Source of the DNA: Botrimarina mediterranea
GTDB taxonomy: Bacteria > Planctomycetota > Planctomycetia > Pirellulales > Lacipirellulaceae
Direction: 5' to 3'
Assembly (NCBI RefSeq): GCF_007753265.1
Contig: NZ_CP036349.1
Span: forward strand, 3,133,363 to 3,197,362
DNA: 64,000 nt
Shown: piece by piece, positions 1 through 64,000 of the stretch
Layout: each line of letters begins with the position of its first letter
Numbering within the stretch: the stretch's first letter is position 1
Notes under the pieces: generated by a model
Told to the model about the DNA's origin: nothing
The model's database searches: none
The model's input: the letters and a program-made list of their open reading frames with translations, nothing else
Program-made: the position numbers and the translations under genes

Positions 1-2801
1 AGCGAAAGGACGCCGTCGCGGACCCGCACCGTCGCGCCGGCGACCGGCTGACCGTCCGCGTCGGTGACGCGTCCCTTCACCGTCGCGGCGGGAGGGAGCA
101 CGAACCTGACATGCAAGCCGACGGCGGCGGCGCCATAGTCGCGTTCCGCGTAGGTCTTCGAAACGCGCCCCGCCTTCGTCACGCTGAGGACGATCAAGTC
201 TTCGCCCGCTTCCTCGGGTCCTTGCTCGATAAGGTCGGCGGCGTTCGCCACGACCTTGTCGAACCGGAACTGACCGCGGGCGTCGGTCGTCGCTTCGTCA
301 CGCAGTTCGTTGGACTGAAGGTCAAAAGTCGCGGCGTGCAGTTGCACCTTGACGCCGGCGAGCGGCTTTCCCGACTCGTCGAGGCACTCGCCACGAACCG
401 TGTTGGGGATGTCGGGGCGGGCTTGCGGATAGTCACCGGCGACGGGCGCGAAGACGTCAGCGGGCGCGCCGATTGGTACATAGGTGACCGACTCGGAGTC
501 TTCCATGACATCCAGTGCATCGTCGCCTGCCGAAGCGAGATTGAACTGGACCAACCCCATGTGCTCGGGGTCGGGGTCAATCGAGACGGTCTTGCTCAAA
601 TCGCCGTCGTCGCCGAGCATCACCTCAACGGTTTGCACCGCCGCTCCAGGCCCTGGGTTGATAGCGAGGCCGCGGAAGATAGCCTGAGCGCCACCGGTCG
701 TGCGTTCGAGCGGCACGTAGGGCGCGAACACTTCGCTCACGCCGACGGCGGGCTCTCCCCACATCACTTCGAAGCGTTGTTGGACCCGGGCATAGGGCTC
801 GCCGTCGCGCTTCGGTAGATCGTCGATATCGCCGCGGACGCGGATGAGAAGGTCACGCCGCTTCGGTATGACAATCTCGAGGTCCGATTTGCCGGCCTCG
901 ATATCGATGGAGACGACGCGGCTTTCATCGGGCGCCTCGACGATGATCAAGTAGCGAAAGCCGTCACCGAGTGAATCGAGAGTAAACCGTCCCTCCTCAT
1001 CGGTCTCCGCCAGCAATATGCCGCTGGGATGGCTGTTGTTGAAGCCAGAAGCCTCCACCTCGCTGAGCAGCATCAACTTCGCCCCGGGGCAGGGATCGCC
1101 GCTGGGGAGCCGGACGACGCCGGTCGCCGGCCGAGCCCGCTTCATCGTGAATGTCAGCGGCCGCCCGTTGCGTGGGATTGAGACGTCGACAGCCCTCAGT
1201 GGCTGGTACCCGGGCGTATCGATGCGAAATTCGTAGAGCACACCGGGGGCAAGCCGCTCGAGGAGCAGCTTGCCATCGGAGTCGGTCTTCTCTTCCCGGA
1301 CCGGGCCGTTGCTGCTGCCGTTCAACTTGGCGTACTTCACCACTGTCGCGCCGGCCACGGCCTGGCCGTCCTCATCGCGGAGCACGAGCGGCGCCGTGAG
1401 GCCCGGCGTCAACTGGATGACGATGTCATCGATTTTATCGCCGTCTTTCAGATTGAATGGACCGACCACCGCCGGGGCGTAGGCTTCGTTGGGGTAGAAG
1501 CGCAAGTTGATCGTGCCCGACGCCACTTCGCATTCGAATCGGTCCGTGAACTTGCCCTCGGTGGAGTAGCTGACGTTGCTGGGGATTACTGACCCCGAGT
1601 ACAGCCAACCCGCAACGTCCGAGGGGCCTGATCCGACTACGACGATCTTGCCCGAGAGGGTGGCGGTTCCACGCGCCTGGTCGCCCGCACTTGCGGCATC
1701 CGGCGCCGCGGGGCTTAGTGACACTAGCGAAGCGGCCAGCGCCAACGCGCCGCAGAGGAGTCCCGTAGCCGCACGCCACTTCGTGCTGCAGCGCTGCAGC
1801 ACCGTGAAGCGCTCGTCGAGGAGGACCGCGATGCGGCTCCGCAACTGCGACGGCCCTTCCCAGATGCCGGCGGCGCCCGCCAGGCGGGGCGGCGCCGCGA
1901 GGTCCCGCGCCCAGCTCACCAGCCGCTCGGCGTAGGCGTGTCGGCCGGCGAGTTCGGCCGCGGCCGCGTCGGCGAGTGTCTCTTGATCGAGCCGCACCCG
2001 GCGCCGCAGCGCCCAGTACAGCGGGTTGAGCCACAGCACGACCATGGCCAGTCGCAGGCCGGCGAGCAGCCAGAGATCACCACCCCGGACATGCGCCAGT
2101 TCGTGAGCGAGCACAGCGCGGAGGTCGGTCGACGCACCGCTAGCCGCCATTGGTCGTGGCAACAGGATCGTGGGGCGCCGCAAGCCGATCGCGACCGCGG
2201 TTCCGAGCCGGTCGGAGACCATCAGCCGTGGCGACGGCGCAGGGGCGGCGAGCTCGTCGAGCAAGCGCAGGGATTCGGCGCCGGCGGGCTTGGCCTGCGC
2301 TACGATCCGCCGCGCGGCGATCGCGCCCCAGACGAGCCAACCGATCGCGAGCACCGCGCCGCCGAGCGTCGCCACGGCGATCGCGGTGTCGCGGAGCGTT
2401 CGCCAGTCCTTCGCCGCCGGCGCCGCTTCGGCAACCGGCTCGGCGACGGCATTTCGATCGAAGGACGGCGGCGGTGTTGGGGTCGTGGCGACTCGTTCAC
2501 GGCTTGCCGGCATCGGCGAGGCGTCCTTAAACGGCTCGACCGTTCGTTCAAACACGGGCGCAGTCGTTCCGAGGTGGAAGATCGACCAACCCGGGATCAT
2601 TACCAGCACAAGCAGCAAGGCGACGCCGGCTGTCGAAGCCCAAGCGATCGCCAAGCGCTGCGCCGGTTGACGCAGCAGGCCGGTCGCCAGCACTGCGGCG
2701 GCAAGCACCGCCGTTGTCGCGAGGTGAAAGTCCGCCAGTTTAAGCAGCGCCGACTCGGCCAGCGCTAAGGGCAGCGCCTGCGCGGGGGAAAGTAGGAACA
2801 T
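1..2801 (-). CDS. BlaR1-type M56 metallopeptidase with carboxypeptidase-regulatory-like repeats (C-terminus outside window)
   Basis: The reading frame opens at an ATG at 2801 and stays open to the window edge, so more than 930 residues are present and the stop is missing. The N-terminal part has hydrophobic segments and the zinc motif HELAHVRGGD (His about residue 233), followed by an acidic stretch DQETLAD that supplies the usual third ligand. This is the BlaR1/MecR1 membrane peptidase family, whose members cut a cytoplasmic repressor on sensing a signal. No penicillin-binding sensor domain is seen in the visible part. Instead there are transthyretin-like repeats of the G-x-V-x-D-x-x-G-x-P-V-A-G-A type, for example near nt 20-60 and 1360-1390. 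It starts 5 bp after the BlaI-type gene, so the two form an operon. The M56 call is firm; the ligand is unknown. Confidence 0.88.
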   Translation of the reverse strand, partial: MFLLSPAQALPLALAESALLKLADFHLATTAVLAAAVLATGLLRQPAQRLAIAWASTAGVALLLVLVMIPGWSIFHLGTTAPVFERTVEPFKDASPMPASRERVATTPTPPPSFDRNAVAEPVAEAAPAAKDWRTLRDTAIAVATLGGAVLAIGWLVWGAIAARRIVAQAKPAGAESLRLLDELAAPAPSPRLMVSDRLGTAVAIGLRRPTILLPRPMAASGASTDLRAVLAHELAHVRGGDLWLLAGLRLAMVVLWLNPLYWALRRRVRLDQETLADAAAAELAGRHAYAERLVSWARDLAAPPRLAGAAGIWEGPSQLRSRIAVLLDERFTVLQRCSTKWRAATGLLCGALALAASLVSLSPAAPDAASAGDQARGTATLSGKIVVVGSGPSDVAGWLYSGSVIPSNVSYSTEGKFTDRFECEVASGTINLRFYPNEAYAPAVVGPFNLKDGDKIDDIVIQLTPGLTAPLVLRDEDGQAVAGATVVKYAKLNGSSNGPVREEKTDSDGKLLLERLAPGVLYEFRIDTPGYQPLRAVDVSIPRNGRPLTFTMKRARPATGVVRLPSGDPCPGAKLMLLSEVEASGFNNSHPSGILLAETDEEGRFTLDSLGDGFRYLIIVEAPDESRVVSIDIEAGKSDLEIVIPKRRDLLIRVRGDIDDLPKRDGEPYARVQQRFEVMWGEPAVGVSEVFAPYVPLERTTGGAQAIFRGLAINPGPGAAVQTVEVMLGDDGDLSKTVSIDPDPEHMGLVQFNLASAGDDALDVMEDSESVTYVPIGAPADVFAPVAGDYPQARPDIPNTVRGECLDESGKPLAGVKVQLHAATFDLQSNELRDEATTDARGQFRFDKVVANAADLIEQGPEEAGEDLIVLSVTKAGRVSKTYAERDYGAAAVGLHVRFVLPPAATVKGRVTDADGQPVAGATVRVRDGVLS

Positions 2802-2806
2802 CACTT

Positions 2807-3256
2807 CTATCCCTTCTTACGAGGACGGGGCTTCTTCGTCGCGTGCTGCTGTTTGCGGGCGTCGGCGATCATCGCCTCGAGTTCGTCGAGCTCCGTCGAC
2901 GACAGCCGGCGGCCGTCAATCGCGTGGACTAGGTACTCGTGAACCGCGCCGTCGAACACTTTCTCGAGAAACCCCCCCGCTATCTGGCGTAGCGTCTTAG
3001 TGCGGGCGGCGAGCGGGCGATAGACGTAGGCTTTCCCCTGGCGGACGTGGTCGACGAGCCCCTTCTGCTCCATAACCTGCAGAAGGCTGAGGACGGTGGT
3101 GTAGGCAAGCTCTTCGCCGGCCGCATTCATGCGATCGACAATCTCTCGCACGGTAGCGCCGGGCTCACCTCCCTCTTCAGTGGCGTCCCAGAGGACTTTA
3201 AGGGCTTCGAGCTCGCGCCCCGTTGGCCCCGGCTCGAATAAATCTTTATTGTCCAC
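2807..3256 (-). CDS. BlaI/MecI-family transcriptional repressor
   Basis: A 149-residue winged-helix repressor of the BlaI/MecI/CopY family. The core (TGRELEALKVLWD, then VREIVDRM and AYTTVLSLLQVMEQKGLV) is the typical DNA-binding domain, and the C-terminal part is the dimerisation and cleavage region. The start is GTG at 3256, with GGAG about 8 bases upstream on the minus strand. The family represses its own operon until the partner BlaR1 causes its cleavage. The partner follows at 5 bp spacing. Two perfect dyads of the form CTG/CAG lie 22-70 bp upstream and are good operator candidates. The lysine/arginine-rich tail is normal for planctomycete members. Confidence 0.93.
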   Translation of the reverse strand: MDNKDLFEPGPTGRELEALKVLWDATEEGGEPGATVREIVDRMNAAGEELAYTTVLSLLQVMEQKGLVDHVRQGKAYVYRPLAARTKTLRQIAGGFLEKVFDGAVHEYLVHAIDGRRLSSTELDELEAMIADARKQQHATKKPRPRKKG

Positions 3257-3277
3257 AGCGATACTCCCAAGAAGTAA

Positions 3278-3293
3278 TACTGGACGACCAGTA
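3278..3293. promoter_or_regulatory. BlaI operator candidate 1
   Basis: A perfect dyad TACTGG-ACGA-CCAGTA, 22 bp upstream of the minus-strand blaI start. The arm sequence and 4-base centre resemble known BlaI/MecI operators, which are TACTA/TAGTA-like dyads. Confidence 0.7.
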
Positions 3294-3307
3294 GCTACCT
3301 CGCTAAA

Positions 3308-3325
3308 CTACTGCCCGAGCAGTAG
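3308..3325. promoter_or_regulatory. BlaI operator candidate 2
   Basis: A second perfect dyad CTACTGC-CCGA-GCAGTAG. Its centre is 31 bp from the centre of operator 1, close to three helical turns. Both share the core ACTG...CAGT and the CGA-containing spacer, which suggests two dimers of the same repressor. Confidence 0.7.
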
Positions 3326-3920
3326 ATGTCAAGAGCGGCGCCGCAAACATCGGTCCTGAAGACGTCAACAATGGCCTGTCGGCACGTAGGTAGCGCCGAA
3401 CTCTCAGAACCAATCTGAAACACCACTGTTATTCGTTCAGCCTGATCGATGCTGCTCCCGGATTGGTGTAGTGCGTTGAAGCTGATAAACGTATGACGCG
3501 CACGGCTCCTGGTGAACTTCCGGCAGTCGCAGCAACGTTGGCAGCGACGAGGGAGGTCGAACTCACGGCAACGTTTCTCACCCCTGTCAGAAGGCGATGG
3601 TGTCGGGGATCGTCACAAGTTCGCCCGACCTGAACGTATACCGATCGCCGGAAGATATGCGGAGGTCGTGAACGCCGGAAGGAATTGATTGCTAGAGAAG
3701 CGGCCGAAAAAGTGTCGGCTTGATACAGGTTCGAGCCTGCTTGGCCGGCGGCGCTGAGGACTACGGTGCCTCTGGCATTTCGGTGGGGATCAGTCCCGCC
3801 TAACGCATTGCTCGGCCTGCCAAACGAGCCGTGGACAATCCCTCCCGCGCTGCGCTGTCAGCCGGAATTGCTGCGCTGACAGTTACTCAGCTTCTTAGGA
3901 AGAAAGACTTGCAAGCTGGT
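3326..3920. other. Intergenic region between the two divergent BlaI loci
   Basis: About 600 bp with no supported gene on either strand. It must hold the promoters for both blaI operons. No terminator or further dyad of the same type was recognised. Confidence 0.5.
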
Positions 3921-3949
3921 ATCTACATCGATAGATTTACCCAGGTAAA
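3921..3949. promoter_or_regulatory. Operator-like dyads before the second blaI
   Basis: Two adjoining dyads: ATCTA-CATCGA-TAGAT (3921-3936) and TTTACC-CA-GGTAAA (3936-3949), ending 18 bp before the start codon. Their arms differ from the CTG/CAG dyads of the left locus, so the two repressors probably bind different sites. Confidence 0.5.
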
Positions 3950-3967
3950 CGAACCATCGAGGCCCAT

Positions 3968-4345
3968 ATGCCACCCAATCAGCTAGGCCGCGTCCAGCTC
4001 CGCATCATGCAGGTCCTTTGGGATCGCGGCCGCTCGACGGCGCGTGAGATCACCGATGCCCTCAATGAAGATCAGGCGATCGCCCATAGCACGGTTCAGA
4101 CCCTGCTGCGTGGTTTGGAAGAAAAGGGCGCGGTCTCGCATGAGTCCGAGGGGCGGACGTTCTACTTCTTTCCGCTTGTCAAGGAAGACAATTACCAGCG
4201 GAAAGCGACCAATGACCTTGTTCAGCGTGTTTTTGGAGGCAAGGTCAGCGACTTGGTGGCTCATCTCTTGAAGCACGAGAAGGTATCGCCCGACGAATTG
4301 GAACAGATTCGTCAACTCATCCAACAACGCCGCAAAAAGCCGTAA
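3968..4345 (+). CDS. BlaI/MecI-family transcriptional repressor
   Basis: A 125-residue BlaI/MecI-type repressor. The N-terminal helix LGRVQLRIMQVLWD, the segment TAREITDAL and the recognition region HSTVQTLLRGLEEKGAV are the family's winged-helix signature. The C-terminal half (NDLVQRVFGGKVSDLVAHLL, then a helical tail rich in E and Q) is the dimerisation part. It is only moderately similar to the divergent copy at 2807-3256. It is followed after 11 bp by the giant BlaR1-type gene, so the pair forms a second sensor-repressor operon. It probably represses its own promoter through the dyads just upstream. Confidence 0.93.
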   Translation: MPPNQLGRVQLRIMQVLWDRGRSTAREITDALNEDQAIAHSTVQTLLRGLEEKGAVSHESEGRTFYFFPLVKEDNYQRKATNDLVQRVFGGKVSDLVAHLLKHEKVSPDELEQIRQLIQQRRKKP

Positions 4346-4356
4346 GGAACCCCACC

Positions 4357-7300
4357 ATGGTCGACCAAGAATTGGCGGCGTCGGCAGTCGAGGTCCTGGG
4401 CGCCGCTTCCGAGCTGGTCGTCAACTGGCTCTTGCAGTCGACCCTTCTGCTGACCGCAGGTCTGGCCCTGGGTCATGCGCTGCGGCGCCGAGGATCGGCC
4501 GTGCAATCGGCCGTCTACCGCACAACGCTCGTCGCGGTGATCGCGTGCCCAATGGCGACGTGGGGGCTTTCGCTCGCCGGCGTCAGCGGATGGTCGGTGG
4601 AACTGCCCGCCTTGATGGCTCAGGCCGAACCGACCACGCCGGAAGCAGAACCCGTGGCCACGCCGCCTCAGGAGCCTACGGCCCCAGTTCCCGTTCCGCT
4701 TGGATCGGCGCCGGCTGCCGTTGAGTTCAGCGCCGTGGCCGCTCTCGCTCCGCTACCGGTCCCTCCGCTGGCAGCCTCGCAGGATTCGGACAGTTCACGA
4801 CTTCCATCCAGCGATCGTTTCCTGGCGTCGTCGGTGGGCCCGCCGGCGACTTCATCCCCGACGCCGGCACTCACCGTGTTCGGCGCCGTCGCTATTGGCG
4901 CCGCTGTCCTATGGTTCGTGGTGAGCGGGGTGCTGCTCGCTCGCCTCGCCTTAGCATGGCGAGCTCTGCTGCGTTTGCGGTCCGCTTCGACGGTCGCCGA
5001 CGAGCCGACCCACCGGCTCTGTAGCGAGCTCGCGACTCAATTGGGCGTCGCGACGCCGCAGGTGTTGCGGAGCCCCTACCTGCCGAGCCCCTGCCTCGCG
5101 GGGATCCGGCGCCCGGCGGTACTGCTACCGGAGGAGCACGATGGGACTTCGCTCCAGGATGTCCTTGTCCACGAGCTCGCACACCTGAAACGCCACGACA
5201 CGGGGTGGAACCTCGCTAGGCGACTATCGACCTCGGCGATGTTCTTCCAACCCTTGCTATGGAGCCTGTCGCGCCGCATCGAGGCGGCGGCCGAGGAGGT
5301 GTGCGACGACTACGTCGTGCAACTCGGGTCAGACCGCACGGACTATGCCGACCGGTTGGTGAGCATCGCCGAGCTCGGAGCCACGCCGATCGCCGCGGCG
5401 GGCGTCGGCATCGTGTCGTTCCGTTCGATGCTCGGCCGCCGCGTTGTCCGAATACTCGACACTTCGCGGCCACTCTCGACTCGTGTGGGCAATCTGCTTC
5501 TGGCGCTGGTGATCGGCGGCGGGCTCGTCGGCGCGACAATGGCAGGGCTGGTAGGACTGAACTCGGCGGTCTCCAAGGCCAGCGCCGCCTTGACGGAGGA
5601 GGTTGCAGGGGCCGACCAAGAGCTCTCGTCCGACGACGTCGCCGATGATGACACCCCTTCCGAGGAGAAAGTCGTAACGGTCGAAGGGCGCGTGGTTGAC
5701 CCCGCCGGCCGCCCGTTCGCCGGCGCCACGGTCGAGGCCCAACGCTGGATCCATGATCCTGACGCATCAAAGTCGCCCCTCGCGACGACCACGTCGGACG
5801 AGAGCGGGCGTTTCACACTCCGCTACCCAAGGCACGAGCAGCCAACGCTCGTCGCCAGTGCTCCGGGGTTTGGACCGGCTTCGGTAGCCTCCGATCCAGC
5901 GAAAGCGAAGGAAGCCCCCACCCTGCAATTAGCGGCGGATGACATCGCGATTCGGGGCCGGGTTCTCGACGAAGAAGGCGAGCCGGTAGCCGGCGCCACG
6001 CTGCGTGTAAAAGGCGTCGCCGCTCCCGCTACTACCAATCTCGACGCCTGGCTCGCGGCGCTGCGTCGGGGGGTAATCATCTGGGAGGCGGTCGGTAAGC
6101 ACATTGAGAGTTGGACACCTCAAGCGCCCGGGACCCTCGCTCGGCCGATCGTGACCGGCGCCGATGGAGCCTTCGTCATCAAGGGGGTCGGCAGCGAGCG
6201 CGTGGTCCGAGCCACACTCGAGGGTCCGACAATTGCTTTCACGCAGTTAACGATCGCGACGCGCGAGATGACGCCCGTCGTGGCCGTCGATGGCATGCCC
6301 GACCCAGATTGGTCGAGAGAGCACACCGTCTACGGCGCCGAGTGCCAGGTCGTCGTGGCGGCGACGCAGCCCATCGAAGGCGTTGTCCGCGACGCTAAGA
6401 CGGGCGAGCCGCTTGCTGGCGTAGCGGTGGAATCCTATCGGATGCGTGAGTATGACACATCGGCTAGACGTGAGATTCGAACCCAGTCCGATGCTCGTGG
6501 CCGCTACCGACTCGTTGGAATGCCGAAGGACGTTGGCCGCCAGATCATTGCGGTTCCCAACGATTCGCAACCATACCTAATGCGAGAGTTTGACGTCCCC
6601 GACCGCTCGGGATTGGGTCCGGTCGATCTCGACCTCGAACTATACCGTGGCGTTTGGATCACCGGACGTATCATCGACCGCGAGACGCAGCGCCCCGTTG
6701 GCCTTCCCGTCATCGTGCTGGCACACCAGTACCCTTATCTGGCGAATCCCTTCGCGCAGGCGTTGCCGGAGTATGACAGCGACGGCAACATCGCCGGCTA
6801 CCAACACCGGTACACTGTCGACGAGAATGGCCGCTTCCGGCTCGTTGGCATCCCGGGCAAAGGGATCGTCGGCTTGGTTGTCGGCAGCGCGCTGCCGAGC
6901 CCGATTGGGCAGGGCTCAGATCAGATCTCGGGCGCTAACGAATCGGGTCACTTCTCCACCTACCGCCACGGGGCAGGGGCGTCGACGAAGCACCCAACGA
7001 TCATGCGTGAGGTCGAGGTCCATGATGGGGCCGACGAGTTCGTCGTCGACTTCGAGCTCGACCGGGGCGCCTCGATCCGCGTTACGCCTCTGGGGCCCGA
7101 TGGAGAAGTGGTCACTATGCTACGCGTCGCCGGGCTCGCTCACCGCGAGTTCTGGGAGACGCCCGAAGGGTCACCCTTCGACGTCAGCGCCCTGGCGAAG
7201 GGGGAGGAGCGGACGCTGATGATCCAGTCGGAGGAACTAGGCGTTGGCAAGGCGCTGCGGATTTCGGAAGCCCAGTCGCCCGATGAGATCACGGTAACGC

Positions 7301-10300
7301 TCGAACCCTGCGTCACGGTCCGTGGCCGGGTCATCGACGAGAATGACGCGCCGTTATCGGGCGCCCGCGTCCGGCTCCATCCCCTCCCCGGAGGCGACTA
7401 CAGCCCCGAATTGGACACCGTCTCCACCGACGAAGAAGGGCGGTTCGAGCACGGCGGCGTGCTCTGCGGGACGACCTACAACGTTTACTTGGAATCGAAG
7501 GAGCAGGGATTCGCCACCTTGGCGGAGAAACTGGCGGTCCATCCTGGCGAAACGATCGATCTGGGCTATATCGACGTCACGAACGACGAGCGGCCCGAGC
7601 CGGTCCGAGAAGCAATGGCGGCAGCAGCAGGCATCGCCCCGAAAGGGGACGTCGCTGCCGTTGAGTTCGCCGGAAAGGTCGTCGATCCCGACGGCAAACC
7701 GGTCGCCGGAGCCGAGTTGTACTACGTGTTCTATGTCCCGAAGGCCACGGGCGTTCTCGACTCGGCGTTCAAACCCATCGCGACGACCGACGCTCAAGGC
7801 GACTTCCGCTTCCAGGCGGCTCCCAGCGACTTCGGTCCGAAAGCGACCGAGCGAGAGTTCAAGGCCGCATCGATCGTGGCGTCAAGAACGGGTTTCGGCT
7901 TTGCGATCTCGACGGCCGCCCGTTTCGAAGCCACCGGCGAGTGGCAAAGCGAAGCCGTCGAGAGGGTCAAGGGGCTCCCCGAACCGTTCCGCGAACAAGC
8001 GGAAACGATGCTCGGCGCCGCTGGCAAGCCGCTGCAACTCGCGCGGGACGAAGCGCCGATCCGCGGCAGGATTCTTGACATCAATGGAAAGCCTGTCGCC
8101 GGCGCAAGACTGTCACTCGATCGCATCTGGTGCAGCGCCGACGACGACCTCACGGCGTGGCGTGAAGCGGCCGCGCAGCCGAAGGCGGACTTCTACTCCG
8201 CGCGGATGACGACGCCTCGCATGGTCTCTGACTGGCAGATCCGCACGGCGGTTCCGTCCACGACGACCGATTCCGAGGGCCGTTTCACCCTGCGGGGCAT
8301 CGGCCAGGGCCGGATCGCGCGGTTGCAGTTGGAAGGGCCGGGCGTCGAGACCAATCTGGTTCTCGCCCGCACCGAGGCGGGCGAGCCGATCGAACTCGTG
8401 GAGGAGCAAAGCCGCCCCGATGCAAGGCGATTGACCTACTACCCGGCCGAGTTCAGCTACGTGGTCGGCCCCTCGACCCCGATCTCCGGCGTCGTTCGCG
8501 ACGAAGAGACCAAACAGCCCCTCGCGGGCGTGACGATCAAGAGCCAGAAACGCCACGGCAACGAACTGAACGGCTGGGGCGCCGACTTCGTCCGCACGGT
8601 TACCGATCAACAAGGGCGCTACACCCTCAACGGGATGCCGATCGGCGCGGACAATCGCATCGCCGCGATCGCTCCCGAGGGAGACATCGCCTACTTTTCG
8701 TCGGCAAGGCTAGCGAACACCGAAAGCGTCGACAGCCCGCTCGAGGTCGATTTCGAGCTCCATCGGGGGATTTGGCTGGAGGGACGCATCACCGACAAGC
8801 GTACCGGCGACGGGATCGCGGGCCATATCGCCTACTACGTTCCCCCTGAGAATCCCGACCATCGCTTCGCTCGATCGCTGCAGGTCGATGAACGAGACCG
8901 GCTGCTGGCCGACGATAAGGGACGTTACCGGATCGCTGTCTTGCCGGGTCACGGCTACGTGACGTTCCAAGCGTACCAGCACGAGCGCTACCCCCGAGCG
9001 ACGGAGATCCTCAAACCGGACGGATCAAGAGAAGCGGCCGAGCCGATGATCCGTTGCGAACCGTCGTATCTCATGCCGTCGAGTTACCACGAGGTAGCGG
9101 AGATCGACCCGGCGAGTGAAGCGACCCGCATCGAGTTAAACCTCGAACTTGACTCCGGAACGACCGTCGCTGGCCGCGTCGTGGGTCCGGATGGCGAGCC
9201 GATCACCAGTTTTCGATACACGAACCGGATCGCTGAGTTTGCGAGCTCATGGAACCGGGCCAGTGACGGCCAATTCGAGCTGGTGGGCTACGAGCCGGAC
9301 CAGCCGCGGCACGTCTACGCCATGGACCTCCAGCGGAACCTCGCGGGCCGCGTCGTCGTGGCCGGCGCGGCGCCCGAAGACTTAGTCGTTAAGCTGCAAC
9401 CCGCCGGCAAAGCGACGGGCCGTCTCCTCGACACCGAAGGAGAACCGCTAGCGAACTGCACCCTCACGGCCTGGCATCTGCGGAACGCCGACGACTTCGG
9501 GACGTTCAATAAGTCGTACCAAGCGCCGCCGCTCCCCGCCAACCGAGAGAGCAACAGCAATGCAATCTATGAAACCGACGATGGAGGACGATTCGAGATC
9601 GCGTGCCTAGTCCCAGGCATCGACTACCGGCTCAATGCGTACGACCCGGCGGCCATGTCGAGCTCGACGGCCGCGGCGATGCGTTTCCAGAGCGGGCCGG
9701 TTGATGTTGTCATCCGCGTCGAGTCGGGCCAGACCCTGGACGTGGGCGACGTGCGTCTCGCCGCGGACGAGAAGGAGTTCGCCAAGCGAGCCACGCAACC
9801 CGAGCAAGCCGCGGTAAAGCCGGCGAGCGCCGCTACGGCCGACACCGCCTGGGCGGATCCTGTCGAGGTCGAGGCGAAGGGTAATCAAGCGAAGCAGGAG
9901 TCGGGTGTCGTGGTCGGTCCCGACGGCAAGCCGATCGCCGGCGCCGAATTCCTTTACTTCCACACTCGTGTCCATGACATCGAGCCGATGAAGCCGCGGC
10001 TCTTGGCGACGACCGACGACCAGGGCCGCTTCCGTTTCCCAGCGCCCGTCGTCGAACTCCCCAAAGACGCACCGGCGAGCTGGAGCTATTCGCAATGGAT
10101 CGTCGTCCGGGCGCCGGGCTACGGCTTCGCGGTCGAGCGTCCCGGCTACCTCGGCAAGTCGCGGCCGCGACCGCAGCCGGTGACGGTGACGGTGATCGGG
10201 GCCGCTTTGTCGGCTTTGGCGAGCCAGACCGTCATCGAACTCCCGGCCGAGGGCGAGCCGCTCCGCGGCCGCGTCATCGATATCGACGGCAATCCGGTCG

Positions 10301-13300
10301 CCGGCGCGACGATCAAAACGCGTTGGTCCCGGCGGGCGAACGATCCCGCCGGCCCCTGGTACGGGGCGAAAGGCGACACGCAGCCGAACGCCGAATGGCG
10401 CTCCAAGGTGTTCGACCTGCTGAACATCATCGAGCCCCCGCTGACGACGTTAGCCCTACCCGCGGCAACCACGAACGCTGACGGCCGCTTTGCGTTGCGT
10501 GGCATCGAAGACAACCTGCTGCTGCAATTGGTGATCGAAGGGGAGGGCATCGAAACGGCCGAGGTCGTCGCCCGCAACATGCCGGGTGAGAAGATCGAGT
10601 TCACCATCGACGAGGGCGTTGGCGAAACCAGCTACACGATCCACCCGAACGACCTGCTACACGTCGCCGCGCCGTCGCGCCCGGTCGAGGGTCGTGTTGT
10701 TGACTACCAGACCGGCGAGCCGATCGCCGGCGTCATCGTCCGCGACGGAATGATCCACGGCACCAACCGCTGGTCGAGTCTCGACGACCGGCAGTTTGTC
10801 ACCCGCACGGACGCCGACGGCAGGTACCGCATTACCGGCCTGCCGGTCGGCGACAAGAACCGCGTCATGGCCTTCACGGATGGCGACGCCGCCTACGTGC
10901 CGGCAATCGTCACGGCCGACACGTCCGCCGCCGCGGAACAAGGGGCGTCCGATTTCCGCCTGCGACGGGGCGTCTGGGCCGAAGGCCGTGTCTACGACGC
11001 CGACACCGACGAGGCGATCGTCGGCAGTCTCGGGTACTACTACTTCCCGAACAAGGAAGTCGATGAGTCCTACCCCGGCACGCGTCGGACGTTCGTCCAG
11101 GGCCGTTACTGGACCGACGCCGAGGGACGCTTCCGCATCCCGGTGCTGCCCACCCGCGGCGTGCTGGCTTTCCGGTACGACAACAACGCCGCGAATGGGC
11201 CGCTTGGTCGTGACATCGACCGCTACCCACGCGGAGCGGGCGCCGAGGCGATCGAGGGGCGCGACGAACGGGGCTGGTTCGCTACCGAACCACACTACCT
11301 GATGCCGATCGACTATCAGCGTCTGGTCGAGGTCGATCCGTCGCCGGAGGACAAGTCCATCCGTGCCGACATGCCGCTCACAGCGAGCACGTCGGTGACC
11401 GTCACCGTGCCGTCGGTCGGCGGTCTTTTCACCACCGGCTACCGATCCTACGGCGCCGCCGAGATGTGGGGTTGGCAGCGACAGGAATCGCCTCAGTTCC
11501 AAGTTGAGGGCCTCAAGGTGGGCGAGCGCCGACAGGTCCTCGTCTACGACGAATCCCGCAACCGCGTCGGCGCGACAACGGTCACGGAGAAGGACCAGGA
11601 CGTGGTTATCGAGTGGGTCCCGGCCGGCAAGTTCACGGGGCGCCTTATCGACCCCGACGGCGAGCCAATCACCGACGCCACTCTCCAACTCGACTTAGAG
11701 GCGTTCAACCGCGGCGAAGTCGCCGCATGGGCGCCTCATCCGGGGAAGGTCTCCAACCCCGAAACGATCCCGGTCGATACCGAAGGCCGCTTCACACTCC
11801 ATGGTATCCACCACGAGAAGAAATACTCGGCGTGGGTCTCCGCCCCGCGGTCGTTCAACGGCATGATGCGGCAACCGATGCTCGTCGGCAAAGCCCTCGT
11901 CAACGCGGCCATTGAGCCGGGTGAGGTGAAGGACCTCGGCGACATTGTCATCGGCGGCGACGACAAGGACAGCGAGGACAAAGCTGCCAAGCCCGCAGAA
12001 GAAGACAAGCCCGCAGAAGAAAAGAAACCAGCCGAAAAGCCGGCAGAGAAGCCCGAGCCGACGCAGGCGGCGGAAGCGGCGAAGAACCTCTGGGGCAAGG
12101 TGACGCTCGCCGACGGTCAGCCCGCCGCCGGCGCGCACGTCGCGCTCGTGGCGATGCGGAAGGTCACGAACAAGGGGGGCGACTACTCGCCAAACGGCGT
12201 CGTGCTCGCCGAAGGGACCGCCGATGAAGCCGGCGCGTTCCGCTTGACGCACTCGGCCGACTCCAAGTTGTTCCACTACTCAAAACTGCTCGTGCGCCGC
12301 GACGGCGCCGCGGTCGCCTCGAAGTATGTCAGCCTCGATCATGAGAACGATGCGTTGTACCTCGAATTGCCGGCCGAGCAGCCGATCCTCGCCCGGCTGG
12401 TCGATATCGAGGGCCAACCGGCGGCCGGGGTGACCGTGCGCCCGCGATTCGTAATGGAGGCCGCCAAGCCCGGCCGCGAACCCGCGGGGGCCGGCTACTC
12501 GGGTGAAGGAGCGGGACCCGCCGCGTGGATCCAGCCAGTCGTCTCCGACGCCGAAGGCCGGTTCACGCTCCATGGCGTCCCCGTTGGTTACGGCGCCTAC
12601 CTCGAGGTCGATGGCGACGACCGCTTCGCGCCGCAGCAGATCTCGCTCAACACGCGCCAGCCCGAGCAACGCGGCGAGCGCGACGGGACCTACCGCTCGC
12701 TGGTGCGCAACGGCAAGCCCGGCGAGGAACTGCTCCTGCCGCTGGCGCCGGCTCAGGTTTTCGAAGGGACCGTCACTTACGCCGACACCGGCGAGCCGGC
12801 GCCGCTGGCCAGGGTGACCATCTGGGCAAGCCAACAGAAGGAGTACGGCTCGATGGTCTCCGTCGCCGGTCAGGCTGACGAGAAGGGGCGATTCCGCATC
12901 AGCCCCAAGTCGGGGGTCCGTTTCGGCATTAACGCCTACGCGCCCGAGGGGACGCCCTACCTCGCGCGACAGACCCCAACCGAGAAAGGCATTCACTGGA
13001 ACGACGGCGACCGCGTCAAGCAGGTAGACGTAACGTTGCCGCGAGGCGTGCTCATAACGGGGCAGGTCGTCGAGGTCGGTACGGGACAACCCATCGCCGA
13101 CGCGTCGGTGCAGTACGTTCCCGAGAGGAATAACAACCCCAACGTCGCCGACGACATCCTCACCGGCTGGCAGGCGATTCAAACGACCGACACCGAGGGC
13201 CGATTCGAGACCGCCGTGCTCCCCGGCCCCGGACGGATCGTGGTCCACGGCCCGACCGACGACTATGTCATCGCCGAATCGACAAGCCAAGAACTGAGCC

Positions 13301-14031
13301 GGAACAAGAAAGGTGGCAGACGCCAGTATGCCCACCACTTCGATCGGATCGACGTCACTGCCGAAGACTCGCCCGTCGAGATGACCGTGCGGCTAACGCG
13401 CGGCGGCGTCGCGAACGGCCGCTTGGTGGACGAGGCGGGCGCGCCGGTGAATGGCGCCTTAATGGTCTCATGGAGAAACATCCATGCAACCGACCTTGCA
13501 TGGCGGGGACACTCTCCCCCAGTGGAGGGCGCGCGGTTCGAGGTTCGCGGGCTGCCGTCCGAAGCAGAGCACACCGTCCACTTCCTAGCGCAAGAGCAGA
13601 AACTGGGCGCCACCGTCGCGGTCCGGGCCGGTGACGTGGGAGAACGCGTCACACTTGAGCCTTGCGGCTCGGTCACGGCACGCCTCGTTGACGAATCGGG
13701 TGATCCCGTCGCCAACTTCTCTGGCGTCAGCGTGTACTTAGTTGTTCGGCCGGGACCGGACCCCCTCAACAACCCCGAGTCGGGGAGGGAGGTTGTTTCG
13801 GCCGACTCCGACTTCATCTCCAACGTGGACCGGACCAACTACCCGGACGTCCGAGCGACCGACACCGACGCCGATGGTCGCCTCCGACTGCCCGTGCTGA
13901 TCCCCGGCGCTTCCTACCGGATCGTTGCCCTGAAGGACGGGGGATTCATTACTCTGAAAGACTTCCAGGCGAAGGCCAACGAAGAGCTCGACCTTGGCGA
14001 TCTCACGATCGACATCGAGGTGGATCAATGA
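4357..14031 (+). CDS. Giant BlaR1-type M56 metallopeptidase with about 20 transthyretin-like repeats
   Basis: 3224 residues, against roughly 585-600 for classical BlaR1. Residues 1-440 hold the membrane peptidase: hydrophobic segments near 25-45, 55-75, 170-195 and 380-405, a Pro/Ala-rich linker near 90-165, and HELAHLKRHD at 272-281 with Glu about 313 (AEEVCDD) completing the zinc site. The rest has no penicillin-binding domain. It consists of four supermodules starting near residues 438, 1102, 1848 and 2577, each about 650-730 residues. Each contains several carboxypeptidase-regulatory-like units (motif such as GRVVDPDGKPVAGA) and a matching internal order, for example a copy of RGVW-x-x-GR in each. 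An E/K/P/A-rich linker separates modules 3 and 4 (near 2548-2572). BlaI precedes it at 11 bp and the DUF1800 gene overlaps its stop. Inferred role: surface or periplasmic sensor that cuts the BlaI repressor. The ligand is unknown. Confidence 0.9.
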   Translation: MVDQELAASAVEVLGAASELVVNWLLQSTLLLTAGLALGHALRRRGSAVQSAVYRTTLVAVIACPMATWGLSLAGVSGWSVELPALMAQAEPTTPEAEPVATPPQEPTAPVPVPLGSAPAAVEFSAVAALAPLPVPPLAASQDSDSSRLPSSDRFLASSVGPPATSSPTPALTVFGAVAIGAAVLWFVVSGVLLARLALAWRALLRLRSASTVADEPTHRLCSELATQLGVATPQVLRSPYLPSPCLAGIRRPAVLLPEEHDGTSLQDVLVHELAHLKRHDTGWNLARRLSTSAMFFQPLLWSLSRRIEAAAEEVCDDYVVQLGSDRTDYADRLVSIAELGATPIAAAGVGIVSFRSMLGRRVVRILDTSRPLSTRVGNLLLALVIGGGLVGATMAGLVGLNSAVSKASAALTEEVAGADQELSSDDVADDDTPSEEKVVTVEGRVVDPAGRPFAGATVEAQRWIHDPDASKSPLATTTSDESGRFTLRYPRHEQPTLVASAPGFGPASVASDPAKAKEAPTLQLAADDIAIRGRVLDEEGEPVAGATLRVKGVAAPATTNLDAWLAALRRGVIIWEAVGKHIESWTPQAPGTLARPIVTGADGAFVIKGVGSERVVRATLEGPTIAFTQLTIATREMTPVVAVDGMPDPDWSREHTVYGAECQVVVAATQPIEGVVRDAKTGEPLAGVAVESYRMREYDTSARREIRTQSDARGRYRLVGMPKDVGRQIIAVPNDSQPYLMREFDVPDRSGLGPVDLDLELYRGVWITGRIIDRETQRPVGLPVIVLAHQYPYLANPFAQALPEYDSDGNIAGYQHRYTVDENGRFRLVGIPGKGIVGLVVGSALPSPIGQGSDQISGANESGHFSTYRHGAGASTKHPTIMREVEVHDGADEFVVDFELDRGASIRVTPLGPDGEVVTMLRVAGLAHREFWETPEGSPFDVSALAKGEERTLMIQSEELGVGKALRISEAQSPDEITVTLEPCVTVRGRVIDENDAPLSGARVRLHPLPGGDYSPELDTVSTDEEGRFEHGGVLCGTTYNVYLESKEQGFATLAEKLAVHPGETIDLGYIDVTNDERPEPVREAMAAAAGIAPKGDVAAVEFAGKVVDPDGKPVAGAELYYVFYVPKATGVLDSAFKPIATTDAQGDFRFQAAPSDFGPKATEREFKAASIVASRTGFGFAISTAARFEATGEWQSEAVERVKGLPEPFREQAETMLGAAGKPLQLARDEAPIRGRILDINGKPVAGARLSLDRIWCSADDDLTAWREAAAQPKADFYSARMTTPRMVSDWQIRTAVPSTTTDSEGRFTLRGIGQGRIARLQLEGPGVETNLVLARTEAGEPIELVEEQSRPDARRLTYYPAEFSYVVGPSTPISGVVRDEETKQPLAGVTIKSQKRHGNELNGWGADFVRTVTDQQGRYTLNGMPIGADNRIAAIAPEGDIAYFSSARLANTESVDSPLEVDFELHRGIWLEGRITDKRTGDGIAGHIAYYVPPENPDHRFARSLQVDERDRLLADDKGRYRIAVLPGHGYVTFQAYQHERYPRATEILKPDGSREAAEPMIRCEPSYLMPSSYHEVAEIDPASEATRIELNLELDSGTTVAGRVVGPDGEPITSFRYTNRIAEFASSWNRASDGQFELVGYEPDQPRHVYAMDLQRNLAGRVVVAGAAPEDLVVKLQPAGKATGRLLDTEGEPLANCTLTAWHLRNADDFGTFNKSYQAPPLPANRESNSNAIYETDDGGRFEIACLVPGIDYRLNAYDPAAMSSSTAAAMRFQSGPVDVVIRVESGQTLDVGDVRLAADEKEFAKRATQPEQAAVKPASAATADTAWADPVEVEAKGNQAKQESGVVVGPDGKPIAGAEFLYFHTRVHDIEPMKPRLLATTDDQGRFRFPAPVVELPKDAPASWSYSQWIVVRAPGYGFAVERPGYLGKSRPRPQPVTVTVIGAALSALASQTVIELPAEGEPLRGRVIDIDGNPVAGATIKTRWSRRANDPAGPWYGAKGDTQPNAEWRSKVFDLLNIIEPPLTTLALPAATTNADGRFALRGIEDNLLLQLVIEGEGIETAEVVARNMPGEKIEFTIDEGVGETSYTIHPNDLLHVAAPSRPVEGRVVDYQTGEPIAGVIVRDGMIHGTNRWSSLDDRQFVTRTDADGRYRITGLPVGDKNRVMAFTDGDAAYVPAIVTADTSAAAEQGASDFRLRRGVWAEGRVYDADTDEAIVGSLGYYYFPNKEVDESYPGTRRTFVQGRYWTDAEGRFRIPVLPTRGVLAFRYDNNAANGPLGRDIDRYPRGAGAEAIEGRDERGWFATEPHYLMPIDYQRLVEVDPSPEDKSIRADMPLTASTSVTVTVPSVGGLFTTGYRSYGAAEMWGWQRQESPQFQVEGLKVGERRQVLVYDESRNRVGATTVTEKDQDVVIEWVPAGKFTGRLIDPDGEPITDATLQLDLEAFNRGEVAAWAPHPGKVSNPETIPVDTEGRFTLHGIHHEKKYSAWVSAPRSFNGMMRQPMLVGKALVNAAIEPGEVKDLGDIVIGGDDKDSEDKAAKPAEEDKPAEEKKPAEKPAEKPEPTQAAEAAKNLWGKVTLADGQPAAGAHVALVAMRKVTNKGGDYSPNGVVLAEGTADEAGAFRLTHSADSKLFHYSKLLVRRDGAAVASKYVSLDHENDALYLELPAEQPILARLVDIEGQPAAGVTVRPRFVMEAAKPGREPAGAGYSGEGAGPAAWIQPVVSDAEGRFTLHGVPVGYGAYLEVDGDDRFAPQQISLNTRQPEQRGERDGTYRSLVRNGKPGEELLLPLAPAQVFEGTVTYADTGEPAPLARVTIWASQQKEYGSMVSVAGQADEKGRFRISPKSGVRFGINAYAPEGTPYLARQTPTEKGIHWNDGDRVKQVDVTLPRGVLITGQVVEVGTGQPIADASVQYVPERNNNPNVADDILTGWQAIQTTDTEGRFETAVLPGPGRIVVHGPTDDYVIAESTSQELSRNKKGGRRQYAHHFDRIDVTAEDSPVEMTVRLTRGGVANGRLVDEAGAPVNGALMVSWRNIHATDLAWRGHSPPVEGARFEVRGLPSEAEHTVHFLAQEQKLGATVAVRAGDVGERVTLEPCGSVTARLVDESGDPVANFSGVSVYLVVRPGPDPLNNPESGREVVSADSDFISNVDRTNYPDVRATDTDADGRLRLPVLIPGASYRIVALKDGGFITLKDFQAKANEELDLGDLTIDIEVDQ

Positions 14032-15353
14032 ACGCCTCGCCTCCCCGCGGGTGGCAGCGCTACGAGCCGAGCGACTCGGCGCCGTGGGACCTCCAGCGTG
14101 TGGTGCACCTGCACCGCCGCGCCGGCTTCGGGGCCGACTGGGAGGCGCTCCAGCGCGACCTCGACGAAGGGCCCGACGCAGCGATCGATCGCTTGCTCAA
14201 TCCGCAGCAGGACCCGGCGTTCGAGAGACTCGCCGCGACGATCGGCGACGCCGCCACCGCCTCGGGCAATCCCAACCGCCTCAAGGCGTGGTGGGTCTTT
14301 CGGATGCTCAAGTCGCCCGATCCGCTCGGCGAGCGTCTGACGCTGCTGTGGCACAATCACTTCGCGACCAGCAATCGCAAGGTCAACAACCTCGTCTGGA
14401 TGCGCGAGCAGAACGACCTGCTACGGCGTCACGCGCGGGCGCCGTTCGGCGACCTTCTGCGCGCGGTCGTCAAACACCCGGCGATGCTCACATGGCTCGA
14501 CGCCGACTCCAACCGCAAGGGGCGTCCCAACGAGAACCTCGGCCGCGAGCTGATGGAGCTCTTCACGCTCGGCGCCGGCGCCTATGCCGAAACCGACGTC
14601 GCCGCCGCGGCTAGGGCCCTCACCGGTTGGACCATCACGCGGCAGGCGTTCGAGTTTCGTGAGAGTCGCCACGACGACAGCGAGTTAACCATCCTCGGCC
14701 AAACGTCACCGCTCGATGGCGACGGCCTGCTCGACCTCTTGCTCGCCCGGCCCGAGACAGCACGGCGCGTCGCTAACCGGCTTGGTGGGCTGCTGATGGG
14801 GGAAGGCGCCATCGACCATGAGGCCATCAATTCACTCGCTGCAGGGTTGCAACGGAATGGCCTTAATATTGGCTGGGGCGTCGAAACGATCCTCCGCAGC
14901 GAGGCGTTCTTCCGCGACGACAACCTGCGCACGCGGGTCACCAGCCCTGCGCAGCACGCCATCGGCGCGCTGCGATCGTTGCGTCTTGCCGACTCACCGC
15001 CGAGCTCGTTGTTGGTGGCCGAGTGGATCGCCCGGATGGGCCAGGACCTTTTCTATCCGCCGAATGTGGGCGGATGGACCGAAGGCCGCTCGTGGCTATC
15101 GACCCGCACGCTGATTGCCCGAGCCAACTTCGCCAGCGCGCTCGCCGAGGGCGCGCTGTGGCGTTCGCCCGACGAGGTGGACCTCGTCGTTGGGCTGCCG
15201 CCCGGTAGTGGACCTATCGTGGAGCGGCTATCGCTCTTGTTCTGGGGTGTCGCTGCGCCCGATTCAGTCCCGGCCCTCGCCAAAGACGACGAACCGACGA
15301 CCGCCGAAGCGATCGCTCGGCTGCTGTCCCTTCCCGATTCGACCCTTGGCTGA
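14028..15353 (+). CDS. DUF1800 family protein
   Basis: A 441-residue protein with the DUF1800 hallmarks: HLHRRAGFGADWEAL near the N-terminus, LTLLWHNHFATSNRKV, the segment RPNENLGRELMELFTLG, ALTGWTI, and a C-terminal YPPNVGGWTEGRSWLSTRTL. Its biochemical role is not established; family members are usually paired with DUF1501 proteins. No signal peptide is obvious from this start. The ATG overlaps the stop of the giant BlaR1-like gene (ATGA), which implies translational coupling. The DUF1501 gene follows after 14 bp. Being placed in a BlaI/BlaR1 operon is unusual and suggests repressor-controlled expression. Confidence 0.92.
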   Translation: MNASPPRGWQRYEPSDSAPWDLQRVVHLHRRAGFGADWEALQRDLDEGPDAAIDRLLNPQQDPAFERLAATIGDAATASGNPNRLKAWWVFRMLKSPDPLGERLTLLWHNHFATSNRKVNNLVWMREQNDLLRRHARAPFGDLLRAVVKHPAMLTWLDADSNRKGRPNENLGRELMELFTLGAGAYAETDVAAAARALTGWTITRQAFEFRESRHDDSELTILGQTSPLDGDGLLDLLLARPETARRVANRLGGLLMGEGAIDHEAINSLAAGLQRNGLNIGWGVETILRSEAFFRDDNLRTRVTSPAQHAIGALRSLRLADSPPSSLLVAEWIARMGQDLFYPPNVGGWTEGRSWLSTRTLIARANFASALAEGALWRSPDEVDLVVGLPPGSGPIVERLSLLFWGVAAPDSVPALAKDDEPTTAEAIARLLSLPDSTLG

Positions 15354-15367
15354 GAAGGAGGCCGTCG

Positions 15368-16555
15368 GTGTTCACACGGAGAGACTTTCTACGGACGACG
15401 TCGCTCGTCACCGCGGCGCCCTTTGTGCCAACCTTCCTCGCCAAAACCTCGCGGGCCGCGACGCCGGTTGCCGATGACCGCGTGCTGGTTGTCATCCAAC
15501 TCGACGGCGGCAACGACGGCCTGAACACGGTTGTCCCCTACGGAGACGACGGCTACGGCCGCGCGCGCAAGGCGCTGCGGCTGAAGGAATCCGACCTGCT
15601 GAGGATTGACGACCACGTCGGCCTCCACCCACGGATGAAAGGCGCCAAGCAGCTGTTCGACGACGGACGGTTGGCGATCGTTCAGGGGGTCGGCTACCCG
15701 AACCCCGACCGCTCGCACTTCAGCAGCATGCGCATCTGGCAGTCGGGACGCCGGCACGACGCCGACCTGGAAGCCTACGGGTGGCTCGGTCGCACGCTCG
15801 ATCTGACTAGAGGGAACGGCTCCGCTTCGGTGGATGCCGAAGCGTTCTTTGTCGGCAACCAAGCGACGCCTTTCGCACTTTGGGGCCGACGATGCGGCGC
15901 AACAGCGCTAACAGAGCTCAGTGACCTGACGCTCGATGGCTCCTTCCCGCCGCTCCGCGACTCCGACAGAACCGACCTTGGCTCGTTCGTCACTCGCCAG
16001 ATGCGATCGGCGTACACGGCAGCCGAGGCATTCGCCCATGCCGAGCAAGCGGCCGTCGCTTCGCGGACGTCGTACCCGTCAACGGAGATCGCGTCGCACC
16101 TCAGCGTTGTGGCGAAACTCTTGCGGATCGGCTCTTCAGCCCGAGTGTTCTACGCGTCGCAGACTGGCTATGACACGCATGCTTCACAACTCTACACCCA
16201 TGGGAACCTCTTACGGGAGTTCTCCGACGCCCTCAAGGCGTTTCTCGATGACCTCCGTGCTAACGGGCTAGATGAACGCGTCGTCGTGCTCGCTTTCAGC
16301 GAGTTCGGCCGACGTGTTGCAGAGAACGACTCGAAGGGGACTGATCACGGCGCCGCAGGTCCTGTGTTCGTAGCAGGTGCTCCCATCAACGGCGGCTTGT
16401 ACGGCAAGACGCCCGATCTGTCCGCGTTGATCGATGGCGACCTCCCTTTGGGCGTCGATTTCCGCAGCGTCTACGCGACGCTTCTCGACCAGTGGGTGGG
16501 CGTCTCGTCCGAAGAGGTTCTGGGGGAAAGATATGATCCCTTACCCCTCATCTAA
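15368..16555 (+). CDS. DUF1501 family protein, Tat-exported
   Basis: 395 residues starting at GTG 15368, with GGAGG about 7 bases upstream. The N-terminus MFTRRDFLRTTSLV followed by a hydrophobic stretch and TSRAA is a twin-arginine signal peptide. The body has the DUF1501 pattern: VIQLDGGNDGLNTVVPYGD, HPRMKGAKQLFDDGRLAIVQGVGYPNPDRSHF, TGYDTHASQ, VVVLAFSEFGRRV, and DHGAAGPVFVAG. These motifs place it in the sulfatase/alkaline-phosphatase-like fold; the substrate is unknown. It is the last gene of the blaI-blaR1-DUF1800-DUF1501 operon. No terminator was identified after it. Confidence 0.92.
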   Translation: MFTRRDFLRTTSLVTAAPFVPTFLAKTSRAATPVADDRVLVVIQLDGGNDGLNTVVPYGDDGYGRARKALRLKESDLLRIDDHVGLHPRMKGAKQLFDDGRLAIVQGVGYPNPDRSHFSSMRIWQSGRRHDADLEAYGWLGRTLDLTRGNGSASVDAEAFFVGNQATPFALWGRRCGATALTELSDLTLDGSFPPLRDSDRTDLGSFVTRQMRSAYTAAEAFAHAEQAAVASRTSYPSTEIASHLSVVAKLLRIGSSARVFYASQTGYDTHASQLYTHGNLLREFSDALKAFLDDLRANGLDERVVVLAFSEFGRRVAENDSKGTDHGAAGPVFVAGAPINGGLYGKTPDLSALIDGDLPLGVDFRSVYATLLDQWVGVSSEEVLGERYDPLPLI

Positions 16556-17677
16556 GCCGACTCCTCCCGCGTCGATGTTTTGAGCGTGAGTTGCACTGTT
16601 GTCCGACCGACGCGCCGGCAGCACCTTGTCAATGTGAACGCTGTGTCCAGTACTCATCTAGCTGCTGGGCGTCAGAGTCCTCGCGCAAGGGAGAGTTAAG
16701 CCTTCTAGCTGAAGGTAGATTAATCCTCTCTATGTCGTGTCCCTGCATGCTAAGAAGCTAGCCGACTTTTTTACAACACTTGGGTACGGCCGGGCATCCG
16801 GGGCTGACGGCACTTGTAAGCTTCCCGCTATTCCTGCGGCATGAAGTTCAGGTTGACTTCAGCGTTCCCAAAAATGCGACCATCGGGACCGGGGGAGTAA
16901 CGGTGACTGGCGCTCCAAGCGGCGCGTAGCCTGCGAACTCTGCCGTGACGACGTAAACGCCGGGCGGTCTGACAAGGGTCCACACCGCGTCCCGCTTTCT
17001 CAACCGGTAGACCGCTTCTCCGTCGGCTCTGCGGTCCGTGGAGTGGCGATGCCTACGCCCGCCGTCTTGCACGCGATCAACGTACTGCATAACTGGATGG
17101 TAGATGCCACCAGTCACAAACTCGTACCGATTGAGTTTCTGCTGGTCGCTCTCGTCTGCGCGCCAGTGTTTCTCGGGGCGTATACCGGATCGAGGTTTAG
17201 AGGACCTCCGAAGCCGACGGCCTGAATGCGTGTCGTCTGAGGAACGCTTGTGAGGCCCGTCACGATCGCCCATCGCAGACACCGCCGATGGCAGGCGACG
17301 GTGTCTGCGATCTCAAGTGGTGGGCTAGATCAACATATCGAGCGCATTCCTCACTGCCTTCCTCAAAAAGCTCTCGAAGGAGGGAACCCGTGAGGGAATG
17401 CCAGGGCTGAACCTTAGCGACTAATCAAGAAGCCGTGATCGACGCACGGAACTGATCACTTGCGGACCAACCAACCTCATGAAATGGTTCGCGAGCGATC
17501 AGCTTTTCGAGATGCGAAGCTTATTTCGCATTGAGTCTCGCACCGTGAGTCTTCGCGTAAGGATGAGGGGCCGGTGTAGACCCGTGGGGTAAAGCGGTTG
17601 ATCGCTTGCCACCCACGCCCTCCTGTGACCAATTGCGGATAACACAGATTCAGAACGAGGAATTGCGGTAGCGGCGG
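16556..17677. other. Intergenic region with one doubtful open frame
   Basis: Over 1.1 kb with no convincing gene. A minus-strand frame at 16848-17282 (144 residues) ends in a segment with a beta-sandwich look (RPPGVYVVTAEFAGYAPLG), which could be the tail of a decayed transthyretin-like protein. Its N-terminal half is low-complexity and basic and is not convincing as protein. No RNA gene or terminator was recognised. Confidence 0.35.
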
Positions 17678-18055
17678 ATGGCGAATTGGGTGAATAGTAC
17701 GCGTGTCGTCACTCAACTTGATGGCCAAGTGGTTCTCTACCCCCGAGAGGTTCCGGTGGCTGAAAACCTCCCTCTTCTCCAAGATCGTCTTCTCGCGCTC
17801 TACTTCGAGCGGCAGGCCGCGGTGGGTCCGTTCACAGAGCCGCTATCGGACTTATTGGCTCGGCAGCGCGTGATGCGGCTAATCGAATCTGCCGTGCAGC
17901 AGGGGATGGTGGCCCAATTGGACCGCATCCGCACTTATGAAGATGCGCTCAGCCTGGAGTGCTTGATGACAACGCTTGACGGCCCTACGAAAGGCCAAGC
18001 TGCATCCTCTAGGACGTCTAATAGCCCAATCGAAGCCCCTCCACCCGTCCGGTGA
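17678..18055 (+). CDS. Hypothetical protein
   Basis: A 125-residue frame with a plausible protein composition: a short beta-like start (RVVTQLDGQVVLYP), an amphipathic helical middle (LLQDRLLALYFERQAAVG, LSDLLARQRVMRLIESAVQQ) and a polar Ser/Pro tail. No family was recognised, no signal peptide is seen, and no clear ribosome binding site precedes the ATG. It lies alone between the DUF1501 operon and a minus-strand PEP-CTERM gene. It may be a real accessory gene or chance. Confidence 0.4.
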   Translation: MANWVNSTRVVTQLDGQVVLYPREVPVAENLPLLQDRLLALYFERQAAVGPFTEPLSDLLARQRVMRLIESAVQQGMVAQLDRIRTYEDALSLECLMTTLDGPTKGQAASSRTSNSPIEAPPPVR

Positions 18056-18136
18056 CAAAGATATCGAGGGCGGGATAGATCGGGGCGGGAAGGGGGCATT
18101 GTGGCGGTCGGATTCTTGAGAAGTGATTACGCGTCT

Positions 18137-18796
18137 TCAGTTTTGCGGGCGACGGTGCAAGAGACCGCACACGCCGAGCATCGCGGCGAGCGCTAGGGTG
18201 GTGGGCTCGGGAATGGTGAGTGCAACCCGAAGCGGACGGACATTGCCGCCGAAGTAATCGGTGATGGCAAGTTCAACAAACGCCCCATCAATCCGTGCGT
18301 CGCCGATAAAGGTATACTGCCCTTCCTGACCCCAGATAGTCTGGAGACGCTCGCCCGTCACGACGTTGAACACCATCGCCAAACCTGGCCCGCAATCAGA
18401 AAAGCCCGCCTGCGGCGCCGTGATAACGCCGAGCACGCCTTCAACATCGACGGTGCCCCCGAAGCTTGAGAATATCGAACGACCGTAGAGGAAGTGTCCG
18501 GTCGATAGGGTCGAGATATGTTCCCCTGTATCGGCGTTGAAGACGAACGCCGACCCGGACCCAAGGACCTCGGGGGCGCCAATCACAGCAAACCCGCCAT
18601 CTAGGTCGCCGGAGTAGCCGAAGAGAGGCTCGTCATCCAGCGGGTAATCGGGCGGGATATTGAGCAGGAGGTCGTGCGTCAATTTACTGACAACCACGGT
18701 TGCCTCTGGGCCGGGATCGGCTGGCAGAATCAGCGGATCGAGAGCATGGGCGGCAGTGGCAGCGAACATTGCCGCGAGCGTGAGTAGCTGTCGCAT
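18137..18796 (-). CDS. PEP-CTERM protein with FG-GAP-like repeats
   Basis: The start is set at the ATG at 18796 because it opens a signal peptide (MRQLLTLAAMFAATAAHA); the open frame extends 20 codons further without looking like protein. The mature part has FG-GAP-like blade sequences: FGYSGDLDGGFAVIGAPE, then SGSAFVFNADTGEHISTL, then AMVFNVVTGERLQTI. This is too short for a full integrin-type propeller. The C-terminus IPEPTTLALAAMLGVCGLL plus HRRPQN is a PEP-CTERM sorting signal for the exosortase pathway (no exosortase is in the window). The DNA coding the tail is nearly identical to the tails of the minus-strand genes at 22.8, 24.0 and 25.4 kb. Confidence 0.85.
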   Translation of the reverse strand: MRQLLTLAAMFAATAAHALDPLILPADPGPEATVVVSKLTHDLLLNIPPDYPLDDEPLFGYSGDLDGGFAVIGAPEVLGSGSAFVFNADTGEHISTLSTGHFLYGRSIFSSFGGTVDVEGVLGVITAPQAGFSDCGPGLAMVFNVVTGERLQTIWGQEGQYTFIGDARIDGAFVELAITDYFGGNVRPLRVALTIPEPTTLALAAMLGVCGLLHRRPQN

Positions 18797-18890
18797 GGTA
18801 TTGGCCTCAGCGTGAAGAGTTGCACAAACGATAGCCCCGGCCGGCTGCCCCGTCACGCTTCCCCTGATCCGCCGTTGACAATCGTCTCGG

Positions 18891-19112
18891 TTACACGTTT
18901 CTATCGCCCCGCCTCAACTCGCAATAGCGTCTCAAGCCCCACGCAGCCGCCACCAGCAGAACGCCGGTCGTCGCGCAGCTGAGGAAGACAGCGAACCCCA
19001 TCTCTGCGCCGCTCTGGTTTCTAGAGTCCAGCCATTTGGAAACCGATCGGAGGCAAGATCGCCGCAGACTTTCGTTGGCTGACCGGCGGGCTTCCGGTCT
19101 TGGCAGACTCAC
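18891..19112 (-). CDS. Possible small membrane protein
   Basis: A 73-residue frame with one hydrophobic helix (MGFAVFLSCATTGVLLVAAA) and a basic tail (RRYCELRRGDRNV), which would suit a single-pass membrane protein. The upstream 37 residues look arbitrary, so an internal start at the Met before GFAVF is more likely if it is real. No family is recognised and there is no context support. Confidence 0.2.
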   Translation of the reverse strand: MSLPRPEARRSANESLRRSCLRSVSKWLDSRNQSGAEMGFAVFLSCATTGVLLVAAAWGLRRYCELRRGDRNV

Positions 19113-19160
19113 AGGCTAGGTAACGTGCTGGCGCCACGTTCCAGTGATGCGATCCACCGC

Positions 19161-19898
19161 CTACAGCGTCCCGAAGTGGACGCATAGGCTGGACGGATCT
19201 ACTCCGTTCTTCAAGAGGGCTTTGGATATCTGGCTCTGGACTTGTATCTCAGTAATTGACGGGTCGTAGCAGTAGAGTAGCAGACTTGCCTTGTCACCCT
19301 GGCACCTAACAGGCCCGATCGGCTCGATGAGTAAAACATCACTCGCTCTGCCTAGCAGTTCGCTAAGCGCGGCGCGAAGTTGCGGTGTGCGTTTAGGGTC
19401 TGCTAGTGATACCCAAACAGCGATAATCTTCTGTGGTCGCCGCTCAAACCTGGCTACCGCCTGCCCGGTTTGAGTGAGAGCAGGACGACCTTCCCTAACT
19501 AAGTCGAGAAACTTACAAACCTCTTCCCTCGCTCTCGCGTATCCCTCGGTGGTTCGGCATAACCGATGGTACACGAGTGGTTTCAAATACGAAGGCAGAT
19601 TCTCAGGGTGTTCAGACATTAGGAAGCAGGGCTTCCGAATCGCATGACGCACACCTAATTCGTAGAGGAGATTTGGTGTCGGTTCAGTCGCATCAGCCAA
19701 TAGTAAGTCAACCGTGACGATTTGCTCCAGCAGCGGTTGGTTGAGCGTCTCCCCAATAATGCCATCGAATGGTGCACGGAACTCAATCTGCTTTGGCTCT
19801 TTCAGCGGATCGATAATCTCTTCGATAAGAGTCTCGACGGCCCGGCGTCGATCGCTTTCGGGGGAGCCGACTGCCGTAATCAAGAAGCAACGTGGCAT
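19161..19898 (-). CDS. Nucleoside 2-deoxyribosyltransferase/TIR-like fold protein
   Basis: The start is set at the ATG at 19898 (MPRCFLITAVGSPESDRRRA), giving 245 residues; 18 further upstream codons look non-coding. The N-terminal half has the pattern of deoxyribosyltransferase- and TIR-like domains: a first strand CFLITAVGSP, then VDLLLADATEPTPNLLYELG with the conserved N-x-x-Y-E-L-G, then VRHAIRKPCFLM. Such domains bind or cleave nucleotides and are common in prokaryotic conflict systems. The C-terminal part (IIAVWVSLADPKRTPQLRAA onward) is a second alpha/beta region that I do not recognise. The gene is isolated within an accessory region. Function is inferred from fold only. Confidence 0.65.
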   Translation of the reverse strand: MPRCFLITAVGSPESDRRRAVETLIEEIIDPLKEPKQIEFRAPFDGIIGETLNQPLLEQIVTVDLLLADATEPTPNLLYELGVRHAIRKPCFLMSEHPENLPSYLKPLVYHRLCRTTEGYARAREEVCKFLDLVREGRPALTQTGQAVARFERRPQKIIAVWVSLADPKRTPQLRAALSELLGRASDVLLIEPIGPVRCQGDKASLLLYCYDPSITEIQVQSQISKALLKNGVDPSSLCVHFGTL

Positions 19899-20064
19899 TG
19901 CTAGGCTGGCCCCTGTGAGAGAGTTATTCTGGGTGAACACTTGCCGTCGCAACGGGACGTCGACCGAAAGCGCCCACCTCTACCGCCAACCTCCTCGCCT
20001 GTCAACCATCACCTAGAGACTCCCAGCGGATCGGCCGCGGTAGAGCAGCTTTGTAGTTGTTGAA

Positions 20065-21162
20065 CTACGGGCCAGTCGTAATAGGGAGGCTCGGAATCGT
20101 AGGAATGACCACCGGAGTTAGGTTGGCTGGCGGGTTCGCAGGTGGTAGGTTTTCGCGCGTAGCTGCTGGTGAGATGTTAAGTAGGCTCTGGTTAAAGATA
20201 TCGATTGCTCTGTTCGAGTTGCCCATGAATTCGTTTTCTCCGGTGGCCAACCTAGGAATCTGGAACTCGTTCACGGTACCGCTCGCGGCGCCAGTCACTT
20301 TGATGGTGGTGCCATCGCTCAGCTTGACCGTCTTTTCCACTTGAACGTATGGCGGGTCTAGGACGCCGAGTTCCTGGATCGATAGAGTAGCTCTCGCAAG
20401 ACTGGGAATACCGCGCGCATCGACCCATGCGGTGTAGCTTCCGCAGCATCCGCGGTAGTGTCCCCTGTGACATGACTTCCACCAAGCGAGTCCCTTCTTC
20501 TCGATTCCGTACCAGCAAGTTGGTAGCTTGCATGCCATCGCGGTAGAGAGCGATCGTCTATACTCTTCCGCGTCATTCGACGTGTAGAAATCTCGTGTTA
20601 TAGGATCGATTTTCTCAGCAGTAGGTCGTGGCAGGAAGCCGACGCTGGTCAGCTGCCCTAGGCAGTTTGAGCAAGCATTGTCGCCTGCGAGTACAACACG
20701 GTACTGAGTTCCAGCGTGATCGCTTTGGACGGGCGCAACTGCCAAGTTATATCCACGCGTCATTAGATGCATGGCGCATTGGATTCGGCGCAATCGGCTT
20801 GGGCTAGTTACGGGAGCAATCCCCCAAGACTCGGCTACCGTTCTGGAGCCATTGAGATTTAAGACTTCGCTAACGAGCGTCGTCGGGTTCCATGTCAATC
20901 CTACCGTACTTCCTGCCGAGCTTGTCGCCTGAGTTGTTCCGGAGCTGATGACAGCAACGTGAGGGAGTGACCCTGGCTGGCAATGAGCCATCGCTACATT
21001 GCTTAGTGTCTGCTCATAAAGCAGATCGGTAATCGAGCCTACTTGTGCTACGTTCGATTTTCGGAGGTGAGTGTGAGTGCAGCCAGTCACTGCCAAGGCC
21101 AATACAGTTACGGCAATCGCGATCGACTGTCGCTCGATTCGGCGCCATTGAGTTGCAGACAT
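20065..21162 (-). CDS. Cysteine-rich lipoprotein of unknown function
   Basis: 365 residues. The N-terminus (RQSIAIAVTVLALAVTGC) is a lipoprotein signal peptide with a clear lipobox; Cys28 would be lipidated. The mature part contains SNVAMAHCQPGSLPHVAVIS and GLTWNPTTL, then a cysteine-rich middle (CSNC, CKLPTCWYG, CHRGHYRGCCGSYTAWV), a beta-rich section (VEKTVKLSDGTTIKVTGAA) and a Pro-rich tail. From memory, planctomycetes carry related lipoproteins of unknown role; I cannot name a family. It stands alone, and the adjoining ends show no operon partner. Confidence 0.75.
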   Translation of the reverse strand: MSATQWRRIERQSIAIAVTVLALAVTGCTHTHLRKSNVAQVGSITDLLYEQTLSNVAMAHCQPGSLPHVAVISSGTTQATSSAGSTVGLTWNPTTLVSEVLNLNGSRTVAESWGIAPVTSPSRLRRIQCAMHLMTRGYNLAVAPVQSDHAGTQYRVVLAGDNACSNCLGQLTSVGFLPRPTAEKIDPITRDFYTSNDAEEYRRSLSTAMACKLPTCWYGIEKKGLAWWKSCHRGHYRGCCGSYTAWVDARGIPSLARATLSIQELGVLDPPYVQVEKTVKLSDGTTIKVTGAASGTVNEFQIPRLATGENEFMGNSNRAIDIFNQSLLNISPAATRENLPPANPPANLTPVVIPTIPSLPITTGP

Positions 21163-21445
21163 CGCTCACCAATCCCTAGATTTGACGATGCAGAATGCGG
21201 GGCACCGTCCTGGTGCTCTAGACCGGAATACTCGGCGCCCACGCAGTAGGGGATTCGCGACGCCTGCGAGGTTTTGGCAAGACCTAAGGGGTGTGCATGC
21301 ACCACGACCGAAACAATCGCTATAACTTCGCGCCGTGCGTGCTATCGCCACGGGGTCGTGTAGGTGTAAAGCCCCAGCGATCCACAGTGCGTCAGTAGTG
21401 CCTGAACGTCCTGGCATTGTTTTCAGCTCGACGGAGCCTGTGTCA

Positions 21446-21598
21446 TCAGCGAGCCGCCATCCAAGCCTTCGCCGCCTCATAGAGCGCTTCGGATCGGCTC
21501 ATCTGGTTCGCCAACGCCTTCGCGGCGAACGACTTCGGCACGCGCGTCGGAATCGAGGTGGTCGGCTCGGCTTTCTTCAGCTTCTCGGCGGGGGACAT
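21446..21598 (-). CDS. Small hypothetical protein, second gene of a two-gene operon
   Basis: 50 residues beginning MSPAEKLKKAEPTTSIPTR, with a C-terminal amphipathic helix (SRSEALYEAAKAWMAAR). It starts 5 bp after the stop of the 83-residue gene, in the same direction, which is the main reason to believe it. The sequence is Lys/Ala-rich and has no cysteines or signal peptide. No family is recognised. Confidence 0.5.
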   Translation of the reverse strand: MSPAEKLKKAEPTTSIPTRVPKSFAAKALANQMSRSEALYEAAKAWMAAR

Positions 21599-21603
21599 TG
21601 CTG

Positions 21604-21855
21604 CTACTCGATGGCTCCTAGAACTGGTGACCCGGCTTCGAAGAAGGCGATCTGTTCCAGCGGCGCCCACGTCACAACGCCCACGACCGCCAAGTCGATC
21701 AGCCCGGTGACGATGACAAGCTCGCTCAGCCCGACCCGGTGGGCGATCTTCTCGACCGGGGCGCCAGCGCCCCATTCGGCTTCGACGTCGCGCACCGTCT
21801 CGGCAATGGTGAAGTGGTCGGCAGTGAGAGCGGCGAATCGTTGGAGCGGCGTCAT
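21604..21855 (-). CDS. Small winged-helix-like protein
   Basis: 83 residues. The middle (VEKIAHRVGLSELVIVTGLIDLAVVGVVTW) has the helix-turn-helix-strand rhythm of a small winged-helix domain: a helix, a short turn at VGLS, a second helix, then a beta hairpin. It could be a DNA-binding or protein-binding accessory factor. It is the first gene of a two-gene unit with the 50-residue protein. No family is recognised. Confidence 0.5.
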   Translation of the reverse strand: MTPLQRFAALTADHFTIAETVRDVEAEWGAGAPVEKIAHRVGLSELVIVTGLIDLAVVGVVTWAPLEQIAFFEAGSPVLGAIE

Positions 21856-22074
21856 GATCGCCGCAGAATACGCCCGTACACTTATTGGCTCAAGCCGCTA
21901 TATCATGAGTAGCGGGCGGAGAGGCGGCCCTAGCGGTTGGTTTTACCATTGAAGAGCCCCCCGCTACGAAGCATCCAGGCGTGGCACCGCCGAGATTGGC
22001 ATGATATCGTGCGGGCTACCTGCTGCTCGCTGGTCTGCAATCTTGCGCAACCATAAGAAGTAAGGGATGGTCTA

Positions 22075-22773
22075 ATGAGAGCTAACGCAATCGGATTTAT
22101 TCTCACTGCCGTGGCGGGGACATCGTATTGCGCTACCGCCGCTAGCCTCGTGACTTTCCAGTTCGTGGCAGAGAGCGTCAGTCAGTATTCAGAAGCCTTC
22201 TACACGGTGCCCCTAGGGACACGCGTTGTCGGAACATACACGTTCGATCTAGATACGCCAGGCGACCCTCCTGCGAGCCCAGTGGGCTTCACCTGGTACG
22301 ACAACGCCATAAAGGGTGCCACGCTTGCGATGGAGGGTTTTGGAGAAGCGACGGGCTACGGCGGAGGGACAATTCGCATCGGCAACCCCGTCCGCACTAG
22401 CGGGTCCTACAACTTCCTTTCCGACCAGTACGTCGCCTACTTCCCGGTCGCCGGTATATCACTCGACACAAGAGTTTTCGGGCGCCGCAATCTCGTCGGC
22501 GCACACATACGAATGGCGGACTTGGATATGGAAGGCATCGCCACAGCTGACCTATCCGCCAATCCTCCCGACCTATCGTACTTCCTGGACAATACGGGAC
22601 CCGACTACGACTCCGACAACGCCGAACTGTATCTCACGTTCGACACTGCCAACTCGGGCTACAACTCCAACCCATTCAGGCTGATCTCGCTGATTCGAGT
22701 GCCTGAGCCTTCCGCAACGGCACTTGCGTGTATAGCGTTTGTCGCGACGCTGCGGAACCGGCGCAGGCATTAG
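22075..22773 (+). CDS. PEP-CTERM protein
   Basis: 232 residues. The signal peptide (MRANAIGFILTAVAGTSYCATAA) is followed by a beta-rich domain (VTFQFVAESVSQYSEAF, GTRVVGTYTFDLDTPGDPP) and a C-terminal PEP-CTERM signal (RVPEPSATALACIAFVATLRNRRRH). It is predicted to be exported and processed by an exosortase. The 3' end overlaps the tail of the convergent minus-strand gene by about 200 bp. Unlike its minus-strand neighbours, its PEP-CTERM DNA is not part of the shared near-identical cassette. Function unknown. Confidence 0.82.
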   Translation: MRANAIGFILTAVAGTSYCATAASLVTFQFVAESVSQYSEAFYTVPLGTRVVGTYTFDLDTPGDPPASPVGFTWYDNAIKGATLAMEGFGEATGYGGGTIRIGNPVRTSGSYNFLSDQYVAYFPVAGISLDTRVFGRRNLVGAHIRMADLDMEGIATADLSANPPDLSYFLDNTGPDYDSDNAELYLTFDTANSGYNSNPFRLISLIRVPEPSATALACIAFVATLRNRRRH

Positions 22774-23763
22774 GGACTGGCGACGCATGAGGCCCCAGCC
22801 GGCGAGCATCGCGGCGAGCGCTAGGGCGGTGGGCTCGGGGATGGTGGCGACGCGAAAGCCGCGATCGATCGCGACACTCAGAGGCGACGACCCAATACCA
22901 ACCGGCTGTCCTGAGAGGAGAACTTGAAAGTCAGACCTCCAAGCGCTGCCGGAAACACCCATCAACACAGAATCTGATGGGGAGACTGAGTTCGTCTCAG
23001 TCCACTCCCAGACATTGCCGGCCATATCAAAGGCACCGTATGAACTCGTTGTCTCGCTATACGCTCCAACATCTGTTAGCGGATACATCCTGTTCGGCAT
23101 GGCTTCGCCTGAGTTGTAGCCATCGCCCGGCGCGTATCGGGTAAAGTTGGCGACGTTTGTCGTGTTCGGCGTGTCCAGCGTTGCTGGATCATCGGAGTCG
23201 GGCACGGAGTTCGAGCCAGTTGCGAAATCAAAATAGACAGCCGACTTCCCCGCAGACGCGTCATGGAACGCGGCCTTATACCACTCGTCCAGGCTTGGCA
23301 GCCAGTACTTTGCGTCCGAGTTCCTGCTGACAGTGAAGGGTTGAGACAGGTCCGCTGGGAGTTGAGTCAAATCGTAGGCGCCGCTTTCTGTGTCTCCGTC
23401 GCCCTGACTGTTATGCATCCAATTCACGAACCGTACGGCATTGAACCAAGTCACGAATACGACTGGTTTATTCGCATAGCTATAGTCTCGGCCGGCCTGG
23501 ACCCCTAACGCATCCTCCTTGACGGCATACGAATACGAACCGATATCGCCTAGCCGAACGATGCCGCCGTGACTACTGCTCATCATCTGCGACGAGAAGA
23601 GACCATACTGATCATCCATTGCCTTGGCGTTGAGAAACTCGACGTATTGGCGGTTGGAGACATTGGTGCGTGCAACCGCGAAGGTGTCAGCGACCGTGCC
23701 GAGTCCATTATCAGGATCGGCGGCATTGTCCGGGTTTCCCACGACCGCCCAATCGAAGCTCAC
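22573..23763 (-). CDS. SUMF1/formylglycine-generating-enzyme-like protein with PEP-CTERM motif and extended tail
   Basis: The open frame starts at GTG 23763. It has the SUMF1/FGE-sulfatase fold: VARTNVSNRQYVEFLNAKA, PVVFVTWFNAVRFVNWMH, KYWLPSLDEWYKAAFHD, GAFDMAGNVWEWTETN, and a final DRGFRVA. The catalytic cysteines of true formylglycine-generating enzymes are not evident, so it is more likely a binding or non-catalytic member. A PEP-CTERM motif (IPEPTALALAAMLAGWGL) lies near residue 310, but the frame continues about 60 residues past its RR end, antisense to the convergent gene; the normal stop appears to have been lost. The signal peptide lies upstream, separated by an in-frame TAG. The gene may be inactive. 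Confidence 0.7.
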   Translation of the reverse strand: MSFDWAVVGNPDNAADPDNGLGTVADTFAVARTNVSNRQYVEFLNAKAMDDQYGLFSSQMMSSSHGGIVRLGDIGSYSYAVKEDALGVQAGRDYSYANKPVVFVTWFNAVRFVNWMHNSQGDGDTESGAYDLTQLPADLSQPFTVSRNSDAKYWLPSLDEWYKAAFHDASAGKSAVYFDFATGSNSVPDSDDPATLDTPNTTNVANFTRYAPGDGYNSGEAMPNRMYPLTDVGAYSETTSSYGAFDMAGNVWEWTETNSVSPSDSVLMGVSGSAWRSDFQVLLSGQPVGIGSSPLSVAIDRGFRVATIPEPTALALAAMLAGWGLMRRQSLMPAPVPQRRDKRYTRKCRCGRLRHSNQRDQPEWVGVVARVGSVEREIQFGVVGVVVGSRIVQEVR

Positions 23764-23826
23764 GGCCGCAATTGTAGGCTGGCCGTAGGCGGCGACGAGG
23801 AGGAGCTAGAGGAACGATCGAGGCAT
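23764..23826 (-). other. Signal peptide of the SUMF1-like gene interrupted by an amber codon
   Basis: In frame with the SUMF1-like gene, an ATG at 23826 (preceded by GGAG) reads MPRSFL, then TAG at 23806-23808, then LLLVAAYGQPTIAA leading directly into the mature sequence. Without the stop this is a normal Sec signal peptide. The stop therefore splits the leader from the body. Confidence 0.75.
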
Positions 23827-23938
23827 TAGTCTGATCTCCATGGGGCTCGTACTAGCTAACCGTAACCGACAACGGCGAGCGAGGTCACGCTTCACTGGCC
23901 GCCGACCCCTAAAAGCGTCTCCAGCGAACCCCCTGCAG

Positions 23939-23996
23939 TTGCAGCAACAACCAGCGTTCAGCCCGAAGGAAGCGGGCTACTTTCGTGGCGCGGCGG
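23939..23996. repeat. Short dispersed repeat, copy 1
   Basis: A 58-bp element nearly identical to 24777-24833. It carries the hairpin AGCCCG-AAGGAAG-CGGGCT and ends in a GCGCGGCGG-type tail. It overlaps the last codons and stop of the PEP-CTERM gene at 23958. Confidence 0.65.
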
Positions 23997-24635
23997 CCGC
24001 CCCATCATCCACCAGCCAGCGAGCATCGTGGCGAGCACTACGGTGGTGGGCTCGGGGATGACCCGCACAGTCCAGGTATCGGTCTGGCGAAGCGTTGCTC
24101 GATCGAGGGTGCCTTCCCAAGGCCAGTGCGGTTGACCATTCGGGTCCGGTCCCTCTGGCGCCGGCGGCAAGTCCCAGTGTCGAAGCGTGACGTGATACTC
24201 GCCGGGAGAAAGATTCCCGATCCAGTAGCTCCTTTCCTCCGGCCCAGTGAACGCATCCCCAACGAAGCCATTCAGGCGATGGTAGAGGTCGAACGAAACA
24301 GTGCGGGTGTCGCCATCCACGACGGGAAGCTCTGTGGCGTAATGCGAGTAAGGGTCGGTTGTGTTAGTCAAGTTCTTGAGTGGAACCCATAGCGCAAACG
24401 AGTCACTTGCAGAGAGCGGGTCACGCTGCGGCCGCTGCTCAGGACGTTGCGTCGCGGGACTGAAATCCCAGGAGCGATGGTAAACCGGATCCCCGATCGA
24501 CTGGCCGGGGGCGGCGTTGTCAATGCGGCTCGGACGATCGACGTAGATGTCGAATCCATCCCAAGCAAAGGTGGGCTGTGCCGCTGCTGCGATAGGCAGC
24601 AGTAGCGTCAAGATGAGAGCCGCAAGGCGATGCAT
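23958..24635 (-). CDS. PEP-CTERM protein
   Basis: The start is set at the ATG at 24635 because it begins a clean signal peptide (MHRLAALILTLLLPIAAAAQ); 15 further codons upstream are open but atypical. The mature part has a beta-rich body (FAWDGFDIYVDRP, TRTVSFDLYHRLNGFVGDAF, GEYHVTLRHWDLP) of unknown fold. The PEP-CTERM region is IPEPTTVVLATMLAGWWMM, ending in basic residues. The final codons (ESSPLPSG and stop) are supplied by a repeat that recurs at 24777-24833, so the end of the gene was probably reshaped by that element. Confidence 0.8.
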   Translation of the reverse strand: MHRLAALILTLLLPIAAAAQPTFAWDGFDIYVDRPSRIDNAAPGQSIGDPVYHRSWDFSPATQRPEQRPQRDPLSASDSFALWVPLKNLTNTTDPYSHYATELPVVDGDTRTVSFDLYHRLNGFVGDAFTGPEERSYWIGNLSPGEYHVTLRHWDLPPAPEGPDPNGQPHWPWEGTLDRATLRQTDTWTVRVIPEPTTVVLATMLAGWWMMGRPPRHESSPLPSG

Positions 24636-24776
24636 GGCGATCACGGGGGCTAAGACGGTTGGCTCCTCTGGGGAAAGCACAGTCTAACCGCCTACGCCAT
24701 CTTGTCACACTTCGGCCCATCCGTCGTTGACAACGCCCCCGCCCCAAAAATTTGACGCGTAATAAATTCATTGAAA

Positions 24777-24833
24777 TTGCAGCACCAACCTGCGTTCAGC
24801 CCGAAGGCAGCGGGCTAATTCGTCGCGCGGCGG
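24777..24833. repeat. Short dispersed repeat, copy 2
   Basis: The second copy of the element, in the same orientation, with the hairpin arms AGCCCG/CGGGCT kept and only a few mismatches. It lies about 100 bp beyond the end of the gene at 24926-25282 and may act as its transcript end. Confidence 0.65.
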
Positions 24834-24925
24834 ACTGCGGTGAGAGGTTTGAGCCCATAAGTGAAAGGCCGCAGAGCAGTCGTCTGCCCTGCGACCTAGT
24901 TAATCACTCCATCATCAGACGCGCC

Positions 24926-25282
24926 CTATCGAGGCTTGTAAGCGTACGCGTGGCGGATGTAGGGGCGGTCGGTCTCATAGTCCCCGCCGTAGTCTCGCGA
25001 CAAATTAGCGTCGAGGTCTTCGTCCCACTGCTTGTATTCGATTCCGTACATGCGATGCGCCGCAACTCCGAATCGGAACGCCTGTTCGTGGTTCTCGAAG
25101 GCGTCACTGGAGCCCGCCATTTGCTTGACGGTATCATCGACATCCTGACCCATATCCCGTGCCGAATCGTCACCGAAGTCGGCCTTGGTCTGCTCCCAGT
25201 CGTTGGCGAACGCGGCTTTGATCCGTTCCCACGTGCTGTCGTCTTCAGCGGTTTGCCATTTGGGTCTAGCTTTGGTGGCCAT
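24926..25282 (-). CDS. Hypothetical acidic protein
   Basis: A 118-residue soluble, charged protein: the helical N-terminal half (WERIKAAFANDWEQTKADFG) is followed by DMGQDVDDTVKQMAG and a Tyr/Asp-rich C-terminus (DRPYIRHAYAYKPR). The Trp/Phe-spaced helices are reminiscent of small stress-associated proteins, but I cannot assign a family. The ATG is preceded by a purine-rich GGATC stretch. Neighbours are PEP-CTERM genes, which give no functional hint. Confidence 0.65.
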   Translation of the reverse strand: MATKARPKWQTAEDDSTWERIKAAFANDWEQTKADFGDDSARDMGQDVDDTVKQMAGSSDAFENHEQAFRFGVAAHRMYGIEYKQWDEDLDANLSRDYGGDYETDRPYIRHAYAYKPR

Positions 25283-25329
25283 GATTGATCCTATCGGGTT
25301 GACCGACGGTCGCTCTGACGCGCCGACAT

Positions 25330-26475
25330 CTAAGGAAGAGAAGGCTTGGTTGCCTTCCTATCCGACTGATACGAATGGCGTGCCAATCTGGAACCAGAGC
25401 ACCCCTGCAAGCGACGGCGACGCACGAGTCCCCAACCGGCGAGCATCGCGACGAGCGCTAGGTTTGTGGGCTCGGGGATGGTTGGTAGGACGGCGCCGTA
25501 GATGTTGGGGCTGTTCTGGTTTGAGCGGCCATCGGTCCAAACGATTAGTCCGTTGTCGATCGCGGGATAGTACTGACCACCGGCGGCGTTGCTCACAAAG
25601 AACGTATTACCGTTCGTGAAATCTTCGCCGTAGATATCGAATAGGTTCGGCGCCCCGCCTTCGCCTTCCCCCCAGAGGATAGTGGACCCCTCAATGACGG
25701 GAGTCTGAATCAACTGACTGGTCTCACTTTGAGCACGAACAAGAAAGTAGTCCCCCGTCGTCAAGTCCGTTCGATACAAACCCTCAACGCCATCGCGTAC
25801 GCCCATCCATACGACCGTCTCGCCGTCGATGGCAGGCCCTCGAAAGTCAGCTGTGAACGTGTTGTTGATCGCGTATGCCGTGCTAGTGGAGAGATTCAGT
25901 CCTTGAACGCCTCGGTTGCGCGAGTCAACCCAGATAACCGTATCGCCGCTAATCGCCGGCCGGAATTGGTCGCCGACTGCCGAGGAAACGACGAACTCCA
26001 TGTTGGTAAGTAGATCGAACCCATAGATGTCGCTCCCCCCGTTACGTTCGTCCTGCCAGACGATCAAGTTGCCGTCGATTTGGGGGCGCCGCTGGTTTCG
26101 ACTCGCAGTTGATATGGGGAACTCGACGCCCGTGCTTAGATTCTTCGCGTAGATATCGGCGCCGCCGTTTCGATAGTCCTCCCAAACCACAACGTCGCCG
26201 CTGATCACGGGACGATACTGTGAGCCCGTCGCGGTAGTCACAGAGAACTCAACTCCAGTCCCGAGGTCTTTGCCGTAGATGTCATACTCGGTCCCTGATG
26301 CAGCGCCTCTACCGTCTTCCCAAACAACGACCTGCCCACTGACATCGGGGAATTGCTGGAAGGCTGAGTAGGTCGAGATGGCGAACTCATCCAAGCCATC
26401 GGCACTGGCTTGCCTGTCGAAGCACATCGCTGCGAGAAGGAGTACGGCGAGATAAGAATTGCGGGCAGGATTCAC
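25330..26475 (-). CDS. PEP-CTERM protein with TolB-like beta-propeller repeats
   Basis: 381 residues. The signal peptide (MNPARNSYLAVLLLAAMCF to ASA) precedes about six blades of the type PVISGDVVVWEDYRNGG-x-DIYAKNLSTG. Each blade has the V-V-W-x-D-x-R and D-I-Y pattern seen in TolB-like propellers, so the fold is probably a closed propeller. The PEP-CTERM part is IPEPTNLALVAMLAGWGLV plus RRRR, followed by about 24 extra residues that do not belong to the motif; the stop may have shifted. The tail DNA belongs to the shared cassette also present at 18.2, 22.8 and 24.0 kb. Likely surface-displayed; ligand unknown. Confidence 0.85.
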   Translation of the reverse strand: MNPARNSYLAVLLLAAMCFDRQASADGLDEFAISTYSAFQQFPDVSGQVVVWEDGRGAASGTEYDIYGKDLGTGVEFSVTTATGSQYRPVISGDVVVWEDYRNGGADIYAKNLSTGVEFPISTASRNQRRPQIDGNLIVWQDERNGGSDIYGFDLLTNMEFVVSSAVGDQFRPAISGDTVIWVDSRNRGVQGLNLSTSTAYAINNTFTADFRGPAIDGETVVWMGVRDGVEGLYRTDLTTGDYFLVRAQSETSQLIQTPVIEGSTILWGEGEGGAPNLFDIYGEDFTNGNTFFVSNAAGGQYYPAIDNGLIVWTDGRSNQNSPNIYGAVLPTIPEPTNLALVAMLAGWGLVRRRRLQGCSGSRLARHSYQSDRKATKPSLP

Positions 26476-26962
26476 GAGCGACTCCCTGGTTGCCTATTGA
26501 AGACGGTGGTACGCAGTCCCTGTACAGTATGCGAGGCCCCAGACGTTTGCCACCAATGTAGCGATCTACCGAAGTCGCCCGGCGAAAACCCGCCTGCTTT
26601 TCCGTCCCTGGTTGGCGAAAACACTGGCCGCTCCGTTGTGGGGCGGTTGGGAAATTCCAAATAAGCGTCTGGCCTATCTGCACCACCACCCCCTAGGGCC
26701 TAGGGCACCAGTGGCGCCAGGCACCAACAAGCGATTCGCGAGGCCGTGCGCGCTGTCGTCGCAATGGCTCTCGGGCTACAAGTGGGCGTCGTGACGTTCG
26801 TCCTGGATTCTGACAACAACCGGGCGGTTTCAAGTTGCAACGACCCTGGCGAGTCGCCTGTCGATGTGACCTTCCCCCGATCTATGTACCAGGCGTTGCT
26901 AGAGAATTGGAATCGTTGGATGCTGCTCCGCCGGGCCGCGTCCGCCCTGGGGCCTACTTCTG
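26476..26962. other. Intergenic region
   Basis: Nothing convincing is seen here; open frames are short and lack protein character. Confidence 0.4.
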
Positions 26963-27276
26963 CTACGCCTCAGCAGGTCCCGGAGCGGAGGTGGGCCAGC
27001 GGGCGGCGAGATCGGCGGAAAGCAAATACCCCAACGAGCTGTGTGGGCGTCGGTGGTTGTAGTCTAACCGCCTCCATTCAATGACCCAGCGGGCGACAGA
27101 AGCGTCGCTCCGCCACTTCCGCTCGGGGCTCATCAGTTTGCATTGGCCGCCTCCTTCAGGAACTCCATGTCGAGAGCCTGGTCCGCCACGAGCTTCTTTA
27201 GCCTTGCGTTCTCCTTCTCCAGAGCACGAAGCTGCTTCGCCAGGTCAGCCGCCATACCGCCGTACTTCAATCGCAT
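26963..27276 (-). mobile_element. IS3-family transposase remnant with internal deletion
   Basis: Two short minus-strand frames overlap as orfA and orfB of an IS3 element do. The first (27276-27133, 47 residues) reads MRLKYGGMAADLAKQ, then LEKENARLKKLVADQALD and EFLKEA: the leucine-zipper end of OrfA. Its TGA overlaps the ATG of the second (27133-26963, 56 residues), which contains WVIEWRRLDYNHRRPHSSLG: the extreme C-terminus of the OrfB integrase, just after the catalytic DDE region. The catalytic domain is missing, so this is an internally deleted, non-functional copy. Terminal inverted repeats were not identified. Confidence 0.85.
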
Positions 27277-27314
27277 ACATCACACTCTCAAGGACGTTCT
27301 GACGCCCTGCATAA

Positions 27315-27338
27315 GCAAGACGGCATCTACCGTCTTGC
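27315..27338. repeat. Perfect hairpin
   Basis: GCAAGACGG and CCGTCTTGC, 9-bp perfect arms with a 6-base loop (CATCTA), just upstream of the IS3 remnant's orfA. There is no T-tract, so it is not a standard terminator. It could be part of the island border. Confidence 0.5.
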
Positions 27339-27492
27339 ATGCATCGGAAGGCGCTGAACCGTACCGCGTACAGGGGAAAACTATGCGTAGCGATGTTTAC
27401 TATTGCGACGGCCGGTGAGTGGGTTACAGTGCTAGAATTACTGAAGGAAACGCTGATTCCAGCGGTCGCATTTAAGGGTTTTGCAAGCAGGA

Positions 27493-27521
27493 TGTCGCAG
27501 GTTCGATTCCTGTCAGCTCCA
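27493..27521 (+). other. tmRNA (ssrA) 3'-end fragment, probable attachment site
   Basis: The sequence forms a T-arm (GCAGG-TTCGATT-CCTGT) followed directly by CAGCTCCA, the 3' acceptor strand typical of tmRNA (its 5' partner would be GGGGCTG). The matching 5' part and tag-reading frame are not present upstream, so this is only the 3' end. Integrases often use tmRNA 3' ends as attachment sites and an integrase relic starts 110 bp downstream. A tRNA origin is possible but the acceptor fits tmRNA better. Confidence 0.6.
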
Positions 27522-27630
27522 CTTGTTGTAAATGCCTGTCGCGTAGGACCTTACGGCCTAACCTCCCGGCGGTCGGGAGTGCTGCCAGCAGCCAAATCGA
27601 GTGTCAATCTGACACCCATCGCAGCCGGCC

Positions 27631-28150
27631 ATGCCCAAAACGCCCCGCGTTCCGCCCTACTGCCATCACAAGCCCAGCAATCGTGCCTACTGCCGGATCG
27701 GCGGTAAGTTCCACTACCTGGGCCCCTACGATTCGCCAGTACGATTCGCCAGAAAGTCGCGAGGCGTACGCCTCCACCGTGGCTGACATTCTTGCCGGCC
27801 GACCCGTCGGCACCTCTGCTGCAGCCTCTGGTGCCCCCGCTGCCTACCGGCTGACTGTACGCGAGCTGGTCGACCGCTACGTCGCCCACGCCGCCGCTTA
27901 CTACGTCAAGTACGGGGACGGCCGTCCGAGCGGACGACGGAGTTCGGGCTCCCAATTTTTGGGCCTTCTGACCTGGGGGTTGGGGGCCCTTCGCTCTGAC
28001 CGAACCGGCGAACCACGGAGGAGCCTCATTGAGGACTGGCCAGAAACTTTCGCAACGATGCTAAACGGAATCGCAAAGGGCGAGAGCGAAGGCAAGACCG
28101 TCTTGAGTGCGTCCTGCGAGCTAGTACGCGGGTTTCGAATTACGAGATAG
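27631..28150 (+). pseudogene. Tyrosine-type integrase, N-terminal part, frameshifted and truncated
   Basis: From ATG 27631 the frame reads MPKTPRVPPYCHHKPSNRAY, then CRIGGKFHYLGPYDSP. Here a 13-bp tandem duplication (TACGATTCGCCAG at 27727-27739 and 27740-27752) shifts the frame. The following frame resumes PESREAYASTVADILAGRP and runs through TVRELVDRYVAHAAAYYVK, which is the core-binding region of planctomycete phage-type integrases. Similarity stops near 27935; the catalytic domain (R..H-x-x-R..Y) is absent. The gene is therefore dead twice over. It follows the tmRNA fragment, as expected for an integrated island. Confidence 0.82.
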
Positions 28151-28784
28151 TCAGCAAAACGCAGGTCTCCCAGTCAGAAGCAGGAAGCAGGGTCCTCCTG
28201 TAGGCCCCTCTCGAAAGGTCATCCCGGCCGCGGCCGCAGCAGACATACCGTCCGTCCGGTGAGTTTTGCGGGTCAGGGCAGCTTGGTTCTGCCGCGACAC
28301 GCGCGTCTGCCGCCCAAACCTAAGTCTTTCGGCACCAGGTACTGCCGCAGGTCACACGGCGTAGTTCCGTCCTCCGCGCCTCCCGAGGCGTTTCACGCCT
28401 CAGCAGATTTGGCTGTGTTGGAATTAGACCGCAGCAGCGGCGAACGACTCAACTTTGTCGTCGAGCCGCGTCGCTCAGAATAAACCGATCCGAGGTTAGT
28501 AGGCACCACCGGATCGACCGCCGTAGGCGCCGTTTCAAATACAAGGCCGATCGCCGGGTGTCACGTGTGCATGATCAATGGCAAATGGCATGATTTTGCT
28601 CACGTACTGGCGTCTTCAAAAGGGCGACGTACATGGCCATATCAGATATCCTAGTGGGCAACCTATTGCCCGCTGATCGGCATAACCTCAGTTCCACCCG
28701 ACCGCCGCGACGACTAGCGTGATGGAAAGCTAACCGGGCGGCCGGTGCAGTTTTTCGTCAGACCTCTGGTGATTTAGCGATTCC
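28151..28784. other. Intergenic region in island debris
   Basis: No gene is supported; a 74-codon frame at 28259-28483 has no protein character. Confidence 0.4.
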
Positions 28785-29684
28785 ATGTCCGCAAAAGACC
28801 CGCTTACGATCATCGGCCAACCGCCGCCGACCGCCGCCGAACGACAGCAGGTCATGGCATTTGCCGAGGCGACCGGTCGGCCGGCGAAGTTCTGTCGTGC
28901 CGCGATACTCGAAGCAAAGGGCGACGAAACGGAGGCAATGCGGCTAATTCAGGACGAAGCGTTCGTGCGGTTGCACACCGACTTTGATTTCGACGCGATG
29001 TTCAAACTGGCCGCCAACCCGGCGGCAATCATGGAGTATACGACGCGGCAGGAGATGACCCACGCCGGCAAGAGCGAGGCCGAGATCGCCCAGGCCACTG
29101 CGGAGCTAAAGCAAGAATTGGCCGAATGCACCGAACGAGAGGCGGCGTTTAAAAAACGCGAACGGCAACGGGTGAAAAAAGTTCTTGGCAAGATAGTCGA
29201 CGACCCCGTGTTCGGAAGGCTCGCACACGATGGGTACAGCTGGAGCGGTACGATCAACCTCCCGCCATTTGGTGAAGGAATTGAGCTGATTGTCGAGCCG
29301 CCCGAACCAACCGAAGAGTTGGTCTATCCGACCCGCCGACAGCGGGAGGTTTTCGCGCGATTCAGGGCCCAGGCTGAGACTCGATATCGGCAGGCGGAGC
29401 GAGCCCACTTCGAGTCTTTCCGCGAGGTCCGTCCGCAGTTGGTCAACGAGCAGGAACATATGGTCAGCTTAGTGTCAAATTGGACGGTTGATCCGGTGCC
29501 CGACCCGCAAGAACCCGCCGATATCTGGGCCCAGATCGAAGGCGAGCCAACCCTCATCGTTGGCCCAGACATTGGCGGCAATCCGGTTGCCATCACGCTC
29601 GCCTACGAAGTGGCGTGGGACCCCGAACACGGCAACTACTTACGATTCGAGAGCGGTTGCGTCGTCCAGATCGGTGGCCCCTAG
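28785..29684 (+). CDS. Protein with UBA-like N-terminus and DUF6985/DUF2262-like immunity domain
   Basis: 299 residues, soluble. Residues 15-55 (RQQVMAFAEATGRPAKFCRA, then EAKGDETEAMRLIQDEAF) have the three-helix pattern of UBA/TS-N domains. A charged coiled-coil-like segment follows (about 95-135, ending AAFKKRERQRVKKVL). The C-terminal part (DDPVFGRLAHDGYSWSGTI, LPPFGEGIELIVEPPEPTEE, and the close AYEVAWDPEHGNYLRF) resembles DUF6985/DUF2262-type proteins, many of which are predicted immunity proteins of contact-dependent toxin systems. No toxin gene is next to it, so it could be an orphan immunity gene left by the island. The family call is from memory and moderate. Confidence 0.6.
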   Translation: MSAKDPLTIIGQPPPTAAERQQVMAFAEATGRPAKFCRAAILEAKGDETEAMRLIQDEAFVRLHTDFDFDAMFKLAANPAAIMEYTTRQEMTHAGKSEAEIAQATAELKQELAECTEREAAFKKRERQRVKKVLGKIVDDPVFGRLAHDGYSWSGTINLPPFGEGIELIVEPPEPTEELVYPTRRQREVFARFRAQAETRYRQAERAHFESFREVRPQLVNEQEHMVSLVSNWTVDPVPDPQEPADIWAQIEGEPTLIVGPDIGGNPVAITLAYEVAWDPEHGNYLRFESGCVVQIGGP

Positions 29685-29734
29685 AACTCCAATGGTAATC
29701 AGTCAGGGTCGAGGGCACTCCGCCGGGCGTCACA

Positions 29735-29863
29735 GTTAGCTCGCCTTGCAGTGCGAAGCGGATACCCGGCATCCAAACTCGCGTCGGTGCAGTTCATCTC
29801 CGTCAGTTTCGGGATCGCCAAATCTGCGGAGACTTCATCGTTCTCAGCGCCGAGAAGTTTCAC
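29735..29863. repeat. Dispersed repeat, copy A
   Basis: The 3' 43 bp (29821-29863) match 37208-37250 with 4 differences, and upstream sequence is loosely alignable. One frame reads ICGDFIVLSAEKFH. No intact gene surrounds it. Confidence 0.6.
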
Positions 29864-29960
29864 TTCTACGCAGACTTGGCGGCTGTAAAAAAACCAGCCC
29901 GGAGCGTGTCAGGACTCTACTACTTCAAAGCGGGTCGTAATCGCAAGTCTGGTCGTATGG

Positions 29961-30983
29961 CTAAAGGTCGTCGATATCGACCATCTTGCCGTCTTCGCGA
30001 TTGGCGAGTTTCGCGAGTACCCCGACATCGGTGTCGTCGCCGACGAATCGGATGGAGCCGTCAGCTATCGCGAATTGGCAGCCGCCCGGGTGGTGGCTAC
30101 CGAACCCGCCGACAGCGAGCGGGTTGTTCGGGTCGCCTCCCCGCGGGATGTACGGGTCGTCGCTTTGTTCGGCGTCATCCACCGGAGCTTCGTCGCCCGA
30201 CTCCTCCTCAAGGCCGTCATCTCCTCCGAAGTCATCACTGCCACTGCCATCGTAGGTTTGGTAATTTGCCGCGGATTCCCACCAGGGTGGAAGCGAGCCG
30301 CCACCCCAGCGATCGGGTTGCTTACCGCCGTTCCCGTTGATGGCGACGCCAACATTGCGCAGCGTCGCGGGCGTCCCGCTCATCCAGCCGAGATCGGTCA
30401 AGCCGTCAGTGATCTTTTCTCCGATCAGCAGTGAGTAGCCGGCGCCGTCCAGCATCTCCTCAAACCTGATTCGGCTGTTGAGGAACAAGAGGCCCGTGTT
30501 GGTCTCTGCGATCGGCGCCTCAGCGTCATGATGGACTCCAGCGTAGCTCGAGTAGGGGTAATCGTCCGCGGGCGTGCTCGGGCATCGCAGGAGCTCGATC
30601 CCCGACTGCCGCACCGCGTTATTCAACCGATGGTAGGCGCCTACCTCAAGGTCCATCATGCGGTAACGCACCTGCTCGCCCATGTAGGGGAGGATCCGCA
30701 CGATCCAACTCTTGTGATCGCCTTCGGGCAGATTACGGATCGGTCCGGTCGGGTTGGTCGAGCCGCTGGGGAATCTCTCGAAGGCCGCCTCGAAGTTGTG
30801 CACCCCAATTGTCACCTGCCGCAAGTTGTTCTGGCAGGATGATCGTCGAGCGGCTTCGCGAGCCGCCTGGACCGCTGGAAGCAGCAACGCGACCAAGATG
30901 CCGATGATCGCGATCACTACGAGCAGTTCGACTAAGGTGAATCCCAACGACCTTCGCAGGGAGCGACGTAGTAGTACGGACAT
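29961..30983 (-). CDS. DUF1559 family pseudopilin
   Basis: The start is set at the ATG at 30983 (MSVLLRRSLRRSLGFTLVEL), giving 340 residues. The leader ends in [21 protein letters not shown], the type IV pilin/type II pseudopilin cleavage site and helix. LLPAVQAAREAARRSSCQNN and the closing FGSHHPGGCQFAIADGSIRFV are DUF1559 hallmarks. An acidic insert (DDFGGDDGLEEESGDEAPVD) near residue 270 is unusual. It is the last gene of the secretion operon, 34 bp after the small pseudopilin gene. The expected role is a surface or periplasmic pilin-like subunit; the exact function is unknown. Confidence 0.92.
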   Translation of the reverse strand: MSVLLRRSLRRSLGFTLVELLVVIAIIGILVALLLPAVQAAREAARRSSCQNNLRQVTIGVHNFEAAFERFPSGSTNPTGPIRNLPEGDHKSWIVRILPYMGEQVRYRMMDLEVGAYHRLNNAVRQSGIELLRCPSTPADDYPYSSYAGVHHDAEAPIAETNTGLLFLNSRIRFEEMLDGAGYSLLIGEKITDGLTDLGWMSGTPATLRNVGVAINGNGGKQPDRWGGGSLPPWWESAANYQTYDGSGSDDFGGDDGLEEESGDEAPVDDAEQSDDPYIPRGGDPNNPLAVGGFGSHHPGGCQFAIADGSIRFVGDDTDVGVLAKLANREDGKMVDIDDL

Positions 30984-31017
30984 GGCGACTAGTGTCTTGT
31001 TGAAGGAGAACAGCAGT

Positions 31018-31416
31018 TCAGAAGCGGTGCGATATCGTGTGGCGAACGGGAGAATCAGCGATGGGGGACAACGCGACCTGGGCGATGATACGCTGGGCGT
31101 CGTCGCCATCGGTCGCGTCGATGGTGATCTGCACTTCCGCGCCGTATTCCTGCCCCAGCTGGACGGCGCTAACCTGCCAAACTTCGCCGGTGTAATTTGG
31201 CTCAGTGTTCAAGCGCGCGACGGCCCGGGCGACGGCGGCCTCGGCGAGCCGCTCGGCTTGGCGCTGCTGATGCTGTAGCCTCGCTAGGCGACGTCCCTGC
31301 AGAACGCTCGTCGTCCAGCCTGTCGCAAGAGCGGCCGTGACCATAAGCAGTACGAGGACCGCGATCATAACGAACCCCGGCCGCTGAGAGAGCTTCGAGT
31401 GATGTGGCTGTCTCAT
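31018..31416 (-). CDS. Pseudopilin-like protein (GspK/PilX-type)
   Basis: 132 residues with an N-terminal pilin-like start (RPGFVMIAVLVLLMVTAALA) and a helical then beta-rich remainder (AERLAEAAVARAVARLNTEP). GspK and PilX start this way, but the large GspK alpha domain is missing, so this is at most a short relative. The ATG overlaps the stop of the preceding gene (ATGA), so the two are coupled. Confidence 0.7.
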   Translation of the reverse strand: MRQPHHSKLSQRPGFVMIAVLVLLMVTAALATGWTTSVLQGRRLARLQHQQRQAERLAEAAVARAVARLNTEPNYTGEVWQVSAVQLGQEYGAEVQITIDATDGDDAQRIIAQVALSPIADSPVRHTISHRF

Positions 31417-31922
31417 TCCGAGTCCCTCGCGATCCGAAGACGGGCGTTACGATTCAGCTCCGCGAGGAGAATCCTAAAGACCGGTTTCGCTTCGCCGTCA
31501 GTTAGCTGTGACCCGTGGAAGTTCATCACGAGGACTCCATCGTCGTCCAGCCGGTCACTCGACACGGACCATCCCACGTCGGTAGGTAGCCGAAAGAAAG
31601 CAGACTTTCCGTCCGCGACTCGCTCCCATCGGCCCGCATCAGGGGTGTAAGTGATGCCCTCCCCGTTCGGCAAAGTAAGGCTCAACGTCGGCGAGTCGAA
31701 GCGAGCTTCTTCGGCGGCTCGGACATCGGTCCGGAGGCGTTCGGCAAGGCGTTCGAGATCGCTCGACTCCGCGCCAATCGCATCGAACCGGTGATCGACG
31801 CGGGCGAGGCTTGCGAGCCCGTTTCCCACCAGTCCGAACGCGATGGTAACCAGGAAGATAACGACGACGAGTTCGACGAGGCTGGTGCTGCCGCGGCGGC
31901 GATATCGGACGGGACGTTTCAT
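31413..31922 (-). CDS. Pseudopilin-like protein (GspJ/PilW-type)
   Basis: The start is the ATG at 31922, which overlaps the upstream stop as ATGA; the open frame extends further but only as antisense-like sequence. 169 residues: RRRGSTSLVELVVVIFLVTI is a pilin-type N-terminus (Glu at +5 position kept), followed by a beta-rich domain (SPTLSLTLPNGEGITYTPDA, DDDGVLVMNFHGS). This matches minor pseudopilins of the GspJ or GspH type. It is coupled on both sides. Confidence 0.75.
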   Translation of the reverse strand: MKRPVRYRRRGSTSLVELVVVIFLVTIAFGLVGNGLASLARVDHRFDAIGAESSDLERLAERLRTDVRAAEEARFDSPTLSLTLPNGEGITYTPDAGRWERVADGKSAFFRLPTDVGWSVSSDRLDDDGVLVMNFHGSQLTDGEAKPVFRILLAELNRNARLRIARDSE

Positions 31923-32353
31923 GGCTCGACGCCCTCCACGGAATAGACCCAGGTCGTCAGGGTTCGGCGAAGGGGTTCGGCTGCCGGCGTTGGGCGCCAA
32001 GTGAGAACGAATTGCAGACGTTTGCCGGTGATTGGGGTGGCTTCCTCTGCTACCTCGACAGAGAGGCTCCAACGATGCAGCCTCTCTATGGCCTGCGGCG
32101 GTGGCTGGATGTCGGCTAGCCTCTCCGCAGTGATGTCGCCCCAGTCGAGTGCGAGGGCGAGCTCCATCGCATTGTCGAGCGTTTCGGCGGCGAGCCGCTC
32201 TTGAGTCGTCAGGCGCCACTGGCGGTCGATTGTCTGCGTCGTGCGGCTGATCACTACTAGGGCGATGCCCAACGCCACCAGCCCCGCGACGCACTCCAAG
32301 AGGAGCGACCCGTTACGGCTTCGTACCGTGTGTTGTCTGGAGTGAAGCAACAT
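31919..32353 (-). CDS. Pseudopilin-like protein (GspI/PilV-type)
   Basis: The start is the ATG at 32353 (MLLHSRQHTVRSRNGSLLLE), whose first base overlaps the upstream TGA. 144 residues. The hydrophobic segment GSLLLECVAGLVALGIALVV has the pilin Glu, and the C-terminal part has strand-rich sequence (LQFVLTWRPTP, LTTWVYSVEG). This suits a minor pseudopilin. Identification rests on the N-terminus and operon position. Confidence 0.7.
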   Translation of the reverse strand: MLLHSRQHTVRSRNGSLLLECVAGLVALGIALVVISRTTQTIDRQWRLTTQERLAAETLDNAMELALALDWGDITAERLADIQPPPQAIERLHRWSLSVEVAEEATPITGKRLQFVLTWRPTPAAEPLRRTLTTWVYSVEGVEP

Positions 32354-33624
32354 CAGGCTAGTCCGTTGATTAGCTTGACGAGCGGCACGAACAACGCGAT
32401 GCAGATCCAAGCGACAAAGAGACCGAACAAGACAATTGCAAGCGTGAACCCGACCTGTTGCCAAGCCTCCCATCGAAACGCGGCTTGAGCGACGCAGCGG
32501 TCAGCTATGGACCGCAAAGCCCATGGCGCATTGCCGACTGCTTGAGCCGCCTTCAAGAGGTCCCTGTCAACCGGATCGATGAGGTCCGCCCGCTGGAGTG
32601 ACATTGGCAAGTCGGCGCCGCTCGCTATCTCGTCATGGCATTGGTGCAGACGATGGGCGATGAAGAAAATCGGATACTTAGGCTTACCATGCGCGAGTCG
32701 ATCGATCGCATCGGGTAGCGGCATCCGGTTTTCTATCATGTTCGCCAATAGCCGCAGGACATCGGCGCGACGCCAAGCACTAAAAAGGTAGTCGTTTAAC
32801 GACGCTAAGACGGGTAGATCGACTGCATAGCAGAGCATGACGATCACGACGAGAAGTCCGACGAGAATTAGCGTCAACGAAATGAGACTGACCAATAACT
32901 CGGCGAACGGAAACTGATGCAGTCCGATCAGCGAACGGCTGATCGCTGGCAGTTCTAGCCCGAAATCGATGAAGATCGCTTCGAATGAAGGGACGATCGC
33001 CACGAAGATGAAGGTCACGATGCCGATCATCAGCAAGGTCACCCACGCCAGATAGCTGAAGCGGCGGGTGAGGCCCCACACTTGCGACCGCTGGTCCTCT
33101 ACAGGCTCAAGACCAGCCACGACCGAGATCGGCAGCCCCCCGTCGGCCGCCAAGGCGGCGTACGCCTGCGCCATCGGTGGGAACGCTCTTGCGTTCTTGC
33201 CGATAGCGACGGGCAGTTCCGTCCCCTTCGCAAGGTCCTTGACGAATCGCCGCAGGCGTCGGCGGACTGGCCCACGAAAACGTTCGAGGCGCCATTGCAA
33301 AGCTGGCCCGACGGGGAGGTTGGCGGCCATCGCTCGGGTCACGATCGACCACGCCTCTTGTCGCATTTGCGATCGCTTCGCCAGCGCCATCTCGAGCCCA
33401 GAGTACCACACGACAAATACGGGGATGAACGCCCCAAACAGCGACCATATCGCGAGCACGCAAGCAAGAGGGATCAGCAGCAACCAGCTGATGCCGCGGA
33501 ACAGCAAGTAGACCGGGTCGCGCCGCTCGGGACCGCGTGCTCCGTAAGTAAGGCGCAGCAGGAACCGGATCGCGAAACCGATAGCGAGCGTCGTCAAAAC
33601 GATGGTAAATGGATTGAAAATCAA
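32353..33624 (-). CDS. GspF-like inner-membrane protein, divergent
   Basis: 423 residues and several strongly hydrophobic segments (near 5-22, 45-75, 190-215, 245-275, 390-415). Two copies of the T2SSF-type helical domain can be traced: RAMAANLPVGPALQWRLERF with PPMAQAYAALAADGGLP, and LANMIENRMPLPDAIDRLAH with LLKAAQAVGNAPWALRSIA. In type II and type IV pilus systems GspF/PilC is the membrane platform around which the pseudopilus is assembled by the ATPase. An extra pair of N-terminal membrane segments distinguishes it from the two other GspF genes upstream. Confidence 0.78.
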   Translation of the reverse strand: MIFNPFTIVLTTLAIGFAIRFLLRLTYGARGPERRDPVYLLFRGISWLLLIPLACVLAIWSLFGAFIPVFVVWYSGLEMALAKRSQMRQEAWSIVTRAMAANLPVGPALQWRLERFRGPVRRRLRRFVKDLAKGTELPVAIGKNARAFPPMAQAYAALAADGGLPISVVAGLEPVEDQRSQVWGLTRRFSYLAWVTLLMIGIVTFIFVAIVPSFEAIFIDFGLELPAISRSLIGLHQFPFAELLVSLISLTLILVGLLVVIVMLCYAVDLPVLASLNDYLFSAWRRADVLRLLANMIENRMPLPDAIDRLAHGKPKYPIFFIAHRLHQCHDEIASGADLPMSLQRADLIDPVDRDLLKAAQAVGNAPWALRSIADRCVAQAAFRWEAWQQVGFTLAIVLFGLFVAWICIALFVPLVKLINGLA

Positions 33625-33637
33625 TACAGCCGGCGAG

Positions 33638-34693
33638 TCAGGATAGCCCTTCGATCAACTTGACCATCGGCAAGAAGATCGCGGGGACGAACAGCATGAG
33701 AAACCCACCCACCAGCAAGATCATGAGGGGGGGAAGCGAGCAAGAGAGAAACTCCAGTTGTCGTCGTGCGTGGGCCGAATAGCTCGACGCGGCTGACTCC
33801 AAGGCGGCGGGCAGGGCGCTGATTTCTTCGCCCTCACGGATCTGCCCGACAAGGTCCCTCTCGAAGTGCCGCGACGCACTCATCGCATCGGCGAGACTCT
33901 TGCCTGCGTCGCAACGCCGCGCGACTCGTAGCGCCGCCGTGGCAAGATTCTGATCGATCAATCCCGCCGCCGCGCATCGCAACGATTCGCCTAACGGAAG
34001 ACGCGCCTTGGTGTAGGCCGCCAGCATTCTGGCGAGCGAAGCATGGCCCTCGTAGGTCCACAGAGGGCCAATGAAGGGCAAGCTGCCAACGAACCAATGC
34101 ACGTAGCGAGCCAACCCCGGCGTCATTGCCATCACGAAGAGTCCGGCGACTGTCGGCCCGATAAGTAGGATGGCGAGCGGAGCCCAGCGGCAAAACCAGA
34201 AGAAGAACTCGGTAGCCGCCGGCAGTTCGAGCCCGAAACTGCCGTACATCAAAGCGAATTCAGGGACGAGAACCCACGATGAAAAGAGGATGACCCCCAC
34301 CAGCATCGTCGAGACGAGCAACGGGTAAGTGAAGATCGCAAACAAACGGCTCCGTAATTGGCGTTCGCTGGTGACGACGTTCGACAAGGCCGGCAGCACC
34401 GTTGATAGATCCCCACCCGCTTCGGCGACCATCTGCAATTGCCTGCGGAGGCTCTTCGGAAAGCGAGGTGAAACCTCCGCGAGGGCGGCTTTCAGCGAGC
34501 GGCCGCCCTCGAGCTCATCGGCAAGCGATTCAATCGCAACGCCTACACGGCCGCCATGCTCTTCCCCGAGTGCGCGAAGCATCGCGGGCAGCGGCAACCG
34601 CCACTCGGTTCCCAACGCTATCTGAGCGGCGGGCGTCACCCGGGCGCCGTCGTTGGCGGGTCGATCGATGGAGGAGTCTTCAGGCGGAAACAC
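33638..34693 (-). CDS. GspF-like type II secretion platform protein
   Basis: 351 residues with the paired T2SSF domains: SLADELEGGRSLKAALAEVS, then QLQMVAEAGGDLSTVLPAL and the hydrophobic segment YPLLVSTMLVGVILFSSWVL; then ARMLAAYTKARLPLGESLRC, QIREGEEISALPAALESAA and a final membrane helix (LMILLVGGFLMLFVPAIFLP). Length and pattern are close to normal GspF (about 400). It sits 13 bp before the divergent GspF gene and 33 bp after a third. Confidence 0.88.
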   Translation of the reverse strand: MFPPEDSSIDRPANDGARVTPAAQIALGTEWRLPLPAMLRALGEEHGGRVGVAIESLADELEGGRSLKAALAEVSPRFPKSLRRQLQMVAEAGGDLSTVLPALSNVVTSERQLRSRLFAIFTYPLLVSTMLVGVILFSSWVLVPEFALMYGSFGLELPAATEFFFWFCRWAPLAILLIGPTVAGLFVMAMTPGLARYVHWFVGSLPFIGPLWTYEGHASLARMLAAYTKARLPLGESLRCAAAGLIDQNLATAALRVARRCDAGKSLADAMSASRHFERDLVGQIREGEEISALPAALESAASSYSAHARRQLEFLSCSLPPLMILLVGGFLMLFVPAIFLPMVKLIEGLS

Positions 34694-34726
34694 ACGGGGC
34701 CTTCGTAGAGGGGCCGATGCTGAACG

Positions 34727-35761
34727 TCAAAACCACCCCGCCATCTCTTTCAACGATTGGATGTACGGCCAGAGCATTAATACCGCGTAGATTACTACTG
34801 CGCTTCCACCAAGAACAGCTGAAGAGATCACCGGCAGCATGACGGCGGTGGTGTCCGCCGCCAAAGAAGCTCGCTCTTCGTAAGACGAGGCGGCTTGGTC
34901 GATCGCCTCGCTTAAGACGGCGGCGTCTCCTTGCATCGCCACGGCCGAGCGAACCAGGGGTGGCAGCTGTTTCAACGCATCGCCTTCGTCGCTCACTGCG
35001 TTTCCTTGACGGATCGCCTCGGCGAGCCGTTTAGAAGGCCCCAGATAGCGTGGCCATCCTGTCGCCTCGGCGGCGAGCTCCAACGCGACCGGCAAGGAGG
35101 TTCGTTGCTTTAGCATCAGCGTCAGCAGTCGGCAGTAGGTAGAGGCTGCCGTCAGCCTGAGGACGTTCCGAACGCCGGGCAGATTGGCGGCGGAGCCCAA
35201 TGGCGCCGCCAATACTCCTCCGTCGGGACCACCGCGCGCCACAACCCACAGCACTAACACACCTAAGAGGATGGGTCCGCCGTAGAGGAATGCCCCCATC
35301 ACCACACGCCGCATCTCAGCGTCGGGGTTGCCGGCAGGCGACGCGGTGATCCAGTCGTACTCGGGGAGCAACGTTTGGCTAGAGAACAGCAAGAGTGTCC
35401 ACGCGGCGACGGCCACGAACACCGGGTAGCCCGCCGCCATCACACAAGTGCGCCGCAGTTGCAACGATCGCGTCAGCGCATCGCTCAGTTCTTGTAGCGC
35501 CGCGGGTAACTGACCGCAGGCTTCCCCGGCTCGCACCAAGGCGGCGTAGTAGCGGGGCAGCGCTCCATCGGCCTCAATGGCCTCGCCGAGAGTCTGACCC
35601 GCTTGGATACTCTCTCCGAGCCGGGCCTTTATCGAATCGGCGCCCTTCAACATGCCGGCGGCTTGGGAAAGCGTCGGGGCGAGCGGCAGGCCGCCCCGTG
35701 TGAGCGCCAGGATCTCTGCGTTCACTGCGATCAGTTCTTCGAGAGTCGCGCGCTTCGGCAT
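34727..35761 (-). CDS. GspF-like type II secretion platform protein
   Basis: 344 residues. T2SSF elements: EILALTRGGLPLAPTLSQAA, LVRAGEACGQLPAALQELSD, a membrane segment (YPVFVAVAAWTLLLFSSQTL), then LLTLMLKQRTSLPVALELAA, VAMQGDAAVLSEAIDQAASS and a final helix (AVLGGSAVVIYAVLMLWPYI). It follows the GspE-type ATPase gene by 39 bp. Three GspF paralogs in a row is uncommon; they may form a hetero-oligomeric platform. Confidence 0.88.
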   Translation of the reverse strand: MPKRATLEELIAVNAEILALTRGGLPLAPTLSQAAGMLKGADSIKARLGESIQAGQTLGEAIEADGALPRYYAALVRAGEACGQLPAALQELSDALTRSLQLRRTCVMAAGYPVFVAVAAWTLLLFSSQTLLPEYDWITASPAGNPDAEMRRVVMGAFLYGGPILLGVLVLWVVARGGPDGGVLAAPLGSAANLPGVRNVLRLTAASTYCRLLTLMLKQRTSLPVALELAAEATGWPRYLGPSKRLAEAIRQGNAVSDEGDALKQLPPLVRSAVAMQGDAAVLSEAIDQAASSYEERASLAADTTAVMLPVISSAVLGGSAVVIYAVLMLWPYIQSLKEMAGWF

Positions 35762-35800
35762 CGTTGCTATCTCGCTCCACCAGATACTCAGAATGCGGGA

Positions 35801-36928
35801 CTACGCACCACCGCCTTCGGTCCACCCCAATACGCGATCGACCTCTAGTTGATCCGTGACCCCGGCAGAAACGAGGTCGGCGGCCTGCGAACGGAGGCAG
35901 GCGACCTGGCGGTCTTGGAGTTCCTTCGCGAACTGTGCCCTATCGTATCCCGGGTGGATCGACTCAGCGAGCGTGGATGTCGTGAGATCGACCGCTTCGG
36001 CGACGACAACGCGTCCCCGGTAGCCGATACCTCCACAGGCTTGGCAGTCTCTATGCGTTAGGCCGCGCCGGCACTCGAGGCAGAGTCGGCGGAGCAGTCT
36101 CTGAGCGACTATAGCCCGCGTCGCAGATCGAATCATGTACGCCGGTGCCCCCATGTCGAGCAGCCGGGTGATGGCCGTCGCCGCATCGTTGGCGTGGAAG
36201 GTCGTGACGACCAACTGTCCGGTAACCGCCGCTTGAAAAGCGATGTGCGCCGTCTCGGAATCGCGGATCTCGCCGACATAGATGACTTCCGGATCTTGCC
36301 GGACAATGGACCGGAGGCCGGCATGCATGTCGAAGCCTGCATATGGATTCGCCTGCGATTGTGCGACGCCGGGCACGATCACCTCGACCGGGTCTTCGAG
36401 CGAGACCACGCTCCGACCACCAGCCGATTGCTCGCGGATCGTACGCAAACTGGCGTAAGCCGTCGTCGTTTTCCCGGCGCCAGACGGACCGACGAACAGC
36501 ACCGCCCCGGTCGTTTGAGCCAGAGATCGCTCAAGGACTCGCGCTACGTCCACCGGCATCCCAATACCACTCAGTGTCGCAAGTTCCCCGGCGTCTTCCG
36601 ACATGACTCGCGCGACGATTCGCTCGCCAAAAACCGTCGGCAGTGTGCTGACGCGCATTGGTCGGCCCAGCCCTTCGAGGTGGAGGCGTCCTTCTTGCGG
36701 CTTGTTGGTTTCGTACGTCAGCAGGCCGGACAGCACCTTCAATCGCGATACGATATTCGGGCCGATTGCCGGCGGAAAAGTCACGACCAATTGCATGACC
36801 CCGTCGATTCGCCACTCGGCCAAGAGCCCCTCGGGCGTTGGCGTCAGGTGCAGGTCACTCGCCCCTTTCGAGAGAGTCTGCTCGAGCAAGACTTGGACGA
36901 GTTCCGGCGCCTTCGAGGGCCATGTCAT
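35801..36928 (-). CDS. GspE/PilB-type secretion ATPase
   Basis: 375 residues, shorter than GspE (about 500) because the N1E cytoplasmic domain is absent. N2E begins at SKGASDLHLTPTPEGLLAEW. Walker A is GPSGAGKTT (147-155), the Asp box SLEDPVEV follows at 176, Walker B is VIYVGEIRD (215-223), and the His box is TFHAND (243-248). The CM zinc site is present (C283-x2-C286 and C295-x2-C298). It powers assembly of the pseudopilus with the GspF proteins. It is the first gene of the eight-gene operon. Confidence 0.93.
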   Translation of the reverse strand: MTWPSKAPELVQVLLEQTLSKGASDLHLTPTPEGLLAEWRIDGVMQLVVTFPPAIGPNIVSRLKVLSGLLTYETNKPQEGRLHLEGLGRPMRVSTLPTVFGERIVARVMSEDAGELATLSGIGMPVDVARVLERSLAQTTGAVLFVGPSGAGKTTTAYASLRTIREQSAGGRSVVSLEDPVEVIVPGVAQSQANPYAGFDMHAGLRSIVRQDPEVIYVGEIRDSETAHIAFQAAVTGQLVVTTFHANDAATAITRLLDMGAPAYMIRSATRAIVAQRLLRRLCLECRRGLTHRDCQACGGIGYRGRVVVAEAVDLTTSTLAESIHPGYDRAQFAKELQDRQVACLRSQAADLVSAGVTDQLEVDRVLGWTEGGGA

Positions 36929-37524
36929 AGCGCTAGGCCGATTCTCGAATGGCGCGGGGCACCAGATGGATGGCGATGAGCAACCTGCGAAGGTCGGCCG
37001 TTACCTAGCCGCACTCATCCTAAGATAGATGGCATTCTAAGAGAGGTCGCGACCATTCTCCACCTCTCACGGCGCAAATTCCGCCAAGACGCAGGTCCAG
37101 AGATGTCAGCGAACGAGCAACGCCGGCTCGCCGAGCGGAAGTTCGACGCACCGGGGAACCTAGTCAGCGTCGGCGCTATACTGCTTACCGGCTTTCGACA
37201 TCTGCCAAACCTGCGGAGGCTTCATAGTTCTCTGCGCCGAGAAGTTTCACGCCGACCATCGAGCACGGCTTGCAGCGGAGACGAACGCGAGACTGACAAC
37301 GCGGGGGGCCCGCTCACGACCGGCGAGGCTGCTCGCGCTTGCGGTCGGCGTCGTTGAATTGCACGGGGGTTCGCGATGCGCAGGGTTGCGCTGCTTGAAC
37401 GGCTAATTCTGGGCGATCACGGGTGACAAGTGGCCTGGAACCCGGCCTGCGCTTAGACTGACACCCTGATTTGATTGATCGGCTTCGTTCGATCGGCCCG
37501 CCCTCCGGCCCCAGCGACAACTCG
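36929..37524. other. Intergenic region between divergent genes, holding a dispersed repeat
   Basis: About 600 bp with no intact gene. It should hold the promoters of the secretion operon (minus) and of the large repeat protein (plus). A repeat copy lies at 37108-37250. Confidence 0.5.
37108..37250. repeat. Dispersed repeat, copy B
   Basis: Related to 29735-29863. One frame reads DICQTCGGFIVLCAEKFHAD, with a CxxC pair. Upstream, a TAG breaks the frame at about 37164, so it is a fragment, not a gene. Confidence 0.6.
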
Positions 37525-40500
37525 ATGCCTCTTCGCTTCTTCGCTCTTTATCTGCTTGGCGTCGTGACGGCTCGAGCCGTGGCGCTCGACCAGGTCATTA
37601 ACCTGCCGCCCGCGACGTCGCTGGCGGGTTTGCAGTCGAACACGCAGGTCAATGTGCTGGACGGGGCGAACCTGTCGGGGTTTCAGGTCCCTGACAGCCT
37701 GACGGGGGTTGAAGTCAATGTCCTGGGAGGGACGATCCAGCAAAGTGTCATCGTCAGCGGGTTGAATCAACTTAACATCGCTGGTGGTTCGATCGGAAGT
37801 CGTTCGATCGGCAACAGCGGCGTTGCAGGCAGGTCGATCCAAGTGACGGGCGGCGAAGTGTCGGCTTTAGCGCCGAGCCACAGTTTGTTGATGGGAGGCG
37901 GGCACGTGCACCGACTTTCTTTGCGTCAGCCGACACTGACGGCGGATATTTCCGGGGGGAACATCGACGCTTTGGACTCGCGTAGCGGCGCCACGACGCT
38001 CATCCGCGGCAGCCGAGTCGGAAACATCGTGGCGCTCGCTGACGCCGCGACCACGCTCCGCGGGGACGACTTCCGCCTTGATGGGACGCCCGTCACGGGG
38101 ACTGTGTCGGTCGGGAGGTCGTCGATCCTCACCGGCGTGCTGGAAGACGGGTCGAGTTTTATTTTCGCGTCGGCGGGGCTGAACCCTTACGGCGACTGGC
38201 TCGAGAATGTGCAGCTCGATGTGGTCCCGCTGCCTGCCGCCGCCTCGGTGGTTGACCTGTCGGTCACCCCCGTTCCGAACGGTCTTCGCGAAGGTCAGAC
38301 GCTTATCGCCTCGGCCGGCGACGACCTGGGCGACAACTTCCACGCCACCAGCGCGACGATCGAACTTGGCGCGGGCGACCTGGGAGAGCGTGCGAAGCTG
38401 CTCGACTCGAAGCTGATCGTCGATGGCGGCTCGGTACGCAAAAACCTGTTGATCTATCCCGGGTCGGAAATCGAGCTGCGGAGCGGGTCGATCGCCAGCT
38501 TTCGTTCGGCCGTGTTCGACTCGCCACTGCCCTACGGAGCGACTTCGAGCCTGAAGATGCTTGGCGGAACGATCGGCAGCGACGCGGCTTTTGCGGACGA
38601 CCCCGCGATAGGGGTCGGGATGGCGGTCACGATCGCGGGGGGTGAGGTGCTCGACGAGTTACGTCTCAGCGAGTCCTCGCTCACTCAATCAGGGGGGCGC
38701 CTCACCAACTTGAGCGTCACCGATTCAACCTACAACATCACCGGTGGATCGGCCGAAGACGTGCGGCTCGGCGGCGGGACAATGTTGATGGACGGCGGCG
38801 CCATCCGGCGACTGCAGGTGGTCGGCGGCCAGGCCGTCATCGAAGGGGGCCGTTTGGGCTCGCTTTCGGGAGCGGCGCAGCTCGCGGGCCAGTTCGAGCT
38901 GGACGGCGTCCCCGTGTCGGGACCGACGACGGTCCCCAGCGGCTCGGTGCTGACGGGCGTGCTCGTCGATGGTTCGACGCTGGCGTTCTCGCCGATGTTT
39001 GATGACGAGTTGGGGAATTTGCAGTTGGTTTCCGCTCCGGTTCCGCCCGCGACGCCGAAGGTCCTCAACGCGCCGTACGACGCGATCCCCAACGGCATCC
39101 GTGACGGGCAGCTCTTGACGCTCGCGCCGGGCGCCGACGCGGGGCACGACTTCGTCGCGCTCGATGCGACGCTCAATGTCGCGGGGGGAACAGTTGGCGA
39201 TGGCGCCGTGGTCGCGGGCGGCGTCACGCTGCTTTCTTCCGGCACGATTGGAAGAAGTTTTAACGCGATCGACGACGCGGTGGTCGTCGTCAGCGGTGGC
39301 CGCCTAGGCCCGGCGGCGGGCGGATCGTTCGACAACGCCCAAGTGCTGCGCGGGAGCACGCTGTCCGTCGTGGGGGGTGAGGTTCCGGGGCGCCTCGTCG
39401 TTGGCAGCGGCAGTTCAGTGAACGCCGTTGGCGGTTACGTGCGCGAGATCCGCCCACTTGGTAGGTCTACCGTACACGTTGGCGAAGAAGCGCAAATCGG
39501 CGCCATCGCCAACACGTCTCTGTACGGAGATGTCGGATCGGAGCGTATCGACCTGCGCATCGTCGGCGGGACCGTCGACTACATCGGGTTGCGACAGAGC
39601 GATGTTGAGATCGTCGCTGGCGACATCCGCAGTGCCTTCATGAGTGAGGGCAGTGTCGGGACGATCCGAGGAGGCACCCTCGAGTCTTCCGGCGCCGGCC
39701 CAGGTGGCCTGCTAACACTTATCGACGGCGTTGTAAGCGGAGGCATTTCCGCCGGCACTTCCGGTAGCTCCGTGCAGAGTCCCAATGGATTGGTTGCGGT
39801 CAAGGGCGGTCTCGTTGGGAATGCTACAGCACTACGGCAGGGTGAAGTAACGATTGAAGGAGGCCGTATCACGGGGAACCTTCTCGCCGACGAGGGGACG
39901 ATTGAGATCGTGGGCGGCCAAGTCGAGAATTTCACCAGCACAGACGGGAGCGCACAGCGTAATCGCATTGAGGATCGTGGCATTGTGAATCTCGCCGGTG
40001 GAGAAATCCGTGGCGGGTTCTTTGTCGAGCGCGGTGACTTCGGTGGTGCCGGATCGGCTCTCAACGTCGCCGGCGGCGTCTTCGGGCGGGCCAACCTCGC
40101 CGAGAATGGCGCGAAGGTGCGGCTCTACGGCGGCGAGTTCGCCCTCAACGGCGAAGCGGTCTCAGGCCAAGTCGATCCGATCGGCGACTACGTCCTTACC
40201 GGCACGCTCGGCGACGGCACGGTGGTGATTCTCGCGTCGGCGACGAGCGACGTCTTCGCGGCGGGGACGCTCGAACTCGTGTCAGCCGAAGTCCCGATGG
40301 CGCCGAGCGTCATCAACGCACCCTCCGAGCCGGCGCCACGCGGCCTCCGCGCCGGGCAGACGCTCAATCTCGGTGAAGGCGCCGCGATAGGTTACCACTT
40401 CGCCGCCGTTGATGCGACGCTCAACATGACCGGCGGTTCCATCGACTACGGCATAGAACTGCTGGGCTCGCAAGCTAATCTTGAGGGCGGGACCGTCGGC

Positions 40501-41826
40501 GAGGCGCTGTTTGTTCACGCCGGTTCGACCGTTAACATCGATGGCGCCTCGGTCGGTGACTACGCCACGGCCGGCGCCGGGGCGGTCGTGAACCTTTCGG
40601 CGGGAAGCCTCGGCGGGTTCACAACTTTCGAATCCGGGAGCGACCTCGTGATGAGCGGCGGCGCGATCGGGCGGCAGGCCCTGGTGCGTGGCGACGCACT
40701 CATCAGCGGCGGCGTGGTCGGGCGTGAGCTGCGAATGCGGACGGGCTCGGCGCTCGAACTCCGCGGCGCCGAGTTCCGACGGAATGGCGATCCGGTCAGC
40801 GGTCCGACGACGTTCCTGATCGGCGATATTCTCACCGGCGTCTTGTCGGACGGCACGCCCGTGTTGTTTGGCGCGGGCGACGCGCTGCTCAACGTGACGA
40901 TCACCGAGACTGACGTCCCCGAAGCGCCGCTGGAAACAATCGTCGCGCCGGCGTCGCCGACGCCCCGCGGGCTCCGCGCGGGCCAGTCGCTCGTGCTGCA
41001 AGCGGGCGCGGCGACGGTCGCTGACTTCACCATGCTCGAGGCCGACGTCGTTGTTGATGGCGGCCAGATCGCCGATTACTTGGAGGCGCTCGACAGCCGC
41101 ATCGAGCTGCGTGACGGATCGATTGGCGCCGAGGCGACTCTGTACGGCGATTCGCGTTTAACGGTCCGCGGCGGCGTGCTGGCGGCGGGCCTCACGGTTC
41201 GGAGTGGGGCGACGCTGAGCCAGATCGGCGGTGAGGTCGACAATCTCACGCTGACCGCCGGCGCCACGCTGAACGTTGGCGGCGGCGATTTCGGCGGGCA
41301 GCCCGAGGATTTGGCGGGCCGTGATTTCTGGACAACGACCGGTTCAACGATCAACCTCTTCGGCCTGTCGTTCACGCAGAACGGCGTCGATCTGCTAGCG
41401 AGTTTGGAACTGGGCCAATCCGTCGAAGTCGTCGATAAACTCGCGGCGATCGACGGCGTGCTGGCCGACGGGTCGGCCTTCGGTCTTGTGCCAGGCGGTC
41501 GCGCGCGGAGCATCGGAGCCGCTGCGTTCACGCTCACGAAGCTGCTGCTCGGCGACTTCAATCACGACGGCCTCGTGGACGCCGCTGACTACACCGTGTG
41601 GCGCGACAGCGAGGGCCAGCAGGTCGCCGCCGGCACGGGCGCGGACCACGACCTCGACGGCGAGATCACGTCGAGCGACCGCGACGTGTGGGCCGCCAAC
41701 TACGGCCGCACGTTCGCCGTGGCACTCGCCGCGAGCGTGCCGGAGCCCGCCGGCGCTGGGCTGGTGACGCTCGCCACGCTGCTCGGCTTGACGCGCCGAT
41801 CATGCCGGGGCCGGAGCGCCCCTTGA
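37525..41826 (+). CDS. Very large repeat protein with dockerin-like segment and PEP-CTERM signal
   Basis: The start is set at the ATG at 37525 (MPLRFFALYLLGVVTARAVA, a signal peptide), giving 1433 residues. The body has at least four related units of about 250-300 residues, each opening with a motif like PRGLRAGQTLNLGEGA and containing many short GG-rich strands (SGGAIG, AGGTVG), as in parallel beta-helices, and a recurring hinge such as GPTTFLIGDILTGVL. Near the end are two dockerin-like, EF-hand-like calcium loops ([18 protein letters not shown] and DHDLDGEITSSDRDVWAANY), then VPEPAGAGLVTLATLLGL and basic residues: a PEP-CTERM signal. It is probably exported and anchored or released by exosortase; the binding partner is unknown. 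Confidence 0.9.
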   Translation: MPLRFFALYLLGVVTARAVALDQVINLPPATSLAGLQSNTQVNVLDGANLSGFQVPDSLTGVEVNVLGGTIQQSVIVSGLNQLNIAGGSIGSRSIGNSGVAGRSIQVTGGEVSALAPSHSLLMGGGHVHRLSLRQPTLTADISGGNIDALDSRSGATTLIRGSRVGNIVALADAATTLRGDDFRLDGTPVTGTVSVGRSSILTGVLEDGSSFIFASAGLNPYGDWLENVQLDVVPLPAAASVVDLSVTPVPNGLREGQTLIASAGDDLGDNFHATSATIELGAGDLGERAKLLDSKLIVDGGSVRKNLLIYPGSEIELRSGSIASFRSAVFDSPLPYGATSSLKMLGGTIGSDAAFADDPAIGVGMAVTIAGGEVLDELRLSESSLTQSGGRLTNLSVTDSTYNITGGSAEDVRLGGGTMLMDGGAIRRLQVVGGQAVIEGGRLGSLSGAAQLAGQFELDGVPVSGPTTVPSGSVLTGVLVDGSTLAFSPMFDDELGNLQLVSAPVPPATPKVLNAPYDAIPNGIRDGQLLTLAPGADAGHDFVALDATLNVAGGTVGDGAVVAGGVTLLSSGTIGRSFNAIDDAVVVVSGGRLGPAAGGSFDNAQVLRGSTLSVVGGEVPGRLVVGSGSSVNAVGGYVREIRPLGRSTVHVGEEAQIGAIANTSLYGDVGSERIDLRIVGGTVDYIGLRQSDVEIVAGDIRSAFMSEGSVGTIRGGTLESSGAGPGGLLTLIDGVVSGGISAGTSGSSVQSPNGLVAVKGGLVGNATALRQGEVTIEGGRITGNLLADEGTIEIVGGQVENFTSTDGSAQRNRIEDRGIVNLAGGEIRGGFFVERGDFGGAGSALNVAGGVFGRANLAENGAKVRLYGGEFALNGEAVSGQVDPIGDYVLTGTLGDGTVVILASATSDVFAAGTLELVSAEVPMAPSVINAPSEPAPRGLRAGQTLNLGEGAAIGYHFAAVDATLNMTGGSIDYGIELLGSQANLEGGTVGEALFVHAGSTVNIDGASVGDYATAGAGAVVNLSAGSLGGFTTFESGSDLVMSGGAIGRQALVRGDALISGGVVGRELRMRTGSALELRGAEFRRNGDPVSGPTTFLIGDILTGVLSDGTPVLFGAGDALLNVTITETDVPEAPLETIVAPASPTPRGLRAGQSLVLQAGAATVADFTMLEADVVVDGGQIADYLEALDSRIELRDGSIGAEATLYGDSRLTVRGGVLAAGLTVRSGATLSQIGGEVDNLTLTAGATLNVGGGDFGGQPEDLAGRDFWTTTGSTINLFGLSFTQNGVDLLASLELGQSVEVVDKLAAIDGVLADGSAFGLVPGGRARSIGAAAFTLTKLLLGDFNHDGLVDAADYTVWRDSEGQQVAAGTGADHDLDGEITSSDRDVWAANYGRTFAVALAASVPEPAGAGLVTLATLLGLTRRSCRGRSAP

Positions 41827-42316
41827 GCGTGTGCTGCTCGACGGGGCGCGGCAATCGACACCGTAATTGCTGATTTTTCGTGACGCGATTCAGGAAGCAA
41901 GACACGGTAAAAACACGATGAGATGAGTCAGCAACCAGCACGTCTTACGGTGCATACAAACGTTCCGTGATAGTCGTTCCCCGGCAGCTGGCAGGTGAGT
42001 CGATCGGCGTCGCACAATAGCACTAGGGTTTCCCAACGCGATACTAGCGGCCAATTAGTTCATTGGCGCGGCGGCGATAGTTGCATTGTTTCTGCAGTAG
42101 ACCAGCCGAAATCGGGTGCAAATCGCGTCCTTGCGTGCAACTTCTGCAACGGCTAACTTGTCCGAAGTAGCGAAGCACCAACAGCTTGTGGCAATCGCGG
42201 TCGTTCGTAGACCCACTTCGGGACGCAAAGGTCGGAGGTTCGAATCCTCTCAGCCTGAGCTTGAAGAGCGATCGGCCTCGCGCAAACTCACAAGACCTGC
42301 GGAGGCTTCATCGTTC
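41827..42316. other. Intergenic region with tRNA-like and repeat fragments
   Basis: No gene is supported. It contains a tRNA-like 3' end (42215-42258) and repeat copy C (42291-42321), which lie next to the truncated end of the helicase pseudogene. Confidence 0.5.
42215..42258 (+). other. tRNA 3'-half-like fragment
   Basis: AGGTC-GGAGG-TTCGAAT-CCTCT-CAGCCTGA has the variable loop, T-arm and acceptor layout of a tRNA 3' half. The matching 5' strand (CAGGCTG) is not found at the right distance, so it is probably a relic or attachment site, not a working tRNA. Confidence 0.4.
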
Positions 42317-42321
42317 TCAGC
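42291..42321. repeat. Dispersed repeat, copy C
   Basis: A short match to copies A and B; one frame reads TCGGFIVLSS and then diverges. It lies within 50 bp of the broken end of the helicase gene. Confidence 0.45.
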
Positions 42322-45090
42322 AGTTTCGAAGACAACAAATAGAAGCACACACAGGCGGAGGGAAGATTGGACGCGTGCTGCGGAAGCTCTCCTTCAGCAC
42401 GGTCGAGCGTCCCCGCAGGTCGAGCCCCATCCGGCTCCACATCGGCACGCCGCGGCCGTAGATGTTCTGCGCGTTGTCGAAGAAGATGTTTACCGAGCGG
42501 CTGTTGGGGTCGGTGGGGTCGCTCTGCTCGACCAGCAGCGACAGCAGCCGCAGTACGCTGGGGCCCATGTCCTGAGCCTCATCGATGAAGATCGCTTGGC
42601 ACCGCGGCGCGATCGCGTCGAGGTCCGCGCGATTTAAGAACTTGGCGGCGGCGGCGTCGTAGTCGAACCCAAAATCCCGCGCCTGGAGTCCGGCCGTCGG
42701 CAAGATCCCCTCCAGCACCTCCAGCAGATGCAGCACGCTCACGCGTTCCCACGGCAAGGGGTCCGAGGCGTGTCGCTCCCGCCACGCTTTCTCGATCGAC
42801 TGCACCAACAGCGATTGGAGCGTGCGGTTGGCGAACACCGCCCACAGGGTCGTGTCGGGCCGATCGCCCAGCCGCTCGAGGGACTGCGCCAGCCAGCTAG
42901 CGAGCACGGCCGTTTTACCGCTGCCGGCGACGCCCCGCACCAGCCGCGGCTTGCCGTCGAGCGACAGCCCACACAACCGCTGTTGATCCTCCGACATCAC
43001 CGGCCGTAGCGTACGGCGGCTCTGGAGCTGACTCCCCAGCCGATCGTCGGTGGGCGCCCCAGCGACCGGTGACGCGGCCGCCGTCGCCAACTCGACCCGC
43101 TCCCACTCCCATCCGTCGCCCCTTCGTTGGAGCACGCACGGAACCAGTTGTTGACGCAGCCCACTGAGGAACGGCTCGTCCATCTCGGCGCGGCTCGCCA
43201 GCACAATCAGCGACTCCCGCGCTCGGCTCAGACCCACGTTCACTAGCCGCTTCCACTCCTCGTAAGGCCAGCCGCAGCTTCCCGCGTTGACGGTATCGAA
43301 GACCACCATGTCGGCTTCGGCGCCCTGCTGGCTGTGGACAGTCGAAGCCGACCAGCCGCCCCGTCCCTGCCGTGCGAGTTCATCGCCCACGAGTTTGGCC
43401 TGAGCGCGGTAGGGGGAGATAAAGAGTCCGTGCCGATCGTTCAGGTCGCCCGCGGCGAAGAGCCGCTCGAGCACGTCGAAGGTGGCGTGGCGCACCCAAC
43501 TGCGATTACCCGGTCCCCGCTGAGCGCGGATCGCAGGAAGGTCGTCGACGGCCTGGTCAAGAACGCACCAGATGGCGCGCGGCGCGGCGGCGAACCGATC
43601 GGGCAAGGGGCACTGCCGTCCCAAAACCATCGGCGCGGTGCTCAGCGCGCCGCCGTAGTGGTAGCTCGACACGACCCCGCAGATCGCCGGGTGCATCCGA
43701 TACTGCTCGCGTAGCGCGTGCACGCCGTCGGGACACGCGTCGATCCGGTCGAGGTGCGAAAGGCCGCTCTTGGCGAGCCAGCGGCCCTGGAGGGGCTCGA
43801 TGACACGGCTAATGCGGCTGATCGGTGCCAGTTGCTTCGAATCGCCCACCAGGACAACGCGCCGCGCGGCGAGTAGCGAGAGAACGGCGGTCGCCGCCCG
43901 CGAGACCAGACCCGCCTCGTCGATCACCACGGTGGTGAACGGAGCGGCGCCGCGATCGAACTGATCGACGACATCCGCGTGGTTGAGCAGCATCATCGCT
44001 TTGTGCGACGTCGCGGTGATCACGCGCAAGTGAGCGTTGAGGAATTGCCCCAGCGACGCATCCGCCATCCGGGTGCGGATCTCCTTGATCGTGCGGCGTA
44101 GCTCGGCGCGACCAGCCGGATCGCGTGTCTGCTTCAGCTGCGCCGTCGCCTCGCTCAGCTCGACCAAGAGCTCGGTCTCGGCACCCCGCAGCAGCCCCTC
44201 CAGACCGACCGCGCGAAACTCGGGCAGGTTGGCCGTTTTTCCGATCCGGCGGACGGCTTCGAGATCGGCCGCCGATGCCCTCGTGCGATGGCGCGGCCGA
44301 TCGACATCGCGACGCCATCGGTCGCTTTGTTCGTGGTCGAGACGATCAGCACCCGCTCGGAGGGATCTTCGAGCACCGCAGCAACCTGGCGGCCGATGGT
44401 GTAGGTTTTTCCGGTCCCGGGGGGGCCCCATATAACCGACCACGACTTCCGCCACCACGCTCTGAGCAGGGGCAGGCCGATTTCCGCGGGCCAACTCACG
44501 TCCGGATGGACGCCCCCTTCTGCCGCCGCCAAGCGGGATGGCAGGGTCGCCCGCGCGCCCGCCAAGGCAGGCGCTCGGTAGACCCGATCGAGGAACGCCA
44601 AGAACTCGTAGGGCCGGACGTAGAAGGCGCCCCTGCACGGCGGGGAGTTGGAGCTGTCGAGGACGAAGATTCTTCCGCCCGTCTCGTCGACCTCGAGCAC
44701 GTCGGCAAGCCAGACAGCGTCATCGCTCAACTCACTCCCGTCGCACGCTGGCGTGGCCGTCGAAGCGGCTTGCTCGAACGCCTGCAACGAAGCGGGGCGG
44801 AGGGCCTGCGCGCCTTCCCACGTCCAGTCAAACTCCATCGCGTTCCCCACCCGGAGCTCGTGGATAACGCCCGCCTCGGTCCGCGAATGACGGACGACCT
44901 CGTGACAGCGGAGCCGCTTCCAGCGCGTCGTCGCCTCCAGCTCTCGCAGAACCACCTCAGTGGCTTGTGACAACCGCGAGTCATCGCCCGCGGGTAGATC
45001 GATCTCGCTCGCGAACTGGGTCATGCGGAACTGTTCGATTGTTTCGTCCAAACGGCTCTCCTCGTTAGGTTGCTTGTTGCGGATCGTCAA
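42317..45090 (-). pseudogene. Two-helicase superfamily 1 protein, frameshifted and C-terminally truncated
   Basis: The gene starts at 45090. The first frame (about 285 residues of homologous sequence) ends its helicase part with Walker A IWGPPGTGKTYTIG and VLIVSTTNKATDGVAMS. It is out of frame with the rest: the second frame takes over near 44279, where GCA TCG follows CGAGG. The second frame continues with an AAA_11/AAA_12 (Upf1-like) helicase: VVIDEAGLV, GDSKQLAPI, REQYRMHP, then VNVGLSRARESLIVLASR. A second UvrD-like helicase module follows: VRGVAGSGKTAVLAS and AIFIDEAQDMGP, breaking off after FRSTRPI near 42365. The remaining motifs of the second helicase are missing. It was probably a dual-motor nucleic acid helicase, possibly defence-related; it is now inactive unless the shift is a sequencing error. 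Confidence 0.75.
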
Positions 45091-45316
45091 CGGGGACCAT
45101 CTAGGAATCGGTCGGCAGCGACAAGGCTAACAGTCGATAGTGACCAAAAGCGGCCGATGATCGCCAGTGCGGTCGTCATCTGGGAAGCCCCCGCCGAGTA
45201 CGATCACCACTGAGGTATGCCGCCAATTGGCGGCAAGCGACGCGTTCTAGGCGAAGTCGAGGCAGCTGTCAGGACAGTCACCTGCGCCGTCGTAATTGTC
45301 ATCCGACCAGTTGGTG

Positions 45317-45853
45317 TTAATCAGTTCGACTGGTCGCTCCGGCGTGGCTAGGCTGGTGGACCTCGGCAAGCAGGTGGCCGAGCTAGCAGAGAGCCACGGC
45401 GCGGTCTGAGGATGTCTCTGTGGGGTCGCTCATGACCCGCTGGCAGAGAGCGATCGCTTGCGAGGCGTGGAGGTCCTTCGAGTCGAGATTCGCCAGGCGT
45501 GGCAGGTGGGTGACGTGGTTCGGCAGCTGGACTTCGCGGCGGTCGCCAATGACGAGCGTCACGGCATCCTCCCAATGCCAGTTCGGCCGATTGTAGTTCG
45601 GCTGGCGTCACGCGATGTCCGGCCAGTAGCCCGCACGTCCTGCCCTCCAACGATCCGCTCCGGTGACATTGCCCGGCACCTTGAAGTCTTCAGCGAAACG
45701 AGGACGAGCCGACAACTATTTCTGGAAGGCGACCTTCTCGGCGTCGTCCGGCAATTGATAGGCGATCAAGCCGATTAGATGGTGACCCCCGTCGCTTCAC
45801 TCGTGGGCAATCGAGGGCCAGAGCAACAGCAAGACGGCAAAGAATCGAACCAT
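45317..45853 (-). pseudogene. S1/P1-type nuclease relic with four in-frame stops
   Basis: One minus-strand frame from ATG 45853 reads MVRFFAVLLLLWPSIAHE (signal peptide), then a TGA at 45797-45799 where the family has its N-terminal Trp. It continues SDGGHHLIGLIAYQLPDDAE, PRFAEDFKVPGNVTGADRW, then PNYNRPNWHWEDAVTLVIGD, and later CxLGHLLAEVHQPSHAG. These match the S1/P1 nuclease fold: zinc-binding W, H near the start and the H-L-x-x-D/E-x-H-Q-P-x-H motif. Four stops (two TGA, two TAG) interrupt the frame, and the sequence ends just after the HQPSH motif, so about half the protein is lost. It would have cut single-stranded nucleic acid in the periplasm. Confidence 0.75.
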
Positions 45854-46389
45854 TGCGGGGCATGCCGAAGTAAAAATTCGCGGGCTCAAATCACCTTCCC
45901 GACGATCGCCTTCAACGACCGATACGAGCCCCGAAAAGTGGGTGTCACTTTACACCCGTTTGGTTTGTTTATGCGCGATTTCGGATGCAAACGCGTGACA
46001 ATGCTTGCCAACTGGGTGTAGGCGCAAGTACGTTACCAGCTATTACTTTTAGACACTTTGCGTTCGCTTAGGGTGTCACCCCGCTGGCGTTTTGCAAGAC
46101 CGAACCGGAGGATTCCCGGAGACTGCCCGTGCTTACGGAAGCTCGCCGAGAGTAAGAGTTTAGATCGGATTTGTCTACGCTCTCGTTAGCTACGCTTGGC
46201 GTCCGAAATCATCAAAACGGGAGTAGTGACTACTCCCGTTTTGGGCGCAGCCTGTTCGACTAGGCGAGGCGGGTCTGCTGGACAACGACGAGGTCTGGGC
46301 GGCGTGCCTGCGATCGTTCAACGCCCTGCTGCCGTTCTGCCCGCCGGTCATCGAAGACATTTCCGAGCGACGCCGCAGGCTTACTCTAA
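45854..46389. other. Intergenic region
   Basis: No gene is supported. A short stretch near 46278-46370 reads DNDEVWAACLRSFNALLPF in one plus frame and may be a coding relic. A strong hairpin is listed separately. Confidence 0.35.
46213..46243. terminator. Bidirectional terminator-like hairpin
   Basis: Perfect 14-bp arms CAAAACGGGAGTAG / CTACTCCCGTTTTG with a 3-base loop (TGA). The A-rich base on one side and T-rich base on the other would let it work in both directions. It lies about 150 bp after the end of the GH97 gene. Confidence 0.6.
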
Positions 46390-48387
46390 CTACTCAGCTT
46401 GCAGTGGATGAAGTATCGCAGTGAAACCGCCGCCGCAGGCCAGAGTCAAGCTGAGCTTCGATCTTGCATCAACTGTCATGGTGCGTTGCTTCATTGCATT
46501 AGGCGAGTTGCCAGATGGGTCCCCATCCGTGTAGAGGCGAGCTTCGTACGTCACATTACCAAGGAATGCCAAAGGAAGTTCAACAGTGCGCGCATTCCAG
46601 TCATTCATCCCACCCAAGTACCAAGCGTCTCCCTTACGACGGGCGACGACGAGGTACTTGCCATCCTCGCCTGCTACGAAGCGGGTTTCGTCCCAGGTCG
46701 TGGGGGCGTCAACAAGGAAATCGAAACCGGGCTCGCCTTCGTAGGCTTCTGGTACGTCGGCGACCATCGGCATCGGGTTTAGGTAGACGACATACATCGC
46801 AAGGTGATGGCAGCGTGTCCCTAGCACGACGGGCCGATTGTTCTGCGGTTGGAACTGGCTGCGAGCAACCGCGTTGAAACCACCCAGGTGGTAGTCTGTC
46901 GGCCCCGCCATCGCGCGGGTGTAGGCGATGTTGACGTTGTGCGGCGGCGTGCACGTGTCGCTCCACTTCAGGAACTCGAGGTTCAACGCGCCCTCACGGT
47001 TGAAGAGGTTCGGATACGTGCGGTGCTCGCCGGTCGGCTTCGAGGCGCCGTGGAATTGGATGTGCAACTGGTGCCGAGCCGCCGCCTGGAGGATCTCTTC
47101 TTGGATCGCGATCATCTCTTGATCGTCGCGGTCCATGAAATCAACCATCAAGCCACGGACCCCCCACTGCTCGTAGTTGGCGAACGACTCTTCGAGGTGA
47201 TCATACAGCGACTTCCAGTGCACCCAGAGCCGAATGCCGACGCCCTTCGACTCCGCGTACGCCAGAATCCGCGGCAGATCGAGGTCGTCGCGCGCGACGC
47301 GGGTGTCGGCATCGGGCCGTGGCCAGTTGAAGCCCGGGTCCTCTTGGACGTGCCAAGGCCGGTCGCCATGAACGCTCGACAGCCCGTGATAGGCGATCCC
47401 GTTACGTGCGGCAAAGTCGATGTAACGCCGATTGACCTCGAAGTTGTTGTCGGGGGTCGAGGCCTTGCCGTGTTCGATCTCGCCGTTCCACCACGGGAAC
47501 GTTGTCTTGCCGGGCTCGAGCCAAGCGAAGTCTCCCTCCGCAGGATCGTTGAGCTGCTCAATCAACTGACTCTCGATGAAGCGGCCGGGGTGATCGGCAA
47601 GCATCACGACCCGCCACGGCGAGGAGTGCGGCGCCGTAGCGACGACGCACTGACTAGGCTTGCCCGGCAATGGTGACAAGCGACTCGTAAAGATCGCGTC
47701 GCTCGCGCCCTTCCGCTCGAGGTACATGCCCGCGTAGTCGCGGAGTCGTGCCTCCGTGATCATGACCGAGTCGCCATCTTCGCGCACCGCAAGCAACGGC
47801 ACGCCAAACAGTTGGTCCTCGGGCAAGTCCGACATCGGCAGCCGCCCGTAGAGTCCCTCGTGGGTCGAGGTGAAGTTCGGCAGCGGCAGGTACGTGACGC
47901 TCGGGTCACCCGTGAGCCGAAACTCGGTCTGCTCGGCTTCGACAACAACGTCGGTGAGCTCCGTCTGCTTCGGGAACTCGTAGCGGAAAGCGACGCCGTC
48001 GTTGTAGACGCGGAACGCCAAACGCCAACGGGCTTTGCCTTTCGTGAGAAACTCAAGAGTCGCTGTCGATCCATGGTCTCGGATCGTCCTCGCCTTGCCC
48101 CAGGGCATTGTGGAGGTTGTGTCGAACTTGTCTTGATCGACTTCGACGAGCTCTGCCCCATCGGCAAGCGATCCAATCCATTGGAGTCGCACGTCCAACG
48201 CGGAGGGAGCCACGACTTCGGCGCCGTTGCGCTCGACTGTGTAGCTGACATAGGGCGCCACGTCGGACGTCGTAACGATCGCCGCCACCTTTCCGTCAGG
48301 CGAGTCGATGCGGGTTGTTCGCTCCTCTGCCTGGATCAACGCAGCGAAGGCAAGCAGCAGCAGAGTGGCGGCAGAGCGTGTGATCAC
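46390..48387 (-). CDS. Glycoside hydrolase family 97 (alpha-glucosidase/alpha-galactosidase type)
   Basis: The start is set at GTG 48387 because VITRSAATLLLLAFAALIQA forms a signal peptide; the open frame extends 37 codons into the end of the GH116 gene. 665 residues with the GH97 order: N-terminal beta-sandwich (IDSPDGKVAAIVTTSDVAPY), catalytic barrel (WGVRGLMVDFMDRDDQEMIA, LHIQFHGASKPTGEHRTYPN, REGALNLEFLKW) and C-terminal sheet. GH97 members act on alpha-glucosides or alpha-galactosides by inverting or retaining mechanisms; which one applies here is not decided. It is exported and lies 55 bp after the GH116 gene, as the last gene of the glycan cluster. Confidence 0.87.
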   Translation of the reverse strand: MITRSAATLLLLAFAALIQAEERTTRIDSPDGKVAAIVTTSDVAPYVSYTVERNGAEVVAPSALDVRLQWIGSLADGAELVEVDQDKFDTTSTMPWGKARTIRDHGSTATLEFLTKGKARWRLAFRVYNDGVAFRYEFPKQTELTDVVVEAEQTEFRLTGDPSVTYLPLPNFTSTHEGLYGRLPMSDLPEDQLFGVPLLAVREDGDSVMITEARLRDYAGMYLERKGASDAIFTSRLSPLPGKPSQCVVATAPHSSPWRVVMLADHPGRFIESQLIEQLNDPAEGDFAWLEPGKTTFPWWNGEIEHGKASTPDNNFEVNRRYIDFAARNGIAYHGLSSVHGDRPWHVQEDPGFNWPRPDADTRVARDDLDLPRILAYAESKGVGIRLWVHWKSLYDHLEESFANYEQWGVRGLMVDFMDRDDQEMIAIQEEILQAAARHQLHIQFHGASKPTGEHRTYPNLFNREGALNLEFLKWSDTCTPPHNVNIAYTRAMAGPTDYHLGGFNAVARSQFQPQNNRPVVLGTRCHHLAMYVVYLNPMPMVADVPEAYEGEPGFDFLVDAPTTWDETRFVAGEDGKYLVVARRKGDAWYLGGMNDWNARTVELPLAFLGNVTYEARLYTDGDPSGNSPNAMKQRTMTVDARSKLSLTLACGGGFTAILHPLQAE

Positions 48388-48442
48388 AGTGTCAGTCGTG
48401 CGAGAGGATTGGGGATAGTGATTGAGACGACGCGGGATTGCT

Positions 48443-51400
48443 CTAGGCGATCCTGACTCGCACGGCGAGCTTCTCGCCTGATGAGACGATCGCCTCATCG
48501 ACGAATCGCAGTTCGATTTGACCGTCTCGAGTGTCCGTCACGGCGAGTTCCATCGTGTTGCCTCCCACGGCGACTTCGGCCTTAGCCGGCAACGTTCCTT
48601 CTGAAATCGCAAGACGCAGCGTTGTTAGGTGGACTTCGCCCGAAGCAACTTGTACCTCGGCGCTGATCTCTCCTTCGGATCGCTTCTGCTCGTAAGTCCC
48701 CCAACCCTCCGCGGTTGTGAACACGCTGCGGAAGTTGCCTGCTTCGATGCGGGGTGCGAAGCCGAGCGTTCCCTTGGAGTTGTGGTGCTCGAAGCCACTG
48801 AGGCTCGTGATGAGTCCCCAGCTCGCCAGCGACCGCGCGTAGTGATCGCCGCATTCGATTTCGTTGAAGGGGTTGCGCTTCGACGGGTGGTACCGGTCGT
48901 GCGCTGCCCGGCACAATGCCAACGCCTCGGTCACCATGCCCTCCCAGGCCATGTGGTTGGCGACCTGGTACTCGATGCCGGTCCAGACCTCGTCGCAGTA
49001 ACGCGTCGCCGGCGGGCCGGGTCGCTTGCTCTTCGGCCAGGTGCAAGTTAAGAGGCCCGCCTCGCCGGGGAAAGCGAACCACCGTTCGGGCGCATGTCGC
49101 TTGTTCTGCGCGTCGATGTCGGGCGTCCAGCAGTACCTCCAGATCGATTCCAGCGCCTTGCGGACCGTCTCTTTCGAGTAGACGTAGCCGAGACCTAACT
49201 GGTGGGCCCACCCTTGGCCGAAGAGCTGGTCGGCGAGGCAGCCGTCGGCGTATTGCCAGTGCGGATGCTTTTGCACGTCGACGTCCTGCACAAAGTACTC
49301 GCCGTTGAACAATCGCTCTTCGGTAATTTTGCTGCCCGACGCGAATATCTTGGCGCATTGCGCTGCGAAATCTTTGTCTCCAACCTCACGGGCCATCTCT
49401 TCCGCGGCTCGCAACGCGGCCAGGTAGAGCGACCCGACCATCGTATTGGCGCCGTAGTAATCCTGGTCATAGGTTTGATGCTGCCGGCCTTCAAGCAGGC
49501 CGTCGGCGTTGCTGTCCTCCGCGATGAGGAACTCCATCGCCTTGCGGATACGCGGCCAGAACTGCATCAAGAAGGAGTCGTCCGGCGCGCACTGGTGCTC
49601 GCGGTACGCCTTGAGGACGTAGCCCGCCTGCGAGTCGCCCGCCCACTGCGGCCACCCCTCGCCGCGGAATCCGATCGAACCGGTCTCGGCGTTGAACCCC
49701 GCCTCGGGTTCGAAGTCTTGCATCGAACGGACCGAACGCTCCAGTTCAGGAAACAGCCGCGCCATCGCATGCTCGTAGTTCCAAACATGCCCGCAGGTCC
49801 CATGGCAACTGCCGACGCCTTCCCAAGCCCAGAACCGTCCATTCGCCCACCACTGGCATGTGTTCGTCGCCAGGTTGCTGAGCGTCGAACCGATCCGGTC
49901 GAGTAGCCAGTAGGGCAGGGTGGTGTCGTAGAACGTGTCGTGCCATTGCTTCGTTGTCCCGACTAAACGATCGAAGTCGTCCGCCACGTACCGCACCACG
50001 TCGAGCACGCTGCGGAACCGCGTCGCGTACGCGTTGCCGACCCACTTGCCGGCGTTGTAGAGGTTCGGCATCCGCCACGCGACAACGAAGGTCGCCGTCG
50101 CGCTTTCGCCCGGCGCCAGCTCGAACGACGTGCCGACCGCGCCGACGAGACGGGCATCGAGCGATCGCCGCGCATCGGATGTGCCATCACCAGACCTATC
50201 GGCGGCGACGGCGGCGAAGTCTTCGCGCCCAATGTCAACGCTCGCGGTCGCGTCGCCGTCGCCGTCGCCAAGCAGAGCCAGCGCCATGCCGCCGAAGTCC
50301 GGCCGGCGCCGCAGCGGCGCCGAGCGCTCCGCCATCGGTCCGTCGCGGAACTCGATCTGGTCGACATTGACGTGCCCCCATGGCCCACCTACCGCGTCGA
50401 CAATCTCGATCCGAGCCTGCTGACCGACGAAATCGCTAACGTTCCAATTCTGCACCGACAGCAGTTCGCTGTTGGCCCCGGTCGCCGTCCTCACCACTTC
50501 GTCTTGGACGATGAGGTTGATGCACGTGGTCGTCGGGAATGCCCCGCCGCCGATCAGGAAACCGATCCACGGCTTCTCGATCGTGAACTCCGGCGAGGTC
50601 AGCTTGCCGCGGGCGTCATCGCCGCCGACAAAGCTGTTCGCCAGGCCTTCGCCCTGGTGCCCCGCGACGACGTTCTGATGGGGCAGCGGTCCCTTGGTGG
50701 GCCGCTTGCCGAACGCCTCGCCTTCGACCTTCCAATCGCCATAGCCAATCGCTTCGAAGTCGGCGAACACCACCGGCGGCTCCACCGGCTCCTCGGTGTG
50801 TTCCAGCTCCTCAACGGACCCAATCACGGCCGTGAAGGCGTCGTCCCGTCGGACGCGGTTGCGTCGCTCCGCCTGCCCGACAAACTGTCCGGCGCCGTCG
50901 TAGAGTGTGGCGTTCTCTAGCCAGCTGGAGATCGTCGCCTCGGTACGCGCCTCGCCCTTATTGGTGAGCGTGTAACGGAGGATCGTGACCGGCAGGCCCG
51001 AGTCGGCGGCGTTCAGTGGTATGAACGGCGAACAGGCTTCTAGCGAGACCGCAACGTCCGAGTCGGCGTCGGCAAAATCGACCTTGGCGATCGGATACTC
51101 GCCGCAGAACTTGACGCTCGAGAACCCTTCGCTGTCGAGCGTGCGCGTCTGTGTCTTGCCGCCAGACGTTGTGCGGAGCACGGCGCCTTGCGCAATGTTC
51201 GGGGCGGGGACGAATCCCTTCGAGCGATACGCCAGTTGGTCGGCCGTCCGGCCGACCTTGTAGTTGATGCCGCCGGGGCCGGTGTCCTGCGTTGTGTTGA
51301 AGATCCCCCAGTAAATCAGCCGGCCGTCGCCCGTCAGATAGAGCTGCCCCGCCGCTACGCCGCCGATTGGCATGCCGATCGTCTTGAGGTCGTCGCCGGA

Positions 51401-51655
51401 GAACCACGTCGACCCGCCGCGCTCGTAGAGCGACGAGACCCACTCTTTCGAGAGGCCCTTGTCCACCGGCACGTGATGGTCCGGATGAAGACCGTCTCGG
51501 CTGGTCGCCCCAGCCGCGTAGCCGAACGACGGCAGCATCGCCATCCCCGCGCCGAGGCCAAGGCTCTGGACGAACTGGCGGCGGTCGATTCCCTGGCGGA
51601 GGGGGGGGACCGTCTCGCTCTTGCGCTCGGAAGGGGATGTCGGTTTCATCGTCAT
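48443..51655 (-). CDS. GH116-family glucosidase (GBA2-type) with inserted beta-sandwich domain, Tat-exported
   Basis: 1070 residues. The N-terminus has a twin-arginine signal (DRRQFVQSLGLGAGMAMLPS). GH116 parts are GDDLKTIGMPIGGVAAGQLY and GRLIYWGIFN near residues 88-120, and an (alpha/alpha)6-type catalytic part from about residue 580: ANGRFWAWEGVGSCHGTCGH, VWNYEHAMARLFPELE (Glu of WNYE is the nucleophile candidate), DSNADGLLEGRQHQTYDQDY. Between about residues 297 and 438 there is an extra domain (FADFEAIGYGDWKVEGEAFG, IEKPWIGFLIGGGAFPTTTC, GPWGHVNVDQIEF) like the beta-sandwich of GH32-associated proteins. The family cleaves beta-glucosides; the substrate here is unknown. Confidence 0.87.
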   Translation of the reverse strand: MTMKPTSPSERKSETVPPLRQGIDRRQFVQSLGLGAGMAMLPSFGYAAGATSRDGLHPDHHVPVDKGLSKEWVSSLYERGGSTWFSGDDLKTIGMPIGGVAAGQLYLTGDGRLIYWGIFNTTQDTGPGGINYKVGRTADQLAYRSKGFVPAPNIAQGAVLRTTSGGKTQTRTLDSEGFSSVKFCGEYPIAKVDFADADSDVAVSLEACSPFIPLNAADSGLPVTILRYTLTNKGEARTEATISSWLENATLYDGAGQFVGQAERRNRVRRDDAFTAVIGSVEELEHTEEPVEPPVVFADFEAIGYGDWKVEGEAFGKRPTKGPLPHQNVVAGHQGEGLANSFVGGDDARGKLTSPEFTIEKPWIGFLIGGGAFPTTTCINLIVQDEVVRTATGANSELLSVQNWNVSDFVGQQARIEIVDAVGGPWGHVNVDQIEFRDGPMAERSAPLRRRPDFGGMALALLGDGDGDATASVDIGREDFAAVAADRSGDGTSDARRSLDARLVGAVGTSFELAPGESATATFVVAWRMPNLYNAGKWVGNAYATRFRSVLDVVRYVADDFDRLVGTTKQWHDTFYDTTLPYWLLDRIGSTLSNLATNTCQWWANGRFWAWEGVGSCHGTCGHVWNYEHAMARLFPELERSVRSMQDFEPEAGFNAETGSIGFRGEGWPQWAGDSQAGYVLKAYREHQCAPDDSFLMQFWPRIRKAMEFLIAEDSNADGLLEGRQHQTYDQDYYGANTMVGSLYLAALRAAEEMAREVGDKDFAAQCAKIFASGSKITEERLFNGEYFVQDVDVQKHPHWQYADGCLADQLFGQGWAHQLGLGYVYSKETVRKALESIWRYCWTPDIDAQNKRHAPERWFAFPGEAGLLTCTWPKSKRPGPPATRYCDEVWTGIEYQVANHMAWEGMVTEALALCRAAHDRYHPSKRNPFNEIECGDHYARSLASWGLITSLSGFEHHNSKGTLGFAPRIEAGNFRSVFTTAEGWGTYEQKRSEGEISAEVQVASGEVHLTTLRLAISEGTLPAKAEVAVGGNTMELAVTDTRDGQIELRFVDEAIVSSGEKLAVRVRIA

Positions 51656-51697
51656 CGAAGCGATAGGGGTCGAAGAGTACGAAAGAAGAGGATGCCG

Positions 51698-52747
51698 CTA
51701 TGGCGTTGTCGGAGCGGCTTGTGTCGGAGTTTCGTCCAGTGGGTCGACCGAGAAGCAGAACTCCTCACCTTGTCGGAACGGCGAGACCATCTCGAAGTTC
51801 TCGAACGCGATGCCGCCCGGGATCGGCGCCTGACTCGCCCAGTAGGCGAAGCGGCCGTTCACAAGCACTTCGAGCTCCGCGGCCGGATCGGCAACCCGCC
51901 AGCTCTGCCGTGCCCTCAGCCCCTGGTAACGCCAGTGACCTCTCGTCCCGGGGGCGAGCGGCGCGTCTTGCGGCGACGCCTCGTCCGGGGTCACGGAGGC
52001 CAACGCCGCGCCGTTCGCGGTGCGTTTCAGCTCTTGGAGCGGGAAACGCGCATGCGGCGTGAACCCGTCGCCGCGGTAGTCGGGCCAAAGGCCGCCCGCT
52101 TCCACGACGCGTTCGGCTAGGTGCAATTCACGCACCCGGGCGTAGTTGCCCATCGTCGCGGTCGCAATACATTTGGAGAGTGGTCGCGAGTCCTCGTGCG
52201 CGAACAACGCAACGCCAACGGCATGCGGCTGATCTTCGCGGAAGGTCAGCCGTGCGTAGACATGCGCGCCATTCAGGAATCGCTCGACCTGGATGAACAC
52301 TTGCAGGTGTGAAACGCCATCGACTTGATTCACAACGCCCGTCGCCGGCGCCGCGTCGTCGCGAGGCGTGGCGTCGACCGGATCGTTGACGCTCCAAAAC
52401 CGCTTGCCGCGCTGCTGATCAAGCTCGCTGAACTCGAGCTCGGATAGCCCCCGCGCTTCTTGTCCCTGTGGGACCGGCTCGATGGCGATGTAGTTGATGA
52501 CGTGTCGATCACGATCGCCCAGGTAAGGGGCGTAAACCCGCAGCAGCCCGCGCGGGCCGGGCAGGGGAGCGATTCCGACCCTCAGGCCATCGCGGTGGCC
52601 CCAAACGGGCGTCTCTTCCGCCCCGCCGCTCGGTCGCACCCAGATGGCGTCATCCGTGGCGGATGACTCTCCTGCCGCCACTGGTGAGCTCACCAACGCG
52701 ACGACGGCAAACGCCGCCATGATCGCCCAACCACTCCGCTGCCGCAC
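51698..52747 (-). CDS. Secreted hypothetical protein in glycan cluster
   Basis: The start is set at GTG 52747 because GGAGG lies 5-6 bases upstream and the following residues (VRQRSGWAIMAAFAVVALVS to AAG) form a signal peptide; the open frame begins at 52804. About 349 residues. The body is rich in beta strands (PVWGHRDGLRVGIAPLPGPR, LLRVYAPYLGDRDRHVINYI, VYARLTFREDQPHAVGVALF) and contains a conserved-looking ATMGNYARVRELHL. No family is recognised, but related planctomycete proteins occur near DUF2961 glycosidases. It could be a glycan-binding protein or a divergent hydrolase. It sits between the GH172 and GH116 genes. Confidence 0.75.
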   Translation of the reverse strand: MRQRSGWAIMAAFAVVALVSSPVAAGESSATDDAIWVRPSGGAEETPVWGHRDGLRVGIAPLPGPRGLLRVYAPYLGDRDRHVINYIAIEPVPQGQEARGLSELEFSELDQQRGKRFWSVNDPVDATPRDDAAPATGVVNQVDGVSHLQVFIQVERFLNGAHVYARLTFREDQPHAVGVALFAHEDSRPLSKCIATATMGNYARVRELHLAERVVEAGGLWPDYRGDGFTPHARFPLQELKRTANGAALASVTPDEASPQDAPLAPGTRGHWRYQGLRARQSWRVADPAAELEVLVNGRFAYWASQAPIPGGIAFENFEMVSPFRQGEEFCFSVDPLDETPTQAAPTTP

Positions 52748-52840
52748 CGCTACCTCCGCTGTAGATATTTCGCGCGGCGTGACGGGCACGCCGACTGCCG
52801 ACACGCCGCGCGAGTAAGACGCTATCGACGGCTCGACGGA

Positions 52841-54937
52841 TCAGTCGGCCGATTCGACCTTCAAGTAGTCGAGCCCGAACATCCACCGCGGGATCGCGTT
52901 CGGGTTGGCGCCGACGATCTCAACCGTCAACTCGTTGACGCCGTCCTTGAGGTCGAACTCGCCCAGCACTTCCGGCGTGTGGCCGACCGTTTCGGCGTAG
53001 CGGTCGAGCGTGCGGGCCGGCTTGCCGTTGACGCTCAGCTTGACGATCCCGTAGTCGGGCGCCTTCGTGATGCCGGCGGTGACCTTCTGCTTGCCGGCCT
53101 TCTCGGCGTCGAACTCGAGGACGAGCTTGTCACCGGCATCGCCGTCCATCCACCAGAGCTGCTGCTCGTTACTCCAGCCGAAACCGCCGGCCTGCGGTTC
53201 GACTTTGCCCCCGCTCTTCTTGGCGACGTTGAGGTCTTCCCCCTCGATGGCCCCCTCGACGCGAAACGCCGGGGCGACGTCCGTCTTGATGCGAGCGACA
53301 GGCAGGGCCGCGTCCTTCGGCGCCGGCTCGACGTTGCTCTCGGCGCCCGGGCGGGCGTACCAGAACGTCGTCGGGGCGTAGTTCATCTTCGTGTCGGCCC
53401 AGTGCCAGATTTCCATATCGAACTTCAGCGACTTCTTGAACGGAATCGCATCGAGCGAACGGTAGCGGCTGTTGGTGGAGTAGCCGCCAACGAGGTTGCC
53501 GCCGCCTTCCGGCTGGGCGTGGAACGGCGCGGTGAAGAACTCGGGACGGCACCAGGCGTAGCCGTAGTAGTCTTCGGTGCCGGTGCCGAAGTGCGACGGG
53601 AACGACTCGCCATCGACGTAGACCTTCTCGTCACCCTCGCCCCACCAAGCGGCGGCGCCGTTGCACAGCGTCAGCGTGTCGCCGACGTAAACGCCCTTGC
53701 CATCGGCGGTGACGTAGTTCACGTCGAAGGCGTTCTCGCCGTCCATCTCCTTGTCGCCGCGCGTCGCGACGTCGGTGTACTGTCGCCACGTCGAATGGAA
53801 GTGCATCGAGCGGTCGTCCCAGTCCCAGTCGCTGTGCTGGACTTCCGCCGACACGACCTTGACCGGTTGGTCGCCGACGTTGTGCAGCGTGATGACGGCC
53901 TCCTTCTCGAAGGGCATCACCCACTTGCAATAGATTGTGCCGTCCTTCTCGGCGCCCGTGTACCAGGTCTTGAACTCACGCACTTTGTAGCCCATGCCGC
54001 TGAAGTCGCCGACCGGCGCCCAGACGGTCGGTTCGCCGTCGAACTTGATCTCAAGAACGGTCGAACGCAGGGCCTGCTCGATGTCCTCGGCGTCGAGCTT
54101 CAGACGCATCGAGCGGATGGCGCCGGGGCCGCTGATCGTCAGCGATTCGAGCGAGCTGTTCGGGGCGATCTCGCCGTCGGCCTCCACGACTTCCAGGCTA
54201 GACTCCTCGATCTTCGCGGCCTCGAGCTTCTTGTTGGCTTCATCGACCTTGCCCTTGGCCGACTCGAGGCGATCCATCGTGAAAGATTCCACCTCGACGT
54301 CCGTGTCGTAGGTGCGGTAGTTGATCTGGTAGTACAGGGCCTCGCCCTTGCGGGCGCCGCGATCGACAGGGACGTCGGTCGAGTAGGTCACCTTGCAGTG
54401 CTTGGCGTAGGGGATCGGCAGGTAGAGGTTGTGGCCACGCTGGGCGTACTCGGTCTGCGGCGAGACGCCTTGCGAGATCGGACCGCCGGCCAAGAGTCCC
54501 TGGTCGATCACTTCCTGGGCCGAGCCCTCGATCGCCGGCTTCTCATCGCCGTCGATGTAGACACGCAGCGTGCCGTTGCTGAACGGGCCGCCCTCCGGGC
54601 CGTGCCACGTCGCCCAGAACCGCACCAACGCGCCGGGGCCGTCCTCGTCGTGCAGAACGTACTCCTTGCGGCCGTCCTTCTCCTCGATCCGGACAAACTG
54701 GCTGCGGTCCCAGTTGGCGTACCACGTGTCCTCGTCGTCGGGCGAAGTCGAGTCGCGGTCGTAGCTGCTCGACTGAGCGCACGTGTAGCTCGGCGCCGGG
54801 AAGCGGGCCAGCGCGTCGCGATCGGTCATCTCGCTCAGCAGCGAGGTGAGGCTCACCTTCTCGGCGGCGAACGCCGGGGCGACGATCGCGGCGACCACGC
54901 CCGTCAGCAACAGGTGTTTGAAAGCTTTAAGCATCAT
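52841..54937 (-). CDS. DUF2961/GH172-family glycosidase
   Basis: 698 residues. A signal peptide (MMLKAFKHLLLTGVVAAIVA) is followed by the DUF2961 core: RFPAPSYTCAQSSSYDRDS, DEDTWYANWDRSQFVRIE, EDGPGALVRFWATW, NGTLRVYIDGD, IPYAKHCKVTYS, and the later FGTGTEDYYGYAWC. GH172 enzymes act on alpha-D-fructofuranosides or alpha-D-arabinofuranosides. The C-terminal third (ARIKTDVAPAFRVEGAIEGE to the end) adds a second beta-rich domain. The gene lies 134 bp after the isomerase gene and before the unknown secreted protein. Likely an exported enzyme that trims a glycan for the pathway. Confidence 0.88.
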   Translation of the reverse strand: MMLKAFKHLLLTGVVAAIVAPAFAAEKVSLTSLLSEMTDRDALARFPAPSYTCAQSSSYDRDSTSPDDEDTWYANWDRSQFVRIEEKDGRKEYVLHDEDGPGALVRFWATWHGPEGGPFSNGTLRVYIDGDEKPAIEGSAQEVIDQGLLAGGPISQGVSPQTEYAQRGHNLYLPIPYAKHCKVTYSTDVPVDRGARKGEALYYQINYRTYDTDVEVESFTMDRLESAKGKVDEANKKLEAAKIEESSLEVVEADGEIAPNSSLESLTISGPGAIRSMRLKLDAEDIEQALRSTVLEIKFDGEPTVWAPVGDFSGMGYKVREFKTWYTGAEKDGTIYCKWVMPFEKEAVITLHNVGDQPVKVVSAEVQHSDWDWDDRSMHFHSTWRQYTDVATRGDKEMDGENAFDVNYVTADGKGVYVGDTLTLCNGAAAWWGEGDEKVYVDGESFPSHFGTGTEDYYGYAWCRPEFFTAPFHAQPEGGGNLVGGYSTNSRYRSLDAIPFKKSLKFDMEIWHWADTKMNYAPTTFWYARPGAESNVEPAPKDAALPVARIKTDVAPAFRVEGAIEGEDLNVAKKSGGKVEPQAGGFGWSNEQQLWWMDGDAGDKLVLEFDAEKAGKQKVTAGITKAPDYGIVKLSVNGKPARTLDRYAETVGHTPEVLGEFDLKDGVNELTVEIVGANPNAIPRWMFGLDYLKVESAD

Positions 54938-55071
54938 GGATGTCCCGCCTGTGGGTTGAGCTTGGTTTTCGGATAGAGGGCGCCTCGGGGCGCCGCCTGA
55001 TACTTGGTTCGTTCCCAGCGAACGCGCGCCCTGAAACCAGGACCGAATTATCGCATAGGTGGTGGCTAAAA

Positions 55072-56769
55072 CTAAGAAACTTCTGCCGCTATTACGGAGC
55101 CTTTGGTTGTCAATTCAACCCAAGGAGTCCCATCGAGACGCGTCCCGCAAACCGCGACACGCATGCCGAGCGCATCGGCCATGGCGGCGCGCACCAGCAG
55201 GGCCTCGTCGGCCGACTCGGCGTCCGACGCGTAAGCCACCTGGATGTGGTTGGCCTTGTGACGGGCCATCATCTGATCGCGCGACACGCCGTACAGCACG
55301 CCGTGCATAATCGGCCACTGCGGCGTCGTCGAGTCGAGCCGGCGCCGCGTCTCTTCGCCAGGGAGCTCGATGGCCTTGCCGCGGCCGATGTCCATCCGCA
55401 GCTCCTCGTCCTCGACGTAAACCCGCGACCAGACAATCTCGCCCGGCTTGGCGACGCCACTCAGCGTCGAACCTCCCTTGGGGAAGTACATCGGCGGCTG
55501 ACGATAGCCCTCGCTGCCCGCCCAACCGCCGACGTGATGCTCGACCGGCGCCGAGCCAGAGATCTCGAACACCCAGACGTACTCGTCGGTCGTGCCCGAA
55601 CGGTCGACGTCGCCCCAGCGCAGGTCGTGGAGCGTCGTCTCAACCGGCAAGCCGAGCTCGTCGTGCACACGCTGGATCATCAACCCGTCGAGCCCGGCGC
55701 ATTCATCGACTTCATTGAAGTGCAGGACCGGCTTCCCGGCGAACAGCTCGCGCTTGCCGTCGCGGCTCTGGACCGGCGGTCGCGCGGTGCTGTTGAGCAT
55801 CCCCTCGACAAGGTCGCTCGCAGGCAGCAGGTCCTTGAGCCCCTGCTGGTACTGGATGCCGATCAGATCGCACCCGAAGTCGTCCGCGATCCGCACCGCG
55901 GCGATATACATCTGCATCTGCAGGCGGAGCTGCTCGTCCGTTAGATCGGTCTCGTGGGTCGGTCCGGTGTGGAACTTCATGCCCCGTTGCTCGACCCAGG
56001 CACGGGCGGCGTCGGCCTCTTCGGGAGACGATTGGGTCGTCTCGAAATACAGAGCCGATTGGCTGAGCCGCTCCTTGAAGACGCCGGAGGCGTTGAGCAA
56101 CCGGTCGGGGATGATCGCGTTGAACATCCCCATGCACCCCTCGTCGAAGACGCCCATGATCGCCTTGCGGCGCCGGAGCTCGTCGGCGAGCGACTTGCCC
56201 AGCTCACGAGCGTCGGCGGGGACCGTATCGACGGCGAGGTCGCTGACGTGCGACGCGTCGTGGACGCACATGCCGGTCCGCAACCAATCGCCGAGCTTCG
56301 CCGTGAAGTAGGCGTCGGTGAACTCGTCGCTCCACAGCGTCGAGTAGGCGACGCCCGCTTTCGTCAGCGAGCCGTTGAGATTGAGCATGCCAACCAGGCC
56401 CGGCCACTGGCCCGACCAGTTGGCGACGGTCAGGATCGGGCCCCGATGCGTTGTCAGCCCCGGCAGCACATGGTGCGAGTACTGCCATACGGCCTCGGCG
56501 ACAATCAACGGCGCGTCGGGCGGGATTGAACGAAACACCTCGAGCCCTTCACGCTGGCTGGCGATGAAGCCGTGCTTGGCGTCTTCCTTGTAGGGGTGCG
56601 CGCGGACGAGGCGGTAGCCTTGCTCCTCGATCGCCACTTGCAGGGCCCGCTCCATCGCCTGTTGGGCTTCCCAGCACTGCTGGTTCGCCGACGGCCGCAG
56701 GTCGCCGCTGGCGACCAAGAGCACGGTCTTAGAGTCGTGCGGAATCGTCGTGTCGGTTCCAGTCGCCAT
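55072..56769 (-). CDS. L-fucose/L-arabinose isomerase-like protein
   Basis: About 565 residues, no signal peptide, so cytoplasmic. The start is taken at the ATG 56769; a GTG at 56778 is equally possible, with GAGG closer to it. Sequence marks include [56 protein letters not shown] and [20 protein letters not shown], which match the fucose isomerase-like fold with its metal-binding Glu and Asp. The substrate is undecided (fucose, arabinose or a related sugar). It is the first gene of the minus-strand glycan operon and faces the AraC regulator. Confidence 0.82.
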
Positions 56770-56778
56770 AGTTATCAC

Positions 56779-57315
56779 AGGGCCTCTTCTGCATCCGCGG
56801 GTAGCGGAAATGGTTTCAAGGGAGATTGAGTGCGGGGCGGTTTACCCGCCCGCCTGGTGAGAGAGCCGTCCGCCGCGATAGGTCGCGACCACCGCCCCCG
56901 GTAGCGTCACCGTCAAGTTCCGCTTGGCGGCGAGACCGTGTTCTTTTCAATTCGTAGGAGCCATGCGAGCCGCCTTGGCGCAAACTCGCACAGGGAGGGA
57001 GTGACCGTCCCTTGGCTGAACCGCTTTAGCGATCGCTATCGAGCGGAGTGAGTGAGCGTGACGAGGGGCGAGAAGGCCGACTGGCGATCGGATCGCTTGG
57101 GCTCCGATATCGGCTTTCCTTCCGACACCATCCATTGCAATCAGCGTGGCCCGCAGCGCCCATGGATAAATGGGGCCCAAGGATAGACAATCTAGCACCT
57201 GTCGGCTTCTGCCGATTAGCGGGCGTGACGCCCGCGGAAAAACACCACGACCGGAATCTTAGCAGGAATGGTGGTGGTTTTCCGCTGCCGTTAAACCGGC
57301 CGCGCAATTGCCCCG
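56779..57315. other. Divergent promoter region of the glycan cluster
   Basis: About 540 bp between the isomerase and the AraC gene. It should hold both promoters and the AraC binding sites. A GC hairpin GCGGGCG-TGA-CGCCCGC lies at 57219-57235. Open frames here have no protein character. Confidence 0.5.
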
Positions 57316-58323
57316 ATGCGCAGCCTGGACTATCCTTGCCCCATGGACGGCGGCAATAGCAGCGACGGGCGGCGTCAAGGGACCGGTCAGGTCATCCCGT
57401 TGGCGACCGCCGTAACCGACGCCCGCTACTGCTTCCAGGGCCAGGGCGCCAAGTACCTGGTGCACGATGGCCTCCGCCTCCTCTGCGCGGGACGCGAGCG
57501 CTGCCTGCCCGGGTTTCACGTCGCGCGAACCGACTTCGAGTGCGTGCTCGTCGAGTTCGTCATCGACGGCAAGGGGAAGCTCCGCTCCGAGGGGGTCACG
57601 CACGACCTCTTCCCGGGGATGATCTTCTCCTACCGCATGAACATGGCCCACGACATCTGGACGGGCCCGCGCGAGTCGATGACGAAGTACTTCGCGGCCT
57701 ACGAAGTCGTGAAGTCGTCGGCGCCCCCCGAAGAGCCCGACCTCACGCTGGCGATCGCGCCGGGCGTCGTTCGCTGGATGCGTGACATCGCGACCATGCA
57801 AACGCTCTTCGAGGGCCTCATCAGCGACGGGCAATTGACCGGTAAGCTCCACCAAGAGATCACCGCCTTGTATCTCGAGCTGATCCTGCTCAAGGCCAGC
57901 GAGGCGGTGCTCCCTTCGGCGAGCCAACTCACCGCCGGCGCCGAGGCCTACGAGCGGGCGATCGCCTGCATCGAGAGCGACTTCGCCAGGATCACCACGC
58001 TCGACGACCTCGGCGCCAGAATCAGCCTCGACCCGAACTACATCTGTCGCCTCTTCCGCCGCTTCGGGCAAGAAACCCCGAACCAGTGCCTGACGCGGCA
58101 CAAGCTCAACCGCGCGGTCGAGCTGCTGCTCACGCAGCCGACTTCCGTCAGCGACATCGCGATGAAGGTCGGCTACAGCGACCCCTATTACTTCTCCCGC
58201 GTCTTCAAGAAGCGTTTCGGCTGCTCGCCTCGGGCGTTCCGCGACATCGCCTACAAGAATGCGAAAACGAAAGGGCCCGATGTGCTGGCGATTGTGGACG
58301 ACCCGATAGCAGCGGACGATTGA
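57316..58323 (+). CDS. AraC-family transcriptional regulator
   Basis: 335 residues (an ATG at 57343 is an alternative start). The N-terminal part (about 30-150) is a cupin-like ligand-binding domain: GRERCLPGFHVARTDFECVL, GKLRSEGVTHDLFPGMIFSY. The C-terminal part has the two helix-turn-helix motifs of AraC: LDDLGARISLDPNYICRLFR and VSDIAMKVGYSDPYYFSRVF, closing with KKRFGCSPRAFR. It is read away from the glycan operon and 72 bp before the DUF6786 gene. It most likely activates both when the sugar is present. Confidence 0.93.
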   Translation: MRSLDYPCPMDGGNSSDGRRQGTGQVIPLATAVTDARYCFQGQGAKYLVHDGLRLLCAGRERCLPGFHVARTDFECVLVEFVIDGKGKLRSEGVTHDLFPGMIFSYRMNMAHDIWTGPRESMTKYFAAYEVVKSSAPPEEPDLTLAIAPGVVRWMRDIATMQTLFEGLISDGQLTGKLHQEITALYLELILLKASEAVLPSASQLTAGAEAYERAIACIESDFARITTLDDLGARISLDPNYICRLFRRFGQETPNQCLTRHKLNRAVELLLTQPTSVSDIAMKVGYSDPYYFSRVFKKRFGCSPRAFRDIAYKNAKTKGPDVLAIVDDPIAADD

Positions 58324-58395
58324 ACCGCGCGGCCTTTCGTTGCTGCTCTGATCACAACGCTGCGTCTTTTCCCCTCCTCGGTACGAGAACCTCCC

Positions 58396-59691
58396 ATGTC
58401 TGATTCCCCCCTGGAGCCAGCTCGCCATGCGCGGCGTTGGCTGTTCACCTCGGCTGCCGCCCTTGCCGCGGCGGGCTGCGCCGATCCGGTCTCGAGTGAA
58501 CCCACGGCTTCCACGACAAAAAATGCTCCCGGTGTCATGAGCGCTGAGAAGACCTTTCAAGAAGACGTCGACTTCCTCAAGAAGCACGCCGAGACGATCG
58601 TGCTCAAGGGCAAGAGCGGCGACGCCAGGGTCGCCGTAACGCCCGCCTATCAAGGCCGTGTGATGACCTCGTCCGCGACGGGCGGCGATGGCGTCAGCTT
58701 CGGCTGGATCAACTACTCCCACGTCGAGTCGGGCGAGGTCGCCGAACACATCAACGTCTACGGCGGCGAAGAGCGTTTCTGGCTCGGCCCCGAGGGCGGG
58801 CAGTTCAGTATCTACTTCGCGCCGGGCGCCAAGTTCGAGTTCGCCGACTGGCAAACCCCGGCGCCGATCGACACCGAGCCCTTCGATGTCACCGATCAGT
58901 CCGACACAAAGGTCTCCTTTAAGAAGGAAACCGAGCTCACCAACTATTCCGGCACGAAGCTCTCTCTGCGGATCGATCGCGACGTCGAGGTCATCTCAGC
59001 CGACGACGCCTCCGGTTCGCTCGGCGTTGATCCGGGGAAGCTGAACTTCGTCGGATACCGCACGGTCAACAAGGTCACGAACACCGGTGACACGGCCTGG
59101 ACGAAAGAGACGGGCATGCTCTCGATCTGGCTGCTCGGCATGTACAAGCCAGGGCCGGAGACTACGATCGTCGTGCCGTTCAAACCGGGCCCGGAAGAAG
59201 AGCTCGGCGTAATCGTCAACGACGAGTACTTCGGCAAGGTTCCCGCCGACCGCCTCAAGGTGCAGGAGGACGTCCTCTACCTCTCTGCCGACGGCAAGCA
59301 CCGCTCGAAGATCGGCCTGCCGCCGCGGCGGGCGAAGGACGTCGCCGGCAGCTTCGACGCCGAGCGGGACATCCTCACCATCGTCAAGTACAGCAAGCCC
59401 GGCGACGAGGTCACCGATTACGTGAACTCGATGTGGGAGATCCAAGACGAGCCATTCGCGGGCGACACTATCAACGCCTACAACGACGGATCGCCCGAGC
59501 CCGGCGCGCCGCCGCTGGGGCCGTTCTACGAGATCGAGACCTCAAGCCCCGCCTTGGCGCTTGAGCCCGGCAAGTCGGGCGAGCATGTCTCCGAGACCTA
59601 CCACTTCCAAGGCGACCGCAGCGAACTCGACCGCGTCGCCCAAGCCGTGCTCGGCGTCTCGCTGGAGGAGATCGAAGCGGGCCTCGAGTGA
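58396..59691 (+). CDS. DUF6786 family lipoprotein
   Basis: 431 residues. The N-terminus has arginines (RHARRWLFTSAAALAAAGC) and a lipobox, so it is a lipoprotein. The body contains TPAYQGRVMTSSATGGDGVS, then GWINYSHVESGEVAEHINVY, GGEERFWLGPEGGQFSIYF and WLLGMYKPGPETTIVVPFK, which match DUF6786 proteins found near sugar-use genes in Bacteroidota and planctomycetes. The fold resembles aldose-epimerase-type beta sandwiches; the function is not known. It is downstream of the AraC gene and ends at a strong terminator. Confidence 0.8.
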   Translation: MSDSPLEPARHARRWLFTSAAALAAAGCADPVSSEPTASTTKNAPGVMSAEKTFQEDVDFLKKHAETIVLKGKSGDARVAVTPAYQGRVMTSSATGGDGVSFGWINYSHVESGEVAEHINVYGGEERFWLGPEGGQFSIYFAPGAKFEFADWQTPAPIDTEPFDVTDQSDTKVSFKKETELTNYSGTKLSLRIDRDVEVISADDASGSLGVDPGKLNFVGYRTVNKVTNTGDTAWTKETGMLSIWLLGMYKPGPETTIVVPFKPGPEEELGVIVNDEYFGKVPADRLKVQEDVLYLSADGKHRSKIGLPPRRAKDVAGSFDAERDILTIVKYSKPGDEVTDYVNSMWEIQDEPFAGDTINAYNDGSPEPGAPPLGPFYEIETSSPALALEPGKSGEHVSETYHFQGDRSELDRVAQAVLGVSLEEIEAGLE

Positions 59692-59724
59692 GCGGTTAGA
59701 GTTCTCGAAAGTCAACTAACAACG

Positions 59725-59760
59725 CGCGGCGGGCCACTCGCGGCCCGCCGCGTTTTTCTT
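59725..59760 (+). terminator. Intrinsic terminator after the DUF6786 gene
   Basis: An 11-bp perfect stem CGCGGCGGGCC / GGCCCGCCGCG with a 6-base loop, followed by TTTTTCTT. It ends the AraC-DUF6786 transcripts. Confidence 0.88.
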
Positions 59761-59772
59761 TTCCGCCCAACT

Positions 59773-59857
59773 GTGGGAGGCGTCTCCAGACGCCGATTAC
59801 GGTATCCATCCCCAAACGGTGTGGTGCGCGTAATCGGCGTCTGGAGACGCCTCCCAC
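59773..59857. repeat. Perfect 29-bp inverted repeat with nested palindromes
   Basis: The left arm (59773-59801) and right arm (59829-59857) are exact reverse complements, separated by 27 bases. Each arm contains GGCGTCTCCAGACGCC or its complement, itself a palindrome. It lies between two facing terminators, like a REP/BIME-type element. Confidence 0.85.
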
Positions 59858-59886
59858 CGTGCTGATGTACGGGGCTAAACAAAGAA

Positions 59887-59936
59887 GGCCCGCCACTCTC
59901 GCCGCCACACCCCGCGGGGCGGCGAGAGGGCGGGCC
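59887..59936 (-). terminator. Intrinsic terminator for the minus-strand genes
   Basis: A 19-bp stem with one bulged base (GGCCCGCC-A-CTCTCGCCGCC against GGCGGCGAGAG-GGCGGGCC). Read on the minus strand, it is followed by TTCTTTGTTT. It ends the transcript of the gene at 59982. Confidence 0.75.
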
Positions 59937-59981
59937 ATCACCTGCATGCAAACGGACCACGCACTGAGCTATCGGTTGGTG

Positions 59982-60380
59982 CTACTCTTCCAAAGCAAAG
60001 TTCAGGTCCGTGGCGCCTTCTGCCGTGATCGTGGCTTTTAGTTCCGAAGTCGTCGGGTCTTCATAGCGTTCGGGAATCGCAACGTACGCGCTGGGATTAC
60101 CAACCGCGACCGATTTGGTGCTGACGGTGATCAGCACTTCACCGAGGGGCGCGCGATCGGTGGAGAATTGCCCATCTTTTATCTTGGCCGAAGAACTCGT
60201 CATTCCGTCTGCGGTCTTGAACCCGATCGTGCCTGCTGGCAGCGGCGCACTATTAAAAACGACGGTCCCGGACACCGCGGCTCGGTTCGAGGGCGACTTA
60301 GGACCTTCACCGCAGCCGAGCCATGCTGGACTCAATAAGATCAATAGAGAAAGACCTGCCGTTTGGTAATCAGAGAACAT
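59982..60380 (-). CDS. Transthyretin-like (carboxypeptidase-regulatory-like) lipoprotein
   Basis: The start is set at the ATG at 60380 (MFSDYQTAGLSLLILLSPAW then LGC), which makes a lipoprotein signal peptide; the open frame extends 37 codons upstream. 132 residues. The body VSGTVVFNSAPLPAGTIGFK, IKDGQFSTDRAPLGEVLITV and PERYEDPTTSELKATI is the small transthyretin-like lipoprotein that often follows DUF1559 genes in planctomycetes. It lies 56 bp after the DUF1559 gene and ends at a terminator. Confidence 0.83.
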   Translation of the reverse strand: MFSDYQTAGLSLLILLSPAWLGCGEGPKSPSNRAAVSGTVVFNSAPLPAGTIGFKTADGMTSSSAKIKDGQFSTDRAPLGEVLITVSTKSVAVGNPSAYVAIPERYEDPTTSELKATITAEGATDLNFALEE

Positions 60381-60436
60381 TCGTGAACTGCTTAAGGTTG
60401 TGTTGGTCGATTCTGGCGCTACGAGAGTTTGAAAGA

Positions 60437-61492
60437 TCATCCGCCCGGGGGGAGGTCCATACCGTCGGTAGGCAGCACAAAATGACGCCACTCGAGAAAA
60501 TCAATATCCCCGGCGATGCTCGTGACGCTTCCGTCGAGAAGTAAGATGGTCATGGCTTGGTGGGGCGTTTGTGTGAGTAGGTCGTTGCAGTTTTGTGGGC
60601 TTGGGGCGATCTGCGGCACGTCCATGGTGTTGAGGAAGTCGTCTTTGCCTTCAAGTTGCGGAACGCCACGCCGCTTGTACTGATCGTTCCAGGCGAAGAC
60701 GTTGTCGAACTGCACCGCTCTCGTTCCTAACCAGTGCGTCCGCCCCGAGTCATACGACATTTCTACCCCGCAAAGGGCGTAACGCTCAGCGAAGGCGATC
60801 GTTTTGCTGGTGCCATCGGTAATGTGGCGGAACTGGGGATGAGTGAGCGGCCGCGGCTGGGAATGGGTGCTGCGGAAGAGTGGCTCGTCGATCGTTCCCA
60901 CTCCGCTGCCAATCCGCGATTGCGACGGATTGTTCCACCAGTGATTCAAGGCTTGGACGTTAGCGACATAGTTGCCTCCCCCCCAGCTTCTGCCGTCGTC
61001 CATCGGCCCGACGACGCCGTCCGCTGTTGATGTCTCTGAGGGACATCGGTAGACCACGGGAGCAGGTGGTCCCGAGTTTCCCGAATTGAAGAAGTTCATC
61101 GTCCAGCCGTGCATTGAGTCATGCAGAGCACTTTCTTCCATGTAGGGGAGTAGGTGATACTGAATCGAACCGAGTTTTGCAGGACCGGTGGTGGCGTTGA
61201 CGATTTCAGGCGGAGGGAGTGCGGAACCGCCCGTCGGGTCCTCTCCTGGATAATAACCAGCCGCTTGGGGCATCCCGCCGTGCGAGTCATGCGCCATGTG
61301 CAGGGCGATGCCGATTTGCTTCATGTTGTTGGTGCACTGCGCCCGTCGCGCCGCCTCGCGCGCCGATTGAACCGCAGGCAGCAACAGCGCCACCAGGATC
61401 CCGATGATCGCGATCACGACCAGCAGCTCCACCAAGGTGAAGCCGTCGCCGGGGCGAGCGGTAAGACGCTTATCGGTTGGTCGGACGGCCAT
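60437..61492 (-). CDS. DUF1559 family pseudopilin
   Basis: The start is set at the ATG at 61492 ([20 protein letters not shown]), with GGAG about 10 bases upstream; an ATG at 61510 is the alternative. 351 residues. [20 protein letters not shown] is the pilin-type cleavage site and helix, followed by [20 protein letters not shown] and the DUF1559 body ([58 protein letters not shown]). The sequence match in the final part is weaker than in the 29961 gene. It forms a two-gene unit with the lipoprotein downstream. Confidence 0.9.
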
Positions 61493-61677
61493 GTCTGCTA
61501 TTCTCCGCATTGCTTGATGGAGGCCCGGCAGGTTTGCCCCGGCCTCGGCGCCGCGGTCGAATGCTCGCGGCGTAACATCGAGTTCAGTTATTCGACTCAC
61601 GCCCTGGCGCCTCGCCGGAAGTCCGGCGAGGCGATGTGTCGTGTCGTTAATCGTCTCAGCTTGTCGCTCCCCTTCGG

Positions 61678-63696
61678 CTAGCCGCGGTTGCGACGGCCAA
61701 GCGCCGCTAGGGCGCCCAGCACCACGGTTACGCAAGTAGCCGGCTCGGGGATCGTGACGCCCGGCGATGAACTGGCGCCAGCGCCGTAGTTGTTCGCCCA
61801 CACGTCGTAGTCCTCGGACGTAACCATGCCGGGGGTTTCATCGTTCGGTAAGGTCACCGAGGAATCGAGGTTGTCACGCCAGACGGTGTAGTCGGCCGCA
61901 TTGACAACGCCGTCGTCGTTGTAGTCACCGGCGAGCATCGGCGCCGACAGGAACGTCGCCCGGAGGATCTCGCCGAGTCCGCCCGAGATGACCTCGAGGT
62001 CGAACGCGCCGACGTCTTCCGACGCCAGTGTGAAGTCCTTGCCGGTGCCGACGTTCTGAGTCGTCCCCGTGCCCGTCGCACCGAAGGACGAAGCCGTGAT
62101 CAGGTCGAACGTGTCGCCGACCGTCGGCAAGTAACCATCGATCAGATCGAGGTCGATCTCGGCGCCGTCCAGGTCGGCGACGCCATCAACACTGATCAAG
62201 CTGACGCCGCTGCTGTCGAGGATCTCGAAGCCGAGGGTGGCCGAGTTGCTGCGGCCCGCCCCGGAGGCGTCGCTGCGGAAGTCGCTCTTGTCGGCGGGGT
62301 TCGCGAGCAGGTTGCCACCGATCTCGATCGTCGCCGCCGAGCCGCGGACAATCAGCGCGCCGCTGGCATTGAGGGCCTGGCCTTGAGCGTCGTCTGGGCC
62401 GGTCGGCTCGACTCGCACGTCGTCGGCCGGGGCGTTGCTCGCCAGTGCGGCGCCGATGTGGACGTTGCCGACAACGTCGAGCGATCCACCACCAATCCGG
62501 TACTCGCCGTAAGACTGGTCAAAGTCGCCGAGGAAGACATTTGTGGCGATGTTCACTTCGCCGCCGGTCTGATTGACGGCGCCCTGACCCGACCCCGGAA
62601 GATCGACGAAGCCGACGCGGCCAACGAAGAAGTTGTTGACTTCGGCAACGGCGTCCGTGCCGGTTTGGTTGAGCACGCCGCCGCTGATGTTCCAGGTCCC
62701 CTGGCCATCGCGACCGACCATGATGCTGCCGGAGCTATACGTGCCGCCGGTCTGGTTGACCGTGCCATCGCCGCCCGCAAAGGCGCCGATAACCGTATTC
62801 AACGCGACCTCGGTCTCAGCGTCGTCGCTGATGTTGTAGGTCACTGTTGCGCCCTGGACGTCGCCAGGGTTCTCGATGTTGTCGGCGATCACAAACGTAT
62901 TCGCGGTGAACTTGCCAGCGGAATGGGTGTACGTGGCGTTGCCGCGACGCCCCATGACGAAAGCAGCGGGAACCGTGAACGTGCCGCCGGTCTGATTGAT
63001 TGTGGCGTTGGCGTTGGGGAGAAACGAAGCGAAAGCAAAGTTGCCGACCCGAACGTTGGCGTCGCCGCTGATGTTCAGCGTTCCCGTGCCTTCGAAGCCG
63101 ATGAGGATATTCTCGCCGATCGCTTCAAGCGTGCCGCTGCTGATGTTTACCGTGCCATTGGAGGGGGCGCCCAAACCGATGAAGATCTCGTGGTTCGCTA
63201 GCATCTGACCGCCGGTCATGTTCAGCGTGCCGGTTCCGACATCTCCCACCAGCAGGTCGCCGATGCCAAAGCCGCTGGGGATGACGCCATCGATAAACAC
63301 CTCACCGCCGCTCATATTCAGAACGCCGGTCGATCCCTCGGCCTGACCAATACGGATCGTCGAGGGGAAGTCAGCCGGATTACCGGCGTTGGCGACATAG
63401 AGGTTGGCGCCCGCGGTAATCTCCATCGTCCCCGTCTCGCCGGCGACGGCGCCGAGGTCCACGAGGTCGGCGTCCGCGATGGTGCTCAGCGTGACGGTGT
63501 GCCCGCCGTTGATGAACGCCGAGTTTCCGATCGCCGGAACGCCGGCGTCCCAAGTCGAGGCGGAGTCCCAGGCGCCAGAACCGACAGCGTTGGTCTGCGC
63601 GTTAGCGCTGATTCCTACTAGCGAGAGAGCTCCGACTAACGAGAGGGCCAAGCCCAACGCCGCGGCGCGGCAAATGTGTGAAAGCTTGCGGGTCAT
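61678..63696 (-). CDS. Autotransporter-type repeat protein with dockerin-like segment and PEP-CTERM signal
   Basis: 672 residues. A signal peptide ([20 protein letters not shown] then SANA) is followed by a start typical of such proteins ([20 protein letters not shown]) and about 12 short repeats with the pattern GTLNMTGG-x-x-x-x-x-x-x-IG, as in beta-helical passenger domains. A calcium-loop, dockerin-like segment ([19 protein letters not shown] and [12 protein letters not shown]) precedes [19 protein letters not shown] with basic residues (PEP-CTERM). It is probably exported, folded as a beta-helix and sorted by exosortase. It shares its architecture with the larger protein at 37.5 kb. Confidence 0.9.
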
Positions 63697-64000
63697 GGTG
63701 CGTTCCTGACTGGGATGCGCATGGAGCGCGGGTGAGGAGAGTTCCGCCTAGTCTCTAGCCCGAACAGCAGTCCCGTCGATTTCATGCCCAACGACATCTG
63801 GCCTGCCGGCGCGTCGGCGTCGGCAGGCCAAGCCGCCGAAGAAACGGCGGAGCGAAGGGTCGATTCGCTTCGGCCACTAACGCGGCTTCGGCGATCAGGG
63901 ACAAGCGTTCGGATTAGCGGCTCACGCAGGATTGCCCCGTTACGGGCGTCCGCGGCGCTTGCCTAGTTCGTAATGAGCGCTGCTGGACTCCTTGTTCGAA
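63697..64000. other. Upstream region with a hairpin
   Basis: Nothing certain beyond the likely promoter of the preceding minus-strand gene. A hairpin TGGCCTGCCG / CGGCAGGCCA (10-bp arms, 12-base loop) lies at 63799-63830. The short open frame at 63784-63966 is not supported. Confidence 0.4.

Follow-up and report, generated by a model that had tools for sequence, protein, structure and literature searches.

Is a gene whose leader is cut by an in-frame TAG, and whose frame runs on beyond its PEP-CTERM motif, a recent pseudogene, a working gene that is read through its stop, or an intact gene that was misread? The question is raised by a SUMF1-like gene on the minus strand of the window, the whole 64,000-nucleotide stretch of Botrimarina mediterranea DNA analysed here, for which the first-pass annotation had offered the first two answers. 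Our analysis favours a young pseudogene, at a probability of about 0.8; its product would have been exported, anchored through PEP-CTERM and built on a SUMF1/C-type-lectin fold. The reading frame is disrupted relative to intact homologs: the leader is cut by TAG, nothing was found in the genome that reads TAG as sense, and the stop after the PEP-CTERM motif is absent (Table 1).

Table 1 Features of the window gene, its surroundings and the DGR locus of a relative (positions are those of the window unless a genome and contig are given)
Feature	Coordinates	Strand	Basis or remark
Shine-Dalgarno-like GGAG	23836..23839	-	nine bases before ATG, read from sequence
Leader start, ATG (23826-23824) plus five codons, MPRSFL	23809..23826	-	codon-by-codon alignment with relatives' leaders
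In-frame TAG, leader codon 7	23806..23808	-	sequence and leader alignment
Remainder of leader, LLLVAAYGQPTIAA	23764..23805	-	sequence, alignment, window-score test
PF03781 SUMF1/FGE-sulfatase stretch	22990..23697	-	residues 23-258 of ORF from 23763, E 8.4e-19
Stretch equivalent to relatives' DGR variable region	22861..22938	-	RGGSW lost, no C-ending codon signature
PEP-CTERM-like motif, IPEPTALALAAMLAGWGLMRR	22780..22842	-	by eye and DNA similarity to neighbouring cassettes
Run-on tail, 67 codons	22576..22776	-	almost wholly antisense, in register with convergent gene
Off-frame TAA	22770..22772	-	sequence; overlaps convergent gene's stop
TAG closing the frame	22573..22575	-	sequence; 67 codons past last matched residue
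Convergent PEP-CTERM protein gene	22075..22773	+	ORF; motif at G000:C1:3156061-3156129
Species-variable island containing the window gene	16556..29960	.	flanks conserved in G001
DGR target gene	G002:C3 466183-465200	one strand with bAvd, RT and template	locus order
bAvd	G002:C3 464971-464642	same strand as target	PF22296, E 6.5e-15; start chosen by analyst
RT	G002:C3 464649-463630	same strand as target	PF00078, E 9.5e-23; start chosen by analyst
Template repeat	G002:C3 463582-463471	same strand as target	repeat match

The leader aligns without gaps to the leaders of seven relatives, which bears out the earlier description of a TAG-cut leader that is in frame with the body and preceded by GGAG. 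When the 115,909 windows of 21 residues in the six frames of the 64 kb are scored against these seven leaders, 26 do as well, and of the 1,184 windows that begin with M, 3 do; because so few do, the leader is judged to be real, beyond chance. Comparison with the closest homologs, suggested at the outset, points the same way: 24 relatives were examined out of 29 other loci fetched, and all 24 have an open leader (with an in-frame ATG in 23 and none seen in L024), whereas the window gene has TAG at codon 7. With its leader cut, the gene as written lacks the signal peptide of PEP-CTERM/exosortase substrates; ribosomes would stop at codon 7, and no leader-bearing protein would be made.

Suppression or recoding of UAG is unsupported by the genome. 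RF1 is present (451 bits), PylS was not found in a genome search, and none of the 46 tRNAs confirmed by ARAGORN, out of 48 tRNA-model hits, carries a CUA anticodon; the two unconfirmed hits (L168 and L170) show no CUA in the anticodon loop by eye. Of 53 frames picked out by a pattern match, almost all of which are PEP-CTERM genes, 13 end in TAG, a codon that serves this genome as an ordinary stop. The readthrough alternative of the first-pass annotation is thus unsupported, although a low background of readthrough is conceivable, and its other alternative, a recent pseudogene, gains from the failure to find readthrough machinery and from the open leaders of the relatives. Within the window, ARAGORN also calls a tRNA-Asn at 10999-11088 on the minus strand, inside a 3224-codon ORF; this call is probably false, because the tRNA covariance search finds nothing there.

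A gene that is still used, either by low-level readthrough of TAG or as a leaderless protein started at the in-frame GTG at 23763, 15 codons after the TAG, would fit the open body. However, besides the presence of RF1 and the lack of any suppressor tRNA or PylS among the genome matches, no Shine-Dalgarno-like sequence is seen by eye before this GTG, a PEP-CTERM protein without a leader would not reach the exosortase, and an open leader has been retained in every one of the 24 relatives examined. We consider continued use quite improbable.

Beyond the leader, the body is free of stops for 329 codons (22777-23763, minus strand), and its G+C by codon position (0.57/0.49/0.66) resembles that of coding neighbours; these two features speak against a pseudogene. 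The body matches PF03781 at 68.7 bits, against a Pfam gathering cut-off of 23.3, confirming that the gene is SUMF1-like. Formylglycine-generating enzymes require active-site cysteines, and the translation of the body contains no cysteine, which rules out that the window protein is such an enzyme. Under neutral drift, the chance that no stop would have arisen in the body is 0.04 at 0.1 substitutions per site and 0.20 at 0.05; if drift was neutral, the absence of stops therefore suggests that the break is young, and the body would now be drifting. The predicted structure of the body has a mean pLDDT of 60.6, with a poor C-terminal half, and its PDB matches are of the FGE/EgtB type and weak (TM about 0.35). 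The prediction for an intact relative, L009, is no better (mean pLDDT 57.1), and structure prediction is uninformative as a test of decay, the window body not being separable from this relative.

At the C-terminal end of the body, IPEP, a hydrophobic stretch and RR can be recognized by eye in IPEPTALALAAMLAGWGLMRR; motif models give no match, and the motif is absent among the 149 genome matches listed. Up to the RR, three cassettes nearby share 85-90% DNA identity with it over 49-71 bases. The four cassettes lie on the minus strand within about 7 kb (18148-18218, 24012-24060, 25416-25482 and 22779-22845) and resemble one another in DNA more closely than they do the other cassettes found in the genome, a pattern that local copying would give. 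The missing stop is unusual. Out of at least 149 PEP-CTERM matches we examined 50, for the most part those with the highest scores, together with four that had been flagged for internal stops, which proved to be ordinary gene ends. From the start of xPEP to the stop, 47 of these 50 span 21-36 residues (median 24), and the other three run on into a second protein; in the window frame the distance from IPEP to the stop is 89 residues, which places the motif away from the very C-terminus.

The tail had been described as a run of about 60 codons past the motif, antisense to a convergent gene, and at 67 codons it is indeed so placed. Because it is read codon against codon with the opposite gene, the frame can close only where that gene uses TTA, CTA or TCA as a sense codon. 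With the codon use of 15 window genes, a run of 67 open codons has a chance of about 0.40, and with that of six local genes 0.12; given this register and a length expected by chance, there is nothing remarkable in a tail that stays open. The earlier view that both ends are damaged is fair, even if a run-on of this length is the chance expectation in that frame. The stop itself may have been lost in one of two ways. The off-frame TAA overlapping the stop of the convergent gene hints that the frame has slipped slightly at about 22.78 kb. Alternatively, the PEP-CTERM cassette may have been copied locally without its stop, which is possible because its DNA is close to that of the three neighbours and because the neighbouring PEP-CTERM genes have tails of their own, ending 25, 33 and 49 residues after the first residue of IPEP.

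Could the tail be a real C-terminal extension, like the continuations past PEP-CTERM seen elsewhere in the genus? Such continuations occur in 11 distinct ORFs, and in two of the PEP-CTERM genes nearby the tail is rather long (33 and 49 residues from IPEP); yet the window tail contains neither a second leader nor a second protein, runs antisense in register, differs from the body in G+C by codon position (0.73/0.48/0.52), and is no longer than chance would give. An extension is thus very improbable, and the tail as a second domain was rejected on the lack of a second protein, the antisense register and the G+C difference.

The continuations elsewhere are two-protein ORFs of about 770-990 codons, in regions chosen for long frames, each with one protein that bears PEP-CTERM and RR and leads directly into a second leader and protein: L223, L224, L225, L226 and L247 in the window genome (G000), L234, L236 and L238 in G001, L245 in G002, L253 in G003 and L227 in G017. 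Most of them have a second PEP-CTERM, and several of the second leaders lack a Met. L227 (G017:C1:1923500-1931000) joins two SUMF1-like units in one 844-codon ORF, with a PEP motif after each. Sequencing error is argued against in these ORFs because the L223/L234 and L224/L236 junctions are alike across species, and they are possibly polyproteins that would be cut by exosortase and signal peptidase.

For the window gene, base-call errors at the TAG, at the missing stop or at both could make an intact gene look broken. A body open for 329 codons, a TAA lying off-frame a few bases beyond the PEP-CTERM and a helicase gene in the same window that is also split between frames all agree with sequencing or assembly error. 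Against this, two independent errors of different kinds would be needed in one gene to account for its two ends, the genome (95.4% complete) forms a single closed contig, and errors do not explain why conserved residues have gone, the RGGSW motif among them; we regard error as unlikely. The helicase gene (42317-45090, minus strand) changes frame near 44.2 kb, looks cut short near 42.3 kb and is itself either a pseudogene or a sequence error.

The reading as a young pseudogene can also be set against the family as a whole, which has matches in 24 of the 39 genomes searched (the gene's own included). The nearest relatives of the window gene are 44-49% identical to it; among the matches listed, the best relative from a named genome, a Planctomycetota MAG, is 39% identical. 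In a tree of 23 rows, from which L020 (apparently frameshifted) and L036 (partial) were left out, the window gene is placed in an unresolved fork. Its end branch measures 1.71, where those of the five genus members measure 0.11-0.36; of 83 conserved columns it no longer has 14, compared with losses of 0-3 in the genus members. The end branches of the distant relatives L019, L024 and L025 equal this length (1.73-1.74), and L025 and L019, both with intact leaders, have lost 15 and 13 of 85 conserved columns. Given these relatives, divergence alone does not show decay, and in the window gene it is only suggestive. Decay is also seen in other family members: internal stops stand in 3 of 86 rows, and L020 has an apparent frameshift. 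At G012:C152:6417-7557, SUMF1-like pieces in two frames lie beside an RT piece with a stop, which looks like a decayed diversity-generating retroelement (DGR) locus.

A profile of 18 family members matches structures of SUMF1, SUMF2, FGE and EgtB, and also Treponema denticola variable protein 1 (PDB 2y3c; positions 22-280 of 300, E 1.3e-6). DGR-type systems are described, and C-type-lectin folds and FGE domains are named among their targets, in passages of PMC8144416 and PMC10907252. In eight close relatives, the stretch bounded by RGGS and GFRVA is hypervariable, between flanks that are nearly identical in seven of them and less so in L008. A search with one hypervariable stretch returned an extra copy on G002:C3, outside the target gene, which reads RGGSWNNNSNNLRADNRNNNNPTNENNNVGFRVA; this template repeat is AAC-rich. 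The whole locus (L012, L272; G002:C3:463471-466183) comprises target, bAvd, RT and template (Table 1), and its target, in which the variable region is C-terminal, is a DGR target with both a leader and PEP-CTERM. Furthermore, seven variable regions (two in G001, three in G002 and two in G007) differ from the template at 129 of 231 A positions, against 31 of 553 positions with other bases, although these regions are kin, so that a Fisher value is no strict probability. The RT, bAvd, template repeat and adenine-biased variable regions thus make some family members DGR targets.

A second, diverged pair is found on G022:C209 (L265), where the variable region belongs to a SUMF1/PEP-CTERM frame and the template follows 876 bases further along; despite this pair, no match to the G002 RT was found in the 270-contig G022 assembly. 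The G002 RT is matched in 9 of 25 genomes searched, in some only distantly, and has no match in the window genome, G001, G003, G007 or G022, where a very different RT could escape the search. Variable regions without a detected RT do exist, for example in G001 and G007.

The window gene was rejected as a current DGR target: no paired template was found for it, its genome has no RT match, and its equivalent stretch bears no variable-region signature. In particular, 5 of 25 codons in this stretch end in C, against 14-19 of 25-27 in the relatives, the third positions being T9 G8 C5 A3, and neither the variable nor the template repeat of the relatives has a DNA match in the window genome. We read the gene as a divergent orphan of a family with PEP-CTERM-bearing DGR targets.

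The surroundings of the gene differ between sister species. ORFs on both flanks (three in 4357-16555 and four in 29961-33624) have matches of 75-93% identity on contig C7 of G001, whereas none of 10 tested ORFs between 18137 and 29684 matches the corresponding G001 stretch; the spacing between the conserved flanks is about 13 kb here and about 35 kb in G001. At the threshold used, the flanking gene was found in G001 alone of three sister genomes, and none of the three has a match to the convergent gene. By these matches, the window gene sits in a hypervariable island that is not shared with G001. Since no repeats or RT were found in the genome and the island is species-variable, the orphan family member may have become dispensable. 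A long end branch, together with the lost RGGSW, suggests that by the time the leader was cut, constraint had already relaxed or the function had changed.

What we infer is the loss of the product, the order of events, surface display and descent from an ancestor that was diversified. Tentatively, and with somewhat less than even confidence, we propose that DGR-diversified SUMF1/C-type-lectin proteins are displayed on the cell surface through exosortase (PEP-CTERM) anchoring, and that the window gene is a relic of such a system, in which the retroelement was lost, the variable region froze and drifted, and the amber codon then silenced the leader. Taken alone, the window gene is an unexceptional case of an accessory surface protein turned pseudogene, and its value is as a lead. 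In the open-licence literature, we found no papers on diversity-generating retroelements together with PEP-CTERM or exosortase, and none joining PEP-CTERM with 'formylglycine-generating' or 'polyprotein'; papers matching retroelement together with PEP-CTERM look unrelated by their titles and the openings of their abstracts. The family joins DGR with leader and PEP-CTERM, two systems not found together in the literature searched, and, if our proposal is true, exosortase anchoring would be a display route for targeted hypermutation that is absent from that literature. The family also offers a natural series, from a complete DGR through targets without a detected RT and decayed pieces to a broken orphan, that lets one ask what becomes of hypervariable receptors once the diversifying machine is lost.

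Three known systems resemble the window gene in part. It is like SUMF1-like/FGE-sulfatase proteins in its PF03781 match and in the matches of the family profile to SUMF1, SUMF2, FGE and EgtB structures; unlike them, it has no cysteine in its body, carries a PEP-CTERM-like tail and has a broken leader. By eye and by its cassette DNA it resembles PEP-CTERM/exosortase substrates (TIGR02595, PF07589) in IPEP, the hydrophobic stretch and RR, but its motif ends 67 codons short of the C-terminus, its leader is cut and the motif models do not match it. The DGR variable proteins, represented by Treponema denticola 2y3c, are alike in the family profile, and the relatives in G002 and G022 have template/variable pairs; the window copy bears no signature of a variable region, and the search of its genome revealed no DGR. 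Finally, the DGR proteins of Treponema and Legionella are described as lipoproteins, whereas the relatives described here carry PEP-CTERM.
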